A stretch of DNA of 64,000 nucleotides from a virus, in IMG/VR virus record IMGVR_UViG_3300044641_010328, positions 1 to 64,000 of that record; one strand, written 5' to 3'. This document shows positions 1 through 64,000 of the stretch, piece by piece (the first letter of the stretch is position 1; each line of letters starts with the position of its first letter). The position numbers were made by a program, and so were the translations under genes. The notes beneath the pieces were generated by a model. The model saw only the letters and a list, made by a program, of their open reading frames with translations, searched no databases and had not been told where the DNA came from.

Positions 1-204
1 TCACTTACGCTGGACGAACTCGTAGAGGTCCTCAGCAAGCGCCTTGATGTCTGCAGCGCTTGGTCCAGGTGGAAACGCGCTGATTGGCTGCTTTGCGAGC
101 TCTGCATTGCGCTGAATGATCTCACATTCAGCGTGCCACTTCTCAAATAGAATGTTCTTTGCCTCATTGAGCAGGCTGTGGCGAATTTCATATCCTGTTG
201 CCAT
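1..204 (-). CDS. Small conserved phage protein, unknown function
   Basis: A complete 67-residue ORF. The start is an ATG preceded by AAAGGAAAAGACA, a good ribosome site. The opening MATGYEIRH looks like that of a small protein I associate with large marine T4-like phages, but no function is known to me. The protein is charged and probably helical, with a Pro-rich turn near residue 45 (FPPGPS) and no membrane segment or signal peptide. It is the last gene in the window, downstream of tRNA-Ser. I would not assign a role. Confidence 0.75.
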   Translation of the reverse strand: MATGYEIRHSLLNEAKNILFEKWHAECEIIQRNAELAKQPISAFPPGPSAADIKALAEDLYEFVQRK

Positions 205-260
205 TGTCTTTTCCTTTGTGTGTGTGTGAATGCCGGTGTTTATGTCGACCGACTGCGACC

Positions 261-283
261 TTTCGATCTTGCAGAGATCGAAA
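261..283 (-). other. Hairpin 3' of tRNA-Ser
   Basis: TTTCGATC and GATCGAAA form an 8-bp stem around a 7-nt loop, about 10 nt beyond the CCA end of tRNA-Ser. No U-run follows on the minus strand, so it is not a classic terminator. It could protect or define the tRNA 3' end. Function is inferred only. Confidence 0.35.
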
Positions 284-293
284 ACTGTGTAAA

Positions 294-384
294 TGGCGGA
301 AGCGGCCCGATTTGAACGGGCGGTGGGCTATTAACCCACGGAAGTTTTCAAGACTTCTGGAATAAACCGCTCTCCCACGCTTCC
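294..384 (-). tRNA. tRNA-Ser(TGA)
   Basis: A cloverleaf folds with a 7-bp acceptor stem (GGAAGCG/CGCTTCC), an encoded CCA, the anticodon loop CTTGAAA (anticodon TGA, reads UCA) and a long variable arm as expected for serine tRNAs. It is the last tRNA of the cluster and lies just downstream of the HNH endonuclease stop codon. Confidence 0.93.
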
Positions 385-386
385 AT

Positions 387-1124
387 TTAATTTTTTTGTG
401 TCTGTCTTCTGTAGAAGTCATATCTTCTTGTGTAGCAGTTTTTAGCATGAAAATCAGGCATAAGACGTCTTATTCTCTTGCTAACGACTTGTGGTATTTC
501 TTCAAGTCTGTCTGCAAGCAATTGAACCCATCCGTATTTAGAGAAGTCAATCTCACCAGACTCGTGCAATCGAAGAACTTCTTTTGTGAAGTCTTCTTCA
601 AATTGCGCTTTCATCTCTCTGAGCTTTGACATTGACTCGTCTTCCTTCTTCTTTTTGGATTCCTGCTTAAGCTTTCTCTCTGTCAGAGACTTTAAACGAG
701 CATCTAGTTTTTCTTTACTTAGCTCCTTCCTCTTATCGTAATCCTTGTTTCCGGGTCTTAAAATATCAGTGTTCTTTTTATTGCCTTTATTGTGCCAGTT
801 TCTATATTTTGGAGTTAAAGCGTGGCAATTTGGACAGAGAACTTGAAGATTTGAAAACTCATTGTTTTGGTGGTTTCCATCAATGTGGTCGATCTCCAGA
901 ATTGTAGATCCGCAGGACCTGCTTTCATTGAACCCGCAGCGGCTACATTTGTATTCTGACTTTTTCAGAAGGTGCAGCCGCCTAAGTCCGTGACCAGATT
1001 CTGCCCAGTTGTTCACTACTTCGTTGAAAAAATGATCTAAAAAATTGAAACTTCTATGATTCGCCGCAAAGTGGCTCCTCAGCGTCCTAAAAGAATCTGT
1101 CTCAAATTCACATATGCACTTCAT
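387..1124 (-). CDS. Free-standing HNH endonuclease in tRNA cluster
   Basis: A 245-residue protein. An N-terminal Cys/His finger (residues about 3-23, CICEF then HFAANH) is followed by an HNH core at about residues 60-110. That core has two CxxC pairs (CSRC and CPNC) and a central EIDHIDGNHQNNEFSNL, matching the HNH pattern of an Asp-His pair, an Asn, and zinc-binding cysteines. The C-terminal half is basic and lysine-rich, perhaps for DNA binding. The gene sits between tRNA-Thr and tRNA-Ser, a typical homing-endonuclease position, and is AT-richer than its neighbours, which suggests recent arrival. Its ribosome site CAGGAG lies inside an 18-bp hairpin (1127-1183), so translation is probably controlled. 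The target is unknown. Confidence 0.88.
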   Translation of the reverse strand: MKCICEFETDSFRTLRSHFAANHRSFNFLDHFFNEVVNNWAESGHGLRRLHLLKKSEYKCSRCGFNESRSCGSTILEIDHIDGNHQNNEFSNLQVLCPNCHALTPKYRNWHNKGNKKNTDILRPGNKDYDKRKELSKEKLDARLKSLTERKLKQESKKKKEDESMSKLREMKAQFEEDFTKEVLRLHESGEIDFSKYGWVQLLADRLEEIPQVVSKRIRRLMPDFHAKNCYTRRYDFYRRQTQKN

Positions 1125-1126
1125 AA

Positions 1127-1183
1127 TTTCGAACTCCTGATTCTAAATATCACTCAACATGAATTAGAACCAGGAGTTCGAAA
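1127..1183 (-). promoter_or_regulatory. RBS-sequestering hairpin with ATATTTA box (HNH gene)
   Basis: Bases 1127-1144 and 1166-1183 form an 18-bp stem with a single G-U pair, on the 5' side of the HNH endonuclease start at 1124. The 3' arm contains CAGGAG, the only evident ribosome site. The end of the loop carries ATATTTA (1144-1150). A transcript reading through from tRNA-Thr would hide the ribosome site. One starting just after ATATTTA would lack the 5' arm and expose it. The same architecture recurs at 3155-3179, 36140-36175 and 46821-46864. Confidence 0.6.
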
Positions 1184-1191
1184 AGTTTTTA

Positions 1192-1265
1192 TGGTGCCCA
1201 CGGGCTGAATCGAACAGCCAAATCGGCGTTACAAGGGCCGGGTTTTACCACTAAACTACGCGGGC
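1192..1265 (-). tRNA. tRNA-Thr(TGT)
   Basis: The acceptor stem is GCCCGCG/CGTGGGC with one G-U pair, and CCA is encoded. The anticodon loop CTTGTAA gives TGT (reads ACA). The T arm has GTTCGATTC. The anticodon stem has one C-C mismatch next to the loop, a minor oddity. Confidence 0.9.
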
Positions 1266-1302
1266 AATTCCGACCACTCACGCCTGGTCGGCCAGCGTTG
1301 CC

Positions 1303-1413
1303 TCACTCCGCGGCTTCGGCGGAATCAGCGCTGTCGGACTCATCAGAGCCAGAGCAACCGCCGAGCGTGGCGATGCTGAGCATTCCGATGAGGGTAAACA
1401 GTGCGATCTTCAT
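1303..1413 (-). CDS. Tiny lipoprotein (36 residues)
   Basis: An ORF below usual annotation cut-offs, but well supported. AAAGGAGTC lies at a good distance before the ATG. The protein starts MKIALFTLIGMLSIATLGGC, a signal peptide with a lipobox ending LGGC, followed by an acidic tail of Ser, Asp, Glu and Ala. The mature peptide would be about 17 residues anchored by lipidated Cys at position 20. Family knowledge: phage-encoded lipoproteins can modify the host envelope or block superinfection. No homologue is recognised, so the function is open. It resembles the lipoprotein at 2062-2364 in design. Confidence 0.7.
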   Translation of the reverse strand: MKIALFTLIGMLSIATLGGCSGSDESDSADSAEAAE

Positions 1414-1490
1414 ATCGACTCCTTTTGCATCCGTGATGCGTGTTAGATCATACACGATGTATGAACGGTTTATATCAACCAGAGGTCTAA

Positions 1491-1691
1491 TTATTCTGGC
1501 TTTGGAACTTCTCCGTCAAAGCTGACAAGCAGCTCCATCCGGCCAGAATGCTCATTCATCGTCCACTCCATGAAGTAGTTGCGCCGGAAGTGGGACGTGA
1601 AGGCAGTGTGATTACTCTGGCACCAGAGCTCAAGCGCCTCCATCACTTCCCCTTCAGTGAAGTAGAGGTTGACGAGATTCGTTTCCCTCAC
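1491..1691 (-). CDS. Hypothetical protein, GTG start
   Basis: A 66-residue protein of unknown function with three Trp/aromatic-rich stretches (LELWCQ, YFMEWTM) and no signal or membrane segment. The start is GTG at 1691. It overlaps the stop codon of the preceding 35-residue membrane peptide as GTGA, indicating translational coupling, and CAGGTGG lies just upstream. It probably works with, or is co-made with, that peptide. Confidence 0.65.
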   Translation of the reverse strand: MRETNLVNLYFTEGEVMEALELWCQSNHTAFTSHFRRNYFMEWTMNEHSGRMELLVSFDGEVPKPE

Positions 1692-1795
1692 GCGCCACCT
1701 GACGCCATGACGATGAATGGCATCACGAAAGCTGCGATGAATCCGATGATGACCAGTGCAAGCTCAATCTTTGAGCGGGTCTCGAAGTTGTCCAT
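1688..1795 (-). CDS. Small single-span membrane peptide
   Basis: A 35-residue ORF, MDNFETRSK followed by a hydrophobic segment of about 20 residues (LALVIIGFIAAFVMPFIVM) and a short GGA tail. CTGGAGA precedes the ATG. The ORF ends in TGA overlapping the GTG of the next gene. It looks like a one-pass inner-membrane peptide with its N terminus in the cytoplasm. No family is recognised. Small phage membrane peptides are often exclusion or lysis-timing factors, but nothing here proves that. Confidence 0.68.
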   Translation of the reverse strand: MDNFETRSKIELALVIIGFIAAFVMPFIVMASGGA

Positions 1796-1814
1796 GATAA
1801 TCTCCAGTTCAAAA

Positions 1815-1890
1815 TGGTGGACCGGGTGGGGAACGATCCCACGACGCGCGGATTAAGAGTCCGATGCTCTACCAACTGAGCTACCGGTCC
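1815..1890 (-). tRNA. tRNA-Lys(CTT)
   Basis: A regular cloverleaf with acceptor GGACCGG/CCGGTCC, encoded CCA, D arm GCTCAGTTGGTAGAGC and anticodon loop CTCTTAA (anticodon CTT, reads AAG). It is the first of three tightly spaced tRNAs, 4 nt from its neighbour. Confidence 0.94.
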
Positions 1891-1894
1891 AAGA

Positions 1895-1970
1895 TGGTGG
1901 CACTAACTTGATTCGAACAAGTGACAGAGCGTGTATGAAACGCTAGCTCTACCAGCTGAGCTATAGTGCC
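1895..1970 (-). tRNA. tRNA-Met(CAT), or Ile2
   Basis: Acceptor GGCACTA/TAGTGCC, encoded CCA, anticodon loop TTCATAC (anticodon CAT). The fully paired first base pair argues against an initiator tRNA. A CAT anticodon can also belong to tRNA-Ile2 if the C is converted to lysidine. A separate Ile(TAT) gene at 3192 would make that redundant, so elongator Met is preferred. Confidence 0.88.
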
Positions 1971-1974
1971 AAAA

Positions 1975-2051
1975 TGGTAGGACTGGCCCGAATCGAACGG
2001 GCGACCCCCTGAATATCAGTCAGGTGCTCTAACCAGCTGAGCTACAGTCCT
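1975..2051 (-). tRNA. tRNA-Ile(GAT)
   Basis: Acceptor AGGACTG/CAGTCCT, encoded CCA, anticodon stem CCTGA/TCAGG and loop CTGATAT (anticodon GAT, reads AUC and AUU). The D and T arms are standard. Confidence 0.94.
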
Positions 2052-2061
2052 GTTTGTGACA

Positions 2062-2364
2062 TCACTCTGGCGTTGCGGTATCGCTGCCGGTGTCAGACGT
2101 GCCCGTGTCGGATCCCGTATCAACAGGATCGGTCGCGGTGTCACCAGTGTCAACCGGGTCAACTGCGGTATCGGCAGTATCTCCGGTCTCACCTGTCTCC
2201 TCGGTGTCAGCAGTATCAGCTGTGTCGCCCGTGTCGATCACGTCACCGGAGTCATCAGCGCAGCTCTCGCCGGTGTCATCAGTCTCCTTGACGTCCTCGT
2301 CAGTGCTGCAAGCACCAAGTGCCAGAAGTCCCATCGTCACAATTGAAATCATTACGTTGCGCAT
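2062..2364 (-). CDS. Acidic Asp-Thr-Gly repeat lipoprotein
   Basis: A 100-residue protein. Residues 1-19 form a signal peptide with lipobox LGAC, predicting lipidation at Cys19. Everything after is low-complexity Asp/Thr/Gly/Ala with repeats of the DTGDTADT type, so it is extremely acidic and unstructured. The ATG follows AAAAGGAGACAACAAG. Such Asp-Thr-Gly linkers are frequent in surface proteins of myxobacteria and other deltaproteobacteria in my experience, hinting at a host-derived gene. A role as a surface-exposed, charged tether or exclusion protein is speculation. The coding repeat makes the DNA prone to slippage. Confidence 0.78.
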   Translation of the reverse strand: MRNVMISIVTMGLLALGACSTDEDVKETDDTGESCADDSGDVIDTGDTADTADTEETGETGDTADTAVDPVDTGDTATDPVDTGSDTGTSDTGSDTATPE

Positions 2365-2430
2365 CTTGTTGTCTCCTTTTTTTGATGATAAAATATATCA
2401 AAATCTTTAGCCTTTTACAGGTTTTTATCT

Positions 2431-3144
2431 CTATAGTTGATCATAAGTTAAAATTTCAAGATTTTTGAATTCTTTCTTAGTAATCAGCTTTATACAAAGA
2501 TCAGGATGTTGCTCTTTTACAAGCTGCATCTTCTTTCTGTCTTTGTCAGAATAATAACCCTTGACTTCAATGATAAGATTGTCTGCAGGTACAAAGAAAT
2601 CAGGAGAGTATGTTCTTCTGATATTATCGTCAATGTACTTAATATAGTGCTTTCTTGTCCACAACACGCCTTGCCTGTCTAGCCACAGAGAAACATCTCT
2701 TTCCCATGTCCCCCTAAGGGAGCATTCGTTTCCAAAAGAATCGCAAGACTTGTACCACTTAACATTTTTAAATCCACCATTTCCACTTTCATTGAGAAAT
2801 CTTGATCTCGCTTCTGAAAGTTTCTCTTTGGTGGCAGCCTTAAGCGGTACGCCGATTCTGTTCTTCATAAATTCTCCAGCATCTACTCTCTTTCTTAGAG
2901 ATTGCTGGGTTTTTGCAACTCTTTCATCTGTTTCTGCTGTGAGACCCTTGTTCCATGACGGCTTTCCTGCTCTATTTTTTCTGAGCTCACTAAGTTGATT
3001 ATGAATCTTTTTGAGATGAGCATCGCCATCGCCATGGTTTAGCCAATAGTGTGTTGATATTCCATTTCTAGAATATTCTTTTTCACAAACATTGCATTTG
3101 TACCTTCCGTTTTCTCCTATCTTTGAAATTTCTTCTATCTTCAT
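2431..3144 (-). CDS. Zinc-finger/NUMOD3/PD-(D/E)xK free-standing endonuclease
   Basis: A 237-residue protein. The N terminus has a C2H2-type finger (CNVCEKEY then HYWLNH, residues about 17-37). A NUMOD3-like DNA-binding motif follows (GKPSWNKGLT, about 60-70). A second basic NUMOD3-like repeat is at about 95-115. The C-terminal nuclease core has SPDFFVP then LIIEVKGYY, fitting the PD-(D/E)xK signature with Asp, Glu and Lys. This domain order is typical of homing-type endonucleases that move near tRNA or conserved genes. It lies inside the tRNA cluster and is AT-rich relative to neighbours. Its ribosome site lies in the hairpin at 3155-3179. Confidence 0.82.
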   Translation of the reverse strand: MKIEEISKIGENGRYKCNVCEKEYSRNGISTHYWLNHGDGDAHLKKIHNQLSELRKNRAGKPSWNKGLTAETDERVAKTQQSLRKRVDAGEFMKNRIGVPLKAATKEKLSEARSRFLNESGNGGFKNVKWYKSCDSFGNECSLRGTWERDVSLWLDRQGVLWTRKHYIKYIDDNIRRTYSPDFFVPADNLIIEVKGYYSDKDRKKMQLVKEQHPDLCIKLITKKEFKNLEILTYDQL

Positions 3145-3154
3145 TTATTTCTCT

Positions 3155-3179
3155 CCAGCTTTAAATATTACTAAGCTGG
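3155..3179 (-). promoter_or_regulatory. RBS-sequestering hairpin with ATATTTA loop (endonuclease)
   Basis: CCAGCTT and AAGCTGG form a 7-bp stem around an 11-nt loop reading AGTAATATTTA on the minus strand. The 3' arm runs into CTGGAGAG, the ribosome site for the ATG at 3144. ATATTTA (3162-3168) therefore lies in the loop, 18 nt before the start codon. In phage T4 the homing endonuclease I-TevI is silenced early by the same arrangement (family knowledge). Confidence 0.55.
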
Positions 3180-3191
3180 CTGCTATGACCG

Positions 3192-3264
3192 TTGGCCCGG
3201 TGGGATTTGCACCCACGACTTCCACTTTATAAGAATGGCCTTCTGACTCCTGAATTACGGGCCA
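3192..3264 (-). tRNA. tRNA-Ile(TAT)
   Basis: Acceptor TGGCCCG/CGGGCCA, T arm GTGGG/CCCAC and anticodon loop CTTATAA give anticodon TAT, reading AUA. CCA is not encoded (ACG follows the acceptor stem), unlike most of its neighbours. The D stem is weak. Most bacteria read AUA with a lysidine-modified CAT tRNA, so a direct UAU reader is notable. Confidence 0.75.
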
Positions 3265-3324
3265 AGAACGGTTCCCAAGAGTCGATATTGAAGGACTTAT
3301 ATTCATCAAGCTTCAGACATCTAA

Positions 3325-3408
3325 TGGTCCGACAGGCAGGACTCGAACCTGCATACACCAATTACTCTTTTTAATTGACCGGATATAAGCCGGGGGAGAT
3401 ACTGTCGG
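3325..3408 (-). tRNA. Aberrant tRNA-like gene, D arm missing
   Basis: A perfect 7-bp acceptor stem (CCGACAG/CTGTCGG), encoded ACCA and a perfect T arm (GCAGG TTCGAGT CCTGC) are present, so this is tRNA-derived. The middle does not fold normally. CCGG-CTTATAT-CCGG can form an anticodon-like arm with TAT in the loop, leaving only about 7 nt where the D arm should be. A second hairpin, CAATTA/TAATTG, sits as an oversized variable arm. It could be a decayed tRNA, a D-armless Ile(TAT), or a tRNA mimic. Confidence 0.5.
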
Positions 3409-3413
3409 ATTTA

Positions 3414-3490
3414 TGGCCTCCTCGGCTGGACTCAAACCAGCGACATCTCGCTTAGAAGGCGAGCACTCTATTCAGCTGAGTTACGAGGAG
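3414..3490 (-). tRNA. tRNA-Arg(TCT), copy 1
   Basis: Acceptor CTCCTCG/CGAGGAG, encoded CCA, anticodon stem CTCGC/GCGAG and loop CTTCTAA (anticodon TCT, reads AGA). It is spaced 6 nt from the next tRNA. Its sequence differs greatly from the other Arg(TCT) gene at 3497, so the two did not arise by recent duplication. Confidence 0.93.
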
Positions 3491-3496
3491 ATTAGG

Positions 3497-3573
3497 TGGT
3501 GGGGTGTATAGGACTCGAACCTATAACCTAGGGAGTAGAAATCCCTTGCGCTATCCAGTTGCGCCAACACCCC
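3497..3573 (-). tRNA. tRNA-Arg(TCT), copy 2
   Basis: Acceptor GGGGTGT/ACACCCC, encoded CCA, D arm GCGC/GCGC, anticodon stem AGGGA/TCCCT and loop TTTCTAC (anticodon TCT). It is the first tRNA downstream of the promoter-like site at 3627-3656. Confidence 0.92.
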
Positions 3574-3626
3574 TTATTTCATCGTTAGTTCTCTCGGTTT
3601 TTCCACCGTTCCTTCCTAACTCTTTT

Positions 3627-3656
3627 ATTATAACCTAGTGCCTCGCGCTTTACACG
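3627..3656 (-). promoter_or_regulatory. Promoter-like site P1 (CGTGTA-N18-TATAAT)
   Basis: On the minus strand, TATAAT occupies 3632-3627 and CGTGTA lies 18 nt upstream inside TCTCGTGTAAAGC. It lies in the short gap after the 3663-4100 gene and would start transcripts of the tRNA-Arg pair and onward. The 13-nt block TCTCGTGTAAAGC is repeated exactly at the P2 site (5668-5680). Confidence 0.65.
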
Positions 3657-3662
3657 AGATTT

Positions 3663-4100
3663 TTATCGAAGGCTAGAATCAGCGAGCCGCTGCCAGAACT
3701 CACGCACAGAGCCCTCAGCAGAATCAGCCGGAAACTTCTTCACGATGTCATCAAAGTGAAAGGAGACCTCGATGAACTCTCCATCACGCTTTGCATGGGG
3801 TCCCATCGATTGTCCGAATGGATTAGAATCAGAGATACGCTTATCATTCACAGGCTGCGCAATATCAGAGAGCCCTGCTCGACGTAGATCATAGTCATCC
3901 TGCTTCACCTTGATGACTGGAGCAGACCGCTCAATCGCAGCGACACCGTTTGTCACACGGCCCGATCGGTTAACGCGCGTCTTACTATCAGCGAGACGAT
4001 TACATCCGAGTGACGGGTTGTCGCCTTTTTGGATGTGTTCCATTCCAAGCTGGACTGGAACCTGGTGCATGATGTCAATCTTTGCGCTGTTCGGAATCAT
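3663..4100 (-). CDS. Hypothetical protein
   Basis: A 145-residue soluble protein with no recognised family. The ATG is preceded by AAAAAGGAGATTGAT. The N-terminal half is basic and Asn/Arg-rich (SKTRVNRSGRVTNG), and the C-terminal third is acidic and aromatic (EVSFHFDDIVKKF, FWQRLAD). There are no transmembrane or signal segments. It follows the thioredoxin-like gene with a 14-nt gap, so the two are co-transcribed. Function is unknown. Confidence 0.7.
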   Translation of the reverse strand: MIPNSAKIDIMHQVPVQLGMEHIQKGDNPSLGCNRLADSKTRVNRSGRVTNGVAAIERSAPVIKVKQDDYDLRRAGLSDIAQPVNDKRISDSNPFGQSMGPHAKRDGEFIEVSFHFDDIVKKFPADSAEGSVREFWQRLADSSLR

Positions 4101-4113
4101 ATCAATCTCCTTT

Positions 4114-4431
4114 TTACTGGCCTGTCTCGGTCAAGCGCTGAACAAGGTTGTGGATCGCGGTCTCGTTGCCTCCGTCGACGCGGTCGAACTTAGAGCCGTT
4201 CAGATACCCGATGACGGTCGGTACGGACATGATTCCTGATGCCTTCGAGAACTCTTGCGCTGTCTCAATGTCAACGTAGACAAAAGTGACATCGCTATTC
4301 TCATTCTCAAGCTTCTCGAGCTTGGTCTTGAGCAGCCTGCAGGGATAGCACCACGAAGCGCTAAACTGGATAACAACACGTGGCGTGCTGTTGATGAGCT
4401 CATGAATGTTGTCGTCGTTTCGGATGATCAT
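4114..4431 (-). CDS. Thioredoxin-fold protein
   Basis: A 105-residue protein in one thioredoxin domain. The redox motif is SASWCYPCRLLK (Cys28/Cys31, WCxPC type), and a cis-Pro loop SVPTV follows at about residue 73. The length is that of a classical thioredoxin. The start is the ATG at 4431 behind GGAAAAACA. An in-frame upstream extension exists but overlaps the structured stretch at 4494-4607. Expected role: dithiol reductant, for instance for the class II ribonucleotide reductase encoded at 60318-62804 (family knowledge plus inference). The central YP pair makes it glutaredoxin-like in the active site. Confidence 0.9.
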   Translation of the reverse strand: MIIRNDDNIHELINSTPRVVIQFSASWCYPCRLLKTKLEKLENENSDVTFVYVDIETAQEFSKASGIMSVPTVIGYLNGSKFDRVDGGNETAIHNLVQRLTETGQ

Positions 4432-4440
4432 TGTTTTTCC

Positions 4441-4493
4441 TAGATGGCGACCGAGGAGTGACTTGAACAGGGGACCCGCGGATTTGGAATTGA
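4441..4493 (-). other. tRNA 3'-half-like remnant
   Basis: On the minus strand this stretch ends ...GTTCAAGTC...TCGGTCGCCA, resembling the T loop and CCA end of a tRNA. No matching 5' acceptor strand or paired T stem can be found upstream, so it is at most a tRNA fragment. It lies between the structured element and the thioredoxin start. Confidence 0.3.
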
Positions 4494-4607
4494 TTCCCAC
4501 CCCTCAACCCTGCTGGATGGAACCGAGGCTCCAAACTTCTGACCTTGCTAGCGCAGGGTGTCCCCGGTTGCGAGGGATGCCGGTTATCCGGCGGTCTGGG
4601 GTGGGAA
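4494..4607 (-). ncRNA. Candidate structured RNA element
   Basis: A 114-nt non-coding stretch closed by a perfect 10-bp helix (4494-4503 with 4598-4607). Inside are a perfect 7-bp helix (4507-4513 with 4553-4559) and a GC hairpin GCCGG-ATAA-CCGGC (4579-4592). It lies directly after the CCA of tRNA-Asn and before the thioredoxin gene. The pattern looks like a folded, multi-branched RNA or a leader element. No known riboswitch or tmRNA signature was recognised. An intron remnant or decayed tRNA array is an alternative. Confidence 0.4.
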
Positions 4608-4609
4608 AG

Positions 4610-4692
4610 TGGCTGCTCGGGTCGGATTCGAACCGACGTTGCACAAGGCACAGATTAACAGTCTGCTGACTAAGCCACTAGTCTACCGAGCA
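4610..4692 (-). tRNA. tRNA-Asn(GTT) with long variable loop
   Basis: Acceptor TGCTCGG/CCGAGCA, encoded CCA, T arm GTCGG/CCGAC and anticodon loop CTGTTAA (anticodon GTT). The variable region, about 12 nt (GCCTTGTGCAAC), is far longer than in usual asparagine tRNAs. The last codons and stop of the endonuclease at 4683 overlap the first 10 nt of this tRNA. Confidence 0.85.
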
Positions 4693-5399
4693 ATAGGTTT
4701 GTTATAGTATTGTAAGTGAAGGTTTTTCGTAAACCAGAAAGGTGTTCTTCCCGTTGATTCAGCATAATCAGACAAAACTTGTTTCTTGACTAGTGAAAGT
4801 TCATTGTATTTACGCCATTTATCATTTAATTTTTTGACAGATGCGAAGCTTTTACATTCAACTATGAAGCATTCATTTTTTGTATTGATTATAAAATCAG
4901 GAATAAATCTTCTTTTTCTACCGTTGTCATCAAACACGATAGATTCTTCACATCTTTTCATTTCAATTGCATTAAATACTGTCTCAAAATAGTTCAAGCA
5001 TGCATATTCTATTTTAGAATCACATCTTATTTCTTGATCTTGAAACTTGTACACGCATTTAATGGAATTAAAATTTGTCTTTCCTTCCATTATTGCTTTT
5101 GTTCTTGCAATTGAAAGTTTCTCTATTGTTTCTGGCCTTGAAACGGCATGTTTGTGCCCACAAGCTTTTGAACAAGTTTTTCTATATGATCTGCTTGGCT
5201 TAACACTAAAGGTCTTTGAACATTCCGGACATACTTTTTCAATAAGGATAGTTTTAGAAGATAAAGTTCTTGAAACTTTTGCATTCGTTTCTTCTCTATT
5301 GGTAAGAGAAGAAAAAGATCTGCTACATTTTGAACTACAAAATCTTCCGCTACCGTAGGTTCCCGTATTTTCAGTTCCACATTTTTCACAAGTTTTCAT
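4683..5399 (-). CDS. Zinc-finger PD-(D/E)xK free-standing endonuclease
   Basis: A 238-residue protein with two Cys-rich fingers at the N terminus (CEKCG...CSSKC at about 4-25; CPECSKTF...CSKAC at about 57-80). A nuclease core lies near residues 165-185 (FIPDFIIN then FIVECKSF), giving Asp, Glu and Lys of the PD-(D/E)xK fold. A Glu earlier in the core (KIEYACL) may complete the site. It is the third endonuclease in the tRNA cluster and is markedly AT-rich. Its stop codon TAG lies inside tRNA-Asn, an intimate fit that suggests selection for insertion without tRNA damage. The target is unknown. Confidence 0.8.
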   Translation of the reverse strand: MKTCEKCGTENTGTYGSGRFCSSKCSRSFSSLTNREETNAKVSRTLSSKTILIEKVCPECSKTFSVKPSRSYRKTCSKACGHKHAVSRPETIEKLSIARTKAIMEGKTNFNSIKCVYKFQDQEIRCDSKIEYACLNYFETVFNAIEMKRCEESIVFDDNGRKRRFIPDFIINTKNECFIVECKSFASVKKLNDKWRKYNELSLVKKQVLSDYAESTGRTPFWFTKNLHLQYYNKPIAR

Positions 5400-5462
5400 A
5401 ATGACCTCTAAAAGTAATTATCTCGAACTTGTGTCTTCTGCCTTATTTGTCAATAAAAGGAT

Positions 5463-5533
5463 AGCGGGCACCGGGATTCGAACCCGGTTATCCAGCTTGG
5501 AAGGCTGGTGCACAACCCATATGCCATGCCCGC
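5463..5533 (-). tRNA. tRNA-Gly(TCC)
   Basis: Acceptor GCGGGCA/TGCCCGC, T arm CCGGG/CCCGG, anticodon stem CCAGC/GCTGG and loop CTTCCAA (anticodon TCC, reads GGA). CCA is not encoded; the sequence continues TATC. Confidence 0.92.
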
Positions 5534-5537
5534 AGAA

Positions 5538-5613
5538 TGGTCGGACCACCCCGACTCGAACGGGGAATCGGGCTTTAGGAGAGCCCTGCGATATCCTGTT
5601 TCACCATGGTCCG
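5538..5613 (-). tRNA. tRNA-Arg(CCT)
   Basis: Acceptor CGGACCA/TGGTCCG, encoded CCA, T arm CCCCG/CGGGG and anticodon loop CTCCTAA (anticodon CCT, reads AGG). With the two TCT genes this makes three tRNAs for AGA/AGG arginine codons. Confidence 0.93.
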
Positions 5614-5648
5614 TTTTGCTTTAGCGATAACCTCGCCTCGACTCTCTT

Positions 5649-5677
5649 ATTATACCATGGGAGACAGGCTTTACACG
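5649..5677 (-). promoter_or_regulatory. Promoter-like site P2 (CGTGTA-N17-TATAAT)
   Basis: TATAAT at 5654-5649 and CGTGTA 17 nt upstream, in the gap between the 5692 gene and tRNA-Arg(CCT). It would drive tRNA-Arg, tRNA-Gly and the endonuclease. It carries the same 13-nt TCTCGTGTAAAGC block as P1. Confidence 0.65.
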
Positions 5678-5691
5678 AGAAGAAAAAAATA

Positions 5692-6849
5692 TTAAGCCTC
5701 TTCTTCCTCTTGCGGTTCTTCCGCGGCGTCACCTGGTGCGACAGGGACTGATGCAGATGCAGGCGAAGCAATCTGCAACCCCTGCTTTGAGATGAGACCC
5801 GGCAGGATCATCTCTCTCGGGACAGAGTACATCCGCATATTTGCCTTGGTTCCAACGATAGCAATAACGTCATGGCCCGATAGCACGAGACCGTCCCAAA
5901 GGTCTGCACACCTATCAATAAGCCGTCGCACCTCTGCTACGTCAAGTGCAAAATTCACATCTTCATCTGCTATTCCTGAGGGATCTTGATCTGCGCGCGG
6001 GCTCCCGGATGACACGTAGATCTGATTCTTCTCTTTCCCAGCAATGTCAGCGTCGAGCTTGCTGAGCATGCTTCTGATCTGACCTCTTGAGATCGATCTG
6101 CCGGTTCCCTCTGCAAAGCCCTTCATCGCGGCGATCTTTTTGATTTCTTCAGATACGTCGACGATCTCTCGAAACTCGCCGCCCTTTTCTACATCGGCGC
6201 CCGGGAAGACTGTGCTAGACTTGTTCTCAAAATACTTGACGCTAAATCCGTTTCCACCGATTGTTAGGTCAGGTTCAGCGCCCGCCTCAGAATCACGCCC
6301 AAACATCAGGGTGGCTAGTGCCTCACCCTTGCCAATCGACGTTCCACGCGCACCCGGCTTCTCGAAGAGAGCAAGTGAGTAGAATTGACGCGGAATCGGA
6401 TATTCTTTGATTCCCTTCTCGACCTCAGGATGTTTAATGGTGATTTCACCTGCAGGAGCATCTGGATCCTCTGATTCTGCCGGAAGGTTGTAAATACTTT
6501 CCTTGATCTCTTCTGGAGACATCTGGCTGAGAATGGCACGTGCCAGCTTGACAGCGCTTTGAGAGATTCTGCTCTCAATGATCCCAAGTCTACGACCTAT
6601 CTCTTCGTCCTCTTCTGTGTAGCCTTGTAGCGCATCCTTTGTGTTCCCGATGCTGATCAAGTCATCCAGGTCTTCCGGAGACAGAATGAAGTTAGCCATC
6701 TTGTCTTCGGGTTGCCCGCGCTTGCGCCTGCCACCTGTTAAAACAGGCGTGGCTGTGATCGAGACGTTGTAGTTCTCGGCGAGCAGGATCTCTCTGATTG
6801 CGTGTCTTAGCATATTGTTTCGCATGCTTTGATAACTATCATCACGCAT
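5692..6849 (-). CDS. Putative internal virion protein, capsid-targeting-like N terminus
   Basis: A 385-residue protein from the ATG at 6849, which has GAGGAAG upstream; in-frame codons before it overlap the preceding gene. The first 25 residues form a basic amphipathic helix (NMLRHAIREILLAE) ending in LAE before Asn26, like a T4 capsid-targeting tag. The body is mixed alpha/beta with no recognised enzyme motif; EKYFENKSS-like basic patches and a GGNGFSVKYFENK segment near the middle are noted. The C terminus is Ala/Pro/Glu-rich and ends EEPQEEEEA, probably disordered. Role is inferred only: a packaged or scaffold-associated protein. Confidence 0.7.
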   Translation of the reverse strand: MRDDSYQSMRNNMLRHAIREILLAENYNVSITATPVLTGGRRKRGQPEDKMANFILSPEDLDDLISIGNTKDALQGYTEEDEEIGRRLGIIESRISQSAVKLARAILSQMSPEEIKESIYNLPAESEDPDAPAGEITIKHPEVEKGIKEYPIPRQFYSLALFEKPGARGTSIGKGEALATLMFGRDSEAGAEPDLTIGGNGFSVKYFENKSSTVFPGADVEKGGEFREIVDVSEEIKKIAAMKGFAEGTGRSISRGQIRSMLSKLDADIAGKEKNQIYVSSGSPRADQDPSGIADEDVNFALDVAEVRRLIDRCADLWDGLVLSGHDVIAIVGTKANMRMYSVPREMILPGLISKQGLQIASPASASVPVAPGDAAEEPQEEEEA

Positions 6850-7060
6850 GTTGTAGCTTCCTCGTGCTCGTGCTGTGTCTGTTGCATCTGCTGTCCTGCA
6901 CCGTCGCACGGCCATCGTGCACATCAAGGATGAGAACAGTCTCTCCCGATAGGAATCCGGGATCGACAGGACCGTAGATATCGTAGAAGCTGATCATGTC
7001 CTGTGTCAGTCTAGCAAGATCGCCGGCTCGAAAATCAGGCGGCAGGGACCGTGACTTCAT
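6842..7060 (-). CDS. Small SH3-like protein, unknown
   Basis: A 72-residue ORF with AAGGAG eight bases before the ATG. It overlaps the upstream gene's end by 26 nt and the next gene's start by 8 nt, typical of this genome. The pattern FRAGDLARLT...GETVLILDV...RATVQDS resembles small phage beta-barrel (KOW/SH3-like) proteins. Residues near the C terminus are basic. No specific function can be given. The same style of protein occurs at 8718-8921 and 29558-29896. Confidence 0.62.
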   Translation of the reverse strand: MKSRSLPPDFRAGDLARLTQDMISFYDIYGPVDPGFLSGETVLILDVHDGRATVQDSRCNRHSTSTRKLQHA

Positions 7061-7877
7061 AGCCTCGCTCCTTCAGCTGTGACAGCGCAAAATCGACCTC
7101 GACGATGAGTCCGTACTTCTCCCTGGTTGTCTCCTTGAACTTGCCGAGGACCAGCAACAGGTCGTCAGGCCGCGTGAGATTCCGCTCTCGAAGAATCGAC
7201 TGGATGTTGTGTGAGAGGCCCTTCGACTCAATTCGCCTGATGACGCTCTCGTCGAAGTCCTCGCAGAGCGCTCGCATGATCCATTCCGTGATTAGAGGCT
7301 CCGAGCGGGGCGTCACCCCTGCGATCCCACGATGCTTGAAGTACTTCATGATCCGGCTGCCCATGAAGGGTGAGGTGTTGTTCTTCACGTCGAGCCGACG
7401 GTCAGCCTCGATCTCCTTGAACCGGCTGTTGACAAAGACATGGTCGCGGGTGATCCCGACGCAGGCGTTCGTGAAGTCGAACCGCTGCAGCTGCTCCTCC
7501 ATGGGCAGGATTAGCTTCTCGCTGTCAACGAGCTGGATGCGCATGTTCTGGTTGTGAATCTCGAGCGCATTGCCGCCGAAAGAGCGGAAGGTGGACATGA
7601 ACTTGAACCTGTGAGATTCTGCCTTTGAGGGGTCTTCAAAGAAGATGTCAATGTCACCCGCAGGGGCCCTGCCAAGTGGTCCACGGTCACCCTTCAGGTA
7701 AGCGCCGATCGCGTCACCACGCATCAGGGAGCGTCCAAACCCGCCAGCGATGTAGCATCCATCGTCTAGAAGGGTGGAGACCAGACCTGGATCAATTAGA
7801 ATCCGCTGTAGCAGGGCGCGCTCGGGATGTGCGTCGATGACGTCATTGAGGTTGAGCCGCTCGTATTGGTCGTTCAC
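7035..7877 (-). CDS. Nucleotidyltransferase-fold protein
   Basis: A 280-residue protein. Near residues 40-80 it has YIAGGFGRSL followed by GDIDIFF, the Gly-Gly/Ser and Asp-x-Asp pattern of the polymerase-beta-like nucleotidyltransferase fold. The remainder is helical, with no second domain recognised. The start is a GTG at 7877 with TAGGAGGCATA before it. An ATG seven codons earlier would lie at the -10 of promoter P6, so the GTG is preferred. Family members adenylate or otherwise nucleotidylate RNA, proteins or small molecules. The substrate is unknown, and some phage members may be inactive toxin-antitoxin-like relatives. Confidence 0.75.
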   Translation of the reverse strand: MNDQYERLNLNDVIDAHPERALLQRILIDPGLVSTLLDDGCYIAGGFGRSLMRGDAIGAYLKGDRGPLGRAPAGDIDIFFEDPSKAESHRFKFMSTFRSFGGNALEIHNQNMRIQLVDSEKLILPMEEQLQRFDFTNACVGITRDHVFVNSRFKEIEADRRLDVKNNTSPFMGSRIMKYFKHRGIAGVTPRSEPLITEWIMRALCEDFDESVIRRIESKGLSHNIQSILRERNLTRPDDLLLVLGKFKETTREKYGLIVEVDFALSQLKERGYEVTVPAA

Positions 7878-7893
7878 TATGCCTCCTACGATC

Positions 7894-7922
7894 ATCATAC
7901 CACTGTGGCGATCGATCGCACG
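7894..7922 (-). promoter_or_regulatory. Promoter-like site P6 (CGTGCG-N17-TATGAT)
   Basis: TATGAT at 7899-7894 and CGTGCG exactly 17 nt upstream. It places a start site a few bases before the ribosome site of the GTG-initiated gene at 7877. It matches the other sites except one base in the -10 hexamer. Confidence 0.55.
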
Positions 7923-7941
7923 ACAATCGTATATCGAGAGG

Positions 7942-8178
7942 CTAGTCTTTTACAACGTAGACCGGATTGCTCTCGCAGTCGCGCAGCATCAACTTCAGAC
8001 GCATGATGATCGCGTCCTCGTCTGCCAGGTGGTCGCGGCTGTCAATCGAAAGCATGGTGCTGTCGCTTGTCACATGCTCCGTGAGGCCCGTCTCTCTGTC
8101 ATATGAGATGACACCCACGCTAAAGCTGACGACCTTGTCATCCCTGACTGTCTTCACAATTCCAAAGCGGCGCCTCAC
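7942..8178 (-). CDS. Hypothetical protein
   Basis: A 78-residue protein starting with GTG at 8178, nine bases after the preceding stop, with CAGGAAG just before it. The N-terminal half looks like a small beta sheet (FGIVKTVRDDKVVSFSVGVISYD), and the C-terminal half is a charged helix. No family is recognised. Start choice is moderately secure because the spacing to the ribosome site is short. Confidence 0.6.
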   Translation of the reverse strand: MRRRFGIVKTVRDDKVVSFSVGVISYDRETGLTEHVTSDSTMLSIDSRDHLADEDAIIMRLKLMLRDCESNPVYVVKD

Positions 8179-8187
8179 TTCCTGGGC

Positions 8188-8436
8188 TCACTTGATATCG
8201 TTAGTCGACTGGTCGATCTCTGCATTCCAGTCGGTGCGGAGCTTGATCAGTGGGTTGAAGCTAGCATTGCGTCGATCGATGACCAGCGCGCCCTGTGGCT
8301 TCTGCAGGACACCCTCGACCTCGAGGCCCTCAAAGTCGATCTCGGTCTTCTGCTTGTAGACGACCTTGCGATCCTCCTCGTCCACGTTCTCATCACCCGC
8401 TAGTGCTATCGCCGCTAGCAACAACCAAATTGACAT
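8188..8436 (-). CDS. Small exported protein, deltaproteobacteria-like
   Basis: An 82-residue protein with GAGGAAAAAG before the ATG. Residues 1-13 (MSIWLLLAAIALA) are a short signal peptide with a probable AxA-type cleavage. The mature part has a run EIDFEGLEVEG, then LQKPQGALVIDRR, then ASFNPLIKLR. I recall a very similar pattern in short exported proteins of myxobacteria and related deltaproteobacteria. If right, it is a host-derived envelope protein, which would point to the host group. It overlaps the preceding gene by 44 nt in another frame. A function is not known to me. Confidence 0.68.
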   Translation of the reverse strand: MSIWLLLAAIALAGDENVDEEDRKVVYKQKTEIDFEGLEVEGVLQKPQGALVIDRRNASFNPLIKLRTDWNAEIDQSTNDIK

Positions 8437-8725
8437 CTTTTTCCTCGCAGTCTACTTTATCTATACCTTCTTGCGCAATGCTTTCTATGATCTGGTCCAG
8501 CATATACAGAGTGTTTGATTGCTTCCAGACCTGCTGTGACCAATCTAGCAGGTCAGAATTCATGGAATAATTTGCTGCTGGACCTTCTCGCTGGACACGC
8601 TCATCAACAAGAGACGTGGCTTTCTTGAGGCCCGTGAGAGCATCAATGAAGCACATGTATGCAACATGCCGCATCTCCCTGATTCGATTCAGATCTCGGA
8701 GCAGAGGACTCTTTTGCTCAGACAT
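8393..8725 (-). CDS. Hypothetical helical protein
   Basis: A 110-residue, largely helical protein (RDLNRIREMRHVAYMCF; LDWSQQVWKQSNTLYML) with a short acidic-polar tail. The start ATG overlaps the stop of the 8718 gene (ATGTCTGA). Its last 44 nt overlap the exported-protein gene. No family is recognised, and no membrane or signal segment is seen. Confidence 0.65.
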   Translation of the reverse strand: MSEQKSPLLRDLNRIREMRHVAYMCFIDALTGLKKATSLVDERVQREGPAANYSMNSDLLDWSQQVWKQSNTLYMLDQIIESIAQEGIDKVDCEEKDVNLVVASGDSTSG

Positions 8726-8921
8726 CCACCATCAGGTCCTTGATGAATGCCTCGACTGGATAGAGCTTACCCTCGTGGAGCACCTCGATGACGGCGATCC
8801 TGTTCTTCTGTGCAGGACCTGCATCAAGGCTGTGTGTGATCTGAGAGAATCTGATCTCTCTAACCACGCCCTTTATCTTTCCGTTGTAAGCGTGAAAAAC
8901 CTTGTCACCGACCTTGATCAT
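8718..8921 (-). CDS. Small SH3/KOW-like protein
   Basis: A 67-residue protein beginning MIKVGDKVFHAYNGKIKGVV, a pattern of small beta-barrel proteins (compare CarD/KOW-type 'GDkV.H..G.G.V'). GAGGGAAAAA precedes the ATG. Many large phages carry such proteins, and their partners are mostly unknown. It lies between the peptidase gene and a helical hypothetical. Confidence 0.65.
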   Translation of the reverse strand: MIKVGDKVFHAYNGKIKGVVREIRFSQITHSLDAGPAQKNRIAVIEVLHEGKLYPVEAFIKDLMVDV

Positions 8922-8930
8922 TTTTCCCTC

Positions 8931-10319
8931 TTAGAATTCTACTGGCTTTACAGAGCCTGGATTTCTCGTGAGCCACTCGAGAGGATTTGCAAGCCTGCCC
9001 CTCTTGAACCCGCCTCCCTCCCAGGTTTCCCAGTGAAGATGCGGTCCAGTTGAACGACCTGTGTTTCCAGACAGTGCTATTGTATCACCTGTTTCGACTT
9101 CGTCACCCACATTGGCAAGAACTTTGCTTAGGTGCAGGTACCGAGTAACATCTCCGTTATCGTGCGTGACCTCGACATAGACCCCTGCTGTAGAACTTCC
9201 CGGTGGCGGGACCACCTTTGTGACTTTTCCTGCAAGCGCCGCGCGAACTGGAGTTCCCGTCCTCACACCGATGTCAAGACCCTGGTGCTTCGATCTCTTC
9301 CCAGTAAACGGATCGTTTCTCATTCCGACCTTGCTTGAGAGCCTTCCAACTATGGCAGCTGCGGCCGGTGCGGAAGCGAGCGCAGAACTCAGGCTCGAAT
9401 CTGACGCTGCCTGCTCTGGATCAATCTTTGCCAGAACACCGGTCACTGGGACTGGAAGTGTGCAGCTTTTAATCCTCTCAACAACAGCATCTGCAATCTC
9501 AGACACGACCGGCGGATCCTTGATGTGAATCCCATCTAGGCTCGGCGGGAATGTCACACCAGACTGCTGCAATGTCCCACCGGAAACAACGTCGCGAGGA
9601 TCGATGAAGGTTGCGCCCACCTTCTCAACAGCGGACCGCAGATCCTTGCAATAGTTCTCGCGCTCTCGTGCATAGTTTCCTCCGCCAAGGAGGAACCAGA
9701 AGTCAGAGGATACCGGCATGCCACGATTCAGACCTGCGTCCATGGCATGAGTCGTGTCAACTATCTCTGTAACGGGAGGCGGAATGACGACGAAGCAGCG
9801 AGCAGGTGTGAATAGCTTGATTAATTTGACAACGCTCTCAGCCTGCTCACCGGGCTTGTAGCCCGGGAATATGATCACAACATCATACTGGTCACGATCT
9901 CGTACATTGACCGCAACCTTGGAGTAGATGAAGTTCATGCTCTTCGCTGACTGTGGATTAAAATCAAATTCAAACTTTCCAGTCGCCTCGAGCGCGCGCA
10001 TCACGTCTGGCCCGATCACGCCAGCCTGTGATCCTCCAACAATGAGCGCGCGCTTGTCGCTGTCAATCCGAAGCGCATCACTGAGCGGGATTGACTCAAG
10101 GGCAGCATCTGCAATCTCTGCGCTGACCTGCTCCTTCTCAGCAGACTTGCCTGGGCGCGCGGTCTCGCCGGTTTCCTCGTCGTAAGCATCTTCTTCCTCG
10201 TCATCGCCCGAAAAGAAGTCAACGACGTTCTTTACGACCGGAATGTCAAGAAGCTTCTTTGCTGAGGCCTTCAGGTCCTCGATGGAGATCTCATTTATCT
10301 GGTTTCTTCTGTACTTCAT
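8931..10319 (-). CDS. M23 metallopeptidase with SGNH-like domain
   Basis: A 462-residue protein. The N terminus has MKYRRNQINEISIEDLK, then an acidic linker (about 35-65). Residues about 88-290 look like an SGNH/GDSL-type hydrolase fold: RALIVGGSQAG near the start, YDVVIIFPGY in the middle, DGIHI near the end with the Asp and His. Residues about 335-455 are an M23 (LytM) peptidase with HQGLDIG and HLHWE zinc ligands. M23 enzymes cut peptidoglycan cross-links. Joined to a possible de-esterifying domain, the protein is probably a virion-borne cell-wall hydrolase for DNA entry. No signal peptide is present. Confidence 0.85.
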   Translation of the reverse strand: MKYRRNQINEISIEDLKASAKKLLDIPVVKNVVDFFSGDDEEEDAYDEETGETARPGKSAEKEQVSAEIADAALESIPLSDALRIDSDKRALIVGGSQAGVIGPDVMRALEATGKFEFDFNPQSAKSMNFIYSKVAVNVRDRDQYDVVIIFPGYKPGEQAESVVKLIKLFTPARCFVVIPPPVTEIVDTTHAMDAGLNRGMPVSSDFWFLLGGGNYARERENYCKDLRSAVEKVGATFIDPRDVVSGGTLQQSGVTFPPSLDGIHIKDPPVVSEIADAVVERIKSCTLPVPVTGVLAKIDPEQAASDSSLSSALASAPAAAAIVGRLSSKVGMRNDPFTGKRSKHQGLDIGVRTGTPVRAALAGKVTKVVPPPGSSTAGVYVEVTHDNGDVTRYLHLSKVLANVGDEVETGDTIALSGNTGRSTGPHLHWETWEGGGFKRGRLANPLEWLTRNPGSVKPVEF

Positions 10320-10331
10320 GAGATTTAATTA

Positions 10332-10550
10332 TTACGCACGCTCATCATGTTCGTTTGTATCTGTCGCAACGCCTGCCGGAAGACGCTTAAGATCAGTTCT
10401 CCTAAACGGCAGCACGCGGGGATTCTGAGTGTCCTTGTTCATTAGGACCTCGTAATAGCCCGCGCCATAGATTCCCACGACTATTCCGATCTTCTTGCTT
10501 GGTGTTAGAACAATATCGCCAGCATCTATTTCTTCAAGTAGAGTCTGCAT
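10332..10550 (-). CDS. Small beta-rich hypothetical protein
   Basis: A 72-residue protein if started at the ATG at 10550, with AAGAGAAG just before it. An in-frame upstream ATG at 10565 is possible. The core (AGDIVLTPSKKIGIVVGIYGAGYYEVLM) suggests a compact beta barrel of the SH3/KOW type. It overlaps the end of the upstream gene by 17 nt. Function is unknown. Confidence 0.6.
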   Translation of the reverse strand: MQTLLEEIDAGDIVLTPSKKIGIVVGIYGAGYYEVLMNKDTQNPRVLPFRRTDLKRLPAGVATDTNEHDERA

Positions 10551-11100
10551 GACTTCTCTTAGCATCGAGCTGGCTGTAGATCTGCTTGAGCCCCTCCTGC
10601 GTAATCTTCTCGCCCTTGATTGTCTCGAATATTTCAATTGCCGACTCAACTCCGTCATCGTATCCTGCAAGATACTGTGACTGAGATTGGTAGTGGATGA
10701 CTGTGGCAGTTAGAGTTCGTATCCTCGATTCCTGCTTGTCGATCCTCTCGGCAAGATCAGAGAGAAGCGCGCCGATGTTTTCGATCGATGTCTGCTCAAG
10801 ACCGGGAATCTTTTTAACAGCCTCGATGGCTTCCATCAGCTCGCGGCGCTCCTCTATCTCCTGGCGCATGTAAACGCTTAGGTCTAGAACCTCCTGGTAT
10901 GCGTCGACAAGCGCATCTCTGCCATTTCTAATCCGCAGCGGGATGCCGTACTTGGCACGGCCTAGCCGATCTCGATCTGTCATATCCTTGATGACAAGGG
11001 GCCATACATCAGCTTGCTCGCTCTTAGGGAAAGGCTGTGCGTAAATTGCTGGATTCTTCTCGCCCTTTGACACGTGCTTATCCTTGCTCTTCTTTCCCAT
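10534..11100 (-). CDS. Conserved phage protein, KYG/NGRD motif
   Basis: A 188-residue protein started at 11100 with AGGAGATCTA upstream. Residues about 45-85 hold RAKYGIPLRIRNGRDALVD and AYQEVLDLSVYMRQ, a motif pair I know from many phage proteins of unknown function. It somewhat resembles all-alpha nucleotide pyrophosphohydrolases in its E/D-rich helices. The C-terminal half is coiled-coil-like (RIDKQESRIRTLTATV). An NTP-house-cleaning role is possible but not shown. Confidence 0.7.
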   Translation of the reverse strand: MGKKSKDKHVSKGEKNPAIYAQPFPKSEQADVWPLVIKDMTDRDRLGRAKYGIPLRIRNGRDALVDAYQEVLDLSVYMRQEIEERRELMEAIEAVKKIPGLEQTSIENIGALLSDLAERIDKQESRIRTLTATVIHYQSQSQYLAGYDDGVESAIEIFETIKGEKITQEGLKQIYSQLDAKRSHADST

Positions 11101-11147
11101 TAGATCTCCTGTATGGAATACTACCACGAGAGCTCGATTATTTTAAG

Positions 11148-11651
11148 CTAATCGCAGTTTTGCCCCAAAATGTAGGCTTGCCAGCGTCCAACAATGCCAA
11201 AGATCTTCTCAAGGTCTGACTTAAAGACGAGGAGATCGTCGAGATCAGCCGGAAGGGAATGATCAGTTAGCAGGCGCAAAGATTCAACAGTTGTGTCAAA
11301 CGGGTAGACAGCCTCCATCATGCTGCGGTATGAGAACTCACAGGTGAGTCCGAGTTTCGCAAGATCAGCGCTGTACTCGTTGGCTGTGCTTAGCGCGGGG
11401 CCCCCCATCATTCCGACGCAGCTATCTAGCCACTTGTCAGTTAGCTCTCTGATTCCCCGATAGGCGCTGTCCTTGATTGGCAGGATCATGCAATCCTTCT
11501 GGAATTGCATGCATGCGTGACCTCCTGCCTGATGCTCGATGAGGCGCCAGGCAGTAGGGTCTCGAAACGATCCATACGGGCTATTCGTCGTCAGGACAAG
11601 AATCGGGAGCTTGAGGTCCTCAGACCAAGTTGCGATGCGCTCGATTTGCAC
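11148..11651 (-). CDS. Hypothetical protein
   Basis: A 167-residue soluble protein without recognised motifs, apart from three cysteines in the first half (HACMQF, KDCMI, DSCVGM). The start overlaps the phosphoesterase gene by 32 nt. It is globular in composition with mixed helices. No function is assigned. Confidence 0.62.
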   Translation of the reverse strand: MQIERIATWSEDLKLPILVLTTNSPYGSFRDPTAWRLIEHQAGGHACMQFQKDCMILPIKDSAYRGIRELTDKWLDSCVGMMGGPALSTANEYSADLAKLGLTCEFSYRSMMEAVYPFDTTVESLRLLTDHSLPADLDDLLVFKSDLEKIFGIVGRWQAYILGQNCD

Positions 11652-12153
11652 TCTTTACCTCCTCAAGATCTACTAGACGGTAGAATCGATCCCAGGCGAC
11701 GTTGAAGTGCCCTGGGATGGTCCGGTCTCGGCTGTGGATGTGACCATGAACAACGATGTCAGGTGACATCTGCTCAAAGACTCGAACAGACTCCGGATTC
11801 ATCGATGTGGCAGGCTTGTGGATGAAGAGCATCCCGTCCTCAAAGGTCCAATCAGCGACAGACTCGAATCCTGCGCAGATGTACCACATGTCAGCCTGAT
11901 GGTCGTGATTTCCTCGAATTAGGGTCTTTCTCCCCGGAAGATCACCAATGATCTTCTGTAGCGCCTCCTTCCGGGGCCCCAGTCCAGCAGACAGGTCGCC
12001 GACCACGATGACGCGATCGTCTGATGCAACGACCTCGTTCCAGGCGCTGATGATCTTCTGATTCATCTGGTCGACCGTCTCGTGCGGGCGTCCGCAGTAG
12101 GCGATGATGTTTTCGTGGAACAGGTGCAGGTCAGATGTAATCCACGTCCTCAC
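11620..12153 (-). CDS. Calcineurin-like metallophosphoesterase
   Basis: A 177-residue protein with all motifs of the family: SDLHLFH (Asp-x-His), VVGDLS (Gly-Asp), IRGNHDHQ (Gly-Asn-His-Asp) and HGHIHS. It starts with GTG behind TAGGAGAGAAAC, about 10 nt downstream of promoter P3's -10. Members hydrolyse phosphoesters in nucleotides, nucleic acids or proteins. Small phage versions resemble E. coli YfcE-type phosphodiesterases. The substrate is not predictable here. Confidence 0.9.
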   Translation of the reverse strand: MRTWITSDLHLFHENIIAYCGRPHETVDQMNQKIISAWNEVVASDDRVIVVGDLSAGLGPRKEALQKIIGDLPGRKTLIRGNHDHQADMWYICAGFESVADWTFEDGMLFIHKPATSMNPESVRVFEQMSPDIVVHGHIHSRDRTIPGHFNVAWDRFYRLVDLEEVKSANRAHRNLV

Positions 12154-12169
12154 GTTTCTCTCCTAAGAC

Positions 12170-12198
12170 ATTATACCATAGTGCGCGAAGTTTACACG
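12170..12198 (-). promoter_or_regulatory. Promoter-like site P3 (CGTGTA-N17-TATAAT)
   Basis: TATAAT at 12175-12170 with CGTGTA 17 nt upstream, within CGCGTGTAAAC. The -35 box overlaps the stop codon of the small ORF at 12192. It would start the phosphoesterase transcript, leaving a short leader before its TAGGAGAG. Confidence 0.65.
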
Positions 12199-12338
12199 CG
12201 AAGCGCGTACTGGTCGATCTTCCTGATCTTGCTCAGGGTGATCGTGTCTGAAGCGCACATGTCGAGGCAGATCCTCGTGACCAGAAGAGATGCGTACAGC
12301 CTATCGGAAAATCTTGCACTCCTTGTGCTCGGTATCAT
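12192..12338 (-). CDS. Possible small basic protein
   Basis: A 48-residue ORF (MIPSTRSARFSDRLYASLL...) in an otherwise empty stretch. It is basic, with two Cys in the middle, and ends exactly at promoter P3. No strong ribosome site precedes the ATG. It could be real, or the stretch could be untranslated leader. Confidence 0.35.
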   Translation of the reverse strand: MIPSTRSARFSDRLYASLLVTRICLDMCASDTITLSKIRKIDQYALRV

Positions 12339-12353
12339 TATCAAGGGGCACCA

Positions 12354-12431
12354 TCACTTCCTCGCCCTGGGGGCGAGAATGCTGATGTTATCGGATCCAG
12401 TCGGTGTCCTATCGGCTTCTTTGTTGACCAT
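12354..12431 (-). CDS. Possible 25-residue peptide
   Basis: An ATG preceded by GGGAGGCACTCAAA, one of the strongest ribosome sites nearby, opens a 25-residue polar peptide ending in ARGRK-like basic residues. The strong site argues that it is translated, perhaps as a leader peptide. No homologue is recognised. Apart from this and the next small ORF, the 12154-12466 interval holds only promoter P3. Confidence 0.4.
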   Translation of the reverse strand: MVNKEADRTPTGSDNISILAPRARK

Positions 12432-12466
12432 TTTGAGTGCCTCCCTTCTATAAGTAGGAAGGTGGA

Positions 12467-13003
12467 TCACTTCTTTTTCTGGATTCTCGGATAAACCTTT
12501 CGATATTTTTCCATCGCCCACATGACGCCGGGCAGAAGATACCGATGCAGCTGGCACTCGGGCACCTTGTTGAATGGCACCCAGACCACCTCGTCATGCT
12601 CCTTGATTCCGTTCTCAGGATTTGGCTTGATCTTTGCATCAGGGCAGAGCGTCTCTGCAACGTAGAGATGCACATTCTTGCGCGTGCGGCCGGTGCTTCG
12701 ATCGATGTTTCTGCACATGTAACGGTCGGGTGCCAGCATGACAGCGACAGTCTCTGATGCGAGCAGCTCTGATCCCATCGGAAGGAGCGTGTAATCAGCC
12801 TCCTGGAAGAGCTCATCAGCAGCGCAGAGCAGGATCGGATCCACACGCTCAGCCGACTCAAAATGAACGGGCTCAATGTGCCCCTTGGGCAAGTCATACT
12901 TCTTTCCGATTCGAAGCATGAGAACGCAGGGGCCGCGCTTCGGATCGTCCCGAATTACAACAACGCCTGCTGATATCTCTGGTTCTCTGTCATTGCCTTG
13001 CAT
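12467..13003 (-). CDS. Nudix hydrolase
   Basis: A 178-residue protein started at 13003 with GAGGATGATT before the ATG. An in-frame extension overlaps the previous gene more deeply. SAGVVVIRD opens the fold, and YDLPKGHIEPV begins the Nudix box, ending in AADELFQEADYT. The box is stretched by an insertion compared with the usual 23-residue form, but the Glu pair is kept. The family hydrolyses nucleoside diphosphates linked to another moiety. The closest feel is diadenosine polyphosphate hydrolases. It lies beside sugar-phosphate genes, so a nucleotide-sugar substrate is another option. Confidence 0.85.
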   Translation of the reverse strand: MQGNDREPEISAGVVVIRDDPKRGPCVLMLRIGKKYDLPKGHIEPVHFESAERVDPILLCAADELFQEADYTLLPMGSELLASETVAVMLAPDRYMCRNIDRSTGRTRKNVHLYVAETLCPDAKIKPNPENGIKEHDEVVWVPFNKVPECQLHRYLLPGVMWAMEKYRKVYPRIQKKK

Positions 13004-13340
13004 AATCATCCTCGAGCCTGACGACATCGTCCAGCTCGGGGGTTGAAACCTCTACTAGGACGACTGGGACATCGCGTGCCCCAAATCTATGTATCGTCCC
13101 GGGTGACACGTGGAAAACTTCTCCCCTGTCGAGTACACGATCAGAGAAGCCTCCTGCTCCGTCCGATGTCTCAAGGATCAGCTTGCCTTCAAGCACACGG
13201 ATCGTCTCGGTCTTCACGTTGTGATACTGCCTGCTCAGGCGGCAACCTGGGTTGATATGCAGAAACTTGCCAACGTACCTGTCAGTCTCAGCCCAGATCT
13301 CCTCATAGCCCCAGGGCTTCTTGATCAGACGCACGCTCAT
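12990..13340 (-). CDS. Cupin, phosphomannose isomerase type II C-domain-like
   Basis: A 116-residue single cupin. KPWGYEEIW opens it, with metal-ligand positions in RQYHNVKTETI and TIHRFGA, and the tail is VRLEDDYARQ. This matches the stand-alone isomerase domain of type II mannose-6-phosphate isomerase/GDP-mannose pyrophosphorylase. The ATG overlaps the upstream stop as ATGA. Typical reaction: fructose-6-phosphate to mannose-6-phosphate. With the adjacent cytidylyltransferase-fold gene and the epimerase at 40136, it suggests phage-directed remodelling of host surface sugar. Confidence 0.85.
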   Translation of the reverse strand: MSVRLIKKPWGYEEIWAETDRYVGKFLHINPGCRLSRQYHNVKTETIRVLEGKLILETSDGAGGFSDRVLDRGEVFHVSPGTIHRFGARDVPVVLVEVSTPELDDVVRLEDDYARQ

Positions 13341-13813
13341 GACCGCACCGCCTTGACGAGGTCAGACGAGGACTGAATCTTTCCGCCGCCGACGCCGAAC
13401 ATCACCTTGCAGCCGATCCGCTCGCACAGATCAAACTCAGGGACATTCTCGGCACTGTCGCGGTCACCGCCCTTCGTGAAGTAGACTGGACGAAGGATCT
13501 CGAGCGCGCCGGTCACGAACTGCGTGCCATCATCCCAGAGGACGACGGCGTCGACGCCGGCAACACCTGCGATAATCTCAGCACGCTCCATCTCGGGCAT
13601 GAAGGCAAAGCCCTTCTTCCGATTCAGAAATCCGTCACCGTTGACGATGACGACAAGCGGTAGCTTGTTGTTGTGTGCTAAGGAAGCTGAAGCCTGCAGG
13701 CAGCGAAGGTGTCCGACGTGCATCGGATCAAAGCCACCCGATGTTGTGACGCAGGTTCTGAACTTTGGCATTGCCAGGAGCTCATTTGGATGCGAGTAGA
13801 TTTTTGTGATCAT
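13337..13813 (-). CDS. HldE/RfaE-C-like nucleotidyltransferase
   Basis: A 158-residue protein of the cytidylyltransferase fold: TSGGFDPMHVGHLRCLQ with HxGH, then KGGDRDSAENVPE, and a C-terminal GGKIQSSSDLV taking the place of the family's ISSTxLV-type motif. It is closest to the C-terminal domain of HldE, which makes ADP-heptose from heptose-1-phosphate. It overlaps the cupin gene by 4 nt, so the two are co-expressed. The likely use is a nucleotide-activated sugar. ADP-heptose as product is inference. Confidence 0.8.
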   Translation of the reverse strand: MITKIYSHPNELLAMPKFRTCVTTSGGFDPMHVGHLRCLQASASLAHNNKLPLVVIVNGDGFLNRKKGFAFMPEMERAEIIAGVAGVDAVVLWDDGTQFVTGALEILRPVYFTKGGDRDSAENVPEFDLCERIGCKVMFGVGGGKIQSSSDLVKAVRS

Positions 13814-13842
13814 GCCCTACTCTAACGTGTTTGTCAGGCCAA

Positions 13843-14367
13843 TTAAAGGCCGTCTTCCATCTCAACAGCCACACGCTGCTTCAGCAGGTAGACGAAGTCC
13901 TCAATCGCGTTTGCGTGAGCAGCAATTAGATCGTTGAGACCCAGAGAGAGCGCGCCGCAATCCTCGAGGCACTTGAACTGCTCCTCAAGGAAGCTGATGA
14001 TGTCCTGCACCATGCAGAGTCCTGATGCTGCGATCGCTGTGGGTGAAATCGAGGCGGGCGACGGATAGGCACAGACGATCTGCGCGCCGGCAGCGAGCTG
14101 CTCCTTCGGGCAGGAGAGCTCCATTCCCACCTGCGCGATGCCCTTCTCGATCACGCCGTCGATCTGATCCTGGAAGAACTCGTACATCTTTGGATACAGG
14201 TTGACGTGATCACCTGAGAAGGAGACGCCGCGTGTTGTATGGTGTGCTGAGTGGAACCAGACGTAAGCAGCGCGCAGGTAGGCGATGTAGGAAAAGTAGA
14301 ACTCACGGAGCTTCTGGCTGTGATCGTCCCCGGAGTCGAGCTTGATGACTAGTGTGTTCTGTTGCAT
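13843..14367 (-). CDS. Ferritin/Dps-like four-helix protein
   Basis: A 174-residue, nearly all-helical protein. The segment YVWFHSAHHTTRG followed by LYPKMYEFFQDQIDGVIEK resembles the Dps/ferritin helix pair with metal-site His, Asp and Glu. A second helix pair closes the bundle (LNDLIAAHANAIEDFVYLL). Large marine phages encode such ferritin-like proteins. Whether this one binds iron or DNA is not certain, as a second set of ligands is not obvious. There is no strong ribosome site before the ATG. Confidence 0.65.
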   Translation of the reverse strand: MQQNTLVIKLDSGDDHSQKLREFYFSYIAYLRAAYVWFHSAHHTTRGVSFSGDHVNLYPKMYEFFQDQIDGVIEKGIAQVGMELSCPKEQLAAGAQIVCAYPSPASISPTAIAASGLCMVQDIISFLEEQFKCLEDCGALSLGLNDLIAAHANAIEDFVYLLKQRVAVEMEDGL

Positions 14368-14371
14368 GGGA

Positions 14372-14671
14372 TTATTTATTCAGCACCTGCCAGTCGAAGA
14401 CGCGAACCGGAATATTGATCCCGCAGGCAGGAACTCCGAGCGCACGCAGCTCATCATCGGAGTTCTTAACCTGCAACCCCCAGCCTCGCCATCCGCCCTC
14501 GATGCGCTCTGCCTCTGTGATCCTGATGTCTAGCTCGAGGCCGCAGGGCGCAAGCATCCGCACGATCTTCCCGGGAGTCGGGACCCCTGATAGGTCAAGC
14601 ACACCTGATTGCTCAGCATCAGCGGAGGGCGGAAGATCCCGTGCGCCTGAGCGCCTGATCACGCTACCCAT
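14372..14671 (-). CDS. Hypothetical protein
   Basis: A 99-residue protein starting ATGGGTAG, overlapping the GIY-YIG stop. The N terminus is basic and Pro/Ser-rich. The rest looks like a small beta sheet (GKIVRMLAPCGLELDIRITEAERI). Two Cys are present. No family is recognised. Confidence 0.62.
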   Translation of the reverse strand: MGSVIRRSGARDLPPSADAEQSGVLDLSGVPTPGKIVRMLAPCGLELDIRITEAERIEGGWRGWGLQVKNSDDELRALGVPACGINIPVRVFDWQVLNK

Positions 14672-14945
14672 TCTCTCTCACCAGCCTCAGCTTTTCAGTG
14701 CGTGGGAGGCGCTTCACTCGAATCTCCTCACGCTGCGCGTCGGAGCGGCTGTGCATCGGAAAAGCGATGAGCAGTCTGACAGGCCGCCTGCTTCTCGTGT
14801 ACTTCGCACCCCGCGGTGACGTGTTGTGCTCACGAACCCGGCGCTCGACGTCGGTCGTGCAGCCCGTGTAGATCGTGCCGTCGGCGCACTCAAGCATGTA
14901 TACAAACCACCCTCTCTCGCTGCGTGTCGCATCCTGTTGCATCAT
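14664..14945 (-). CDS. GIY-YIG nuclease domain protein (UPF0213-like)
   Basis: A 93-residue protein made of a single GIY-YIG domain: WFVYMLECADGTIYTGCT for the two Tyr-containing strands, RRVREHN with the catalytic Arg, and a SRSDAQREE helix with the Glu. This is the compact YhbQ/UPF0213 type, common in bacteria, rather than a tRNA-cluster homing enzyme. Role: structure-specific DNA cleavage or repair (family knowledge). The ATG is the second codon of a double Met. Confidence 0.88.
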   Translation of the reverse strand: MMQQDATRSERGWFVYMLECADGTIYTGCTTDVERRVREHNTSPRGAKYTRSRRPVRLLIAFPMHSRSDAQREEIRVKRLPRTEKLRLVRENG

Positions 14946-14973
14946 AACCTACCCAATGCATGTTTAATTGGCG

Positions 14974-15010
14974 ACCGCGCCAGATCACAACAGGCGCGAT
15001 CTGGCGCGGT
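14974..15010 (-). terminator. Strong hairpin after the 837-residue gene
   Basis: ACCGCGCCAGATC and GATCTGGCGCGGT form a perfect 13-bp GC-rich stem with an 11-nt loop, 7 nt after the stop of the 15017 gene. No U-run follows, so a classic intrinsic terminator is unlikely. It may stabilise the 3' end of the long mRNA or act with a factor. Confidence 0.5.
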
Positions 15011-15016
15011 GAGACC

Positions 15017-17530
15017 CTAGTTGTAGCCACCAGCCGCGACGGTCGCGCGGCGGAAGGTGTTGTTGATCACGGTGTTGAGGTCCTTCGAGAGGTAGAGCGG
15101 CGTGCCGAGCGGATTCGTGTCGGAGACGATGTACGACGTGATCGCGTACTTGATCGGATTTCCACCAGGTCCCGCCTCACCCATGCGCATCGCCTGCTCG
15201 GGCGTGATGATGTTGATGTCTTCGGGCAGGCTCGCTCTTGGGATGGGCGTCGGATCGTAGCTTGCATCAATGACGCTGAATCCTCCCGGGCCGTATGTCA
15301 CCATGTTCTTGTCCGACCGCCAGCGGATGGACTGGACCGGAAGGAATCCGACGTTGGCGCCCGGGCCTGGAGCCGCTAGCTGCTGCCTGCTCAGAGAGTA
15401 GTCAACGACCCAGTGTGCAGCCTGCTCACTTAGCATCCGCCGCGACTCGGAGATCACCTGCGAGCCGAGCGGGCTGCGGAGGCGAACGGGGACGAGGATG
15501 TACTCGAAGCTCGGATTTGCGACGCGAAGCTCGAAGTCATCACCTCCACCGACTGGAACCCGCTTCTGCAGGATCGCAGGAGTCCTCCGGACAGCCGGCG
15601 ATCCGTCCTTCTTGATGTAGACGTTGTCGAGCTCAAAACCGGGTGAGGTGCCTGCAACTGTCCGGCCCGGGCGCGAGGTGATGTTTGTGACCTCTCGCGC
15701 AAGATCAGCAGCGCTCGGGCCTGCTGCAGGGGCTGGCTTGGGAACGATCGCCTTGAAGTCGATGATGGGAGTCGCGTAGGACAGCGTCGTGACCAGGACG
15801 TAAGCCTCATCTTCGATCTGCAGGATGAACCTGACCTGCTGACCCATCATCTTCAGGAGGCTCTTTGCGTCATCGCCAGAGACATCAGGCGTGATGCTGA
15901 AGCCCTTGATGGTGGCTGGATCGTTAGCGCCATTGCCGATGCACACGACCAAGCCCTTCGGGTAGTCGCGACTGAGCGCCTTGAGCTTGATGAGATTGGG
16001 AGTTGACGGAGCGCTTCCAGCAGGAACGGGACCGGTCTCAGAGCCGCCGAGCTCGATGAAGATCTTGGCTGTCCGGGGGATCATGTCATTGTTCGGGCCC
16101 AGGATGGTCAGGAACGGGAAGGGCGAGGCAGCGCCGGAAAAGAGCAGCTCCTGCCAGAGAGGATCGTCGGAGAAGAAGGTGCCGCCCGATCGAATCTCAA
16201 CCTGCGCAGCAGCTGCCTCAACTTCGTTGTATTTCGGTCCTGCAGAGGCTGCATAGGTGAAGCGGAGGAACCGGATGAGGCCCTGGTCGCCTGCCGGAAA
16301 CTTGTCACCGGCGCCGGACCAGCTGGGCCTTGTGGCGCCCTTCAGGCCACTGAGCTTGTTGATCTTGTTAGGATAATCTTCAAAGAAGAGATTGGCCTTA
16401 CCTGTAGCTTTTGCCTCGATCGTCTCGATGAGAGCTGTCAGAGCAGCAGCTGCACTTGGTCCGAACGTGTTGCCCTGCTTGATCGCGTCGCCGAGTGCAT
16501 TATTGGGCTTCGCTTTTGTGCCTAGATTCCTTGCATATTTTTCATAATAAAGATCGACGTTATTCGCGAGGAAGAGGAGAAGGGGATCGTCGGCTGGCGC
16601 CGGAGCGGAGGCGGCTGGCGTGGGCGCATTGCTGTCGGGTGTAGTTGTGTCGATGACTGCTCTAGCTGTATCACTGACAGCACCTGTGACAGCAGACGCC
16701 GCTGCAACGACGGCGCTAGGCTGTGCAGGCTCTACACCGACGACGTTGAACATCGTGAGGAGGTAGTCTGCAAAGCCATCGACGCCCGCGGGGGCGGTCT
16801 GATTAGTAGCGCTAGCGAAGTCTGTGCCAGCAACGTTAAGATATCCTTTTAAGACTGCTGAGATTGTGACATCAGGCTTCTCAAGTTCTGCTATGAGTGT
16901 ATCCCAATCAGACTCTTTGAAGGCTTTATTGATCAGATCTTGCTCATCTACATCATTCAAGCCCAGCTTGGACTTGAACCAATTCTTGAGACGTTCAGAT
17001 CCGCTTGTCTTGCTCGCAGCGATCTTTTCCTTCAATTTTTTGCACAGCATGACAAGAATAGCCAGCGTGATGGGGCTTGGGTCTTTCTCGCCAGAAATGT
17101 TGCTAATGTCCTCCAGAGCGGTCGTCTCTTCGACCTGAGATCCAGAATACGTGTGCTGCCTATTCTCTGTTCCTGCTATACCTGCAGGTGTCGCTAGCGC
17201 AACCATCGTGTCGTTCAGCTTTTTGAACAAATTATCGTCGCCGCGCTTGTGCGCGAAAACGGTTGTGGTGGCTCCGCCCGGAGCAGAAGATTTCTTTGCA
17301 GAAGAACCATTCGCGGCGCCCAACTCAGCTTTTGTTTTAAGGATCACATTTGAAGCATCACCATATGCATATCTTTTTGGTTGACCTGCCGGTGTCTCAT
17401 CTCCTGCCTCATAGCGGCTGAGTGTGGTGACGCCCACATTTATGCTGGTTGGCGGTGACCAGTCCGCCTCATTTAGCAGCACTCGGCGCACGGCTTCTCG
17501 GATCCGCTCCTCTTCAGGCAATCTTTTCAT
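15017..17530 (-). CDS. Large putative virion protein, capsid-targeting-like N terminus
   Basis: An 837-residue protein. Residues 1-21 are a charged amphipathic helix (RIREAVRRVLLNE) ending LNE before Ala22, like a cleavable capsid-targeting tag. Ala/Pro/Thr-rich linkers (about 265-310) separate a helical N part from a beta-rich C part rich in Gly and Pro. No enzymatic motif was recognised. The GC-rich, Ala-rich composition differs from the AT-rich endonucleases. It lies 2 nt after the 755-residue gene, so both are made from one message. Inferred role: packaged or injected protein, or a large structural component. Confidence 0.68.
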   Translation of the reverse strand: MKRLPEEERIREAVRRVLLNEADWSPPTSINVGVTTLSRYEAGDETPAGQPKRYAYGDASNVILKTKAELGAANGSSAKKSSAPGGATTTVFAHKRGDDNLFKKLNDTMVALATPAGIAGTENRQHTYSGSQVEETTALEDISNISGEKDPSPITLAILVMLCKKLKEKIAASKTSGSERLKNWFKSKLGLNDVDEQDLINKAFKESDWDTLIAELEKPDVTISAVLKGYLNVAGTDFASATNQTAPAGVDGFADYLLTMFNVVGVEPAQPSAVVAAASAVTGAVSDTARAVIDTTTPDSNAPTPAASAPAPADDPLLLFLANNVDLYYEKYARNLGTKAKPNNALGDAIKQGNTFGPSAAAALTALIETIEAKATGKANLFFEDYPNKINKLSGLKGATRPSWSGAGDKFPAGDQGLIRFLRFTYAASAGPKYNEVEAAAAQVEIRSGGTFFSDDPLWQELLFSGAASPFPFLTILGPNNDMIPRTAKIFIELGGSETGPVPAGSAPSTPNLIKLKALSRDYPKGLVVCIGNGANDPATIKGFSITPDVSGDDAKSLLKMMGQQVRFILQIEDEAYVLVTTLSYATPIIDFKAIVPKPAPAAGPSAADLAREVTNITSRPGRTVAGTSPGFELDNVYIKKDGSPAVRRTPAILQKRVPVGGGDDFELRVANPSFEYILVPVRLRSPLGSQVISESRRMLSEQAAHWVVDYSLSRQQLAAPGPGANVGFLPVQSIRWRSDKNMVTYGPGGFSVIDASYDPTPIPRASLPEDINIITPEQAMRMGEAGPGGNPIKYAITSYIVSDTNPLGTPLYLSKDLNTVINNTFRRATVAAGGYN

Positions 17531-17532
17531 GG

Positions 17533-19800
17533 CTATTCCTTCTTCTTTGATGCGACGAGAGCATCATACTCAGTCTTCGTAATTCCACCGTTTATTGCCT
17601 TTTCTGCGAAGTTTGCGATCGCAGCTGCGAGCCTTTCGCCTCTCACTTGGTCTTTTCGTACATCTTCTGTGTATTGAGCTGGGCTAATTGATGTGGGCAT
17701 CCGAATGAATGTGCCTAGCTTTCCTGTCTCAAAGCCACCCTCCGACCAGTCTTCGGCCAAGTATTTAAGCTCGTTAGCTGTGCCAGAAGAAAGAGAATTT
17801 TTGGCTTTCATGTTCGAGAATGCCTCTTGAAACGATGCCAATACTCCGGGCGCGTCCTTCGACATCTGGGTCACTGAGATCTCAGCGAGTGCTAGGCCCT
17901 TGTTGAGTATGTTCATCGCTGTAACGTAGGTGGCGATTGTTCCAGCGTTGGTGATCATCCCGCGGTAGAGAAGCGTGGTATAAACATCCCCGAAGTATTG
18001 GATGACGTTATCGTATGGGATTCCAAATCGAGTCGAGAGAGCACCCAGGTTGTCTTTGACGCGCTTGAGCGACTTCTCTTTTGCTTGAATTATTTGAGAC
18101 TTTTGTCTTAATCTTTCAAGCAGATCGTTAGTCACGCTGGCGGGAACAGAAGTCGGTATTAGGCTCTTTTCCGCTGCGGCGACATCAAAGCTTCCCGCTG
18201 CTTTTCTTGCCCGTGGAACAAATTCCTCAAGCTCGCTGAGGCGTGCCGCGTCATCTTCTGAGAAAACGGGTCGAGATGTTGAACTCAAAAGCGCTTGATC
18301 TTCTGCACTCATTTGGCTGGTCAGTTGCGTGCGTGACAAAGGATTTGAGCTTCCTCTTTGTGCAAGCACAGAAGCGTTTATTTTGTCTTCTAGCTCGCGA
18401 TATCTTTCTACATCAGCCTTCTTCCTCCTGAGCGTCACCAGCTCGGCCTCGAGACCCTGTATTGCAGTTGTCCGACCAACTGAGGTAGCAACAGTGGTTC
18501 CCGCTGGTGATAGTCTCTGTAGAGTCGGAGTAAGATTCAGGACCTCTGTCTCGAATTTGATGATTTCTTCGTCAAGAGCTCTTTCTCTTTTGACAAGTGT
18601 AAGTGCTTGTTCGTATCCCGTTTCATTCTGAAGCACCCTGAAGGCCTGAGGGAGCGAATCAATCTCTGCCTGAACAGATGCCTGCCACGCCTCGACATTT
18701 CCTCTTGCAGCAGAGATCTCACCGAACGGGTCAGCTAACCGTGCAATAGGCGCCTTGGTCGCAGTTTTGAGTGCCTGTGCGCCTCCTGCCAGAAGAATGG
18801 AACCAATTATTTCAAGAATTATCCACCCAGCGCCTGAAGCCTGTTCATCGCTGTAGATCTTATTTGCACCGTCGACAAGGGCAAAGACAGTAAGCTGCTT
18901 AGATCTGATAAATGGCTCTTGCACTACAGTGGGTCTGTTGTAGCCTGCAATTAAAATATCAGATATCTTTTCAAGATCATCAAGGCTAAGGTAATCGTAA
19001 GCGGGCCCGCCTATTCCTTCCATGATATTGTAAATCTGTCTAGCAAGATTTGCTATTGGATAAAATTGGTCATCTTCAATTTGGCTGATTGTAGAATTCA
19101 AATCTTTGATGACTCCCTGTATGTCAAAACCCTGATTGAATGCTTCAATTAGGCTGGAAACCTGTACGCTGCCGAGAGTGCCTCCCTCCAGCACATCAAT
19201 GTCTTCTTCAGTTGTTCGAGTTGTTGGCGGCGTCGTGTAATAGCCAAGCTCTTTATCTTTGACACTGTCTGGTGGGACGTTCGGAGTCAATGATCCAGTC
19301 TTGAATGCCTTTTCCACCAAGAAACTGTATAATCCTGAGAGTGTCTTGGGCTTGTTGCTATACACGAGCAGTTGATCAATTTCTGGCATAATATCAAGAA
19401 TGGGCACTTGCACCAGTTCTTGATTTTTATCCATTGCGTTGACATAAGAAAATCCGCCAGCAAGTTTCTCTATGAGAAAAGCTGTGATCATCTGATTGAT
19501 TTTCAGTCCGCTGAGCTGTGCGTTGTCAATCATTCTAAAGGCAGCCTGTGCTGTCAGTCCGTCTATTTTCTTGTCAGCGGGACTGGATTCAGCTGTGGTG
19601 AACTCTGGAATGCTCGTTTCTTTTGCAGACGGAGAAAACAGAAAATATACAAGGCGCTTTGCATTTTCTTTGTTGTTAGCAGCTGAGATTTCATCCGCGG
19701 CCATATCGATCAAAAAATTTGATCCCGTAGCTGTTCGAACTTCCGAAATCAGACGCATCACAGCACGCCTTAGATCTCTCTCCTTGACTACGATTCTCAT
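17533..19800 (-). CDS. Large putative virion protein with hydrophobic segments
   Basis: A 755-residue protein, started at the ATG at 19800 behind GGAAGGAATGAATCA. Residues 1-20 (VVKERDLRRAVMRLISE) end ISE before Val21, a capsid-targeting-like tag. There is a likely membrane-spanning segment near residues 315-335 (GWIILEIIGSILLAGGAQAL), and coiled-coil stretches follow (about 400-570). A second hydrophobic stretch is at about 610-660. Membrane segments inside a virion protein would fit DNA-ejection proteins that form an envelope channel. This is inference with no homologue recognised. It diverges from the plus-strand gene at 19874. Confidence 0.68.
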   Translation of the reverse strand: MRIVVKERDLRRAVMRLISEVRTATGSNFLIDMAADEISAANNKENAKRLVYFLFSPSAKETSIPEFTTAESSPADKKIDGLTAQAAFRMIDNAQLSGLKINQMITAFLIEKLAGGFSYVNAMDKNQELVQVPILDIMPEIDQLLVYSNKPKTLSGLYSFLVEKAFKTGSLTPNVPPDSVKDKELGYYTTPPTTRTTEEDIDVLEGGTLGSVQVSSLIEAFNQGFDIQGVIKDLNSTISQIEDDQFYPIANLARQIYNIMEGIGGPAYDYLSLDDLEKISDILIAGYNRPTVVQEPFIRSKQLTVFALVDGANKIYSDEQASGAGWIILEIIGSILLAGGAQALKTATKAPIARLADPFGEISAARGNVEAWQASVQAEIDSLPQAFRVLQNETGYEQALTLVKRERALDEEIIKFETEVLNLTPTLQRLSPAGTTVATSVGRTTAIQGLEAELVTLRRKKADVERYRELEDKINASVLAQRGSSNPLSRTQLTSQMSAEDQALLSSTSRPVFSEDDAARLSELEEFVPRARKAAGSFDVAAAEKSLIPTSVPASVTNDLLERLRQKSQIIQAKEKSLKRVKDNLGALSTRFGIPYDNVIQYFGDVYTTLLYRGMITNAGTIATYVTAMNILNKGLALAEISVTQMSKDAPGVLASFQEAFSNMKAKNSLSSGTANELKYLAEDWSEGGFETGKLGTFIRMPTSISPAQYTEDVRKDQVRGERLAAAIANFAEKAINGGITKTEYDALVASKKKE

Positions 19801-19821
19801 TGATTCATTCCTTCCTTGAAT

Positions 19822-19828
19822 TAAATAT
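19822..19828 (-). promoter_or_regulatory. ATATTTA box upstream of the 755-residue gene
   Basis: ATATTTA on the minus strand, 22 nt before the ATG at 19800, within AGATATTTAATTC. It matches the boxes at four hairpin-controlled genes. A weak stem can pair ATTTAATTC with GAATGAAT around the AAGGAAG ribosome site. It could be a late promoter element. Confidence 0.35.
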
Positions 19829-19873
19829 CTCACAGAATATCGATATGTAATTAATCGGCAGGGCGAGAAAACC

Positions 19874-20830
19874 ATGAACAAGACGATTGTAAGAAGATTT
19901 ATCAGAGAAAGCTTGGAGCACAGTTCTCAATTGAAAGACAATCATCAGATTAATGAAATCGCTCCTGCAATTATAGGAGGGCTAGCGCTTCTTTACTCTT
20001 TGTTGCCAAATGTTGCAAATGCGCCAGACGTCTGTGATACAACATATCGGTTCTCCTCATCACAAATTGCTGTAGGTGCTCTTTTGTCTTGTTGTCTTGT
20101 TTGGGAGCTTGGACTGGCACCTGCAGGATCAAGCGTTGCAATACGATTCCCACGAGTGGCAGCTGCTATTAAATCTCAAACTTTCTTGTCTTCTATATTT
20201 TCGTCAGGAGTTATTGCATATCGGTGTGTTAGAATAGTTGAAATAGCTTGCTCAGAAACTGCGGATACAAATCAGCTTATTGCAAAGGAAGTATCAGATC
20301 TTGCTCTAGAGCTTATTACAATTTGGACGATACACTTCGCATCACAGTATTCTGGATCGATCATTGCAGGAAAAGTAACAATACCACCCGGATCGGGACC
20401 GGTAACACAAGGGATCAAGTCTGCAAGCGATATTGTTTCTGGTCTTGCTCTGGCACTTAGCTCAATTCCTGACCCGATAAAAGCCATGGTTCCGCAACTT
20501 GCAGCCGGTCTTTCCATTGTTGCATTAAATTCTAAGAAAGACGTAATTTCACAAAATGTCGCAGAATCAGTTTCCGGATATCCTATTTCCACTTACCTGG
20601 AAGATTTAGAAGAAGCTGAGTCTAGGTCAATGATGGAGAAATCAATCATTGATGATATAAACAGACTATCTGATGAAAAAACAATTTATGGCATGATCAA
20701 AGCATCAGAAAAACCAGAAAATATTACAATATTTGGAATTGATATCATAAACAACTGGAAAAGTGTCTACGTCTGCTCTTCTGAAGCTATCAAATCGCAT
20801 GCGCTTAAAATGCAAAAGTCTCTTGATTAG
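19874..20830 (+). CDS. Divergent membrane protein, only plus-strand gene
   Basis: A 318-residue protein, the only plus-strand gene seen in the window. The N terminus (VRRFIRESLEHSSQ) again shows the short basic amphipathic helix with I/L-x-E options. Four or so hydrophobic segments follow (about 30-45, 64-85, 105-118, 135-150), then a soluble acidic C-terminal third. Base composition is AT-richer than the neighbours. The ATG has GGCAGGGCGAG upstream, a mediocre ribosome site. It is likely a recently acquired insertion, with possible roles in the virion membrane-interacting set or host-membrane change. Not recognised by family. Confidence 0.72.
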   Translation: MNKTIVRRFIRESLEHSSQLKDNHQINEIAPAIIGGLALLYSLLPNVANAPDVCDTTYRFSSSQIAVGALLSCCLVWELGLAPAGSSVAIRFPRVAAAIKSQTFLSSIFSSGVIAYRCVRIVEIACSETADTNQLIAKEVSDLALELITIWTIHFASQYSGSIIAGKVTIPPGSGPVTQGIKSASDIVSGLALALSSIPDPIKAMVPQLAAGLSIVALNSKKDVISQNVAESVSGYPISTYLEDLEEAESRSMMEKSIIDDINRLSDEKTIYGMIKASEKPENITIFGIDIINNWKSVYVCSSEAIKSHALKMQKSLD

Positions 20831-20841
20831 ATTGCAGGTGC

Positions 20842-21321
20842 TTACCTCGTATGCTCATCAGCCACACAAGACGAAGCCCAGCTCTCTGGCTTCAGCTTGC
20901 ACTCAAATCCAGCTGCCTTCGCGTAACCAGCCACTTGATCTGCAACGCCATTCGATAGATTCTCCTTGTGCTGACTGACGTCTAGGTGGATCTCGATCCT
21001 CGCTTCGGGAAACTCCTCCTGCAGCTCAAGGCCCAGCATGATTGACATTTCAGCCTCAGCCATCAGCCGTGCACGCATCGAGCTTCGTAGAGGAATCTGC
21101 GTCCGAGTCCGACTGAAGAAGTATCGGCCGCCACGTCGCTCACTCTCGTTGTAGAGCACAATCGCGGTCGCGTAGGTGCAGCACGTCCCGATGACATTGC
21201 TATCACAACCGATAAAGATCCTGCCTCCGGAAACGACGTGATCTCGAATGATCTGTGTGATCTGGTCGCTTGGTACGTGTGCACCTGCTGCGCTGTGCCA
21301 TAACTGCTCTCTCCACGTCAT
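20842..21321 (-). CDS. RNase-H-like protein of the DUF458/YkuK family
   Basis: A 159-residue protein. RIFIGCDSNVIG gives the first Asp of an RNase-H-like fold. EAEMSIMLGLEL and IEIHLDVSQHKENLSN match the family's middle and second-Asp motifs, and KPESWASSCVAD the C-terminal one. Family members (B. subtilis YkuK) are of unclear function but share this fold. The ATG overlaps the DinG stop as ATGA, with GGAGGGATC before it. Confidence 0.82.
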   Translation of the reverse strand: MTWREQLWHSAAGAHVPSDQITQIIRDHVVSGGRIFIGCDSNVIGTCCTYATAIVLYNESERRGGRYFFSRTRTQIPLRSSMRARLMAEAEMSIMLGLELQEEFPEARIEIHLDVSQHKENLSNGVADQVAGYAKAAGFECKLKPESWASSCVADEHTR

Positions 21322-22985
21322 GATCCCTCCTTGATCGCAACCCTGAATGCATCGGGGAAGAGCTCCTTGTGCTGCCCATAGAACCTGCGCCAGTCAGCAT
21401 CGAGGATGTAGGTTGCAGCGTGATCAGTCTCGCTGCGAATCGCGCGACCTACCGACTGGACGATCGTCTTCACAGTCTGCATCGGGTACCACCAGGTCCA
21501 GCGGTGCATCCGCTTGCGGACAAGCTTATCGCCGAGCGAAGGATACGGCACCTTCATCAGGATCTGGAATCGTGCAAGGTCATCTCGAAGGTCGACGCCC
21601 TCAGCCATGCTGGGTGAGACGAGGACGGTAGGCTCCTTTGATGTGAGGTGCTTCTTCAGCGCTTCCTCACGATCGTGGCTGTCATGAAAGATCAGCCGCT
21701 TATCTCGGATATTCTTCTTTAGATAGTTGGCCACCTTAAACGAGTGAGCATGGATGATGCCCTTCTCACCCTTGTGCTCCTTCAGGATCTCCTTCACCGC
21801 CTGCACCATCTTGGGCAGTGTGTTGTCGATGTTGTCAGCAGACATGCTGCCGATAGGGAAGGGCATGATGGGTCGATTCTCAGACGGGAACGGTGTCGGG
21901 ATCGTCAGGCAGGCGCGCTGCGCCTCGGGAATGCCCAGGCTCTCTGAGAAGATATCGGGTCGAATGACAGTTGCTGACATCAGCAGCACGCGCTTCCCGA
22001 GCCGGAACAGCGTGTCCTCCGCGAACGGCGAGACGTCAATTGGCTTGAAGGTGATCTTTGCACCGGACCCGCCGACAGGTGGCAGGCTCTCGAAAACCCA
22101 GTTGTCCGCGTTCTGCACCTGCAGGAACTTGATCACCTTGTCGACATGAGACTTCAGCGCGGTGCACTTCTTGAGCAGGTCGGCGTACTCCTTCTCATGC
22201 CCCTCGAGGCCCTTGAAGTCCTGGACGTCACGTTCCATCTCGAGGACGACACGCTGCGCGTTCAGGAGGTAGACCTCCTTGATCCACTTCACTGCCTGCG
22301 CGTGTGTTGCAACCTCGGGCCACTCGAGACCAATTCCGTGCGCAGTGCGATCAGTGATCGCAAGCTCGATGAAGCGGCTCAGCTCGGGATCTGCATTGTG
22401 GCACTCATCGACCACCAGCAGGTTGCGCTTGCTGATCTTGCCGCTGCCTCCAGCTGATTCGGTCAGCGCGTAGGAGAAGTTCGTGACCGACTCAGGCGCC
22501 TCAAGGAATGACTTCTTCTCGTTCTTGTAGTTGCAGTTCGAGATGCAGGACTTGAAGAACCGAGATGACTTATCAGCAGCGCGCAGCATCTGCTGCCCCT
22601 CGCTGCAGCTGATCTTCTTGTGAAATCCGCAGGTGTAATTCGCTGAAGAGCGGATTGACTTCATGCAGCCCTTATTGCCGCCGAAGTCATCGAGGTACTG
22701 CTCCTGCAGGATCTTCTGTGTCGTCAGGAACCAGGCACCCGGTGCCACCTCAGGCTTCTGATTGGGGTCTGTAGAGGCTGCAGGAGGATCATGCGCGTTC
22801 AGGTACCGTGCCACAGTGACAGCAATAGCAGACTTGCCAACACCAGTGCCAAGATCAGCAATGACAAATCGCTTCCCATCTTCGACAAATGACTTCAGGA
22901 TGAAGTTGATCGCCTCGATCTGCTCAGAACGGGGCTCTTTGAAGGGGAAGTATTGGACCCAGCTATCGCGGTCAATGTTGCTCAC
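21318..22985 (-). CDS. DinG/XPD-type iron-sulfur helicase
   Basis: A 555-residue protein. The start is GTG at 22985, overlapping the previous stop as GTGA, with ACGGAGAATCA before it. LGTGVGKSAIA is Walker A, LLVVDECHNAD is the DEAH-type box, and SVGRAIRSETDHAAT is motif VI. Four cysteines (CMKS, CGFHKKISC, CISNC) between motifs Ia and II probably bind a 4Fe-4S cluster. Family activity is 5'-3' DNA unwinding, used by DinG for R-loops and repair. In phages DinG/T4 Dda-type helicases help replication start or recombination. Confidence 0.9.
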   Translation of the reverse strand: MSNIDRDSWVQYFPFKEPRSEQIEAINFILKSFVEDGKRFVIADLGTGVGKSAIAVTVARYLNAHDPPAASTDPNQKPEVAPGAWFLTTQKILQEQYLDDFGGNKGCMKSIRSSANYTCGFHKKISCSEGQQMLRAADKSSRFFKSCISNCNYKNEKKSFLEAPESVTNFSYALTESAGGSGKISKRNLLVVDECHNADPELSRFIELAITDRTAHGIGLEWPEVATHAQAVKWIKEVYLLNAQRVVLEMERDVQDFKGLEGHEKEYADLLKKCTALKSHVDKVIKFLQVQNADNWVFESLPPVGGSGAKITFKPIDVSPFAEDTLFRLGKRVLLMSATVIRPDIFSESLGIPEAQRACLTIPTPFPSENRPIMPFPIGSMSADNIDNTLPKMVQAVKEILKEHKGEKGIIHAHSFKVANYLKKNIRDKRLIFHDSHDREEALKKHLTSKEPTVLVSPSMAEGVDLRDDLARFQILMKVPYPSLGDKLVRKRMHRWTWWYPMQTVKTIVQSVGRAIRSETDHAATYILDADWRRFYGQHKELFPDAFRVAIKEGS

Positions 22986-23554
22986 TGATTCTCCGTTGGA
23001 TTCCACCAGGTGGGCTGCGCGCTGTATTTCCACTTTGCGATCCGCACCTTGTGCTTGTTGTAGTAATTCCTGTAAGATTGTACAGCGTCATCTGGCACTT
23101 TGCAATCCTCGGGCATCGCAAGCGCAAAAGGAGTGATGCCGACAGGATCATCGACACGACCCTCAAAGGTGGGCGGGATCATGCGGTTGAGCCAGCGGTG
23201 GACCTCGTGGCTCTTGTGCACCTTTCCGTAGCGCTTCGTGTACTCCGCGCAAAGTGCAAGACCTAGTCGGCTATGCCACATGTAGTTGCCCCAGACGCGC
23301 TGCGTCCACTGCGTGCACGGATGGTGCACGTGGCTCATCTTCCAGGGAGGCTGCAGATCCTTGGGAACATTGTCAAAAAGCCACTGCTGGAGCTGACGTG
23401 GCTTCAGGGGCGGTGCATTCAGCATTCGAGCCCACCCGAGCCAGTGTGCGGTACAGAGCATAGTTCCCGACTCTAAAATCATTTTAATTAGGTGTTTGTC
23501 GCAGTGATCAGCAGCGGCGCGCCCTGGATCATTATCTAGCACAAAGATGTTCAT
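22982..23554 (-). CDS. Conserved phage protein (HCDKH family)
   Basis: A 190-residue protein beginning MNIFVLDNDPGRAA, followed by DHCDKHLIKMILES, then HPCTQWTQ, LCAEYTKRYGKVHKS and FALAMPEDCKVP near the C terminus. I recognise this as a widespread phage protein with invariant His, Cys and Asp residues, suggesting a metal- or nucleotide-dependent enzyme of unknown activity. TAGGAGCACGC precedes the ATG, just after the terminator at 23567-23596, so it may begin a new transcript or be read through. Confidence 0.8.
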   Translation of the reverse strand: MNIFVLDNDPGRAAADHCDKHLIKMILESGTMLCTAHWLGWARMLNAPPLKPRQLQQWLFDNVPKDLQPPWKMSHVHHPCTQWTQRVWGNYMWHSRLGLALCAEYTKRYGKVHKSHEVHRWLNRMIPPTFEGRVDDPVGITPFALAMPEDCKVPDDAVQSYRNYYNKHKVRIAKWKYSAQPTWWNPTENQ

Positions 23555-23566
23555 GCGTGCTCCTAC

Positions 23567-23596
23567 AAGAAAGGCCCCTCATCTGTCTGAGGGGCC
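23567..23596 (-). terminator. Intrinsic terminator of the transcription cassette
   Basis: GGCCCCTCA and TGAGGGGCC form a 9-bp stem with a 6-nt loop, followed on the minus strand by TTTCTTG. It sits 7 nt after the stop of the GreA-like gene and closes the unit that starts at promoter P4. Confidence 0.85.
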
Positions 23597-23602
23597 CATT
23601 TT

Positions 23603-24067
23603 TCAAGTGGTGATCTGAATGATCTCGTACTGCGTGGTGCCCCTGGGGATGACCAGATCGACCACGTCGCCTGGTACTGCACCAAGCAGCGATTCGCCCA
23701 GTGGCGATGTAATGCTGACGCATCCGATACTAATGTCAGCCTCCGGCTCACCAACCAGCGTCACCCAGCGCTGCTTCTCAGAGCTGCAATCCTCGATTAG
23801 AACCTTGCTGCCAAATCCCACGCGATCTGTGGGCGGAGGCTCATCATTGATCTCATAGTTCTCAAGGACTTCAGCCAGCTCAGAGATTCGCCGCTCCACC
23901 ATCCTGCACTGCTCCTGTGCATGCAGGTATGATTCATTCTCCTCGAGTCGGCCTTCCTCGCGAGCGCTAACGACCTCAGCTTGCGCTGCCATCAGGTCTC
24001 GCGTCTGCATCTTTAGCAGGCGCTCCTGCAGGCGAGTCGCTCCAGCCGGTGTGAGCAGGTTGTGCAT
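23603..24067 (-). CDS. greA: GreA-like transcript cleavage factor with altered tip
   Basis: A 154-residue protein, the same length as bacterial GreA. An N-terminal coiled coil (about 1-75) carries SAREEGRLEENESY at the tip. A C-terminal FKBP-like domain has FGSKVLIED, VGEPEADISIG, SITSPLG and GDVVDLVIPRG. In E. coli GreA the tip reads GDLKEN, with Asp41 and Glu44 holding the catalytic Mg in RNA polymerase. Here Asp41 is Arg and Lys43 is Glu. It would bind the polymerase secondary channel, but cleavage may be changed or lost, as in Gfh1-type inhibitors. It shares an operon with a sigma factor. Confidence 0.88.
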   Translation of the reverse strand: MHNLLTPAGATRLQERLLKMQTRDLMAAQAEVVSAREEGRLEENESYLHAQEQCRMVERRISELAEVLENYEINDEPPPTDRVGFGSKVLIEDCSSEKQRWVTLVGEPEADISIGCVSITSPLGESLLGAVPGDVVDLVIPRGTTQYEIIQITT

Positions 24068-24279
24068 TACTTCTCCAGAACCTCAAGGATGTTATCGAGC
24101 TCTGTGTTGTCGACATTCTCGCGCAGCTTACAGATTCGAAGCGCTGCCTTGAATGCCTTCAGGTCTAGCTTGTCCTTGTAATCCTCGAGGATCTCCTTTC
24201 GATCCTCCTGCAGAAGCTTGATCTCATTATCGATCTGGGTAATCTTCTCAACTAGCTCGCGAACGGTCTCAGAAGTCAT
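24067..24279 (-). CDS. GapR-like DNA-binding small protein (DUF2312-like)
   Basis: A 70-residue helical protein started at 24279, eight bases after AAGGAG. KITQIDNEIKLLQEDRKEI and a second helix LKAFKAALRICKLRE follow the pattern of GapR/DUF2312 proteins, which form tetramers around overtwisted DNA ahead of polymerases (family knowledge). The match is by pattern only. The stop overlaps the GreA-like ATG as TAATG. A role in DNA topology during phage transcription is inference. Confidence 0.7.
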   Translation of the reverse strand: MTSETVRELVEKITQIDNEIKLLQEDRKEILEDYKDKLDLKAFKAALRICKLRENVDNTELDNILEVLEK

Positions 24280-24301
24280 TAACATATCTCCTTAGGGTTG
24301 A

Positions 24302-24532
24302 TCAACTATATTCTTCGTTCTCGTCCTTTACAATGAACTCTTGCCAGATGTTTCCTTCCTCGTCCTCGTACTCACCAAGGGTAACATCAGGATCTTCCTG
24401 GATGATAGCCTTTGTCTGCTCCAGAGTGTACATCATGTCCATAAAGTCCTCAATATCGACGACAATCATGGTTCGATCAAACTTGAGATAGACCTGCTTT
24501 GTCTCTGGGTTGTATGCGCACTCATCCATCAT
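24302..24532 (-). CDS. Small acidic hypothetical protein
   Basis: A 76-residue protein, strongly acidic (DEEGNIWQEF, DENEEYS), with four or five Met near residues 20-30 (DFMDMMYTL). The start is ATG at 24532 behind CGGGAGAC, followed at once by a second ATG. Upstream in-frame codons would require a TTG start. The composition suits a protein that binds a basic partner. It lies between the helix-turn-helix and GapR-like genes in the transcription cassette. Not recognised. Confidence 0.68.
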   Translation of the reverse strand: MMDECAYNPETKQVYLKFDRTMIVVDIEDFMDMMYTLEQTKAIIQEDPDVTLGEYEDEEGNIWQEFIVKDENEEYS

Positions 24533-24553
24533 GTCTCCCGTGTGTGGATACAA

Positions 24554-24850
24554 CTAACTATTGCGAGACTTCGATCGCTCCAGCAGGAGGTCGTAGACAC
24601 CGGACTGGAATCGAGGATCAGACGCGATACGACGCAGATCATCATTGGTTGCGCTCACACCGTAAGCCTCGCAGACGCCAGTTGCGACCTTGTCAAGCGC
24701 CGAGACGAGCACATTGCGTGCGGTGGATAGATTCATCTTGTGACCGTCTTCAGTCATCTTCTCAGCGATATCCTTGTATCCAAGGCCTCCGCTGAACTCC
24801 GTGAAAACCGAGTAACCGTGCTGCGACTTGTGTCCCTTGGGCTTTGCCAT
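24554..24850 (-). CDS. Helix-turn-helix protein, possible detached sigma region 4.2
   Basis: A 98-residue protein. A basic N terminus ([12 protein letters not shown]) precedes GYKDIAEKM...NLSTARNVLVSALDKVA at about residues 25-58. That arrangement resembles the recognition helix pair of sigma region 4.2 (compare 'LEEVGRRF..SRERVRQI..ALRRLR'). Its ATG overlaps the stop of the sigma gene (TGATG), and its ribosome site GGAGGTGAG lies in the last sigma codons, so the two are made together. Bipartite sigma factors (Bacillus SigO/RsoA; T4 gp55/gp33) provide a precedent. An independent DNA-binding regulator is the alternative. Confidence 0.72.
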   Translation of the reverse strand: MAKPKGHKSQHGYSVFTEFSGGLGYKDIAEKMTEDGHKMNLSTARNVLVSALDKVATGVCEAYGVSATNDDLRRIASDPRFQSGVYDLLLERSKSRNS

Positions 24851-25593
24851 CACTCACCTCCAACGAAAAGACGATTCTCAAACTTGCTATCATCCTGCAC
24901 ATCAGCGACGCCGAACCGCAGGCGTAGCACCTGCTCCTCTCGAGAGGTCAGTCGGTCGAGGCACTTGCTGATCGCCTGCATCACCTTCTGCCGATCAATC
25001 GCATCATCAGGAGGGGCAGCCTCCTCATCCGCGATCGTCTCGATCACCTTCTTGCCGTCGGCGTCGCCAATCATCTGGTCGAGCGAGACTGTGGAGCGGA
25101 CGCTGCTGCTGCTAAGCACATCCTTGACGGTGTCCACCGAGATGCACATCATCGCTGCGATCTCCTCGTGAGAGGGTCGAGTTCCGAACTTCGCATCGTA
25201 CTCCTCGACGAAGACCGAGATGTGCCAGGCGAGAGCCGTCATGTGCGCAGGAACCCGGATGTCGGAGGCGGTGTCGGTCACGTGGCGGCGGACAGCCTGC
25301 TTGATCCACCAGGATGCATAGGTCGAGAACTTGAATCCGCGGCGCCAGTCGAATCGGTCCACTGCCTTGATGAGTCCGATGTTGGACTCCTGGATCAGGT
25401 CCTCGAGGCTGCAGCCAGAGCGCTGGTGGCGCTTTGCGATCGAGACAGCGAGCCGAAGATTTGCCTCAATCATCTGGTCTCGAGCGCGCTTGTCACCGGC
25501 CTCGATCCGCTGTGAGAGAGTCACCTCCTCCTCGCGGGTTAGAAGACGGCCCTTGGAAAGATGGTTGAAGTAGGAATTCATTGAGTCAGCCAC
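24850..25593 (-). CDS. Sigma-70-family factor lacking region 4.2
   Basis: A 247-residue protein started at GTG 25593 behind AAGGAGACAAC, 20 nt from promoter P4's -10. Region 1.2 is at about 8-35 ([17 protein letters not shown]). Region 2 is at about 40-100 with [19 protein letters not shown] and [13 protein letters not shown], the melting and -10 recognition helices. Regions 3.0 to 3.2 follow ([24 protein letters not shown]). The protein ends just after region 4.1 ([15 protein letters not shown]) in a short non-sigma tail, so the -35-reading helix-turn-helix is missing. It should redirect host RNA polymerase. Full-length group 1/2 factors have about 30 more residues here. Confidence 0.92.
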
Positions 25594-25612
25594 GTTGTCT
25601 CCTTGTATAAAG

Positions 25613-25641
25613 ATTATAACACAGGTCTCGATACACGCACG
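25613..25641 (-). promoter_or_regulatory. Promoter-like site P4 (CGTGCG-N17-TATAAT)
   Basis: TATAAT at 25618-25613 with CGTGCG 17 nt upstream. It starts the sigma/HTH/acidic/GapR-like/GreA-like operon, which ends at the terminator 23567-23596. It lies within the 80-nt gap after the Hsp20 gene. Confidence 0.65.
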
Positions 25642-25673
25642 CGTGGTCGCCACGATGGGCGACCACGACATGT

Positions 25674-26048
25674 TTAGCGAAGCTCGATCTTTCGAACTGT
25701 ATCGCGTGTGCTCTGGTTGTAGGGGATCTTGACGCTCAAGATACCTGCATCATAGGATGCATCAACTGCTTCAGTGTTCGCATTCTTTGGTAGCGACCAA
25801 GTTCGACTATAACTGGCAAGCGAGATTTGCTGAGTTGAGTACTCATATTCCTCACGCTTCTCTTCAGCCCGCTTTGCCTTGACGGTCAGCCTGCCGCCGT
25901 TGACCTCGACATCAATGTCAGATCGAGAGAATCCAGGCAGTGAAACCTGCAGCAGGATCTCCTTGCCATTGTGGCCGACGTTAATTGGTGCGTCGGTCTC
26001 GTTTCGATTTGTGAAGAAGATATCAAAAGGATCGTTCCAAAAAGTCAT
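25674..26048 (-). CDS. Hsp20/alpha-crystallin small heat-shock protein
   Basis: A 124-residue protein started at 26048 with GGAGGCAAC before it. The alpha-crystallin domain covers about residues 25-115: [27 protein letters not shown], and [13 protein letters not shown], the A-x-x-x-x-G-x-L signature. The N terminus is short ([12 protein letters not shown]). Hsp20 proteins hold unfolding proteins. T4-like cyanophages carry a similar gene, where it may assist scaffold or tail assembly. GroEL is encoded about 900 nt downstream in sequence terms. Confidence 0.9.
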
Positions 26049-26072
26049 GTTGCCTCCAAGTGTTCCCAAGAT

Positions 26073-26309
26073 TTAGACACGATCTTCGTAGTGGTAACCA
26101 TCTCGATGCATTTTTTCGATATATTTTTCACGAAGCTCTCGAATGTGAAGCTCGCGCTGGACGTAGCTTAGCTCCACCTCGATGAGTCCGGTGTCACCAC
26201 CATTGCGACGAACATATCGAATCTGGTCCTTGAACCTATTCTGCATGGTCTCAAGCTCGTGAACCTCAAGCAATGCAAGCTCATCAAACGTATTGATCTT
26301 CAAGCTCAT
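26073..26309 (-). CDS. Small helical hypothetical protein
   Basis: A 78-residue charged, helical protein (ELALLEVHELETMQNRFKDQ; QRELHIRELREKYIEKM) with coiled-coil character. An AATGGAGAAATGAG-like site precedes its ATG. No family is recognised. The ORF is followed by a 24-nt gap to the Hsp20 start. Confidence 0.66.
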   Translation of the reverse strand: MSLKINTFDELALLEVHELETMQNRFKDQIRYVRRNGGDTGLIEVELSYVQRELHIRELREKYIEKMHRDGYHYEDRV

Positions 26310-26369
26310 TTCTCCATTTATTCCTGTTGGATGTGATCATCTTACATAAAGTCGCATCTACTTTACATC

Positions 26370-26579
26370 TTAGGTGCGACGAAGTTGCACAAAGCGACCA
26401 AATCGTGATTTTAGATCCTGAGCGACATCAGTGAATGGGCGCGCAAGCAGGACAGTCGAGACGTAGACGCCTCTTGCCTGCCTGATCTCACCGTGACGCT
26501 TGATTGAATTGCTGATGTTTAGATACCCAAGACCAACCTCGAGGTCAGTCTTGTTTCCTGCAATTAGGTGGGCTGTCAT
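26370..26579 (-). CDS. Hypothetical protein
   Basis: A 69-residue basic protein (KSRFGRFVQLRRT at the end), starting with an ATG that overlaps the upstream stop as ATGA. Predicted beta strands around GVYVSTVLLARPF. Unknown function. Coupled to the 113-residue gene upstream, so they probably act together. Confidence 0.62.
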   Translation of the reverse strand: MTAHLIAGNKTDLEVGLGYLNISNSIKRHGEIRQARGVYVSTVLLARPFTDVAQDLKSRFGRFVQLRRT

Positions 26580-26917
26580 ATAACGATTGGCTCGCCCTTA
26601 TAGGTTACAGTGCGACCACCAACCTTTTCAACCTTAATGTGCTTAACATCTGGCAGCTTCTTGACAAACTTGCAGAGATCGACAAGATTCTTATACAGTG
26701 TGCCGCCCTTTGGGAGGAACTTGATGTAGACATCAAGAACTGTGCCGCCGGCATGCGAACGCTCGACTCGGTCAGACTGGCCAACCGTGGCAACCGTTGG
26801 CAAGCACCTAATCAGAAGCATGGTGTCAGGGACGTGAGCATTCTCAAGCATCTTTATTGACACGTCAACTTTGACGAGCTTGCTGGTTATAGTCTTGTCT
26901 TCATGAAGTGCTTGCAT
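26576..26917 (-). CDS. Hypothetical protein
   Basis: A 113-residue protein with alternating beta strands and helices (SKLVKVDVSIKML; DTMLLIRCLPTVATVG; KHIKVEKVGGRTVTYKG). No catalytic motif is seen. It directly follows GroEL by 5 nt. It is too unlike GroES (no mobile-loop GG-IVL pattern), so I do not call it a co-chaperonin. Confidence 0.64.
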   Translation of the reverse strand: MQALHEDKTITSKLVKVDVSIKMLENAHVPDTMLLIRCLPTVATVGQSDRVERSHAGGTVLDVYIKFLPKGGTLYKNLVDLCKFVKKLPDVKHIKVEKVGGRTVTYKGEPIVI

Positions 26918-26922
26918 CTATG

Positions 26923-28527
26923 CTATGTATTCGGCTGTCCAGCATCGTCCTCGACGATTGAGCATCCCGCGGTAAGCATCATTCCTGCAGCTGAGGCTGC
27001 ATTTCGAAGCGCGCAGCGCACAACTCGAGCCGGATCGATGATTCCCATCTCAAGCATGTCTCCGTACTGCTCAGCATAGGCGTTATATCCGAGACGATCG
27101 CTGCCTTCTAGCACACGTGCCAGGACAATATCAGGGACGCCTCCGCTATTCGCAACGATCTGACGAAGAGGCATGCAGCAAGCGGTCCTGACAACATGCC
27201 GCCCAGCTGCCTCGGATCCCGTCAGGCTTCCGGATGAGAGCTTGACAGAGGCTCGAGATAGAGCGACGCCGCCGCCGGGGACGATGCCCTCTTTCAGGGC
27301 TGCCTGAGTTGCATGTAGCGCGTCGTCAACTCGATCTCGGCGCTCCCTTAGCTCTGCCTCAGTCGCACCGCCGACTCGGAGGACAGCAACACCGCCAGAA
27401 AGGAGAGCAAGCCTGCGCCGGCAGTGCTCGCGCTCATCAAGATCCGATGTCTCCTCAGCACGAGACCTGATCTCTGCCACCCTGTCTGCAAAAGTCTCAG
27501 TGTTGCCCTTTGCACCGACAAGTATCGTTTCGCCCTTGCTGATTGTGGCGCGTGTGCAAGATCCCAGGGAATCAAGCGAAACGCTGCCGAGCGACTGGAT
27601 ATCAGCGCTGTGGAAGACTGATGTGCCAAGCAGGCTTGCAAGGTCCTGCGCAAAATCATATCTGCTCTCACCCAGGCCGGGCAGCCTGATCGCGCAGACA
27701 TTGAGGATGCCCTTCAGCTTGTTGACAACGAGGCCCTGGAGTGCCTCTCCGTCGACATCCTCACAAATGAGAAGCAGCGCTCGCTTGGCAGCGAGGATCC
27801 GCTCGAGGAAAGGTGCAAGATCTCGCAAGGTATCAAGGCGCGCATTTAGGACGAGAACAACAGGCTTGTCAAGCTCGCACACCATCTTGTCCTGATTGGT
27901 GACAAAGTAGGGCGACAGGTAGCCTCTGTCAAGGCGTGCACCGGAGACCACACTGAGAGAGCTGTTGAATCCCTTTGCCTCCTCGACTGTGACAACACCG
28001 TCCTGCCCAACAGTCTCAATCGCGGATGCAATCAGTTGCCCAAGATCCGACTCGCCGTTCGCGGAAACTGTGGCAACCCTGAGCAGATCGTCCTTGCCGT
28101 TGACAGGAGAGGAGAGCCTGCTGACCTCCTCGAGCGCAATCTCAACAGCAGCATCGATCCCCTTCTTCAGGTCAGATGCAGAGTATCCTGCTGCAAGCAT
28201 CTTGAGACCCTCAGCATAGATCGCCTGCGTGAGGACTGTTGCTGTCGTTGTGCCGTCACCCGCCTCCTCAGCAGTGCGAGAGGCGGCCTCCTTGATCATC
28301 TGCGCACCAAGGTTCGCAACCTTGTCAGACAGGTTGATCGCGCGCGCGACAGTGACTCCGTCCTTTGTTAGAATCGGATGCTGTCCTTTCTGCTCAATGA
28401 TGACATTTCTGCCACGCGGGCCCATCGTCACCTTGACTGCATCAGCAAGGACGTTGACGCCCTTCAGCAACCTGTCTCGAGTATCAGCATCGAAAATTAC
28501 GAGCTTGTCTGTCTCTTCGCCGATCAT
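26923..28527 (-). CDS. groL: GroEL-type chaperonin
   Basis: A 534-residue Hsp60 homologue. The equatorial motifs VTMGPRGRNVIIEQ, TKDGVTVARAI and EEAGDGTTTATVL carry the conserved Asp residues for ATP hydrolysis. C-terminal GIVPGGGVAL and AASAAGMMLTA are typical. The usual Gly-Gly-Met tail is replaced by an acidic VEDDAGQPNT. The apical domain is diverged and has several Cys. Phage GroEL proteins (for example in EL) can work without GroES. No GroES gene is seen here. Likely function: folding of phage structural or replication proteins. The ATG overlaps the preceding gene as ATGA. Confidence 0.93.
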   Translation of the reverse strand: MIGEETDKLVIFDADTRDRLLKGVNVLADAVKVTMGPRGRNVIIEQKGQHPILTKDGVTVARAINLSDKVANLGAQMIKEAASRTAEEAGDGTTTATVLTQAIYAEGLKMLAAGYSASDLKKGIDAAVEIALEEVSRLSSPVNGKDDLLRVATVSANGESDLGQLIASAIETVGQDGVVTVEEAKGFNSSLSVVSGARLDRGYLSPYFVTNQDKMVCELDKPVVLVLNARLDTLRDLAPFLERILAAKRALLLICEDVDGEALQGLVVNKLKGILNVCAIRLPGLGESRYDFAQDLASLLGTSVFHSADIQSLGSVSLDSLGSCTRATISKGETILVGAKGNTETFADRVAEIRSRAEETSDLDEREHCRRRLALLSGGVAVLRVGGATEAELRERRDRVDDALHATQAALKEGIVPGGGVALSRASVKLSSGSLTGSEAAGRHVVRTACCMPLRQIVANSGGVPDIVLARVLEGSDRLGYNAYAEQYGDMLEMGIIDPARVVRCALRNAASAAGMMLTAGCSIVEDDAGQPNT

Positions 28528-28712
28528 CCCTTTAGCACCTGTCGACCTGTGACCTCAGAGAGAATGCTCGGCTTCTCAATGACGCGACGATTTCCGTTCG
28601 TGACATCCTCAGCCACAAAGAGATCGCCGACGCGCTTGGCGACCTCATTCTGTGTGATCACGCCGCTCTGGCGTAGTAGGGTCTGCTGTGAATCTGTTAG
28701 ATATGTTTCCAT
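28524..28712 (-). CDS. Small hypothetical protein upstream of GroEL
   Basis: A 62-residue soluble protein (LTDSQQTLLRQSGVITQNEVAKRVGDLFVAEDV). The N-terminal half looks like a short helix-turn-helix, the rest like a beta hairpin. Its stop overlaps the GroEL start, so it is co-translated. It could assist or regulate GroEL, but there is no sequence proof. Confidence 0.6.
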   Translation of the reverse strand: METYLTDSQQTLLRQSGVITQNEVAKRVGDLFVAEDVTNGNRRVIEKPSILSEVTGRQVLKG

Positions 28713-28738
28713 GAGAAAATCATAGTCACCTTTTCGAT

Positions 28739-29539
28739 CTAGTAAATAACCTCAAATGTTTGAGCAAACTTCGGCCATGCAGTGTCATTGATGACCGAGA
28801 AGAATCGCATGTCAAGAAAGCGAGACCTCAGAGCGCTCAGATCCTTGACCGGCTCCTTGAACTCGATCTCAGGCATGCTCACGATCTTGAAGCGAATGAG
28901 CTCAAGGTTGCGCGCATAGTCAGCACGATTTGTTCCCTCGTTCAGAAAGCTCTCGAGCTTGTCGGGATTTGCGAGCATCTTCTCTGCTGCCTTATCTGTC
29001 ATCTTTCCAACTGGAGGAACATTATCTGTCTTATCGCCTCGCAGCGCCTTCCAGGCGACGTAGTCGTAGGTGACACCTTCCGTGTATGTCTTCTTGATGG
29101 GATTGAAGAGCTTAACATTGGGCAGCGCTAGAAGCTGGATGAAGTCAGTATCTGTGGAGACAACGAAGCACTCATCGTCAGCGTGCGCATGGACAAGCGA
29201 TGCGATGGTGTCATCACATTCCATGTCTGGGTGCTTGGCAAGGGTGATCGGCACGTGCTGGAGCATATCAATGATGATGCGCTTCTGCCGACGAAACTCT
29301 GCCATCTCGTCCCACTTTGGAGTTCCGGGCTCAATCTGCCGGTTTGCCTTGTATTCACCGTCAAGCTGCTGACGATGGATTGGCACGCCTTCCAGCACAA
29401 GATAGATCTTGTCGGGTGAGAGCTCCTCAATCAAGGGTCGAAGGCTCCGAAAGAAGGTGTAGATGATTCCATTCTCACCCTTTGCACCGAATCGAGAGCG
29501 ATGCATCAGGTTGTAGCCGTCAAGGAGCGCGATTCGCAT
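28739..29539 (-). CDS. 5'-3' exonuclease/flap endonuclease (T4 RNase H-like)
   Basis: A 266-residue protein. MRIALLDGYNLMHR opens the PIN/FEN domain, with metal Asp residues in LDGYN, MECDDTIAS and STDTDFIQ. A helix-3-turn-helix follows (RGDKTDNVPPVGKMTDKAAEKML). This matches phage T4 RNase H and the 5' nuclease of DNA polymerase I. Role: removal of RNA primers and flaps on the lagging strand. GAGGTAAACCTAA precedes the ATG. Confidence 0.92.
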   Translation of the reverse strand: MRIALLDGYNLMHRSRFGAKGENGIIYTFFRSLRPLIEELSPDKIYLVLEGVPIHRQQLDGEYKANRQIEPGTPKWDEMAEFRRQKRIIIDMLQHVPITLAKHPDMECDDTIASLVHAHADDECFVVSTDTDFIQLLALPNVKLFNPIKKTYTEGVTYDYVAWKALRGDKTDNVPPVGKMTDKAAEKMLANPDKLESFLNEGTNRADYARNLELIRFKIVSMPEIEFKEPVKDLSALRSRFLDMRFFSVINDTAWPKFAQTFEVIY

Positions 29540-29557
29540 TTAGGTTTACCTCTTCCT

Positions 29558-29896
29558 CTATTCTACACCATCTTGGTCGTCTCGCACGGGATCGCGCGAG
29601 GCCGCTTCCTCATTGAGGGCGCGTGACATGCGAGACGCCTTCTCGATCATCGTGTCGATCGTCTTGATCGCGTTTTCAATCATGTGCGTCCGAATATCCT
29701 GAACTGTCGTGAACACAGAAGCGTCGATGTCTGATAGGCTCACAGTGTTCCGGTCCTTTGTGGGAAGCGCAACCTTGTAGCTCACTTCCTCAGATCCTAC
29801 TCTCTTCCTAACGATCTCCTCCTCAACGCGAGCAGGAAAAATCTTCATCTCATTGTTGCTCAAGAGGTAGATAATCTGTCCAACTTCATATTTCAT
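29558..29896 (-). CDS. Hypothetical protein, RBS inside terminator hairpin
   Basis: A 112-residue protein (MKYEVGQIIYLLSNNEMKIFPARVEEEIV...) with an SH3-like beta start and a helical C-terminal half (HMIENAIKTIDTMIEKASRM). I have a sense of it as conserved in large T4-like marine phages, but the function is unknown. Its ribosome site GGAG is the 3' arm of the terminator hairpin at 29897-29934, spaced by seven Ts from the ATG. Read-through transcripts would therefore be poorly translated. Confidence 0.68.
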   Translation of the reverse strand: MKYEVGQIIYLLSNNEMKIFPARVEEEIVRKRVGSEEVSYKVALPTKDRNTVSLSDIDASVFTTVQDIRTHMIENAIKTIDTMIEKASRMSRALNEEAASRDPVRDDQDGVE

Positions 29897-29934
29897 AAAA
29901 AAACTCCAGCCTGCTAAGTCTAACAGGCTGGAGT
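29897..29934 (-). terminator. Intrinsic terminator/RBS-occluding hairpin
   Basis: ACTCCAGCCTG and CAGGCTGGAGT form an 11-bp stem with a 10-nt loop, followed by seven Ts and then ATG. It ends the transcript of the 29959-30504 gene. The same 3' arm carries the GGAG ribosome site for the next gene. Confidence 0.85.
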
Positions 29935-29958
29935 AGATTTTTTAATATTATCTTCTAT

Positions 29959-30504
29959 TTAGCGCTTAAAACCAACTCCAAATCCGCCACGAGCAACCTG
30001 GCCGACGCGAGAAGCGCCTGGCTTGTTGGCGCCGTAGACCCAAGAGCCGCTCTTGTCCGACAATGCTCTTCTGATCTCGTCCTGGACAGTCTCGCGAACT
30101 GTGGCTTCCTCAAGGCGACGCTGACGCATGTCAACGAGCGCCTCCATGAGTGACATCTCATCAATCTCGTACATCTCGTCGTCGTCGATCATGCCACCCA
30201 TCTCTTCCATGTGGTAGCCCTCGTCCTCGCCTTCCATGTAGTGGCCTTCGTACTCACCTTCCTCCATGTAGTAGCCCTCGTCCTCTTCCTCCATCTTTGG
30301 AGCAATGGGAGCAGCGCCTGGCTTTGCTGCGGGTGCGGGAGCCATCGGCTTCTTGGCAGCCATTGGGGGCATCGGAGGTGCCTTAGCGCCAGCAGCAGGA
30401 GCAGCAGGCTTTCCCATGGCGGGTGCGGCTGCCTCAGAAAGAAGGCCACCGGACGCAGCACCTAAGCCGGCAAGCTCACAGATACGATCGACGTTAAAGC
30501 GCAT
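29959..30504 (-). CDS. Low-complexity putative virion protein
   Basis: A 181-residue protein. Residues 1-24 (VDRICELAGLGAASGGLLSE) end LSE before Ala25, matching the targeting-tag pattern. Residues 25-70 are Ala/Pro/Met/Lys-rich. Residues 71-110 are repeats of a Glu/Tyr/Met/Gly type (EGYYMEEG, EGHYMEGE, EGYHMEEM). The C terminus is ordered and ends GSWVYGANKPG...GFGVGFKR, a pattern I have seen in phage structural or scaffold-core proteins. Strong acidic middle and basic end suggest a head-core or internal protein. AGGAGTTTTT precedes its ATG. The strong terminator follows, consistent with high expression. Confidence 0.7.
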   Translation of the reverse strand: MRFNVDRICELAGLGAASGGLLSEAAAPAMGKPAAPAAGAKAPPMPPMAAKKPMAPAPAAKPGAAPIAPKMEEEDEGYYMEEGEYEGHYMEGEDEGYHMEEMGGMIDDDEMYEIDEMSLMEALVDMRQRRLEEATVRETVQDEIRRALSDKSGSWVYGANKPGASRVGQVARGGFGVGFKR

Positions 30505-30528
30505 AAAAACTCCTATGACATCGACTAT

Positions 30529-30870
30529 CTATCCATCAGCAGCAGTTTTTTCCGACTGCTTCATAATTTTTTCGCCTTTCTGCATCGCCTGCTCGAGAGG
30601 TTCGAGACCAAGGGCAGATCGAACAGCATCAAAAGAGGCAGGAGATAGAGATGACTTCAGCACTGCCATGTCTGCATACTGGTGCATATCAAGCTGGAAG
30701 ATAGGCAGCTGATCACCGTCAGGGCTTGTCTCAGACTCGTCTGTCTCTCTCGACTCAAGGATGTACAGAAGCTTTGGCATCTCCTCTCCATCCGGAACGT
30801 GAATAAACGGGAATCGAGCAGAGACGCCGTTGTCGTCAAGCTCGTAAGAAATCTCAGGATACCAAGTCAT
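30529..30870 (-). CDS. Hypothetical protein
   Basis: A 113-residue protein. The first 60 residues have beta-sheet character (WYPEISYELDDNGVSARFPFI; MPKLLYILESRE) and the last third is helical. No family is recognised. It lies among virion-type genes, so a structural or assembly role is plausible but unproven. A TTAGGAATAAA site precedes its ATG. Confidence 0.63.
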   Translation of the reverse strand: MTWYPEISYELDDNGVSARFPFIHVPDGEEMPKLLYILESRETDESETSPDGDQLPIFQLDMHQYADMAVLKSSLSPASFDAVRSALGLEPLEQAMQKGEKIMKQSEKTAADG

Positions 30871-30919
30871 TTTATTCCTAATGTATGATTCTTAGCATCA
30901 GAGGCACAAAGTAAAACGT

Positions 30920-31789
30920 CTACCTTGTTCCAGTTATTTCATTGATGTGAATCCGGGCGCGCTTTATCTCATCATCTTTTGATATTCTACTGAAGGTATC
31001 TTCGTAGACTTTTTGAAGTTTAGACTTCAATTGCTCATCATTTCTAATGCCCTTAGATTCAAGGATTTTTACATCATCGCCAAGGGCAGTCTGGATCATA
31101 TCTGCGCAGTGAACTATTAGATAGGTGTAAGTAAACTTCTTCAGAGTTTCAGTTTTTCCTGCTTCTTGGCTAGTGTTTGTTATGAGGGTATCAAGGTCAC
31201 CCTTGACGCTATCTGTGTACCCAGGAAAATTTGAAAAGAATTCATCATAGCTGTTTGCAACTAGAAGCTTATCTGTTTTTTCTTTGTAGTTTTGTTCAAG
31301 CTTTGAAAAAGAAGTTGCTAAATCGTCAGTGCTCGTAGCAAGATCCTTAGTTTGCAGAGCTCCTGATAGACTCCTCATTTTCTTGTTGACTATTGCTACA
31401 ACCTTTGTGTAAAAATCAGCAGCAGCATCTGTGGCATCTGATTTTTGTTTTTCATTCGCGCCCGAGTTTCCGCCGGAAAGCGCATATGCTGCTGCACCAA
31501 CGCCCGCAACCGCACCAACTGCGCCCCTGGGTGCAGATGCCCATGCAGTTGAAACAGCCTTAACGAGGCCAGGTCCCCTTTTTACAGGAATTGCTGCGGA
31601 GCCTACTGTCCAAAGTGAAGTGATTCCTGCTTTTAAATTCTTGACAAAAGCTGTCTCTTCTTCGCCTGCTGGCTGTGGGGTTTCTATCTCTTTCCCGCCA
31701 ATTATTTTTCTCTGAGTTCGAATCCAGGTTGCCTGTCCGACTTCCTCAAAAAGAAGCGACTGCCTAATATAGAATCTTAGGGCATTCAT
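30920..31789 (-). CDS. Putative internal virion protein with membrane segment
   Basis: A 289-residue protein. Residues 1-15 (NALRFYIRQSLLFE) end in LFE before Glu16, a targeting-tag pattern. A hydrophobic Gly/Ala-rich segment at about 88-108 (GAVGAVAGVGAAAYAL) could insert into membrane. The C-terminal 180 residues are helical and polar. Not recognised. The combination of tag plus membrane segment echoes the 755-residue protein at 17533. Confidence 0.66.
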   Translation of the reverse strand: MNALRFYIRQSLLFEEVGQATWIRTQRKIIGGKEIETPQPAGEEETAFVKNLKAGITSLWTVGSAAIPVKRGPGLVKAVSTAWASAPRGAVGAVAGVGAAAYALSGGNSGANEKQKSDATDAAADFYTKVVAIVNKKMRSLSGALQTKDLATSTDDLATSFSKLEQNYKEKTDKLLVANSYDEFFSNFPGYTDSVKGDLDTLITNTSQEAGKTETLKKFTYTYLIVHCADMIQTALGDDVKILESKGIRNDEQLKSKLQKVYEDTFSRISKDDEIKRARIHINEITGTR

Positions 31790-32001
31790 ATGTCATCCTC
31801 TGTGAGCACACCCACTCTCAATCCGTGTCTTGCTGCCCTTCTTTTGAGATCCCGAAGGCTCTCCATGGCACGAGATATCGTGAACCTCTCCTTTCTCTCG
31901 AGCCTGCCAAGGTGCCCACGCACACCATCGAGGTCACCGAGGATCCGATCAAGCTCGTGAAGGTACTCAAGAGTCCCGTAATTTTCAGGTATCTTTGCCA
32001 T
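31786..32001 (-). CDS. Small basic helical protein
   Basis: A 71-residue protein with heptad-like helices (YLHELDRILGDLDGVRGHL; ESLRDLKRRAARHG). It overlaps the next gene (4 nt) and the previous one (17 nt). No family is recognised. Confidence 0.6.
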   Translation of the reverse strand: MAKIPENYGTLEYLHELDRILGDLDGVRGHLGRLERKERFTISRAMESLRDLKRRAARHGLRVGVLTEDDI

Positions 32002-32191
32002 CAGAATCTAAGTATTCTGCAGCGGCACGTTTGAAGGCCGTGTCTGACGCATCACGAAAGAATCTTACGATCATTGAGTCGGTGACAGCACTCGCTGGAA
32101 CAGAATGCTTCTTGGCAATGTGCTCCTCAAGCGCCTGAGTGACCTCAAGCTCCATATTTCCGCTAGGCGTTGATAGATTTATTCTTCTCAT
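31985..32191 (-). CDS. Small hypothetical protein
   Basis: A 68-residue protein (NLSTPSGNMELEVTQALEEHI... RFFRDASDTAFKRAA). Mixed helix with a short beta start. There is no signal or membrane segment. It overlaps the next gene by 17 nt. Function is unknown. Confidence 0.6.
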   Translation of the reverse strand: MRRINLSTPSGNMELEVTQALEEHIAKKHSVPASAVTDSMIVRFFRDASDTAFKRAAAEYLDSDGKDT

Positions 32192-32200
32192 GGAAGAAAT

Positions 32201-32908
32201 CTACGCCAGATTATTTCTCAGTAAATTACGGATCTTGGCACGATATGCCTCAGATACTGGGCTTCCTCCGCCTACCCTGATTGGGGGTGCTGTATCTTCT
32301 TCTGCGGATCCTGACGCCCCCTTTGGTGCGCTCGGAGCTGCAGCTGCCGGCGCCGGAGCAGCCTTCTTCTCTTGTCCAGGTGTCACAGTGGTCATGATGC
32401 CATACTGCTCAGGCTCTGCCGCCTGATCGCCTGTTGACTGCTGACGCATGATGGATCCAATGCTCCTCATCATGACAACAAGCGCAGCCTTCTCAGCATG
32501 CTCAAGCCTGTCAAAGTATGTGCGAAGCTGCTCCTCGACAGCGCTGTCGCTTGAGCCCTTTCCACCGCGAATCTCCTTAATTGCATCAACTAGATCTCCA
32601 ATCTCTGGATTGATCTGGTCAATTGACATCTCCTTGGGCGTGGGCGAGGTCTCAGCAGGTGTGGGTGCTGGCTTCTCCTCTGCAGGAGGAGGAGCGGCCG
32701 GAGCGGGAGAAGGGGGTGTCTTCTCGGGATCTTCCTCTGAGAGAGATGCCTTGCTCGCAGCGATCCGCTTGATCATTGAGGCTTGACGTCCAGCCTCTCC
32801 GGATCCAGCCTGGCTAACAGTCGCACGAGCGCTGTGGACACTTTCCTCAGCGAGCACCTTGAGAAATAGCTCAAGGTCGTTCTTCGTGTTCAGCTTGAAT
32901 GTGCTCAC
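32201..32908 (-). CDS. Pro/Ala-rich putative internal virion protein
   Basis: A 235-residue protein started with GTG at 32908, overlapping the previous stop as GTGA. Residues 1-21 (KNDLELFLKVLAE) end LAE before Glu22. Two Pro/Ala/Glu-rich disordered linkers (about 60-92 and 180-210) flank a helical core (EQLRTYFDRLEHAEKAAL). The same LKVLAEE tag occurs in the 790-residue protein at 33772, so the two share a targeting sequence. Probably packaged. Confidence 0.66.
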   Translation of the reverse strand: MSTFKLNTKNDLELFLKVLAEESVHSARATVSQAGSGEAGRQASMIKRIAASKASLSEEDPEKTPPSPAPAAPPPAEEKPAPTPAETSPTPKEMSIDQINPEIGDLVDAIKEIRGGKGSSDSAVEEQLRTYFDRLEHAEKAALVVMMRSIGSIMRQQSTGDQAAEPEQYGIMTTVTPGQEKKAAPAPAAAAPSAPKGASGSAEEDTAPPIRVGGGSPVSEAYRAKIRNLLRNNLA

Positions 32909-33078
32909 TTTCCGCTCCTGTAGACGATCCTGTTCTGCGGGAGCTCTCTGTAGAGCTTATTATATCTGCGCTGCGGATGCTCTTCCTGCCCGTGGCCGTA
33001 CTCCTCGAGAAGGCGTCGACTCTCTTCCTCGCGCTTGCAGATGTCATCTATGAACTTGTCAAACTTGAAATCCTGCAT
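32905..33078 (-). CDS. Small charged hypothetical protein
   Basis: A 57-residue ORF with GGAGAATCCC before the ATG. Sequence is dominated by Glu, Arg and Lys helices (KREEESRRLLEEYGHG) with an RRYNKLYREL segment. The stop codon overlaps the GTG of the next gene. Below normal length limits, but coupling and ribosome site make it credible. No family known. Confidence 0.62.
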   Translation of the reverse strand: MQDFKFDKFIDDICKREEESRRLLEEYGHGQEEHPQRRYNKLYRELPQNRIVYRSGK

Positions 33079-33104
33079 GGGATTCTCCGATTAATCTTTA
33101 TTTA

Positions 33105-33422
33105 TTACGAACAAACGCTGATGATCAATCTTCCGCCTTCCGGTGATTGCTCCCATCCTGCCTGCTTTATTACGCCCCTGACAGATAGCTCTCCGCTCCC
33201 AATTGAGAGAACAGCATCGATGCCGAGGTAATTCTTGCAGATCCTGATGGCATCAGCTGGCTTTCCACGCGCCTGCACGCGTAAATTTTTTCCATCAGAG
33301 ATGAAAGAATCAAGATCGTACCGCGCTCCTGCAATCTCTATTGTACCAATATTCTCGTTTTCACCATCAATTTCTGTCTCGTCAATGATTCCAACGAGAG
33401 AATCGCTCAGGAAGAAGCTCAT
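33105..33422 (-). CDS. Hypothetical protein
   Basis: A 105-residue protein starting SFFLSDSLVGIIDE, with I-x-E at Glu15, followed by a beta-rich body (IGTIEIAGARYDL; LRVQARGK; GELSVRGVI). It pairs with the next gene through an ATGA-type overlap and similar N termini (MSFFL/MSFYF), so both may be packaged. Function is unknown. Confidence 0.62.
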   Translation of the reverse strand: MSFFLSDSLVGIIDETEIDGENENIGTIEIAGARYDLDSFISDGKNLRVQARGKPADAIRICKNYLGIDAVLSIGSGELSVRGVIKQAGWEQSPEGGRLIISVCS

Positions 33423-33772
33423 TGTGCCATCACCACGAAGAGTGCGTCATCAAAGATGTTGTCACAGATCCTCGCAATGTCAAGATCAAGCTGCGTAATG
33501 TCTTCAAGAAAGCTTGTGCGTGTCTCAACGATGACCACGTTTGATTCAATCCCGATCTTGATTGCGTGATTTCTAGTGTCAACGTCCTTTAAGACCTCAG
33601 ATACAAAGTACCTCTGTTGACCAGGATCGTTAAATCTGTAGGCTCTTGCAAGTCGCCTCGGATTCTGAAGCTGTGCCCATTCTGATTTATCAATTTTTAC
33701 TGGCAAATCAGGCGCGTCAATAGAGTCTTGAACTGATCCTCTTAGCGACTCATTTAGAAAGTAGAAGCTCAT
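33419..33772 (-). CDS. Pterin-dehydratase-fold-like protein
   Basis: A 117-residue protein. Residues 25-110 read like 4a-hydroxytetrahydrobiopterin dehydratase: WAQLQNPRRLARAYRFND, then a helix, then TRNHAIKIGIESNVVIVETRT, then ITQLDLDIARICDNIF. The enzyme's His-His-Pro catalytic stretch is reduced to one His (NHAIKI), so activity is doubtful. The family also serves as a protein-binding module. The start (SFYFLNESLRG) has LNE before Ser9, a possible targeting tag. Confidence 0.55.
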   Translation of the reverse strand: MSFYFLNESLRGSVQDSIDAPDLPVKIDKSEWAQLQNPRRLARAYRFNDPGQQRYFVSEVLKDVDTRNHAIKIGIESNVVIVETRTSFLEDITQLDLDIARICDNIFDDALFVVMAQ

Positions 33773-36144
33773 TATGCCTCTGGTTGAGATTCTATCATGT
33801 CATATGCAAACTTGATAATTTCGTTGACATTTTTCTTAGTGGATGTTGCTGCCTTTACCTTCTTTCCCTTAGCATCCAGAGACTTCTTGAATGCCTCTGA
33901 CATCGTCTCAAACTGAGCTTCCATTTCTAGTAAGAAGGCTTCTATGTTTTCATTAATTGCTGTCTCAACCTCGGGAGTTTCCATCTCGTCCTTTCTCGCG
34001 CGAGCTGCCAGGATCTTCTCTCCGACAATGTCGAATATTTCTTCTGGGTTTATAGAGCTAAATTTATCAAACGTGAGCTTCTCGCCTTTTTCAAGCTTAC
34101 CCTGGGAAACAAGCGCCTTCTGAATGACTCCTCCGTACTTGCTTATCACATCAATGGATTCCTCATCGATGTAATTCAGTATCAGACGCTTTATCTGAGA
34201 AGGCGAGAGATCTCTCCTCCTAGCCATGATGTTATACTTTGTAGTGAGCTCAACAGTCCTAATTAGAGCGCGAAGCTGCTCATCAGACTCTTTTGTGAAA
34301 AGATACCTGACAGTTGATATCTCATCAAGCCCTAGCGTCTCGTATCTCTTCTCGTCAGCGCTGGTAAGATCTGGCTTTGTTACAAGGTTGAAGAGCTGTG
34401 CGATGTTAGGGACGACCTCGTTGATATCATCACCTGTGTCAGGGCTAGTGATAAGATTCTGGCAGGCTCTGACAATTAAGGATATCCATTCTTTCATTTC
34501 GACCAAGGACAAAAATTTCTTGTAATCTTCCAGTCCCATTGTCTGGTATGTCTCTTCAAAATCTGCCTCGGGATCATCTTCAACAACTCTCTGGAAAACA
34601 AGTTTCGCAATAGGAGTGAAAGCATTGTTGAAGAAGCTTTCAGCAAGAATCTCAGCAGCAGCGCCTGCGAAAGTCTTCGTCACGATCTCGCCTTCTTCAG
34701 TGCCCTCTATGTCCTCGAGATCTGGATCAAGGATGGAAGGCCTACCTCTTGCCATCAACCCAATCTTCTGATATCTGTCTCGCTCTATGTTCTTGGAGAT
34801 CTGATTGATGGTTTCTTCTTGCTCATCTTTTGACATGCTGTTGAAGTCTGATGTGCTCTTTCCAAGCTTCTTTAGCTGCTTCTCGAATGCCGAAGGATCT
34901 TCGCTTTGCATTGCTTCTGCTTCTGCACGAGAAAACTGACTACCTAGATTAGCCTGAAGGGTCGCTGCTCTCTTCTTCTTGTCTTGAGCCTTCTCAGCAG
35001 CAGCATCGAGCTTTCTCTGCTCCTTTTCACCCCTCGCTGTCAAAGCTGCCAAGGCCTTGTCGTGCATGGCGCGGCGTGCTTTGTCAAATTCTGACCGAAA
35101 CGCTGCTTCGTATTCCTGGTCATTAAATGGGAAATTTCTGAGAATATAGTAAACAGTATCCTCTGTGCGACCACCTGGATATTCAGCTGTGACAGCAATT
35201 GGGCCACCCGTGTGAACAATTGGTATCCTGAGCTCCTTCGCTAGATCCGGTCTTGGCGGGCTTGCGAGATCTGTGAATCTGACTCTCCTAACATGTGTTG
35301 GCTCATCCATGCCATCAAGCTTTGCCATCAATGACTCTATATCAATTCCGATCTTTGCATCTTCAAAATTCTTAGGAAGTCCTAGCCCGGACTTCTCAAA
35401 AACATCAAGAACTCTATTTGCATCTCCTGACACGATGTCTGCCATCTCGATCTTTGACTGATCTCTGATTTGACGCATTGCAATCAGATCAGGTGCCATT
35501 GTCCACTTTTGACGCATCGCTTCAAGCTCATCGATCTCGTGAGACTTCAGCCTCTTCCCGCCGATTGAGACAATTGGTGACGAAGCAGCAGTCGCGCGCG
35601 CTGCTGTTTGTGCAAGCTTCTCTGCTTTTCTTTCGTCGCCCTTCTTCTTCGATCTTGGCTTTTTTGGACCCTCGTATCTATCTTTTGTTGGGCCAGAACG
35701 AAACCCAGTATCGGGCTTCTCATCAGAGTCAGAGTCTTCCTCGTCTCCAGCCGGTATAAGGCTTCTTAGGCTTGCCTCTTTGAGCACAATCGGTCTAAGA
35801 ACTTCCATGAGATCTGTCTCACTCATGCCCTTGTATTGTTCGGGGGCCTTTGATTTGCGCACAAGGTCCTTAATTCGAGAATAGAAGTACTGGACCTTTC
35901 CAGGATCAACCTCCTGTGACATCTGTGCTGCTGCCTGAGAGAGCTGCCGCTTGTTTACCGGTAGAAAGTCAGGATCACCTACGGGAACCTTGTCAGCTGA
36001 TAGCTGAGAAGCCATCTGCGCATCTGGTAGCACAGGCCTATCAGTCCCGGCAATCTGTGTCTGGTCTCTGGTGTGAAAGCTTCTTTCTTCTGCCAGGACT
36101 TTTAGGAGCTGCTCAAGTGCTCGCTTCTTGACTACAACCTGCAT
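33772..36144 (-). CDS. Large coiled-coil putative internal virion protein
   Basis: A 790-residue protein. Residues 1-19 (VVKKRALEQLLKVLAE) carry the shared targeting-like tag ending LAE before Glu20. A basic disordered part (about 135-185) and long Glu/Lys coiled coils (about 355-470) follow, then an all-helical C terminus. No enzyme motif was recognised. The start codon and ribosome region lie in a hairpin with an ATATTTA box in its 5' arm (36140-36175), implying late expression. Size and composition are like phage internal or scaffold-associated proteins. No homologue was recognised. Confidence 0.68.
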   Translation of the reverse strand: MQVVVKKRALEQLLKVLAEERSFHTRDQTQIAGTDRPVLPDAQMASQLSADKVPVGDPDFLPVNKRQLSQAAAQMSQEVDPGKVQYFYSRIKDLVRKSKAPEQYKGMSETDLMEVLRPIVLKEASLRSLIPAGDEEDSDSDEKPDTGFRSGPTKDRYEGPKKPRSKKKGDERKAEKLAQTAARATAASSPIVSIGGKRLKSHEIDELEAMRQKWTMAPDLIAMRQIRDQSKIEMADIVSGDANRVLDVFEKSGLGLPKNFEDAKIGIDIESLMAKLDGMDEPTHVRRVRFTDLASPPRPDLAKELRIPIVHTGGPIAVTAEYPGGRTEDTVYYILRNFPFNDQEYEAAFRSEFDKARRAMHDKALAALTARGEKEQRKLDAAAEKAQDKKKRAATLQANLGSQFSRAEAEAMQSEDPSAFEKQLKKLGKSTSDFNSMSKDEQEETINQISKNIERDRYQKIGLMARGRPSILDPDLEDIEGTEEGEIVTKTFAGAAAEILAESFFNNAFTPIAKLVFQRVVEDDPEADFEETYQTMGLEDYKKFLSLVEMKEWISLIVRACQNLITSPDTGDDINEVVPNIAQLFNLVTKPDLTSADEKRYETLGLDEISTVRYLFTKESDEQLRALIRTVELTTKYNIMARRRDLSPSQIKRLILNYIDEESIDVISKYGGVIQKALVSQGKLEKGEKLTFDKFSSINPEEIFDIVGEKILAARARKDEMETPEVETAINENIEAFLLEMEAQFETMSEAFKKSLDAKGKKVKAATSTKKNVNEIIKFAYDMIESQPEA

Positions 36145-36175
36145 ATTTTACACCCTTTGTGAGTAAATATATGCA
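36140..36175 (-). promoter_or_regulatory. Start-codon-sequestering hairpin with ATATTTA box (790-residue gene)
   Basis: On the minus strand TGCATAT-A-TTTAC (36175-36163) pairs with GTAAA-ATATGCA (36151-36140): 12 bp with one bulged A. The ATG at 36144 is in the 3' arm and AAAGGGTG is in the loop. ATATTTA (36170-36164) lies in the 5' arm. The same design is seen at 46821-46864. Confidence 0.5.
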
Positions 36176-36180
36176 CAGAT

Positions 36181-36462
36181 TCAATTGGTGAAATCAGATC
36201 CTGCCTTTCTTGCAGAGAACTTTTGCGTTTTAGATCTCGCCTCTTCCTTGTCTGCTAGATCTCCAAGCGCCCTAATGAGATTTGCTTGGATGAGAGCAAG
36301 TGTTGCGAGTGCACGTGCAAAATCAGCAATCTTTGTCTCAGCTGATTCAATCTTACTGTGGATCTCTCTCTGATTTTCCTCAATCTTCTGAAGCCTATCG
36401 AGGATCAGATTGACACCTGTCAGGTCCATCAGGAGATGTTGCGCACGCTTTGTCAGATTCAT
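36181..36462 (-). CDS. Coiled-coil small protein
   Basis: A 93-residue protein with a clear heptad stretch at about 22-55 (LDRLQKIEENQREIHSKIES), a helical Ala/Leu-rich segment, and a basic tail (RSKTQKFSARKAG). It overlaps the RHH-type gene upstream by 4 nt. Structural or regulatory role unknown. Confidence 0.65.
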   Translation of the reverse strand: MNLTKRAQHLLMDLTGVNLILDRLQKIEENQREIHSKIESAETKIADFARALATLALIQANLIRALGDLADKEEARSKTQKFSARKAGSDFTN

Positions 36463-36764
36463 GAATTGTCTCTTAGAGGATTTTCTAACTCTAAGATATC
36501 ATAGATCGCATCTGAATCTGTGTTATCAAGCTTCTTGATCTCTTTTTGCAATTTCTTCCTATTGACAGACTTCAAGATCGCAATCATGTCCGGATGCCCA
36601 GTGCTGACAAGATGTGCAAATTCCTCAAATACTTCCTGCATACTCACTTTGTGCGTAAAGCAAGCAATTCTAAATCCTGCATGCGAGGAAGTTGAAAGGC
36701 TTACGTGAACTGACTTCTTTGTGGCAAAGTCTATTAGAGTCTTCTCTTTTTTTGTTCTTGCCAT
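36459..36764 (-). CDS. Ribbon-helix-helix-like protein
   Basis: A 101-residue protein. Residues 18-50 (SVHVSLSTSSHAGFRIACF then VSMQEVFEEFAHLV) form a strand plus two helices as in Arc/MetJ-type ribbon-helix-helix DNA-binding proteins. A basic second half follows. These proteins dimerise and bind operators. A regulatory role in the phage is likely, though the target is unknown. Confidence 0.65.
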   Translation of the reverse strand: MARTKKEKTLIDFATKKSVHVSLSTSSHAGFRIACFTHKVSMQEVFEEFAHLVSTGHPDMIAILKSVNRKKLQKEIKKLDNTDSDAIYDILELENPLRDNS

Positions 36765-36766
36765 TT

Positions 36767-37315
36767 TTATCCGCCGGCAGTCTTGACTCCTGCGCCTACA
36801 GAGATTGGAACATCGACCATGCGATCCTCTCCCTCAAGTCCAAAATCGTACTGCTGATCAAGGATATCGACCATCTGTTCAACGTAACTCTGCCCATAAT
36901 TTTTCTTCAAAAACTCTGAGGCTCTTGATACAACGACCTCTTCGACCTGCAGAAGCGTTCTTGAATTCATCACAAGTCTTGCAATCTTTTTGGTGAACAT
37001 GTCGATGTCTAGAGGAGGCTTCTCAACCACAGGCTCCTTTGGTGCTTCCTTTGGAGTCTCGCTTCCTGTTGCCGGAGGTGCGCTCTCTTCACCTGCACCC
37101 TCTTCATCCTGCTCAAGGAGGAATCGAAGAGACAGATTGTTGAGAGACTCAAACATCTCTTCTTTTTCTTCTCCCGCATCAATTGATTCCTTCTCGTACC
37201 TGATTATGAGGGCATCTATCTGATCATCAACAGAGTCGGGTGCAGGATCAACCTCCTGCATCATTCCTTCGACTGGTGAGTCAAGATCATCCTGCTCATG
37301 TATGCGACTTCTCAT
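36767..37315 (-). CDS. Acidic putative virion/scaffold protein
   Basis: A 182-residue protein. The N half is very acidic (DDLDSPVEGMMQEVDPAPDS), then a Pro/Glu linker (about 85-105), then a helical C half (IARLVMNSRTLLQVEEVVV) and a Gly/Val tail. Its ATG overlaps the SOD-like gene stop. It sits among packaged-type proteins. No family was recognised. Confidence 0.63.
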   Translation of the reverse strand: MRSRIHEQDDLDSPVEGMMQEVDPAPDSVDDQIDALIIRYEKESIDAGEEKEEMFESLNNLSLRFLLEQDEEGAGEESAPPATGSETPKEAPKEPVVEKPPLDIDMFTKKIARLVMNSRTLLQVEEVVVSRASEFLKKNYGQSYVEQMVDILDQQYDFGLEGEDRMVDVPISVGAGVKTAGG

Positions 37316-38010
37316 GGTGCTGTCCCCTTGAGAGCAAGTGCGATCTTCTCAGCTCTCTTTATTCTGTCCTCGATGACGCCCCAGTTGAGCTCCTTCATCA
37401 TGGCATAAGTGTATGTCTTAACATCTGAGACATAATCCCTGTAATAGGCGTGTTGCCAGACATCCATGACAATGATGGGAATACAACCAACCGGAACACT
37501 TTGGCTGTGCAGATCGATGAAAGTGTTCATGTAGGTCTGCGTAAAGATGTTGAAATATGTGACTGCCCAACCGCAGCGTGCCGCAAGGCAGCATGCAATA
37601 AAATCAGTCTGCCACTTATCAAAGTCTCCAAAATCACGAGATAGCCTCATGTAGGAGAGCGTGTCCATGGAGATGTTGCTGGTAAGATCGCTGATGTTTG
37701 AGAAGTAAAGCTCGTGTAGGTAGACGCCATTCATGTTGTACGTCTCATCCTGCTTGAGAGATCTGAAAGCAGATCCGTTTGATTTGACATCTCCTCTATC
37801 GACTGTATCAAGCTCTGCGCTTATTCGATTGAAGGCCTCAAGATATCCCAGATATAGACCATTATGTGCCTTTTTTGTGGCAGCGCTCTGGAACTCTGTT
37901 GGCAGATTAAATGTCTTCTGCTGTGCAACCAGCGCCTCGTTGAGATTTTCCCTCTCTCCGAGGTGAAGAGACTCTGCAATAACCTTGCTAATATCTGCGT
38001 TTTTGATCAT
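37312..38010 (-). CDS. Fe/Mn superoxide-dismutase-like protein
   Basis: A 232-residue protein. The fold markers are KAHNGLYLGY (helix 1 His), GVYLHELYFSN (second His), DKWQTDFIAC and DVWQHAYYRDY (Asp and His), so the four metal ligands His, His, Asp and His are present. A typical enzyme has DxWEHAYY; here Glu is Gln. Unusually it starts IKNADISKVIAE with IAE before Ser14, like a capsid-targeting tag of T4. If packaged, it could protect or be injected. It lies in the block of putative virion genes. Superoxide activity is likely but not certain. Confidence 0.78.
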   Translation of the reverse strand: MIKNADISKVIAESLHLGERENLNEALVAQQKTFNLPTEFQSAATKKAHNGLYLGYLEAFNRISAELDTVDRGDVKSNGSAFRSLKQDETYNMNGVYLHELYFSNISDLTSNISMDTLSYMRLSRDFGDFDKWQTDFIACCLAARCGWAVTYFNIFTQTYMNTFIDLHSQSVPVGCIPIIVMDVWQHAYYRDYVSDVKTYTYAMMKELNWGVIEDRIKRAEKIALALKGTAP

Positions 38011-38011
38011 A

Positions 38012-38275
38012 CTAGAGTCCCTCGTAGTGTTTGAAGTCCTTCTGCGTGAGGACTATCTCGTTTCCGTCGCCGCTGTGCGCAATTATGCTAATCTTTCCCT
38101 TCAGTATGCGAACATCATCGACTGTGTACGTGAGGCCTGACTTCTTGTGGATGATCTTAAAACCGGGTGTGATTAGAATCTTTTGGTTCTTTCCCTTTCC
38201 GACAGATACTTTCAGTGCTTCCTGAATGTATCTCTTCATCATATCCTGGATGTCATTTCCTGTGATTGTTCTCAT
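38012..38275 (-). CDS. Small beta-rich protein with tag-like N terminus
   Basis: An 87-residue protein. Residues 1-19 (NDIQDMMKRYIQE) end IQE before Ala20, again a targeting pattern. The rest is beta-rich (KILITPGFKIIHKKSGLTYTVDDV). It overlaps the deaminase gene by 23 nt. Function is unknown. Confidence 0.63.
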   Translation of the reverse strand: MRTITGNDIQDMMKRYIQEALKVSVGKGKNQKILITPGFKIIHKKSGLTYTVDDVRILKGKISIIAHSGDGNEIVLTQKDFKHYEGL

Positions 38276-38741
38276 CAGCTGAATCCGCCATTATGTTATT
38301 TATCTTCCTTACACGAATTCCTGCCACATTAAGCAGCCCTATGCCACTAGAATCTCTATATTCATCTCTGTAGACGACTTCTGAGATTCCTGCGTTGATT
38401 ATTGCCTTTGCACACATCTTGCAGGGACTCATGCTAATATACATTATCTTCTTCTTCGGGTTGTTATAGTCAAGCTTAATAAGAGCATTAACCTCAGCAT
38501 GAATGAACCCAGACTCTCCTGGATCTGATGATTCACGAGTGTTTGGTCCGCCTGCGTGATCACCGTTATATCCTAGAGCAAGAAGCTGCGTGTTATCGCT
38601 TGTGACTATTATTGAAGCAACCTTGTGAACTGGATCATTTGACCTCTTCTCTATTGTTCCAATGACCTCAATCCAGATTTGGTCCCAGGATGGTCGATGC
38701 TGGTAGGTGTGTCTGAGATCATCTAGAAAATCACTTGCCAT
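38253..38741 (-). CDS. dCMP deaminase
   Basis: A 162-residue zinc deaminase. FIHAEVNAL provides His and the catalytic Glu, and MSPCKMCAKAI the two Cys. Helical first part and a GYNGDHAGG substrate loop are as in T4 Cd. Reaction: dCMP to dUMP, feeding thymidylate synthesis by the ThyX-like enzymes in this window. The ATG overlaps the DHH gene end by 11 nt. Confidence 0.92.
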   Translation of the reverse strand: MASDFLDDLRHTYQHRPSWDQIWIEVIGTIEKRSNDPVHKVASIIVTSDNTQLLALGYNGDHAGGPNTRESSDPGESGFIHAEVNALIKLDYNNPKKKIMYISMSPCKMCAKAIINAGISEVVYRDEYRDSSGIGLLNVAGIRVRKINNIMADSADENNHRK

Positions 38742-39582
38742 TGGCTTCTACCTTGCTATCAAAGATTGTCTCAATATTTGTGTGTGCAGGCAAAGCAAAG
38801 CCTGCAGCCTTGCGGTGACCGCCTCCTCCAAACCTCTTTGCAATTTCGCTTACATCGGAGTCTTCGTGATGTGCTCTCAGACTTACCTTTACCTGCTGCG
38901 TATCGTGATCATAGTACCAGATTACCGCGAAGTCGCACTTAGGAGAAAGTGCAGCACCAATCTCGGACATCCAGTGCGGAGAATTGACAACAAGAACATC
39001 CTTACCTCCCATCTTTCTAGGAGCAGCCTGCTTCGCGATCTTGGAGATCACGGTCTTCGAGTATGCGAGAATGTAGGCGCCGCGCTCCTGCGCACTGTCA
39101 ACCGCCGAATCGTCGAGGTACTTGTCAAACTCCTCGAAGTCATACGGTACCATGTCAAATGCAGCGGAAAACTCCTTGCTGTACGGAATTTCCCAACGCC
39201 AAAGGTCTCGGTCCTCAATGAACTTAATGAGGCGCGGTGCTTCCTTGCCGGGATGGAAGAACTTCCAAGCAAGCATTGCTCCGCTGTGGTTCATGTCGAA
39301 CCGAGTGCAAGTGACATCATGGAGCTCAACAACAGCAGACTTGTGGTGATCGATAATAAGAAGGTTCTTGGCTTCCTTCATCAGTCGTTTTGTTGTCCCG
39401 TTGTCATAGGAGAAGTCGAGAACAACGACATTCTTTCCAGAGACATCTGGAGGTTGCTCTCCGTGCTTTGCTGCGTGATATTCAGCTCTATCTCCTAGCA
39501 GCTTCCAGGCTGAATATGCTGCACCAAATCCATCAGTGCAATTTGCATGGTAGATCACCAGATCGACGCTACCCGGATCCAT
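38731..39582 (-). CDS. DHH-family phosphoesterase
   Basis: A 283-residue protein started at 39582, overlapping the thymidine kinase stop (TGATG). YHANCTDGFGAA, VLDFSYDNGT and IIDHHKSAV are the DHH-domain metal motifs. A C-terminal DHHA1 domain contains GGGGHRKAAGF. The family includes RecJ, nanoRNases and c-di-AMP phosphodiesterases. At this length it is nearest the oligonucleotide or cyclic-dinucleotide hydrolases. Degrading a host signalling nucleotide would be an attractive anti-defence role, but it is inference. Confidence 0.86.
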   Translation of the reverse strand: MDPGSVDLVIYHANCTDGFGAAYSAWKLLGDRAEYHAAKHGEQPPDVSGKNVVVLDFSYDNGTTKRLMKEAKNLLIIDHHKSAVVELHDVTCTRFDMNHSGAMLAWKFFHPGKEAPRLIKFIEDRDLWRWEIPYSKEFSAAFDMVPYDFEEFDKYLDDSAVDSAQERGAYILAYSKTVISKIAKQAAPRKMGGKDVLVVNSPHWMSEIGAALSPKCDFAVIWYYDHDTQQVKVSLRAHHEDSDVSEIAKRFGGGGHRKAAGFALPAHTNIETIFDSKVEANGK

Positions 39583-40139
39583 CAGAAATCCTGTACTCGA
39601 TTGTGGTGATTCCAGCACCTTGGTGCGTATAGCTCAGATCCTCCCACAGCTATCTCCTCTAGGTTTTCAACCTTTCGATCTGTGAAATATGCATCTGCTC
39701 CGCATGTCGTACAAACTGCAGAGCACTTCTCAACGTGTGTTGCCCAGGGTAGTATCTCCTTGATCTCAGGAAATACATTGCACGAGGCAGACATCTCAAT
39801 AGAGGCAACCACGACTGTGAACCCTGTCCTGTACAGAGAGATGAGCGCATCAGCAACGCCATCAATCATGAATGCTTCATCAACTGCAATTACATCGGGT
39901 CGTGTCTCTTGTGCAGTCACAAATCTAAGAATATCCTCGCCATTTGATACATTTATTGCAGGAATCTTTCCGCCGTTGTGCGTGCAGATCTCGCTCTCTG
40001 TGTACCTGTCGTCAAGACGGGGCTTGAATGCGAGAATCTTTAAACCCTTGTACCTAAATCTATCGACAAGCGCGATGAGTCGCGTTGTCTTTGAACCCAT
40101 CATTGGGCCTGTAAAGACATGAAAACTTGGGTTGATCAT
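39582..40139 (-). CDS. tdk: Thymidine kinase
   Basis: A 185-residue type II thymidine kinase started at 40139, where ATGA overlaps the epimerase stop. GPMMGSKTTRLI is the P loop, IAVDEAFMI the Asp-Glu-Ala motif, and CTTCGADAYFT plus the C-terminal APRCWNHH the zinc-binding ligands. Reaction: thymidine plus ATP to dTMP (salvage). Confidence 0.9.
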   Translation of the reverse strand: MINPSFHVFTGPMMGSKTTRLIALVDRFRYKGLKILAFKPRLDDRYTESEICTHNGGKIPAINVSNGEDILRFVTAQETRPDVIAVDEAFMIDGVADALISLYRTGFTVVVASIEMSASCNVFPEIKEILPWATHVEKCSAVCTTCGADAYFTDRKVENLEEIAVGGSELYAPRCWNHHNRVQDF

Positions 40140-41131
40140 TTGAGCTTCCACCATTGAAGAGTCCTCTCTAGTCCATCCCAAAATGTGACCTTAGGTACAT
40201 ATCCAAAGTCACGTTGAGCAGCTCCATAATCACCTAGCGTGTGCATAACGTCTCCTTGTCGCCAGGGAGCATTAACAACCTCAATATTCTTGAACTCACT
40301 CATAAGATGCTCAAGAATCTCCTTGTTTGATGTGCGCTGGCCACAGCAAACATTATACCTCTCACCCGTAAACTTTTTAAGTGAAAACGCTGCAAGCACG
40401 TTTGCATCGACGACGTTGTCAACGTAACAAAGATCTCTAGACTGTGTCCCGTCTCCGTCAGACCTCAAGGGCGTTCCAGCCGATATTGCATTGCACCATG
40501 CTGAAACCGCTGTCGAATAGGGTGAATCACCCATCTGTCCCGGTCCAAATACGTTAAAATACCGCAGAAGGACAACATCGAGATCGTATAGCCTGCTGAA
40601 TAGTGCTGAAAAGTCCTCTAGGCATGACTTCTGTAGTGCATAAGGAGACTTTGGACTCTTTGGTTCAGATTCAGACGTTGGCATGACGTCAGCGCCTCCG
40701 TACACTGAGGAGGAGGATGCAGCAACGACTCTTCGTACGTTTCCGACGCACGCCTTGATTAAGATGACATACTTCATAAGATTTTCATCAGTTGTCTCAA
40801 CTGGGTGCTCAACAGAGTAAGACACGCGTGGGACGGCTGCCTGGTGAAAAACGACGTCATATTTCTTCTGATGGATCCTATCAAGCACAACAGGCGACGC
40901 AAAGTCATCCTCTATCACCCAGACCTGACTCGGATTTCTGCTATCAATCTGTGACTCGTAGATTGACACAAGATTTCCAATGAATGTCTTGACATCAAGT
41001 CCAGAAAAATTATCCAGACTTCCATTCACCATATTGTCAACCACGTCTACTGTGTGCCCATCAGCAACTAGACGCTTTACGAGGTTTGAGCCAATGAATC
41101 CGGCTCCTCCCGTCACTAGAACATTTGCCAT
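40136..41131 (-). CDS. NAD-dependent sugar epimerase/dehydratase
   Basis: A 331-residue short-chain dehydrogenase of the extended type: VTGGAGFIGSNL for NAD binding, SSSSVYGG, and the catalytic SPYALQKS (Tyr-x-x-x-Lys). C-terminal NVCCGQRTSNKEILE binds the nucleotide sugar. The closest types are UDP-glucose 4-epimerase and related sugar-nucleotide epimerases. With the cupin and HldE-like genes near 13 kb, it could alter surface glycans or virion glycosylation. Confidence 0.88.
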   Translation of the reverse strand: MANVLVTGGAGFIGSNLVKRLVADGHTVDVVDNMVNGSLDNFSGLDVKTFIGNLVSIYESQIDSRNPSQVWVIEDDFASPVVLDRIHQKKYDVVFHQAAVPRVSYSVEHPVETTDENLMKYVILIKACVGNVRRVVAASSSSVYGGADVMPTSESEPKSPKSPYALQKSCLEDFSALFSRLYDLDVVLLRYFNVFGPGQMGDSPYSTAVSAWCNAISAGTPLRSDGDGTQSRDLCYVDNVVDANVLAAFSLKKFTGERYNVCCGQRTSNKEILEHLMSEFKNIEVVNAPWRQGDVMHTLGDYGAAQRDFGYVPKVTFWDGLERTLQWWKLK

Positions 41132-41164
41132 GATTTAGATTCTCCTGTGCTCCATTCTATCATG

Positions 41165-42037
41165 CTAAGGAACAATGTGTGCACAATTTAGGCACACTTT
41201 GACTCGAATATCTCTAGATTCAAGACCAATCAAATTCTGAGCCTTGAAACCAATGTGAATCAGCGCATCAAGATCTATCTTCAGATTTTTTGGCACGTTG
41301 GTTGATCTGCACACAATGTCAAGGACATCATGCTCTGGTCTATGCATAAATCGAACGTATGATATGCAGCTTGAATTTGCTGTTACAAACCTACGGGATC
41401 CTGCTCCCTGACCCGACTCCATCTCTTTTATGATTCTGTCCATAAGATCATCATTTATCTGCCCGTAATATTCCTCTTCACCTGGCACTGAGAGTGCACC
41501 TGGTCCGAGGTTGTCAGACTGAGATGCAATCACCTCAAACTTCAAATCAAGAGATTCATTTCTCCCTGTGGCAGACAGCGCACTCTCAACATAGTTTGTC
41601 ATCTTTTCTGTGCTTACAAACTCTCTGCTATGAACAATGTCGCGAACCGCCTCGGGATCTGGAATTCCCTTGCATGTAATCACAGAAGGATGGTCTCTCA
41701 GCGCCAGTGATTGTGTGTTGAATGCCTCCCACGTGGTCCGTAGTGAACCAAGGTCGTGCATCTCATCGCCTCTGGCAGCAAACCGCGCTGTAACTGTGCT
41801 CCATTCGGGTGCAAGAAAGACGACAACATTATTCAAATCATCGAGAAACCTGTGAAGCTCGCCGGACTCGTGGCTGTTATCACGGCCAAAGATCTTTGGA
41901 TACACAGCACGACTGATGTGACCCCGATCTCGAATATCATACCTGAAGTTTGTAGACCTGTGAAGTTGTCCGTAGAAAGTTGACTTGCCCGAGAGATCAC
42001 AGCCCTCAAGAACAATCTGCCTTGTTGGTAGCCTCAT
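41165..42037 (-). CDS. Thymidylate-kinase-like protein with extra C-terminal domain
   Basis: A 290-residue protein. LEGCDLSGKSTFYGQL is a dTMP-kinase-type P loop. A mid part has kinase-like VVFLAPEW. The C-terminal half (about 190-290) does not belong to that fold. It contains VRFMHRPEHDVLDIVCRSTN then LKIDLDALIHIG, faintly like the thymidylate synthase/dCMP hydroxymethylase C-terminal core. It may thus be a fusion joining dTMP kinase and a nucleotide-binding domain. Two Cys lie near the end (VCLNCAH). Role in dNMP metabolism is likely. Confidence 0.68.
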   Translation of the reverse strand: MRLPTRQIVLEGCDLSGKSTFYGQLHRSTNFRYDIRDRGHISRAVYPKIFGRDNSHESGELHRFLDDLNNVVVFLAPEWSTVTARFAARGDEMHDLGSLRTTWEAFNTQSLALRDHPSVITCKGIPDPEAVRDIVHSREFVSTEKMTNYVESALSATGRNESLDLKFEVIASQSDNLGPGALSVPGEEEYYGQINDDLMDRIIKEMESGQGAGSRRFVTANSSCISYVRFMHRPEHDVLDIVCRSTNVPKNLKIDLDALIHIGFKAQNLIGLESRDIRVKVCLNCAHIVP

Positions 42038-45000
42038 ACCTGAATCTTCCTCATCTTGTTATTGTTCGTGGAGAATCCCCAGTTCGGATCCTTGCTGACC
42101 TCTGCGATGTAGATCTCGTAGTGGTTAAGTGGCATCTCGCCCCAGATCCGGAGATTGACCGTCTGCATCTCATTATCGCACACCTGTGCCCGAATGAAAC
42201 CTTTACCATTCTTGGTCTTCTTTACATTGAAGTCCTTCACCAGGAACCAGCAGATCCCCTTCTCATTGTCGCCAACCTCAGTGATCGGACCAACCTGTGC
42301 CTTCTTGATCTTGGCGATGATGTCCTCGGGGAACATCAGGTCCTCACGAGAGGTCGAGGTGAGATCGAAGTACATCTTCAGCTTCTCAGATCGAGTCCAA
42401 TCCGGAAGATTCTCGTAGTTCTCAAACAGCTTCCAGAAGGTGACCTCAGGCTGCCGACCTTCCTTGATCAGCTTCTTCATCTCGGTCTTGGTGTATCCGA
42501 ACCGACCGCGCCTGAGGATGTCGTAGTTCTTTTCCTCAGTCAGGGTCGCCAAGAGCTGGCGGTGATTTGTCACCTTGCCGGACTTGAAGTCCTCCAGCGA
42601 TCGAAGCGCCTCGACGCTGCAGAGCGAGGTGAGTGTGGTCTTGTTCACCTTTGAGTGCCTCCAGGCGCCGTCCTCAGTGTACAGCATGGACTCGATCGAG
42701 ATGTAGGGGCGGTTGTCCATGATCTCGGCAACAGCCGTTTCGCCTACTCCCTTGATGGAGGACAGCGGCGGAACGAAGCCCTGCAGTTCGTGGCTGTACA
42801 TCCAGACAAGACCCGAGCTATTGATGTCTGGTGGGTGGATCTTGAATCCCTGCTCCTTGATCTCAGTTGCAACCTTCGCAAGGCCTTCGGGATTAGAGTT
42901 CTCGGACTGGAGGCAGGTGGCAAGCCATTCCTCCTCGTAGTGCTTGTGAAGCCAGGCAGCGTAGTAGGAATCGACAGCATACGATACGGAGTGAGACTTG
43001 TTGAAGCCATATGCAGAGAATGCCTCGATCGTCTCGTAGAGCTCTGTCGCATCCTTGACTGACATGCCGTTCAGGTTCACCGCACCATCAACAAACCGCT
43101 TGCGAAGGTCCTCGCGCTCCTTGGCCTTCTTCTCATTCATGTCCAGAGACTTCTTGACCAGAGTCTTACGCATCTGATCAGATTCACCGGGATTGAAGCC
43201 AGCAAGCTTCTGTGCCAGGAGCATGAACTGCTCCTGGTAGACGACGAATCCGTGTGTCGGCCCGAGGACGTCCTTCAGGATTGGATGCTTATAGGTTGCA
43301 AGCCCCTTGTTCTTGACCTCGACATACTTCTTGTGGACACCGGCAGCGAGTGGACCAGGACGATAGATCGCGGTGATGGCGGACAGGTCCTCGATCGAGG
43401 TGGGCTTCGCCTCGAGGCAGAACTTTCGAGCACCGCTGTTTGTGAACTGGAAGACCTGTGTGAATCGCCCCTCGTGATAGACGTGCTTCCAGACGTCCTG
43501 GTCATCCATCTCGTTGTATCGAATGTTTAGATTCTTGTCGAAGAAGTCCTTGACCTGTGCGAAAGTCGGATCCTTGATGCCATGCCGTGTCTGGAGGACC
43601 ATTCGAATGCAGTCCTCAACCATCTTCAGAAGAGAGAGACCGAGGAAGTCGAACTTGAGGAAGCCGTTCTCCTCGAGATGCCGGAAGTTCATACCTTCAG
43701 ACCAGGGTGTCTGGATCTCACCGCGGACTGAGATGACCGGCATGTGATCCTCAAGCTTTGGGCAGATGAGGACGCCGCCTGCATGCCGGCCAATCGATCG
43801 TGTTTCCATGAAGAGAGACTGGACCTGCTCACAGAGCTCCGGATACTTCTCCATGAAGATCTTGTACTTTTCAGAGTACTTCATGCAGTCAGCGTGAGAC
43901 AGGACGTAGGTGCTCTTTTCCTCGTGGTCACCTAGTGCCCTGTGCATGACATCGTCCTGCAGCGGACCAGTGACCTCGTTCACCTCCTCGAACGGAATAC
44001 CATGGAACTTTGCGATGTCCTTAATCAGGGACTTCAGCTTCAAGGTATTGAAGTTCGAGACCGGAACAACAGAGGCCTCTCCGAATAGCTTGCGTGCCTC
44101 ATCGATTAGAACATCACGATCACCGACGTCAGTGTCGATGTCAGGCCACGCGACCTTGTGGCGACCGAGGAACCGCTCCCACAGGAGGTCGTACTTGATC
44201 GGATCAACCGATGTGATGCCGAGGACGTAGTTGACCAGAGATCCTGCACCCGATCCGCGACCAGGACCGATCAGCGTTCGATGCTGTGCACGGTCGAAGA
44301 CGAAATAGAGAGTGAGGAAGTAGTTCTCGAACTTGAGATACTTGATGTCATCAAGCTCCATCTTCAGTCGTTCGACGTATTCAGGTTTCGTGTGAAGACC
44401 GAGCTCAACAAGACCCTTCTTGCACATGTCAAGGAGCTGGTTGAAGGCAGTCTGCTCGGGCTTGTTAAAGCTCGGAAGCTTTGCAGAGGAATCGAAGGAG
44501 ATCTCCTCACACTTTTCCCAGGCGATGTCATGAGTCCGCTCGATCGACTCCTTGACCAGAAGCTCAGTCCCCTTGTAGAAGTCGTGCTGGTCCTTGTGAG
44601 CAAGGTACTCATCCCACATCTGCTGTGCGTTCTTAGGATACAGCTCGCACTTGAGCTCCTCGAAGGCAGGCAGCGTCTGCTTCTGCATGTCATCAGAGCG
44701 GCCGCCCATACGGCCAAGCTTCTTGTAGAGCTCACGCGCCTGCCAGACGTTCGGGCTGTAGTAGTGAGAATCTGCGGTCGCGATCGTCTTGATGCCGGTG
44801 CGCTTCGACAGGTCAATCAGGTGCTTGTTGGTCGTGTGCTGGATGTCAAGCTTGTTGAACTGGAGCTCGAGGAAGAAGTTGTCGATTCCAACCGCATCGA
44901 CAAATCGATCCGTGTGATTTTGGAGCTCACGCTGGATCTGCTCATGAGGCTTCTTCAGCGCCTCACCGCGAATCGAGGTCGAAGCAAGAAGGCCTCCGAC

Positions 45001-45591
45001 ACATGCAGTCGAGACCACAAGCCCTTCACCATGCTGCTTGAGCATGTTGTAATCGATGCGAGGAAACTTGTAGTAGCCCTCGACGTAGGACCGCTTGACA
45101 AGGTTGAACAGGTTCTTGAGCCCAGTTCGATTCTTGGCAAAGACGACCAGATGATACCGGCGCTTCCATTCATCTGCATCATCAGAGTCAACAGACTTGG
45201 TCTCCTCCTCGTCCTCGACAACAAGGCCTCCGGTCACCTCCTCCTCAGCGAGGATGTCAATCTTCTCAGGCTTGCCTTCCTCGTTCTTTGCGCGTTTTGC
45301 CTCGAAGTGAGCAGCGCGCTTCTTTTCCCAATCAAGAAGAGATGGGACAAAGTAGAACTCGACGCCATAAAGCTGCCGGTACTTACGTCCCTTACCCTTC
45401 ATTTTCCTAGAATAGGTGTGAGCGTGAGCGAGGCCGTTGCCGCTACCGTGGTCAGTCAGCGCCCATGCGTCCATGCCATTATGGAGGACCCAGTCGATGT
45501 GCTTATCAGGATAGCCAAGTCCGTCATTGACGCTGAAACCTGAGTGCGCATGCAAACCGACAAAACGATTCGGTGGTTCGATGATGCTCAT
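42034..45591 (-). CDS. dnaE: DNA polymerase III alpha subunit (DnaE type)
   Basis: An 1185-residue C-family polymerase. A PHP domain opens the protein (LHAHSGFS at 13-20; LTDHGSGNG at 46-54). GPGRGSGAGSLVNYV (about 443) and WPDIDTDVGDRDV (about 482) mark the palm and the catalytic Asp pair. A tandem helix-hairpin-helix (LSSIKGVGETA, about 940) and an OB-like C-terminal part follow. Size matches bacterial DnaE. The exonuclease domain is absent, so proofreading must come from elsewhere. Phages of the T4 group normally use a B-family polymerase, so a bacterial-type enzyme shows a different replication lineage. Confidence 0.95.
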   Translation of the reverse strand: MSIIEPPNRFVGLHAHSGFSVNDGLGYPDKHIDWVLHNGMDAWALTDHGSGNGLAHAHTYSRKMKGKGRKYRQLYGVEFYFVPSLLDWEKKRAAHFEAKRAKNEEGKPEKIDILAEEEVTGGLVVEDEEETKSVDSDDADEWKRRYHLVVFAKNRTGLKNLFNLVKRSYVEGYYKFPRIDYNMLKQHGEGLVVSTACVGGLLASTSIRGEALKKPHEQIQRELQNHTDRFVDAVGIDNFFLELQFNKLDIQHTTNKHLIDLSKRTGIKTIATADSHYYSPNVWQARELYKKLGRMGGRSDDMQKQTLPAFEELKCELYPKNAQQMWDEYLAHKDQHDFYKGTELLVKESIERTHDIAWEKCEEISFDSSAKLPSFNKPEQTAFNQLLDMCKKGLVELGLHTKPEYVERLKMELDDIKYLKFENYFLTLYFVFDRAQHRTLIGPGRGSGAGSLVNYVLGITSVDPIKYDLLWERFLGRHKVAWPDIDTDVGDRDVLIDEARKLFGEASVVPVSNFNTLKLKSLIKDIAKFHGIPFEEVNEVTGPLQDDVMHRALGDHEEKSTYVLSHADCMKYSEKYKIFMEKYPELCEQVQSLFMETRSIGRHAGGVLICPKLEDHMPVISVRGEIQTPWSEGMNFRHLEENGFLKFDFLGLSLLKMVEDCIRMVLQTRHGIKDPTFAQVKDFFDKNLNIRYNEMDDQDVWKHVYHEGRFTQVFQFTNSGARKFCLEAKPTSIEDLSAITAIYRPGPLAAGVHKKYVEVKNKGLATYKHPILKDVLGPTHGFVVYQEQFMLLAQKLAGFNPGESDQMRKTLVKKSLDMNEKKAKEREDLRKRFVDGAVNLNGMSVKDATELYETIEAFSAYGFNKSHSVSYAVDSYYAAWLHKHYEEEWLATCLQSENSNPEGLAKVATEIKEQGFKIHPPDINSSGLVWMYSHELQGFVPPLSSIKGVGETAVAEIMDNRPYISIESMLYTEDGAWRHSKVNKTTLTSLCSVEALRSLEDFKSGKVTNHRQLLATLTEEKNYDILRRGRFGYTKTEMKKLIKEGRQPEVTFWKLFENYENLPDWTRSEKLKMYFDLTSTSREDLMFPEDIIAKIKKAQVGPITEVGDNEKGICWFLVKDFNVKKTKNGKGFIRAQVCDNEMQTVNLRIWGEMPLNHYEIYIAEVSKDPNWGFSTNNNKMRKIQV

Positions 45592-45638
45592 TTGTTTTCT
45601 CTCGATTTATTGTATGTGTGCAGTAGCGAGAATACAAG

Positions 45639-46139
45639 CTAGTTGTCGAAAGCTATGACCATTCGGATCTTGTCAGATAGATCCTGGTCTCCGACAATTT
45701 CTGCAAGGGTGCCTGTCCAGGCCATCTCCTTGCAATTATTGTCGGGACCCGGCAGAAGGATCCGAGACACTTCCATCTGTGGAACAGGAATCGTCTCGTG
45801 GTAGTTATCAGCAGCCCAGAGATCATCTGGATTTGTCTCCTCGCCATCTTCTTTTCTGTAGGAAAGAAAGAGATCACGATTTGCCTGCCTAACTTCTGAA
45901 GGTGTTAGCCAGGTGTGGCTGTGAAGATCGCGGCCCCAGACATCAACGAGCTGCCTCCAGGCATTTGAGCAATCAGCCGGCACACCTCGTTCTGCAGTTT
46001 CTAGATTTCCAGCTGGATGCCTGACACCTGCAATGATTCCGAACCAGCTATAGCTTCTTGAGTCATTGATGTGCTCAAAGGCAATCCAGGGTCCGTCTGA
46101 TGTCTTGAATTCCCAGAATCCGTGAATATCGCAACCCAC
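45639..46139 (-). CDS. Conserved phage protein (MGCDIH family)
   Basis: A 166-residue protein starting MGCDIHGFWEF, a family I know from many large phages and some bacteria, of unknown function. Conserved His and Trp (LHSHTWLTPSE) suggest metal binding. It starts at a GTG behind AGGAGATGCACT, immediately downstream of promoter P5. Soluble. Confidence 0.82.
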   Translation of the reverse strand: MGCDIHGFWEFKTSDGPWIAFEHINDSRSYSWFGIIAGVRHPAGNLETAERGVPADCSNAWRQLVDVWGRDLHSHTWLTPSEVRQANRDLFLSYRKEDGEETNPDDLWAADNYHETIPVPQMEVSRILLPGPDNNCKEMAWTGTLAEIVGDQDLSDKIRMVIAFDN

Positions 46140-46159
46140 AGTGCATCTCCTATGACTCT

Positions 46160-46188
46160 ATTATAACACAAGCTCGGCCCGTCGCACG
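46160..46188 (-). promoter_or_regulatory. Promoter-like site P5 (CGTGCG-N17-TATAAT)
   Basis: TATAAT at 46165-46160 with CGTGCG 17 nt upstream, inside TCTCGTGCGAC. Leads into the MGCDIH gene and, by read-through, dnaE. Confidence 0.65.
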
Positions 46189-46240
46189 AGACCATGCGCG
46201 GGCCGATTGTTTTGTCGCCGACCGGCGATTAGTGACTGCC

Positions 46241-46822
46241 TCAGCCCTCGTTCTTTCTAGTGGGCTTTCCCTTCACTGCCATGAGTGCGGCATTGACAAC
46301 TGCATCAGGGTTGTCTGACCACTTTGCCATCTTCTTGAGCTCCTCGTAGGATGCTCCCTTTTCAATTGCCCTTGCCATTGCTGTAGCTGCCTTGTATGTC
46401 TCACCGTGATACTTTCCCTTCACAACTCGGCCGTTCTTCTTCTTTCCCTCAAGCATTGGCATGTCCATATATCCTGTCATTGATGACATTGCTGGCGGCA
46501 TTTGTGGCGAGTTAAACTTGTGATACTCATACTTGAGATAATCATGCACAGTTCCCATCATTGAGTCAATGACAGCAATCTTCTCCTGCACCCACTCAGG
46601 AAGATCATCGTAATCGTTGATCATGTCATGAAGCTCGTGCGCTTTCTGTCCAGTTGTGAACAGATTTGACTTGATCATGCCGGTCTCTTCTCCCGGAGCA
46701 TTATCATGAAAAACTCTGCCCTGTGTGGTTCCCATGTGATCTTGGGGCATCTGATCCATGCCCATCTCATGCATCTCTCTGAGAACCATCTTTCTGATCT
46801 TTAGTCTATCAATCGGTGACAT
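46241..46822 (-). CDS. Putative virion protein with hairpin-blocked start
   Basis: A 193-residue protein. The opening (DRLKIRKMVLREMHEMG) has LRE before Met17, a targeting-tag pattern. The first 30 residues are strikingly rich in Met and His (MHEMGMDQMPQDHMG). The C terminus is basic and Ala-rich (YKAATAMARAIEKGASYEEL). Not recognised. Its ribosome site and the AU of the start codon are in the perfect 14-bp hairpin at 46821-46864, so expression is probably restricted to a specific late transcript. Confidence 0.65.
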   Translation of the reverse strand: MSPIDRLKIRKMVLREMHEMGMDQMPQDHMGTTQGRVFHDNAPGEETGMIKSNLFTTGQKAHELHDMINDYDDLPEWVQEKIAVIDSMMGTVHDYLKYEYHKFNSPQMPPAMSSMTGYMDMPMLEGKKKNGRVVKGKYHGETYKAATAMARAIEKGASYEELKKMAKWSDNPDAVVNAALMAVKGKPTRKNEG

Positions 46823-46864
46823 TGCTCGCCTCTGTGATCTAAATATACATCAGAGGCGAGCAAT
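46821..46864 (-). promoter_or_regulatory. RBS/start-sequestering hairpin with ATATTTA loop
   Basis: ATTGCTCGCCTCTG and CAGAGGCGAGCAAT form a perfect 14-bp stem with a 16-nt loop. The 3' arm contains the ribosome site GAGGCGAG and the first two bases of the ATG at 46822. The loop contains ATATTTA (46846-46840). No U-run follows, so it is not an intrinsic terminator. A transcript started from the loop would lose the 5' arm and become translatable. It is the clearest of four such elements. Confidence 0.65.
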
Positions 46865-46871
46865 TTCTTAC

Positions 46872-47306
46872 TTATTCGATGTGTCCGTAGTAGGGCTCGA
46901 AGAGGGGCTTCCCTTCTGCAATGGATCGCTGGAGATAGTCGCGCAGATCCTCATAGGAGGTTGTAACCTTAACGCCAGATTGAGCTAGCATCAAATTGAA
47001 GTTGCCTGTGAGACCCTGCGCAAAGTAGACAATTGGAACGCCAGCGTTGTATGCCACACCTGCCTCAAAAATTGTGCCCATGTCCTTATCGCGCGTGTTG
47101 CAGAGAACAAAGTCAGCTGTTCGAATGTGATCAACATTTCCTTTGAATGTGTCCTTCTGAACCTGGAGAGAAGCTGTTGGGGGACAGATAAAGATCTTGC
47201 GCGGCGATGCAACATCAAGACCAAGATCTCCTAGCAAATTTTCCAGAGCCTCGACTTCCTCGAGCGCCTTAGGTGTGAACCAGCCAGATGCGAGATATAC
47301 CTTCAT
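46872..47306 (-). CDS. Nucleoside 2-deoxyribosyltransferase-like protein
   Basis: A 144-residue protein started at 47306 with GAGGTTCAAA upstream. VYLASGWF is the N-terminal substrate loop. CNTRDKDMGTIFEAGVAY contains the family's Asp and nucleophile Glu, and MLAQSGV closes the pocket. The fold exchanges the base or hydrolyses the N-glycosidic bond of deoxyribonucleosides or their phosphates. T4-like phages use related proteins in nucleotide salvage. Which substrate is used is unknown. Confidence 0.75.
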   Translation of the reverse strand: MKVYLASGWFTPKALEEVEALENLLGDLGLDVASPRKIFICPPTASLQVQKDTFKGNVDHIRTADFVLCNTRDKDMGTIFEAGVAYNAGVPIVYFAQGLTGNFNLMLAQSGVKVTTSYEDLRDYLQRSIAEGKPLFEPYYGHIE

Positions 47307-47347
47307 TTTGAACCTCACATAAACAATAGTGGCGCACATCGTTGTTT

Positions 47348-48043
47348 TTAAGAAATTTGTCTCCTTTTTTGCGTCATCTCCCTTGCTTTTCTCATAACCT
47401 CTTCTCGAGATCCTGGGTGAATTCCAAGCACACGTCTGATGCTTTCAACGATCTGATCATCTGTAACATAGATCCACCCGTTTCTGCGGCAGATCTCTTT
47501 TATGATTTCAATCTTTTTATCCTCGGAAGCCTGCACCCAGAACCACTCAACAGAATTTTTTATGTTATGAATCTCATCCTCAAGGATCTTTGCTCGACGA
47601 CGTAAAGATTCGGCAATCTTCAGATCATCAATTCCAATCTCAATATCAAGATCAACAGCAATCTCAATCAGAGTATCACCATCAGCCTTGACAGATGCTG
47701 CTGTTGCACGCCTGTACGCTTTTTCTCTCTTGTCAATTTCTTTCTGAGAGAGGCCCATCTTGTCTGTCTTGTCAGGATGTGTTTCAACAACAATCTTTCG
47801 AAACAGCTTTTTTAGGTCCGCATCTAGAGATTCTGATTTTTGATCACCAGGATCAGAAGGTGCACCTGGCGCTTCTTGCTGAGGTGGAGCCGGGGCTTGT
47901 GGCTGTGCGGTCGGGTCGACTCTGACATTTTTAAGAGATTCGAGCATCTCCCTCTTTCCGCGCTCAAACACGGATCGGTGATGCTCATTTTCCTCTCTAA
48001 TATACCTGAAGAAGAGAGAGGCTCTGTTGAGCTCTCTATCCAT
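47348..48043 (-). CDS. J-domain (DnaJ-like) protein
   Basis: A 231-residue protein. Residues 75-130 form a J-domain with the invariant His-Pro-Asp (LFRKIVVETHPDKTDK) followed by the helix EKAYRRATAAS. An N-terminal helix ends YIRE before Glu18, a tag pattern. The C-terminal half is helical and charged, with a Trp pair (EWFWVQ). J-domains stimulate Hsp70 ATPase, so it may recruit host DnaK. With GroEL and Hsp20 it makes a phage-encoded folding set. Confidence 0.82.
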   Translation of the reverse strand: MDRELNRASLFFRYIREENEHHRSVFERGKREMLESLKNVRVDPTAQPQAPAPPQQEAPGAPSDPGDQKSESLDADLKKLFRKIVVETHPDKTDKMGLSQKEIDKREKAYRRATAASVKADGDTLIEIAVDLDIEIGIDDLKIAESLRRRAKILEDEIHNIKNSVEWFWVQASEDKKIEIIKEICRRNGWIYVTDDQIVESIRRVLGIHPGSREEVMRKAREMTQKRRQIS

Positions 48044-48045
48044 GG

Positions 48046-48291
48046 CTACTTTTCTCTAAGCCAGATCAAAGATGACTTAAGGCTCTTGTAGAGAGTTACA
48101 GGCCACACGATATCAAGCTTAAATCCAGATGCAAGAATCTGTGCATGACTTTTGATATGGCTCTTTTGCTCTCTTGCCCTAACAATCTGAAATTCCTGGT
48201 GAAGATCTAGAATCTTTAGGCACCTTGAAATTAAAAAAAATAAGGCTACACAAGTGTAAGATGCTGCTACAATCCCTAGAGAATCAACCAT
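48046..48291 (-). CDS. Small membrane protein
   Basis: An 81-residue protein with one membrane span near the N terminus (IVAASYTCVALFFLISRCL) followed by a basic, helical cytoplasmic-type part. Two nt separate it from the J-domain gene. Unknown function. Confidence 0.62.
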   Translation of the reverse strand: MVDSLGIVAASYTCVALFFLISRCLKILDLHQEFQIVRAREQKSHIKSHAQILASGFKLDIVWPVTLYKSLKSSLIWLREK

Positions 48292-48805
48292 TAAAACCTC
48301 CTGTTCTTAGGATCCTTCTTAGATCTTCAGCTGTAATCTTCTTGCCATTCATCTCGCCGATGAAATCAGAAGATTCTTGACGAGGCGCTCTAGCCTGTGG
48401 TCGCGGTTGCGTCTCTTTTGACTCCAGGATCTTCTTTGCAGGCTGCGCAGCTGTGGCTATAGACGCAGTTACACCCACCTTCTTCTGGACAGGACGTGAG
48501 ACAGACTCAGCTGTCACTTTCACAGATTCTTCAAAGAGTGCATCAAAAGAAAGCGGGCTAAAATATCTGTCATCGATCATGACTTCTAGATTGGCACGAT
48601 ACGTTCCTTCTTTCAGCATGTTCTTCATGGATGGGATCTGGAATGAAACCTCGCCCTGTCCAGCCTGTTGGCCGCTAAAGGCATAAGAGAGGTTCTTTCC
48701 CTCAAAGACAAGCCTGTACTTGGGTGTTCCGGGCTTTGATCCTTCGATTGCAACGTTGAATCGAAGCTCATTATCCTGATCGAGACTTAAAGAAATATCA
48801 CTCAT
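48284..48805 (-). CDS. Putative virion structural protein
   Basis: A 173-residue protein. The N-terminal 110 residues are a beta sandwich: RFNVAIEGS, RLVFEGKNLSYAF, EVSFQIPSM then MLKEGTYRANLEVMIDDRYFSPL. I recall this last pattern in structural proteins of large phages. A basic linker with Gln/Pro/Arg and a C-terminal helix follow. Position with other short virion-type genes supports a head or neck role. Exact role is unknown. Confidence 0.68.
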   Translation of the reverse strand: MSDISLSLDQDNELRFNVAIEGSKPGTPKYRLVFEGKNLSYAFSGQQAGQGEVSFQIPSMKNMLKEGTYRANLEVMIDDRYFSPLSFDALFEESVKVTAESVSRPVQKKVGVTASIATAAQPAKKILESKETQPRPQARAPRQESSDFIGEMNGKKITAEDLRRILRTGGFNG

Positions 48806-49169
48806 CTGTTTCTCTTATTACTCTGTGCTCACCAATAACTATCTTAAAGGGATTGCTTTTCTTTGAAATCTTCTCGTTAAGGTCCGCTTTAATTCTGATC
48901 TTCTTTTCAAAGACGAGTCGTGTGATCTTATTGTAGAGCGGGTTAGAAAGGGGTGAATTGTTTACCTCTTGAAGCATGGCAGCAATCTTGTAGACGTCAA
49001 TTCCATCATCAAATACGGGATCTGCTCCATCACCCCGAAGTGCCTCTCTGATGGACTCGACGATCTTGAAATACTGGATTGCTCCTGCTGCAACCATGCC
49101 TGGCTCAGTTGCCTCTTCTTGACCCATTCCCATTGTAACAATGAGTGGGTTTCCTAGCGGACTAAGCAC
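48798..49169 (-). CDS. Hypothetical virion-associated protein
   Basis: A 123-residue protein, helical with a Gly/Met/Glu-rich N terminus. Overlaps both neighbours by a few bases. No motif was recognised. Assigned to the structural group by position only. Confidence 0.6.
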   Translation of the reverse strand: MLSPLGNPLIVTMGMGQEEATEPGMVAAGAIQYFKIVESIREALRGDGADPVFDDGIDVYKIAAMLQEVNNSPLSNPLYNKITRLVFEKKIRIKADLNEKISKKSNPFKIVIGEHRVIRETDE

Positions 49170-49654
49170 TATGAGGCTCTGTTTCGATCAAAGACAGAGA
49201 GATAGCTTGGATCGCTATTCTTGTCACGCAGGTTGAACCTGGCAACCTCAGTCAAATTGTCCGCTTTGTAAAAGACCATCTGATAATTCTCGTGATCTAT
49301 GTGCCATCTTCCTCCGAGCATGTCTCGGACAAAGACAAGATCTGTGCCTAGAGTGTTCTTTATATCCTGAATCTCTGGTGTCAAAGACACAGTAGAATTT
49401 GTGAAGTTCTGCTCTTCTGATGCATAGACAGTATCATCTCCCTGTCCTGTATCCCACAGTACAGTTCCATTGAACTGGTCTGGGAATGTGATGTTTGCAC
49501 CATAGATTCCGGTCATCAGCCCGATTTCATAGATGCCCATAGAAGACCTCGAGCTGATCTCCACACCATTCACATCAAAAAGCGTGTATCCGACTGTCCC
49601 AAGCCCGGACCTTGTGATCCCAAAGTTTGCTGTCTTGACAAGTGTATTTGACAT
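49169..49654 (-). CDS. Phage tail/baseplate-type protein
   Basis: A 161-residue protein: beta-rich N half (YTLFDVNGVEI; YGANITFPDQF), then a helix, then DMLGGRWHIDHENYQMVFYKADN and VARFNLRDK at the end. I associate the 'GGRW.I...QM.FYK.DN..E.ARF.L.D' pattern with phage tail proteins. It stands next to the fibre-type genes. Moderately sure of a virion role. Confidence 0.66.
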   Translation of the reverse strand: MSNTLVKTANFGITRSGLGTVGYTLFDVNGVEISSRSSMGIYEIGLMTGIYGANITFPDQFNGTVLWDTGQGDDTVYASEEQNFTNSTVSLTPEIQDIKNTLGTDLVFVRDMLGGRWHIDHENYQMVFYKADNLTEVARFNLRDKNSDPSYLSVFDRNRAS

Positions 49655-49662
49655 CTACTTTA

Positions 49663-50163
49663 TCACTCTTTTTCAGAATTAGAATCTTCTGGCGCGTAAT
49701 TCCTAACGTCCTTAACTCGAAGCGGCCTCTCACCGGGCTTTCTTTTTTCTTTCAGCGCTCCAGACTGCTGCATCTCCTGTACCTCTTTGGCTCGAGAAAG
49801 CTCAACATCAAAGGCACCCGGAACTCCTTTAAGAACGGTGCTGTGATACTCAAGTGCTTCAATAGACCCAGTGAGCTTATTAATCTCAGCTACTATCTGC
49901 TGCGGGAGAGTCTGAAGCCTTTGGTCAACTGTCTTTATCTCTGATTCCAGGAAAGCAGCACGAGATCCCTCTGGAACCCTAGCAGCGCGTTCAAGAATTG
50001 ATCCCATTGCAGCAGAGATCTGCTTGACAATATCAGAAACATGCTTTAGCTGTTCTCTTGAATTGTCTCTTTTGCTCATCAGAGAAGCGTGCATGACATC
50101 GGCATCTTGCATCGACTTTGATAGACTTGCAATTAGAACATTTTTTATAATTTCTTCTTTCAT
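49663..50163 (-). CDS. Coiled-coil virion-region protein
   Basis: A 166-residue helical protein with heptad stretches (about 30-110, KRDNSREQLKHVSDIV; VDQRLQTLPQQIVAEINKL) and a basic C terminus. It directly follows the strong terminator at 50191-50221, so read-through or a nearby unseen promoter is needed. No homologue was recognised. Confidence 0.63.
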   Translation of the reverse strand: MKEEIIKNVLIASLSKSMQDADVMHASLMSKRDNSREQLKHVSDIVKQISAAMGSILERAARVPEGSRAAFLESEIKTVDQRLQTLPQQIVAEINKLTGSIEALEYHSTVLKGVPGAFDVELSRAKEVQEMQQSGALKEKRKPGERPLRVKDVRNYAPEDSNSEKE

Positions 50164-50190
50164 GTCTAGATTCTATCTATCTACAGAAAA

Positions 50191-50221
50191 AATAAAAGGG
50201 CCGCCCCTTGCGGGGCGGCCC
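50191..50221 (-). terminator. Strong intrinsic terminator after fibre-like gene
   Basis: GGGCCGCCCC and GGGGCGGCCC form a 10-bp GC stem with GCAA tetraloop, followed by TTTTATTTTTT. A textbook terminator 26 nt after the fibre-like gene stop. Confidence 0.92.
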
Positions 50222-50246
50222 AGTGCAGGCTAAGCCGTGAGGCTAA

Positions 50247-51896
50247 TTAGCGGATGACTGCAGCAATGACGTCGCCAGCCTTGACTGGGAAGGCAAAGTC
50301 GAGGCGATCGCTTGCAACGACAACCGAGTAGTCGGAATCCTGCACCATGAGCATGCCGTTGACGTAGACGTCGAGACGGCCGGCAGCGGCAGCAGAATCG
50401 GCAAGACCATCGAAGCGACCAGCGGCGAGGCTGACCTGGAATGGGTATGCGCCACCGGAGGAGGCGACATCGCTTGCAACGTTCTTGACTTCCTTGCCCT
50501 TGCCGCCGCCTGAGCCGGCTGCGAGGGTGTTGAGGGCTCCGACGATCGTCTCGGTGCTGCTGAAGGCGGCGATGAACGCAGCGCGATCACCGGCCTCAGC
50601 AACAGCGTACTGGCCGTCTGCACCGGAGAGCACGAGCTCGCCAGTGGTCATCAGCTTCAGATTGGCGCCGTCTGCGAGCAGGTCGTGGGCGATTCCAATG
50701 TTGAGGGCTGAGAACTCAGGTGCAGATGCAGTGTAGATCGCCTGTGGCAGTGCCCACACCGCGCCGCCGGCTGCATCAGCAGTGACGGAGAGGTGAGTGC
50801 CGCTGACGAAGTCGATCAGACCAGCAGAGACCATGGCCTTGCCACCGTCCGACCGCATGAGGCGGTTGGCGGTGAGGTTGCTGCCCGTTACGAGTGCAAA
50901 GGTGACGCTGTCAGTTGTTGCAACAGGCTGTCCGATTGCCACAGTGATGACTGCACCAGCTTCAGAGATCGTGACACCGGTTCCGGCTGCAAGGCGGCCT
51001 TCGATGGCATCGGCGAGATCCTGGTTAGCAACCTCAATGAGGTTACCGGAAGCATCAGCCCACACGAGTGCGGAGGTGAGATCGCCGGCCTGCAGGGTGT
51101 CAGCCATGAACTTGTCAGAGGCAACCCACTTGGTGTCTGCGTGGTTCCAAGAAAGGCTCTCGCCTGCCTCGGATCCAAGGAAGATACCAGCGCCGTCGAG
51201 TGATGCACCAGTTCCGCCCTCGGCGATAACAATGTTCTTGTCATCGACGGTGAGCGTGGTGGAGTTGACGGTTGTTGTGGTTCCGTTGACTGTGAGGTCA
51301 CCAGCAATGACCACGTCCTTGCTGAACAGCGAACCAGAGACTGTGAGCGTGCCGGCGGCGAAGGTCATTCTGCCGTCGTCGATCAGGTTCTTGTTCGCGT
51401 CAACAAACGTTACGCGGGTTGCGGTGAGGTTGGTGCCCTTGAACTTGGGAGCAACGAGTGCAGAGTCGATGCCGTCGTACTTGAGTCCCACATTGTCGAC
51501 GAGCTTCTTGTCTGGTCCGTGGAAGACGAGGGCGCCATCTGTGGTGCTGAGGTTGAGGGCCTTGACAGTTCCGGCACGGGCTTCGCCAGTTACGACAACG
51601 TCGTATCCGAACGTTCCTGAGCCGACGACTGCGAGGTCCTTCTTGACACCAAGAGAAGCGGCACCAGAGGCGTCAAGGTGATCGGCGAGGTCGACGATCT
51701 GAACCTTGGCGTATTCTCCGGCAATTTCTTCCTTGTAGTCAGCGGCACCGATGATGTCCTTGACCTGGCCACGAAGGGCCTCGAGGTCAATGGCGAGTGA
51801 ACCAAGTCCATCCTCGGACTTGATCTGCTCGGCACGCATCTTGGTGATTGAGCCCGAGGGCTGCAAGCTAAGGGCTGCGTAATCTTTATTTGCCAT
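50247..51896 (-). CDS. Fibre-like virion protein
   Basis: A 549-residue protein with GGAGAAACTAAA before the ATG. Residues about 85-360 consist of beta-strand repeats of a GD(L/V)TVNGTTTTV type, resembling trimeric tail or head fibres. The N terminus (DYAALSLQPSGSITK) probably attaches to the particle. The C-terminal 80 residues (GRLDVYVNGMLMVQDSDYSV) match the receptor-end pattern seen again in the 363-residue protein at 52323 (FRNGQLLTQNTDYAI). The GC-rich composition, its own hairpin upstream and a strong terminator indicate a highly expressed protein. Confidence 0.75.
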   Translation of the reverse strand: MANKDYAALSLQPSGSITKMRAEQIKSEDGLGSLAIDLEALRGQVKDIIGAADYKEEIAGEYAKVQIVDLADHLDASGAASLGVKKDLAVVGSGTFGYDVVVTGEARAGTVKALNLSTTDGALVFHGPDKKLVDNVGLKYDGIDSALVAPKFKGTNLTATRVTFVDANKNLIDDGRMTFAAGTLTVSGSLFSKDVVIAGDLTVNGTTTTVNSTTLTVDDKNIVIAEGGTGASLDGAGIFLGSEAGESLSWNHADTKWVASDKFMADTLQAGDLTSALVWADASGNLIEVANQDLADAIEGRLAAGTGVTISEAGAVITVAIGQPVATTDSVTFALVTGSNLTANRLMRSDGGKAMVSAGLIDFVSGTHLSVTADAAGGAVWALPQAIYTASAPEFSALNIGIAHDLLADGANLKLMTTGELVLSGADGQYAVAEAGDRAAFIAAFSSTETIVGALNTLAAGSGGGKGKEVKNVASDVASSGGAYPFQVSLAAGRFDGLADSAAAAGRLDVYVNGMLMVQDSDYSVVVASDRLDFAFPVKAGDVIAAVIR

Positions 51897-51922
51897 TTTA
51901 GTTTCTCCAGTTGAGATTTTTG

Positions 51923-51950
51923 CTCAATGAGGAGACATTCCTCATCTGAG
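51923..51950 (-). other. Hairpin in leader of fibre-like gene
   Basis: An 11-bp stem with one bulged G (CTCA-ATGAGGA/TCCTCAT-TGAG) 27 nt before the ATG of the fibre-like gene. It does not cover the ribosome site and lacks a U-run. Possibly an mRNA-stabilising leader. The rest of 51897-52058 shows nothing else I can call. Confidence 0.4.
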
Positions 51951-52058
51951 TCCAAACTCTAACATAACTGGAACTAAACTTGGCTTTTTGAGAGGGCCCA
52001 AATCTCTTATATTCTATGTATGCTTATCAAGAAAATTTATTCATAAATTCTAAAAAAA

Positions 52059-52277
52059 TTATCGTGAGTAAATCATCTTCTTTAGAGACTTCAAGTGAGC
52101 ATCAAATGTGCAAAAATCTCCGTTAAAAAAATCCAGGACGTGAGAAGCACACTCACTCTTTGAATCATCAAACTTAAAGATGAATTTTCCGCTAGACTCA
52201 GAATTTGCACTAATGAGCTTTACACCCTTCATTTTCAGGTAAGCAGCTACGGGCAGCTCTGATGTTGTGTAAATCAT
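52059..52277 (-). CDS. Small hypothetical protein
   Basis: A 72-residue protein starting MIYTTSELPVAAYLKMKG, a pattern seen in small proteins of phages and bacteria (DUF5659-like) with unknown function. Two Cys in the middle. It lies between the two fibre-like genes. A TATTTA-type box lies about 22 nt upstream (52298-52304). Confidence 0.65.
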   Translation of the reverse strand: MIYTTSELPVAAYLKMKGVKLISANSESSGKFIFKFDDSKSECASHVLDFFNGDFCTFDAHLKSLKKMIYSR

Positions 52278-52322
52278 TTTTGATTATCTCTTTTTCTTAA
52301 ATAGGCACGAGGAACATCAGAT

Positions 52323-53414
52323 CTACTCTGTATAGGAGTAAGTCGCTAAAAAAATATCATCATTTTCTATAGCACCACTAGGTAGCTGTATTTGCCTATT
52401 TAAAATTGCATAATCAGTATTTTGTGTTAAAAGCTGACCATTTCTAAAAATCATCAAAGATTGAACAGGGTCTGGATCTTTTTCAATTTGGAGCGCAAGA
52501 GATCCTGAGACTGTTATAAAAGATGCAATCTCATTGAATGAGAACTTTTTGACTGAAACTGATCGTGTGTACATCGTGATGATGACATCACTTGGATCGA
52601 GATCAATTTGTCCGAATAGAATATTTCTTCCTGAGACTATGTAGTCCTTTAGTGCACCTTGTGTTAGCAGCTGTCCGTTTAACCAGAGCATTACACTTGC
52701 AGAATTTGCAGGATCGAATGCCAGAGTGAATGTCTTATTCAATCCATCCATGGCGCCAGATGGAATCTCATTTAAGACTAGCTCTGTAAGTAGTCCGGAA
52801 GAGCCATTTTTTCCAAAAGAAGAAGGATCTGCGGTTGACGATATTGTTATTTGACCGCTGGATCCGGTTGATAGCGATATTCCCGATCCTGCAATAAGGT
52901 AGGGAGATCCATCAGATAGAGCTGTAAGCGATCCGCTTAATCCTTCCAGCGCAATAACAGAGCCTGTAACTACTAGGCTGTTTCCAACCTCAACAGGAGA
53001 CCCTCCAAAAATTCTTCCTTCAACATAAACATCGCCCCCAAAAAATACGGATGATGTAGATGAAAGACTTTCAACTGTGAGAATGGTACCAGAAGTGGAA
53101 ACAGTAATACTGCCATCGGCTCCTGATGTGATCTCGATTCCATTCCCAGATCGTATAAACGGTGAGCCATCAGACAGTGCCTGGATTGAGCCCATCGCTC
53201 CAGACAAGAATGTCACGGGACCAGTAAATACCGATCCCGTGACAGAAGCAACTACGCTAAAATCATTCTTTACTACAAGCAGTTCACCAATCTGTTGGCG
53301 AACAATTCCGCCTTGCGTGTCGAGCTGCAGTTCATTCTTGAATGCACCACCAGTTCCCGAATAGACGAGAACTGGTGCAAGAAGGTGTTCATCTACAACT
53401 CTAACAGCGGGCAT
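52323..53414 (-). CDS. Fibre-like virion protein with internal duplication
   Basis: A 363-residue beta-rich protein. Two repeats of about 35 residues occur: ALSDGSPFIRSGNGIEITSG near 78-97 and ALSDGSPYLIAGSGISLSTG near 166-185. Two C-terminal units carry MLWLNGQLLTQGALKDYI and MIFRNGQLLTQNTDYAI. This is a typical modular tail-fibre or collar fibre. Binding to host surface structures is inferred. It may form a fibre pair with the 50247 protein, with which it shares the C-terminal 'NG.L..Q..DY' motif. Confidence 0.74.
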   Translation of the reverse strand: MPAVRVVDEHLLAPVLVYSGTGGAFKNELQLDTQGGIVRQQIGELLVVKNDFSVVASVTGSVFTGPVTFLSGAMGSIQALSDGSPFIRSGNGIEITSGADGSITVSTSGTILTVESLSSTSSVFFGGDVYVEGRIFGGSPVEVGNSLVVTGSVIALEGLSGSLTALSDGSPYLIAGSGISLSTGSSGQITISSTADPSSFGKNGSSGLLTELVLNEIPSGAMDGLNKTFTLAFDPANSASVMLWLNGQLLTQGALKDYIVSGRNILFGQIDLDPSDVIITMYTRSVSVKKFSFNEIASFITVSGSLALQIEKDPDPVQSLMIFRNGQLLTQNTDYAILNRQIQLPSGAIENDDIFLATYSYTE

Positions 53415-53454
53415 CTTTCATTCCAGATAGAATAATAAAGCGCCCGCAGAATTC

Positions 53455-54405
53455 TTAAAAATCTCTACGAGCCTTGTAATTACTCACAATCTCGTCAATC
53501 TCTCCTAGAATCTCATTCCAGAGCGTCCGGAAGTGTGGGACACCGCCATCTGTTCCGTTCATGTCATCTCGTGTGGCCTGGTAGATCGTGTCATTCGGGT
53601 GGTAGGTGAGGTGCTTCTCGCTGTCCTCGTCAGGCCAGTAGAGGTTGGTACCTGTTCCATTGCGGAATGTCTTGATGTAGTGCCATGCAGGCTCGCGAAG
53701 ATTGATCGCAACATGAGCCTCGGGGAAGACGCGGAGGATCTCACGTGCCATGAGTGCCGCAAGCATGTTATCCTCCTCAGGCTGGATCTGCTTGTCCTGA
53801 CGCTGCTTAATGAACATGAAAGCATCGCGGATGTTCATGCGCATGTAGTAGAACGTCTCGAGGCACTTCGGGAGGATATGACGAGCGTCCATGAGAGAGA
53901 TCTTCTTGGAGTCGACCATGTCAACATAGAGCGCCTTTGCATCCTCTACGTGATTCTTCCAGCGCTCATAGAACTCAGGGCTATTCTGGATCGAGCCTGG
54001 AACTAGGCTGCGCTCGTGAGAGAGCCAGCGATCACCTGTGCACTGCGCCGCAAAAGATCCGGCACGATGACGAATGAGATGAGTTACTGTCTGAGTATCG
54101 ATTCCACCCACAAGGAAGGTGAGACCGATTAGCTCCATTGCTGCAGGAAGGGCACGACCCGCAAAGACGTCCTCCATGGTCTTTGAGAGATCTGCTTCAG
54201 AAGCCTCAGCATAGGGAACATGCTTATCAGCCCACGTGGACTTAACGAAACAATAAACTGCCTGTCGGATCGTCTTTGGATCAGGGCTGTCGACAAGCTC
54301 GAGCTTAAGCGCATCGAGGCTATTTACGAACTTGGTTGTAGGCCGCTCGTCGAAACGAATTGCCATGGGAAGGTTAATGGGCTGTAGATCTAGATTTTGT
54401 GGCAT
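53455..54405 (-). CDS. ThyX-like protein, first copy
   Basis: A 316-residue protein. HLIRHRAGSFAAQCTGDRWLS is like the flavin-dependent thymidylate synthase signature (Arg-His-Arg then Ser), and the C half has a helical ThyX-type frame with MNIRDAFMFIKQR. It is 100 residues longer than the second copy at 57819, and its signature spacing is loose, so activity is less certain. AGGAGAAATTA precedes the ATG. Two genes may form a hetero-oligomer, or one may act on another nucleotide. Confidence 0.75.
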   Translation of the reverse strand: MPQNLDLQPINLPMAIRFDERPTTKFVNSLDALKLELVDSPDPKTIRQAVYCFVKSTWADKHVPYAEASEADLSKTMEDVFAGRALPAAMELIGLTFLVGGIDTQTVTHLIRHRAGSFAAQCTGDRWLSHERSLVPGSIQNSPEFYERWKNHVEDAKALYVDMVDSKKISLMDARHILPKCLETFYYMRMNIRDAFMFIKQRQDKQIQPEEDNMLAALMAREILRVFPEAHVAINLREPAWHYIKTFRNGTGTNLYWPDEDSEKHLTYHPNDTIYQATRDDMNGTDGGVPHFRTLWNEILGEIDEIVSNYKARRDF

Positions 54406-54414
54406 TAATTTCTC

Positions 54415-55332
54415 CTATCGAAGATTATCGATGATTTTGGTCAAGTTTTCAACTAGAATCACGCCTTCTTGCCGCTGGAGTGATTTATTGTAAGGCTGAA
54501 TTGGGCTAAATGTCCGAAGTCCATGAGAGGCAAACTCTGCTGCATGCTTTGGCGAGTCATCTACACAGAAGGCAACGTGTCCTGCAAACTTTGACTGGAT
54601 GATCCAGAGGAACTTCTCTCCGCTGAAGGCTACATCATCAAAGTAGAGACCCGAGCTGTGAAGCCATCGTGCTGTGTCAAAGAGGCAGAGAGGATTGTCT
54701 GCAGGGCGTGCTGTCAGGATCTGGACCCAATACCCAAGTCGCTGTAGCTCATGCGTGAATTCGGCTGCATCACTGACAGCCGGAATGTCGCGAAGCTTGC
54801 GCTCTGCTATGAACTCCTTGAAGAGGCGCTCTGTGTTATGCCCTAGATCTTGAGCAGCTGATGCAGCATAGTACTCTGGACAGTCATACGAAATCACTGC
54901 TCCCTTCGTCTCAGCAAGCCACTCAAAGAACGAGCGTCTGAACTCTGCAAGCACATCATCCATGTCAAGGATTGCTACTGGACGACCATCCCAAGACTTC
55001 TTAGACAGGTTATGCCTGAAGTGAAGGTAAGCATCCTTGTCCTCGAAGGCATCAACAAGCTCTTTCTCATTGATGTCCCAGACATTCATGATTGCCATCA
55101 GATATCTGATCACATCAATGCTCTCATACAAGATCTTTGTCCGGTCTGGCATCTTGCGATCCATTCGGTGATCTTTGAAATTGATTGATGATACAAGATC
55201 TGAGATCTCAGAATGCAATTCAAGAGCAAATGATTTTGTCATCTGCTCTTTCTCTACGTCTGTGAATGTCTTGCTATCGAAGAAAAGATTAGAGAATGCA
55301 CGCTGACGATGCAGCATCTCTTTTAGGGTCAC
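54415..55332 (-). CDS. dUTPase/MazG-like plus HAD phosphatase fusion
   Basis: A 305-residue protein, starting at GTG behind GAGGACTAAC. Residues 1-115 are an all-alpha NTP pyrophosphohydrolase-like domain (LELHSEISDLVSS; ESIDVIRYLMAIMNVW). Residues 116-305 are a HAD domain with ILDMDDVLAEF (nucleophile Asp and acid Asp), ILTARP and FCVDDSPKH. The second half is like deoxyribonucleotidase NT5C. One polypeptide could thus hydrolyse a dNTP to dNMP and then to nucleoside, useful for removing dUTP or host nucleotides. Fusion is read directly from sequence; substrate is inferred. Confidence 0.82.
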   Translation of the reverse strand: MTLKEMLHRQRAFSNLFFDSKTFTDVEKEQMTKSFALELHSEISDLVSSINFKDHRMDRKMPDRTKILYESIDVIRYLMAIMNVWDINEKELVDAFEDKDAYLHFRHNLSKKSWDGRPVAILDMDDVLAEFRRSFFEWLAETKGAVISYDCPEYYAASAAQDLGHNTERLFKEFIAERKLRDIPAVSDAAEFTHELQRLGYWVQILTARPADNPLCLFDTARWLHSSGLYFDDVAFSGEKFLWIIQSKFAGHVAFCVDDSPKHAAEFASHGLRTFSPIQPYNKSLQRQEGVILVENLTKIIDNLR

Positions 55333-55341
55333 GTTAGTCCT

Positions 55342-55713
55342 CTAGTATTTACTCTTAATCCTATCGTGAATGATCCTATCTTTATTAACGTACGCCTCAA
55401 AAAGCTCATCAGGCGTAACTCCCATAATAATCAGAAGAGAGAGGAAGTAGTTAAAAGAGTCAACCATCTCCTCCTTGAATGCGGCTCGATCAAAATCGCG
55501 AATCTCTGTCTGTCGATGAGACTTTGCGTTCTTTAGCTCTTGCACTGCCTCAAAGACCTCTTCGACACCACGAAGTGCAAGATCTCTGAGATGTTGCTGT
55601 GTAGCCTTGTTTGTCAGATCGACAGGCATCTCTGGATAGACATCTGGGACCTGCTTCTGCAAGGCTGTCATGAAGTCCTTGCGAAGTTCAAACATTTGAT
55701 CGAGCTTGTCCAA
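55342..55713 (-). CDS. Dimeric dUTPase/MazG-like pyrophosphohydrolase
   Basis: A 123-residue helical protein started at TTG behind AGAGGACTAAA. RGVEEVFEAVQEL and FKEEMVDSFNYFLSLLIIMG give the Glu-x-x-Glu and Glu/Asp metal motifs of the all-alpha NTP pyrophosphohydrolase group, and YVNKDRIIHDR the C-terminal end. Probably prevents dUTP incorporation or trims dCTP. It is next to the fusion protein, whose first domain is of the same fold. Confidence 0.8.
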   Translation of the reverse strand: MDKLDQMFELRKDFMTALQKQVPDVYPEMPVDLTNKATQQHLRDLALRGVEEVFEAVQELKNAKSHRQTEIRDFDRAAFKEEMVDSFNYFLSLLIIMGVTPDELFEAYVNKDRIIHDRIKSKY

Positions 55714-55714
55714 T

Positions 55715-55954
55715 TTAGTCCTCTAGAGACTCAGGTGGAGACATTGCGGCAATTGCAGCAATCATTCGGTTAAGGCTCTCATCAAATTTGCTGAGATAGG
55801 CGGGATCAGGAGAAAGCTGCTCTCGCTCATCGACAACCAGGCGAATCGTCCTGAGGTTGTCAACGATGTCAGTGCCTGATAGAATCGCGATCTGAAGAAG
55901 TCGTGCAATCTGTGAGATTGTGTCATCTGATAGTCCATAAGTCGTTGTTGCCAT
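55715..55954 (-). CDS. Small conserved phage protein
   Basis: A 79-residue helical protein (TYGLSDDTISQIARLLQIAILSG). A similar start is familiar to me from large phages, with no known role. It lies immediately upstream of the TTG-started dUTPase-like gene. Confidence 0.7.
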   Translation of the reverse strand: MATTTYGLSDDTISQIARLLQIAILSGTDIVDNLRTIRLVVDEREQLSPDPAYLSKFDESLNRMIAAIAAMSPPESLED

Positions 55955-55963
55955 TTGTTTTCC

Positions 55964-56767
55964 TTATTTCTGAATTTCTGGGATCCAAAAGGTAGTCCGT
56001 CCGTCCTTCGTCGTCTCTCTCTTTACCTCTCTACCTTCTGGATCCTTGGGCTGATTGTAGACTGCAAAGCGGCGACTGTAATCTCCCTTTTGTCCATCAA
56101 AACCTGAAAATGTGTAGATGGTGGCGCCACCAGTCTCATATGACTTCCTAATAACATTCTTAATCACAGAATTGAGTGTTTTCAACTCATCTTCAGATAA
56201 GGTGTTAGTTTCTCTATGGGGACTGAGTCTGCTAAAATACAAGCATTCAGACTTTAGATAGTTTCCTACTCCGCTAATTACAGACTGATCCATAAGAACT
56301 TCTGCTAGCGTTCTATTCTTCTTCTTAATAGATCTAATAAAGACAGCGTCTGATACATCTTCAGCAAGCATATCTGGACCTAAAGTCTTCAGCTTCGCTG
56401 CCAGCGAATCTTTTTTGTCAATTAGTTTTAATGTGCCGAAGTTTCTCATATCATTGAAGTAGATCTCTCCTCCGTCGTCCAAATCAAACTGAATCCTGCT
56501 GTGCTTTCTCTCAACAGCTGACCAGCTTCCAGTCATTCCTAAAGTGTTGAAAATATGCATCCCATTGTCAAGACTGATGTAGATGAATTTTCCCTTACAG
56601 CCAACTTCAGAAACTTTGACATTCAGAAAATGATTCAGACTTTCCCATCCTTCAGGATTCTTCTTTGTGTAGCGTCCTGATAGAATTCTCATATCAGAAA
56701 TCTTCTTGTTCAAGATTCTTTCACGAATCCCGTCAGATACAACTTTTACCTCTGGGCCCTCTGGCAC
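55964..56767 (-). CDS. Fpg/Nei-family DNA glycosylase, zincless
   Basis: A 267-residue protein with N-terminal PEGPEVKVV (catalytic Pro2/Glu3), GMTGSWSAV, and the helix-2-turn-helix VISGVGNYLKSE. The C-terminal zinc finger is replaced by a Cys-free beta hairpin (FAVYNQPKDPEGR then DGRTTFW), a 'zincless' finger as in NEIL1 and some viral enzymes; the Arg is kept. Activity: excision of oxidised bases with AP lyase. It lies beside the MBD4-like glycosylase. Confidence 0.9.
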   Translation of the reverse strand: MPEGPEVKVVSDGIRERILNKKISDMRILSGRYTKKNPEGWESLNHFLNVKVSEVGCKGKFIYISLDNGMHIFNTLGMTGSWSAVERKHSRIQFDLDDGGEIYFNDMRNFGTLKLIDKKDSLAAKLKTLGPDMLAEDVSDAVFIRSIKKKNRTLAEVLMDQSVISGVGNYLKSECLYFSRLSPHRETNTLSEDELKTLNSVIKNVIRKSYETGGATIYTFSGFDGQKGDYSRRFAVYNQPKDPEGREVKRETTKDGRTTFWIPEIQK

Positions 56768-56781
56768 GTAACCTCCTAATT

Positions 56782-57204
56782 TTATTGACTATTTACCCAT
56801 CGCCAGTAATTCTTCAGCGCACCGTCCTTGGGCTCTGGAATCTTTGACCACGCATGATTACAGAAGATCTTGTATGCTGCAGCAGCGTAATCTCCGATCC
56901 CATACAGATCTTTCGGATCTCTCTTATCCCACGTCAGATAGTCCTGTGACATCTTGACAAGAGTCTTGCTTCTCCGATCTCCGAGACCAAGATCCTTGAT
57001 TAGATCTCTGACTTCTTCAGTGCTTGCATTCGCAGCGTCCTTTGCAGTTGGCCACCGATCAAAGAACTGCCACATAAGTGGTTCAGCTTCGACACGCTTT
57101 GTCAGATTGCAGAAAATACAAACAACAAAAACACGCCAAGGATCATCCTGGACGTGTTCTTGAATGAGGTTGTAGGGTGAACGCGGTGCGTGCATACCAT
57201 ACAA
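56782..57204 (-). CDS. HhH-GPD DNA glycosylase, MBD4-like
   Basis: A 140-residue protein matching the catalytic domain of MBD4-type glycosylases: LIQEHVQDDPWRVFVVCIF, LTKRVEAEPLMWQFF, DLYGIGDYAAAAYKIF (helix-hairpin-helix GIG) and PEPKDGALKNY with the catalytic Asp. MBD4 removes T or U mispaired with G. Good fit to a phage with deaminase and dUTPase genes. The zinc/Fe-S tail of EndoIII is absent. Confidence 0.87.
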   Translation of the reverse strand: MYGMHAPRSPYNLIQEHVQDDPWRVFVVCIFCNLTKRVEAEPLMWQFFDRWPTAKDAANASTEEVRDLIKDLGLGDRRSKTLVKMSQDYLTWDKRDPKDLYGIGDYAAAAYKIFCNHAWSKIPEPKDGALKNYWRWVNSQ

Positions 57205-57255
57205 TAAAGCAAAAATAAACGTTTTACAAGTCGAGACTCGCTAGACGCTCTTAGA

Positions 57256-57513
57256 TCACTTCTTTAAAAGTGTTCCTGCCCATTTTGGTGCTTGTCCAAC
57301 GTAAACCTTGAGAGCGTACTTATGAGCTTGACGTCTACCTTGATCTTTCTCTTTCATCGCATGATGCACAACAGAGCTGTAGATTGACTTGAATCGACGA
57401 TGCTCTTTGTCAATATCATCTTCATTTCTGTCTGATTTTTCAAGCAGAACTCTAAAGAATCTTATCACTCTGCTTGTGATCTTATCAGGCTTTGGCGCGT
57501 ACTTCGATGGCAT
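57256..57513 (-). CDS. Small basic protein
   Basis: An 85-residue, strongly basic protein (KPDKITSRVIRFFRVLLEKS; RRQAHKYALKVYVG). No motif known. It could bind nucleic acid. The start site has no strong ribosome signal that I can confirm. Confidence 0.6.
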   Translation of the reverse strand: MPSKYAPKPDKITSRVIRFFRVLLEKSDRNEDDIDKEHRRFKSIYSSVVHHAMKEKDQGRRQAHKYALKVYVGQAPKWAGTLLKK

Positions 57514-57522
57514 AAATCCTAA

Positions 57523-57777
57523 CTATCGATGCCTGCCGCAGTGAATGTGTCCATCTCTGTGTCGGTGGCAATCTCTAGCTGGAGCAGGCGGAGATACGTG
57601 ACGAATTTGTGCTGGAGCCCATCGTCCTGGAACCCAGTATCCCCATCGATCATAGTGACCTGGCACCCAGCGCGAGGCTGGAGCTGTGTACACGACAACC
57701 TGAGCGTAATGTGCCGGTGGATGCTCAACAGGGTGAGCGTGTGCCATGCAAGCAAAGAGAAGTCCAACTAAAAACAT
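57523..57777 (-). CDS. Small exported protein with WVPGHY repeat
   Basis: An 84-residue protein with ATTAGGAGGCAAA before the ATG. MFLVGLLFACMAHA is a signal peptide. The mature part has two W-x-P-G-x-x units (RWVPGHYDRWGYWVPGRW) and a His/Arg-rich end. Such repeats occur in short exported proteins of proteobacteria, so it is probably of host origin. The competing reading frame at 57519-57767 is a shadow without signal or ribosome site. Confidence 0.72.
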   Translation of the reverse strand: MFLVGLLFACMAHAHPVEHPPAHYAQVVVYTAPASRWVPGHYDRWGYWVPGRWAPAQIRHVSPPAPARDCHRHRDGHIHCGRHR

Positions 57778-57818
57778 TTTGCCTCCTAATATTAATACCG
57801 GCTAAGCCAGCAAAATAT

Positions 57819-58451
57819 TCAATAGCCAAATGCTTCAATTGTGTCTCGGAATGGGTTTCCTGGAATTTCTTTGACCTGACTTAGCATGTCCTCTGCAAGC
57901 CAGCAAATCTCTCTCTGTGCATCTGGCTTCAATCGAAGCCCAAGAAAATGCGAGAATGATCGCCAGTTGAACATAACGTCCATTGTGATCTGATTTCCAT
58001 ATGGAAGGTAGAAACGTGCAGATTCCTTTGCTCGCTTCCTGCTCATTCCGCCATCAACAAGGCGCCTGAGTGTGTCATGATATCGCATGATTGCGTCTTC
58101 CATGAAGGCAATGTACCGAGACTGCTCTTCCAGGGGCCAATCTTTGGGAAGATAGTACTTGTCATCCTTCAGCTCCTTGTACCTCGCTGACTCAGCATTG
58201 ATTGAGACGCCAATTCTATGCTTTAGTAGCTGAATGTGCGTTGCACAGTCGACAGTTGCGAGAAAGTGCAAAGAGCTTTTCTCAAATGGCGTCTCGTGAC
58301 CATTTTCAGCCAGCATCCTTAGAAGCGCCGGAATTCTTTCATGCTTTTCAGGTGTAAGATCTCGGCTTGTGCTTGTCCACGCTGATAGCGCATGAACATC
58401 ATCGCCGCCGTACCACCCGACTAGCTCAACCTTGTTTTCTTGAAATGACAC
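57819..58451 (-). CDS. thyX: Flavin-dependent thymidylate synthase (ThyX)
   Basis: A 210-residue protein started at GTG behind GAGGATTAGAA. The signature is LLKHRIGVSINAESARYKEL, with Lys in place of the first Arg of RHR. HLLATVDCATHI and YGNQITMDVMFNWRSF complete the fold. Reaction: methylation of dUMP to dTMP using methylene-tetrahydrofolate and FAD/NADPH. Overlaps the DUF2061-like membrane protein. Confidence 0.9.
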   Translation of the reverse strand: MSFQENKVELVGWYGGDDVHALSAWTSTSRDLTPEKHERIPALLRMLAENGHETPFEKSSLHFLATVDCATHIQLLKHRIGVSINAESARYKELKDDKYYLPKDWPLEEQSRYIAFMEDAIMRYHDTLRRLVDGGMSRKRAKESARFYLPYGNQITMDVMFNWRSFSHFLGLRLKPDAQREICWLAEDMLSQVKEIPGNPFRDTIEAFGY

Positions 58452-58656
58452 TTCTAATCCTCTCTCTAATGTTTTTATCCCAGATTAGCTCAAAGATCCA
58501 TTGCAAAAACGTGAGTGACAAACCTGACACAAGCACCATGGTTGAAGAAACCAAAATGTCGCCGGTAAACAGATAAGTCACCCATGTTCCAAATAGCATT
58601 GAGAATGCACGCCACACAGCTGTCTTGATGAGGAGCTCAATACTATTTGAATCCAT
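58426..58656 (-). CDS. DUF2061-like membrane protein
   Basis: A 76-residue protein started at 58656, overlapping the glutamine synthetase stop (TGATG). Sequence KTAVWRAFSMLFGTWVTYLF then LVSSTMVLVSGLSLTFLQW gives two membrane spans and a basic C-terminal end, in the arrangement of DUF2061. Found in bacteria and some phages, role unknown. Confidence 0.75.
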   Translation of the reverse strand: MDSNSIELLIKTAVWRAFSMLFGTWVTYLFTGDILVSSTMVLVSGLSLTFLQWIFELIWDKNIRERIRSVISRKQG

Positions 58657-59672
58657 CAAGATGCTTCCAGGAGCAGCCTTGTCACTGTGTAAGGATCCAT
58701 GTTGGCACATGGACGTCTATCTTCGAAATATCCGCATCCTGCCTTTGAAACGTGAAGCGGGATTCTAATAGAAGCACCTCGATCGGAAACACCGCACCTA
58801 AATTCCTTGTAAGAGCATGTCTCGTGTTGTCCTGTTAGGCGCTGCTCAATTCCGTGGCCATAATACGGAATATAGTCGTCATGCAATCGCCGGAGTATGC
58901 TTAGAATTCGATCGATCTCTGCCATTCCTCCTTCCTCATCGCGCGTTGCGGCTGTTGACCAGTTTGTGTGAGCGCCTGCTCCATTGAGCTCGCGAACAGG
59001 CTTTGGATCTAGCTTGGCATTTATTCCGTAGTCCTCTCCTATCCGGTAGAGGAGCCACCTTGCAAGCCACAGATGGTCAGACACGACAACGGGATCACCT
59101 GTTCCAATCTGGAACTCCCATTGACCAGGCATAACCTCAGCATTGACACCGCAAATCATGAGCTCAGCATCCATGCAGGCTTTCATGTGCGCCTCTACGA
59201 GATCTCTTCCGCACACCTCGTCAGCGCCTACACCGCAGTAGTAGGGCCCCTGCTGTGGTGGGTAACCTCCCGTAGGCCATCCTAGTGGAGTTCCACCTCT
59301 AAAAAGTGTATACTCCTGTTCAATTCCGCATAATGGAATCTTTGATCCCTTTCGCTCCATTAGCCTGACCAGGTGATGTCGTGTGTTAGTTCGATGGGGA
59401 GTTCCGTCTGCATTGTAGACTTCACACAGAACTAGAATTGCAGGCCTTTCCTTTGATCGAATTGGATCCTTACAGAATGAGACAGGAAATAGAATGCAAT
59501 CACTCTTGTCACCGGGAGCCTGTCCTGTCGATGATCCATCAAATGTCCACTGTGGAACATCAGATATTGATAGCTTTTCTCCTGAAAATGGAAAAATCTT
59601 GGTCTTGCTTCTTAGCTTGGACGTGGGTGTAGTCCCGTCTATCCAGATGTACTCTGCGATTATGTTTACCAT
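58656..59672 (-). CDS. glnII: Glutamine synthetase, type II (eukaryotic-type)
   Basis: A 338-residue GSII. QWTFDGSSTGQAPGDKSD (early loop), CGIEQEYTLFRGG (metal Glu), GPYYCGVGAD, VMPGQWEFQIG, NGAGAHTNWST, GQHETCSYKEF and GASIRIPLHV, EDRRPCANMDPY are all present, so ATP, ammonia and metal sites look complete. GSII differs from bacterial GlnA in having about 340 residues and no adenylylation loop. Reaction: glutamate plus ammonia plus ATP to glutamine, feeding nucleotide synthesis. An auxiliary metabolic gene. Confidence 0.93.
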   Translation of the reverse strand: MVNIIAEYIWIDGTTPTSKLRSKTKIFPFSGEKLSISDVPQWTFDGSSTGQAPGDKSDCILFPVSFCKDPIRSKERPAILVLCEVYNADGTPHRTNTRHHLVRLMERKGSKIPLCGIEQEYTLFRGGTPLGWPTGGYPPQQGPYYCGVGADEVCGRDLVEAHMKACMDAELMICGVNAEVMPGQWEFQIGTGDPVVVSDHLWLARWLLYRIGEDYGINAKLDPKPVRELNGAGAHTNWSTAATRDEEGGMAEIDRILSILRRLHDDYIPYYGHGIEQRLTGQHETCSYKEFRCGVSDRGASIRIPLHVSKAGCGYFEDRRPCANMDPYTVTRLLLEAS

Positions 59673-59679
59673 TTTTCAC

Positions 59680-60282
59680 CTATTCAAACTTGTACTTCAC
59701 ATCAACATTGATCTTCATGTCTGGAAGTCGAACATGATTTGCTAGACCGTGACTTAGCGCTTCATTTGCATCAAGATACCAGTCAGCATGGCTCTTTTCA
59801 TGAATAATGTTGAGGAAATATTCGGGCTCCTTTCCGCAGTTGGCTGCCATCATTCGATATACTTTCTGATTTAGGCGCTCTGCCTCCTTTGAGTCAGCCT
59901 TGATATCCTCAATCTTTCCAATGGCGCCAGATGAAACATCGTGAATCATGATGGTGGCATCGGGATCCATAAACCTATATCCCTGTGTCCCAAAGGAAAA
60001 CAGGATAGCGCCACAGCTCATTGCCTTGCCTTCAACAATTGTTGCAACAGCTGTCCGGGACGACTTGATATTCCCAATCATTGACATGAGAGAATAGACC
60101 TGGCCGCCATAAGAATCAATGATGATTGGAATGACAGGCTGACCTGTTGACTGTGCCAAGGACATCTGCTGTGCAAATTCCTTGGCGGAGTCTTCATCGA
60201 ACTTATTGACCCGAATTACAACAGGGCTGGATCGAAGCTCAATTTCCTTGACGAGGGGAGACACACACGTGATTATGTTCAT
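59680..60282 (-). CDS. ClpP-like serine protease
   Basis: A 200-residue protein of the Clp protease fold: IDSYGGQVYSLM, GKAMSCGAILFS with the probable nucleophile Ser, and MIHDVSSG with the His. The N-terminal pore part is short, and the Ser is in MSCGA rather than the usual MAAS(M/G)GA. There is no ClpX-like ATPase nearby. Some T4-like and lambdoid phages use ClpP-fold proteases to mature the prohead. Since targeting-tag-like proteins abound here, this could be that enzyme or a host-protein protease. Confidence 0.82.
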   Translation of the reverse strand: MNIITCVSPLVKEIELRSSPVVIRVNKFDEDSAKEFAQQMSLAQSTGQPVIPIIIDSYGGQVYSLMSMIGNIKSSRTAVATIVEGKAMSCGAILFSFGTQGYRFMDPDATIMIHDVSSGAIGKIEDIKADSKEAERLNQKVYRMMAANCGKEPEYFLNIIHEKSHADWYLDANEALSHGLANHVRLPDMKINVDVKYKFE

Positions 60283-60317
60283 GGATACAAAGATACCACG
60301 TGTGTGGCTGTTTTATC

Positions 60318-62804
60318 CTACCCGCACTTGGAGTATGAGCAATTCTTGCAAGAAAGGCATCCTTCCTGGTACACGAGCTCGGTATTTCCACATTGCGGAC
60401 AGCCTTTCTCTGAGGATGCTGTTCCATCCTTGATGTAACCCTTTAGAACCCGGGCAATGACCCGAGCAAAGGAGAACATGTCGCTGCTCTTGTCCTTCTG
60501 TAGCTGCTCAACAACGTAATGAAGAGGAACCTCATGGCGTAGAGCAAGAGATACAGTCCGAGAAAAAGCGCCTTGTGTTGGATTATTGAAGAGGTTGATG
60601 ATGTCCTTGAAAACAAGATTTTCATCATCTCCAACAGGAACATGAAGATTGTACGTTGTTATTCCGTCACGCTTCCCGTTCTTTATGAGCATGCCTGACT
60701 TGTACTTCTTTGGGATTTCAATATTCTCAGGAATCCCGCAGAATACCTCGTAAGGCTTTCCGTCGTTGAGCCCTACAAGAACAAGCCAGGATTCAGAGAT
60801 ATCTCCGTTCCTAACATTGGCACGGTGAATATCGCACGGCAATGACTTTGAACGCTTTGGAATAAGCCTGCCGTCTTCCGGCTTCTTCTCCTTCTTTGGC
60901 TCATCAGCAGCTACAAGAACTCCTGTTCGACATCCGTCCCTGTATACCGTGAACCCCTTGCAACCGGACTTCCACGCCTGAAGGTAGACATCGTTGACTG
61001 TCTCACGAGTCGCAGAGTTCGGGAGGTTGCAGGTCTTGGAGATCGAGTGATCGATCCACTCCTGCGCAACTGCCTGGATCTCTACGGACTTCATCCAGTC
61101 GATGTCATTGGCAGTTCCGCCCCAGTATGGGCTCTCCTTCGGGTCAGTCTTGCCTGTGACGTCCATCCACTTCTTGAACCAGTGGTGATAGACCGTGTAC
61201 TCCTGCCACTTGTCTCCCAAGGGATCCACGAAGTCAACTCTGGATGTGAGGTCGCCCTGCGTGATCTTGCGGCGGCGCTTGTAGGAGAGGAGGAAGGCGG
61301 GCTCGATGCCGGATGTCGTACGGGTAAGACAAGAGACAGAACCGACCGGAGCGGTGGTGGTGAGGGCGATGTTACGACGACCTGTTTCCTTCCACATCTT
61401 GGTGTAATCACCATTGCAAGAGGTGATCACCTTCTTCAGGTAGACGTGGTCCTTCTCCTTCTCGTAGTCCCACACAGGGAATGCTCCGCGCTCTTTCGCC
61501 ATGATGAGAGAGGATCGGTGAGCACCAACTGCGAGCGCCTTATAGATCTCTCTGGTGATGTCGATGGAACAGTTATCACCATAGCGTGCATTGAGAGCCG
61601 CGATTGCATCTCCAAGCCCTGTCACTCCGAGGCCTGTGCGACGACCGTTAGTCCCTGCAGCTCGAATCTTTTCCCACAAGTCCCGCTCGATCTGCTTCAC
61701 ATGCTTTGGCTGTGGATCTTTCTCAATCTTCTCAAGAATGCGATCAACGCACTCAACTTCAAGATCGACAAGGTCATCCATCAGCCGCTGCGCCTTCATC
61801 ACGACTGTGTTGAAACGATCGAAGTCAAAACGAGCATTATCAGTGAAGGGATCCTTCACGAAAGAAGTGAGATTGACGACCATGAGACGACATGAATCGT
61901 ATGGACTGAGGGGAATCTCACCGCAAGGGTTCGTGGAGATTGTCTTGTAACCGACATCGCGGTAGCAATCGACGATACCATGATTGACCACTGTATCCCA
62001 AAAGAGGGCACCGGGTTCTGCAGAGGCCCAAGCAGCATCGACGAACTTGTCCCATACCTGCTTCGCGTCGATCATCTTCACAATTTCAGCGTCTTCTGGG
62101 TGAGCCTCGACTGGCCACCGAAGGCAGAAGCCAACGTTGCTCTCGACCGCCTGCATGAATTCGTCGGTGAACCGGATCGAGATGTTGGCACCTGTGACCT
62201 TCTTCAGGTCGCGCTTGATGTCGATGAATGTCTCGATCTCCGGGTGGCGACAGTCAATGGTGAGCATGAGTGCGCCACGACGTCCACCCTGCGCCACCTC
62301 GCGCGTGGAATTGGAGAACCTCTCCATGAAAACACCAATACCGTCCGTGGTCCGAGCAGCATTGGACGTAGGCTGCCCCTTCGGGCGTATGGTTGAGATG
62401 TCAAACCCGACCCCTCCGCGCCGCTTCATGATCTGGACCTGCTCCTGATCTGTGAAGAGAATACCTGCGTAGCTATCATGGGGCTGGTCAACCACAAAGC
62501 AGTTTGAGAGAGACTGCAGCTGATGTGGATTTCCGATTCCTGACATCGGTGACCCCTGCGGAACTACATCAGCAAAGTTCTTGAGCAGGCTGTAAATTTC
62601 TTCCTCGCTCATCGGATTTGGATACTTTGCCTCAATTCTTGCAAACTCGCTTGCAAGACGACGGTGCATCATGTCAGGGTTTGTTTCTAAAAGATGATCA
62701 CCATCCCTTAGAGCGTATTTCATAAAAACATCGGGTGCTAGCTCATCACCTTCGAAGTACTCGTTTGTCTCTCGAAGGGCCCGATCTTTGACTGACTCAG
62801 ACAT
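60318..62804 (-). CDS. nrdJ: Ribonucleotide reductase, class II (B12-dependent)
   Basis: An 828-residue protein behind AGGAGCTGTAA. LQSLSNCFVV and STNPCGEIPLSPYDSCRL are the substrate and radical Cys sites. GGVGFDIST and RRGALMLTIDCRHPE are effector/active-site motifs; TTAPVGSVS is the phosphate loop. C-terminal CPQCG...CLSCKNC is a Cys-rich zinc end. This is adenosylcobalamin-dependent NrdJ: reduces rNDPs without needing oxygen or a second subunit. It suits phages in B12-using hosts. No intein or intron interrupts it. Confidence 0.93.
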   Translation of the reverse strand: MSESVKDRALRETNEYFEGDELAPDVFMKYALRDGDHLLETNPDMMHRRLASEFARIEAKYPNPMSEEEIYSLLKNFADVVPQGSPMSGIGNPHQLQSLSNCFVVDQPHDSYAGILFTDQEQVQIMKRRGGVGFDISTIRPKGQPTSNAARTTDGIGVFMERFSNSTREVAQGGRRGALMLTIDCRHPEIETFIDIKRDLKKVTGANISIRFTDEFMQAVESNVGFCLRWPVEAHPEDAEIVKMIDAKQVWDKFVDAAWASAEPGALFWDTVVNHGIVDCYRDVGYKTISTNPCGEIPLSPYDSCRLMVVNLTSFVKDPFTDNARFDFDRFNTVVMKAQRLMDDLVDLEVECVDRILEKIEKDPQPKHVKQIERDLWEKIRAAGTNGRRTGLGVTGLGDAIAALNARYGDNCSIDITREIYKALAVGAHRSSLIMAKERGAFPVWDYEKEKDHVYLKKVITSCNGDYTKMWKETGRRNIALTTTAPVGSVSCLTRTTSGIEPAFLLSYKRRRKITQGDLTSRVDFVDPLGDKWQEYTVYHHWFKKWMDVTGKTDPKESPYWGGTANDIDWMKSVEIQAVAQEWIDHSISKTCNLPNSATRETVNDVYLQAWKSGCKGFTVYRDGCRTGVLVAADEPKKEKKPEDGRLIPKRSKSLPCDIHRANVRNGDISESWLVLVGLNDGKPYEVFCGIPENIEIPKKYKSGMLIKNGKRDGITTYNLHVPVGDDENLVFKDIINLFNNPTQGAFSRTVSLALRHEVPLHYVVEQLQKDKSSDMFSFARVIARVLKGYIKDGTASSEKGCPQCGNTELVYQEGCLSCKNCSYSKCG

Positions 62805-62823
62805 TTACAGCTCCTTGGGAATC

Positions 62824-62852
62824 ATTATACCCGAACTACTTACCGTTAATCT
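62824..62852 (-). promoter_or_regulatory. Possible weak promoter upstream of nrdJ
   Basis: TATAAT at 62829-62824 preceded by GATTAA at 17 nt, ending near the nrdJ ribosome site. The upstream box does not match the CGTG element of the other sites, and it overlaps the end of the helicase gene. Low confidence. Confidence 0.3.
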
Positions 62853-64000
62853 CTTTCCACTTCTCTTTAAGAAGAGTTTTCATTGATGTTCCATCTGCCT
62901 TAACCACGTCGTTGAGTGACATCTCATCCGCGTTGAGCAGCGTGAACTTTGACATGGAAGTATCTATCTGCATGGGAAACAACATTCCGTCACGGCCTGC
63001 TCGATTCTTGGCAACAAAGATGCGACCAGTACCGGTTGATTTTTCATTTGGCTTTCGAGAGATGGAAAGAACAACGTCAGCAACCATCGCTTTGCCATAT
63101 GCTTCAGACATGTTTTCGAGACCGACGATGTCTGCGTTAGAGGCGTCTCGATTTGCCTGTGATGCAGTCCAGATTGGAATGCTCATCTCCATGGACATGT
63201 TTCGAAGCTCTTCATAGACAAGCTTTAGCTCATGTCGTAGAGAATCAAAGCTCCTAGATGACTTCATGATATCTGCATAGTCAATGATCACAACACTCGG
63301 TACAAATCCCTTGAGAAGAAGCTTTTCTATATGATTACGCAGAGTCTGAACTGACGGAGTACCAGTAGGATACTCCTTAATAATAAGCCTTCCGAGTTGC
63401 GTATCCTTGTAGAAGTCAAGCACCTCTTGCTTGCGATCGATCACTTCATTGCTTGGAATGCTGCAGAGGTTAGAATCATATCGAAGTCCGACTGCGGACT
63501 CTGTGAGCTCAAAGGTGTAATGCACCACATTCTTGCCGACTCGCAAAGCTTCTGCACCCATCTGGACCAGGAAGTGAGACTTTCCAACCCCGGTCGGTGC
63601 AACGACAACTCCGAGCTCTCCTCTTCCAAGACCACCATTCAGAATGTCAGGCGCATCGATCTGAAGCAATCCAGTCGGGCATACCTGTCTACGTGTTCTA
63701 ACAAATCTTGCCTCGATGTCCTCGAAGAAGTCATGTCCGACGGATGCAGGAGTTCCGGCGGCCAGAGCATCTTTCATCAGCCCGACAACAGAGTCAAGAT
63801 TATCAGTTGCGATCATCTCAACAGCCTTCTCAAGGGCCTCTTTCATCGCCTGCTTCTTGCAGAAATCAAGAGACTTATCCTTGACATACTGCAGATCGCC
63901 AATGTTTGGATTGGTTCTGACTCGCTGTAAGAAGTCAATGATCTGATCCCGGAGGATCGTGTCCTTTCCTTCCCGCAGATCATCCTTGATGATCGTGACA
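62836..64000 (-). CDS. DnaB-like replicative helicase, partial
   Basis: The reading frame stays open up to the window edge, so about 387 residues are seen and the N terminus is missing. An internal Met at 63846 is not the start. VVAPTGVGKSHFLVQM is Walker A, VVIIDYADIM is Walker B, and WTASQANRDA plus ENMSEAYGK are helicase motifs H3/H4 of the RecA-like hexameric helicases (T4 gp41/DnaB). It should unwind DNA ahead of the DnaE-type polymerase. No loader or primase is visible here. Confidence 0.92.
   Translation of the reverse strand, partial: VTIIKDDLREGKDTILRDQIIDFLQRVRTNPNIGDLQYVKDKSLDFCKKQAMKEALEKAVEMIATDNLDSVVGLMKDALAAGTPASVGHDFFEDIEARFVRTRRQVCPTGLLQIDAPDILNGGLGRGELGVVVAPTGVGKSHFLVQMGAEALRVGKNVVHYTFELTESAVGLRYDSNLCSIPSNEVIDRKQEVLDFYKDTQLGRLIIKEYPTGTPSVQTLRNHIEKLLLKGFVPSVVIIDYADIMKSSRSFDSLRHELKLVYEELRNMSMEMSIPIWTASQANRDASNADIVGLENMSEAYGKAMVADVVLSISRKPNEKSTGTGRIFVAKNRAGRDGMLFPMQIDTSMSKFTLLNADEMSLNDVVKADGTSMKTLLKEKWKEINGK

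Follow-up and report, generated by a model that had tools for sequence, protein, structure and literature searches.

The locus analysed here raises the question of how a phage sigma-70 factor whose chain stops just after region 4.1 could serve at promoters, and whether the small helix-turn-helix (HTH) protein encoded directly behind it supplies the missing region 4.2. The window, i.e., the whole stretch of DNA that was analysed, comprises 64 kb out of a 90,978-base IMG/VR virus record with genes for UvsX, a T4-type single-strand binding protein, a tail sheath and a bacterial-type DNA polymerase; judging from these genes, its source is a myovirus-like phage. The IMG/VR phage records with which it was compared are fragments. 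The locus lies on the minus strand, in the order promoter, sigma, HTH protein, acidic protein, GapR-like protein, GreA-like factor and terminator:

25636-25641, minus strand: -35 element CGTGCG of the promoter of the sigma-HTH operon
25613-25618, minus strand: -10 element TATAAT of this promoter, 17 bp after the -35 element
24850-25590, minus strand: truncated sigma-70 factor (regions 1.2, 2, 3 and 4.1; SigA/RpoD-class profile match)
24554-24850, minus strand: HTH protein, putative detached region 4.2 subunit and proposed -35 reader
24302-24538, minus strand: small acidic protein (no match in Pfam or PHROG)
24067-24285, minus strand: GapR-like DNA-binding protein (PF10073, 23.6 bits against a cut-off of 22.6)
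23603-24067, minus strand: GreA/GreB-like elongation factor (PF01272, 5e-22; PF03449, 2e-13)
23572-23597, minus strand: intrinsic terminator-like hairpin (10 pairs and a T-rich tail)

The gene order, the overlaps, the truncation of sigma and the terminator are all found in the window as the original prediction had described them, and the promoter-like element that it had placed before sigma (P4) indeed consists of CGTGCG, a 17-bp spacer and TATAAT. The sigma gene starts with a GTG at 25590, downstream of AAGGAG, ends with the TGA at 24852-24850 and encodes about 246 aa. It is the only sigma-70 factor of the window, and its chain ends just after region 4.1, about 18-19 residues past the ..LRLRFGV motif. 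Pfam profiles matched region 1.2 (1.5e-9), region 2 (2e-21) and region 3 (4e-10), and the Sigma70_r4 match covers only positions 1-18 of the 50 positions of that profile. Likewise, the match of regions 1.2-4.1 to SigA/RpoD (E 8e-79) ends at region 4.1. A region 4.2 HTH is absent from this chain, and no in-frame continuation into region 4.2 was found behind the stop codon. The residues associated with melting and the -10 element (F88, S89, T90, Y91, A92, W94, W95, I96 and Q98) are invariant among 48 sequences. Among 18 large relatives, every one encodes a single sigma region-2 protein, namely the truncated sigma, and a small second sigma (phrog_1190) was not present in any of the 15 records searched.

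The HTH gene extends from an ATG at 24850 to 24554 and encodes 98 aa. Its ATG overlaps the sigma stop, as had been predicted, by sharing the A of the TGA at 24850, and its Shine-Dalgarno sequence is formed by GGA GGT GAG, the final codons of sigma. The family alignment has a mean column identity of 47%, with Arg45, Lys54, Phe81 and Gln82 being invariant, and displays an intact helix-turn-helix with a conserved recognition helix. In addition, the proteins have a C-terminal extension of about 35 residues that includes a conserved DPRFQ motif and is absent from sigma region 4.2. Profile searches, including Pfam and PHROG, yielded no clear family match, so that no unrelated family laid claim to the protein; PF08281 was touched by only five of 56 members (best E 0.02). 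A sequence search against the PDB returned nothing useful, and no homologue was found in 50,697 phage records. When aligned by hhalign, TARNVLVSALDKVATG of the HTH protein fell onto RIRQIEAKALRKLRHP of region 4.2, which is the expected register at a non-significant P of 0.07. In sigma-70, R584, E585 and Q589 are the residues reading TTGACA and are conserved -35 contacts (PMC8407463, PMC4943231), retained across bacterial primary sigmas (PMC8407463). They are not kept in the HTH family, where their equivalents in the hhalign register are H/L, S/A and N. As the recognition helix of the HTH protein differs from that of sigma-70, a holoenzyme containing it should read a different -35 element.

The truncation and the pairing are not peculiar to the window. 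Searching viral contigs with sigma gave 75 loci, comprising 69 with a truncated sigma, five with a full-length sigma and one locus that is cut off. An HTH gene lies downstream of sigma in all 69 truncated-sigma loci and in none of the five with a complete region 4.2. In 64 of the 69 the two genes adjoin directly, at spacings of -23 to +38 nt, and in the other five they are separated by one inserted small gene. The reverse search from the HTH alignment led to 81 loci, 80 of them viral and one on a contig from a bacterial bin, and a truncated sigma lies just upstream of the HTH gene in all of them; the two locus sets overlap and some of the contigs are near-copies. Tails after RFG are short in loci found from sigma and measure 5-33 aa in those found from the HTH protein. 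Because frames and spacings vary, the locus encodes two proteins and a programmed frameshift can be ruled out. The same holds for an assembly or sequencing error, as the arrangement is found in 69 loci with many spacings and frames; these loci include 55 distinct HTH sequences, which also argues against chance. In a tree of the sigmas, one branch parts the split from the complete ones (support 83/91), a topology compatible with one origin of the split. The bacterial-bin contig (L159) comes from the bin of an uncultured bacterium and carries a very divergent truncated sigma-HTH pair beside a putative intein-bearing terminase; it probably represents a related phage that ended up in a bacterial bin.

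Structure prediction points in the same direction. The HTH protein alone was modelled with a pLDDT of 82; this model had no fold match in the PDB and a single one in BFVD (probability 1.0), namely A0A6J7X3V2, an uncharacterised protein of an uncultured phage. Twelve loci encode the HTH in the reading frame of sigma, after TAA codons; region 4.1 plus HTH was folded with AlphaFold2 as a natural in-frame read-through of this kind, using an alignment that also included 21 HTH-only rows (pTM 0.66). The eight best PDB matches of the composite model in Foldseek are all sigma region 4, among them 7kug, 7kuf, 8d5v, 3t72, 6onu and 3hug, with probabilities of 0.85-0.99, TM-scores by target of 0.51-0.75 and weak E-values of 0.16-1, for a read-through chain that forces region 4.1 and the HTH close together. 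The 36 residues of region 4.1 alone cannot account for the coverage of targets of 65-97 residues. Region 4.1 and the HTH protein together are thus predicted by the model to make up a complete sigma-4 fold.

In many loci the sigma gene is preceded by CGTGC[GA] and, about 17 bp further on, TATAAT, and the window's record contains seven promoters of this class, mostly before non-structural genes and sigma itself. Besides the one before sigma these are:

29560-29588, minus strand: CGTGCG-N17-TAGAAT before the exonuclease gene of an exonuclease-GroEL block
46160-46188, minus strand: CGTGCG-N17-TATAAT before ORF 45639-46139
12170-12198, minus strand: CGTGTA-N17-TATAAT before ORF 11620-12153
7894-7922, minus strand: CGTGCG-N17-TATGAT before ORF 7035-7898
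5649-5677, minus strand: CGTGTA-N17-TATAAT upstream of ORF 4683-5399
3627-3655, minus strand: CGTGTAA-N17-TATAAT promoter

For an unbiased count, TATAAT-like hexamers were taken as anchor in 53 sequence sets from phages, 975 kb in total, and the hexamers 17-20 nt upstream were counted. The leading -35 hexamer was GTGTAA (53 vs 6.8 expected, in 37 sets), followed by GTGCAA (44 vs 8.3 expected, in 31 sets), with CGTGTA and CGTGCA also among the leading ones. The spacing of GTGYAA has a sharp peak, with 72 sites at 17 bp and 18 sites at 18 bp, over a background of about four. TTGACA before TATAAT-like -10 elements exhibited neither a spacing peak nor enrichment in the same 53 sets, and GTGYAA had no spacing peak in the control DNA (298 kb, with bacterial chromosome and other phages among it). 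Of 122 GTGYAA sites, 74 are intergenic with a gene start no more than 150 nt away; among the -10-like sites as a whole, counted in three genomes, 134 of 1,711 are so placed. Many of the family's promoters also bear an extended -10 TG, TGNTATAAT. A TTGTAA promoter class in the clade of the window was considered as well and dropped, as its sites were mostly homologous coding positions. For the divergent pairs L062, L064, L065 and L068 the sites were too few to compare the -35 element with the HTH variants.

A strict scan for the promoter pattern in 2.9 million IMG/VR viral contigs yielded 53 stretches. The contigs concerned included 17 that were already known as split-sigma contigs and four more that proved to be so. 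The same -35 peak was found in L195, L207/L220, L218 and L221, which contain no sigma and are probably fragments of split-sigma phages covering their early region; their kinase-like gene forms one family, 68-76% identical to that of the split-sigma phages where aligned. These contigs (L195, L207, L220, L218 and L221; records G019, G027, G034 and G035) are dense in CGTGYAA, with up to 15 sites in 37 kb, many of the promoters preceding small ORFs, and a PrkA-like kinase is common to them and the split-sigma phages. Several of the remaining contigs have proteins in common with the split-sigma family, and the stretches on L222 and L236 look like chance. As far as the scanned contigs indicate, the CGTGYAA promoter is confined mainly to the split-sigma family, the exceptions being a few chance-like hits and some contigs that are too short to be placed.

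The mechanism we propose is a sigma made of two subunits, with the division falling in the middle of domain 4. Binding of core RNA polymerase, reading of the -10 element and DNA melting would be the task of the larger subunit (regions 1.2 to 3.2), which would also keep the first helices of domain 4, i.e., region 4.1. The small HTH subunit, produced from the overlapping or abutting gene, would dock on region 4.1, complete the sigma-4 fold and provide the recognition helix, and the resulting holoenzyme would read CGTGYAA as -35 element 17 bp before an ordinary TATAAT. With promoters before the sigma gene and mostly non-structural genes, this could amount to a self-reinforcing switch of the host polymerase to phage genes, a regulatory role that we infer. 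We have considerable confidence in the split as such, that is, in a sigma divided through domain 4 with the HTH protein as its region 4.2. That this detached region 4.2 both completes domain 4 and reads CGTGYAA is in our view probable, and for the recognition of CGTGYAA by the sigma-HTH pair, taken on its own, the balance tilts in favour. The original proposal that the HTH protein replaces the missing DNA-reading part is accordingly strongly supported by the two-way pairing, the modelled sigma-4 fold and the changed -35 element, while the physical docking, the contact with the beta flap and the reading of DNA are what we infer from these.

The promoter class could also be read by the host polymerase or by another activator. 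The main rival is that the host's own sigma reads CGTGYAA at early promoters and that the split sigma serves another, late class. This would fit the position of the sites, mostly before non-structural genes and the sigma gene itself, as early phage genes usually need the host sigma, and the strong extended -10 at many sites would assist it. It would also agree with the outcome of an EM motif search for a separate class of structural-gene promoters, which gave only weak, unconfirmed candidates. Against it stands that bacterial primary sigmas conserve the residues that determine TTGACA (R584, E585 and Q589; PMC8407463), and that the promoter is restricted to the split-sigma family among the 2.9 million contigs, apart from the few chance-like or unplaceable short hits. 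We regard this explanation as unlikely, albeit the one to be taken most seriously.

At least eight of the 18 large relatives encode, away from the sigma-HTH pair, a stand-alone region 4.2 mini-protein of 74-122 aa, which combines a Cys-rich N-terminus (CF..C..C..WI..NC) with a canonical TLQEIGDIFGVTRMRICQIEK helix-turn-helix. It is found, for example, on the reverse strand of L170 at about 2920-3145 (G001:C1:17374-17478), and also in L171-L177, L280 and L281; it had no match in the 50,697 phage records. This mini-protein could be the true sigma partner at some promoters. A modular sigma, whose body (regions 1.2 to 4.1) is completed either by the HTH protein for CGTGYAA or by the Cys-rich mini-protein, giving two promoter programmes, is a tentative idea that we hold to be improbable. 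A further region 4.2-like stretch, TLADIAKEMGVSTSGVKRLEAEAIKKM, lies inside ORFs of 335-352 aa in L178 and L179, and the protein containing it resembles a structural or maturation protein of phages.

A more doubtful explanation is that the HTH protein sits on the flap or region 4.1 as a co-activator that does not read DNA, with sigma using an extended -10 alone. T4 gp55/gp33 works in this way, gp33 binding the flap tip as a sigma-4 mimic (PMC2988020), and an extended -10 TG is present in many promoters of the family. However, late promoters of the gp33 type have no -35 element, whereas a sharp, conserved element lies exactly at -35 here; in the HTH protein the helix-turn-helix is intact, with its recognition helix conserved and one Arg invariant, and the T4-like late promoter TATAAATA is not enriched in these phages. 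It is very unlikely that the HTH protein is an unrelated, co-transcribed regulator, such as a repressor or a MotA-like activator, next to a sigma that needs no region 4.2: although its sequence similarity to region 4.2 is weak and the roughly 35 extra residues with DPRFQ are foreign to that region, its two-way association with the truncation is perfect in 69 and 81 loci, its gene is missing from all five full-length sigma loci, and sigma-4-specific structure matches appear only for the combined model. Finally, the five genes that one promoter and one terminator enclose in the window, originally called a self-contained transcription-takeover cassette, can hardly be one functional unit, as only sigma and HTH stay together across the 75 loci, where the acidic (24 loci), GapR-like (16) and GreA-like (11) genes sit at changing distances; the conserved unit is the sigma-HTH pair.

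Other neighbours of the pair were observed as well. A GroEL-like chaperonin (26923-28527) is encoded just upstream of the sigma operon in the window and is present in 64 of the 75 loci, and an Hsp20-like gene (25674-26069) adjoins sigma in the window and in a minority of relatives. An N-terminal basic/amphipathic motif resembling (R)xLRxxIREELL recurs in many otherwise unrelated phage ORFs, for example at 15017-17530, 33772-36144 and 37312-38010 in the window, and in relatives too.

The putative two-subunit sigma shares features with several known systems. T4 gp55 is not known to have a SigA-like body, unlike the phage sigma described here. In the T4 MotA/AsiA system a phage protein replaces the -35 reading of region 4 and the -10 element stays TATAAT; MotA reads a -30 box and AsiA remodels the host sigma, whereas the present phages bring their own sigma already without region 4.2, and the element lies at -35 with a 17-bp spacing. 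In SPO1, late transcription is directed jointly by gp33 and gp34, whose small phage genes lie side by side and overlap; the HTH protein has no detectable homology to any record of the phage collection. SPO1 gp34 is an essential late sigma (PMC9429907). The T4 gp55/gp33 pair has been called a 'split sigma' in a review, with gp33 not recognising DNA sequence (PMC2988020). It likewise combines a phage sigma lacking a DNA-reading domain 4 with a small second protein, but the promoters served by gp33 have no -35 element, in contrast to the conserved CGTGYAA at -35 and the HTH protein as its presumed reader here. In Bacillus subtilis SigO-RsoA, a two-subunit sigma from adjacent genes, sigma-4 (SigO) and sigma-2 (RsoA) are separate (PMC8103513). 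The adjacent genes for two subunits are common to both, whereas the cut lies inside domain 4 here and regions 1.2 to 4.1 remain on one chain. Compared with the primary sigmas SigA/RpoD (group 1/2), regions 1.2, 2, 3 and 4.1 match, but regions 1.1 and 4.2 are absent and the associated -35 element is CGTGYAA, not TTGACA. Split sigmas as such are already known from T4 gp55/gp33 and SigO/RsoA; a cut inside domain 4 combined with a DNA-reading partner appears to be new as far as the open-access literature shows, in which no description of the sigma-HTH pair was found.

If the proposed mechanism is true, domain 4 of sigma can be divided into a structural region 4.1 and a DNA-reading region 4.2 and still work, and the -35 reader would be a separate, replaceable subunit. 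A family of large, uncultured phages would thereby gain a predicted promoter code, CGTGYAA-N17-TATAAT, that is testable with standard laboratory polymerase, and the pair may serve as a natural template for transcription parts that are modular and orthogonal.
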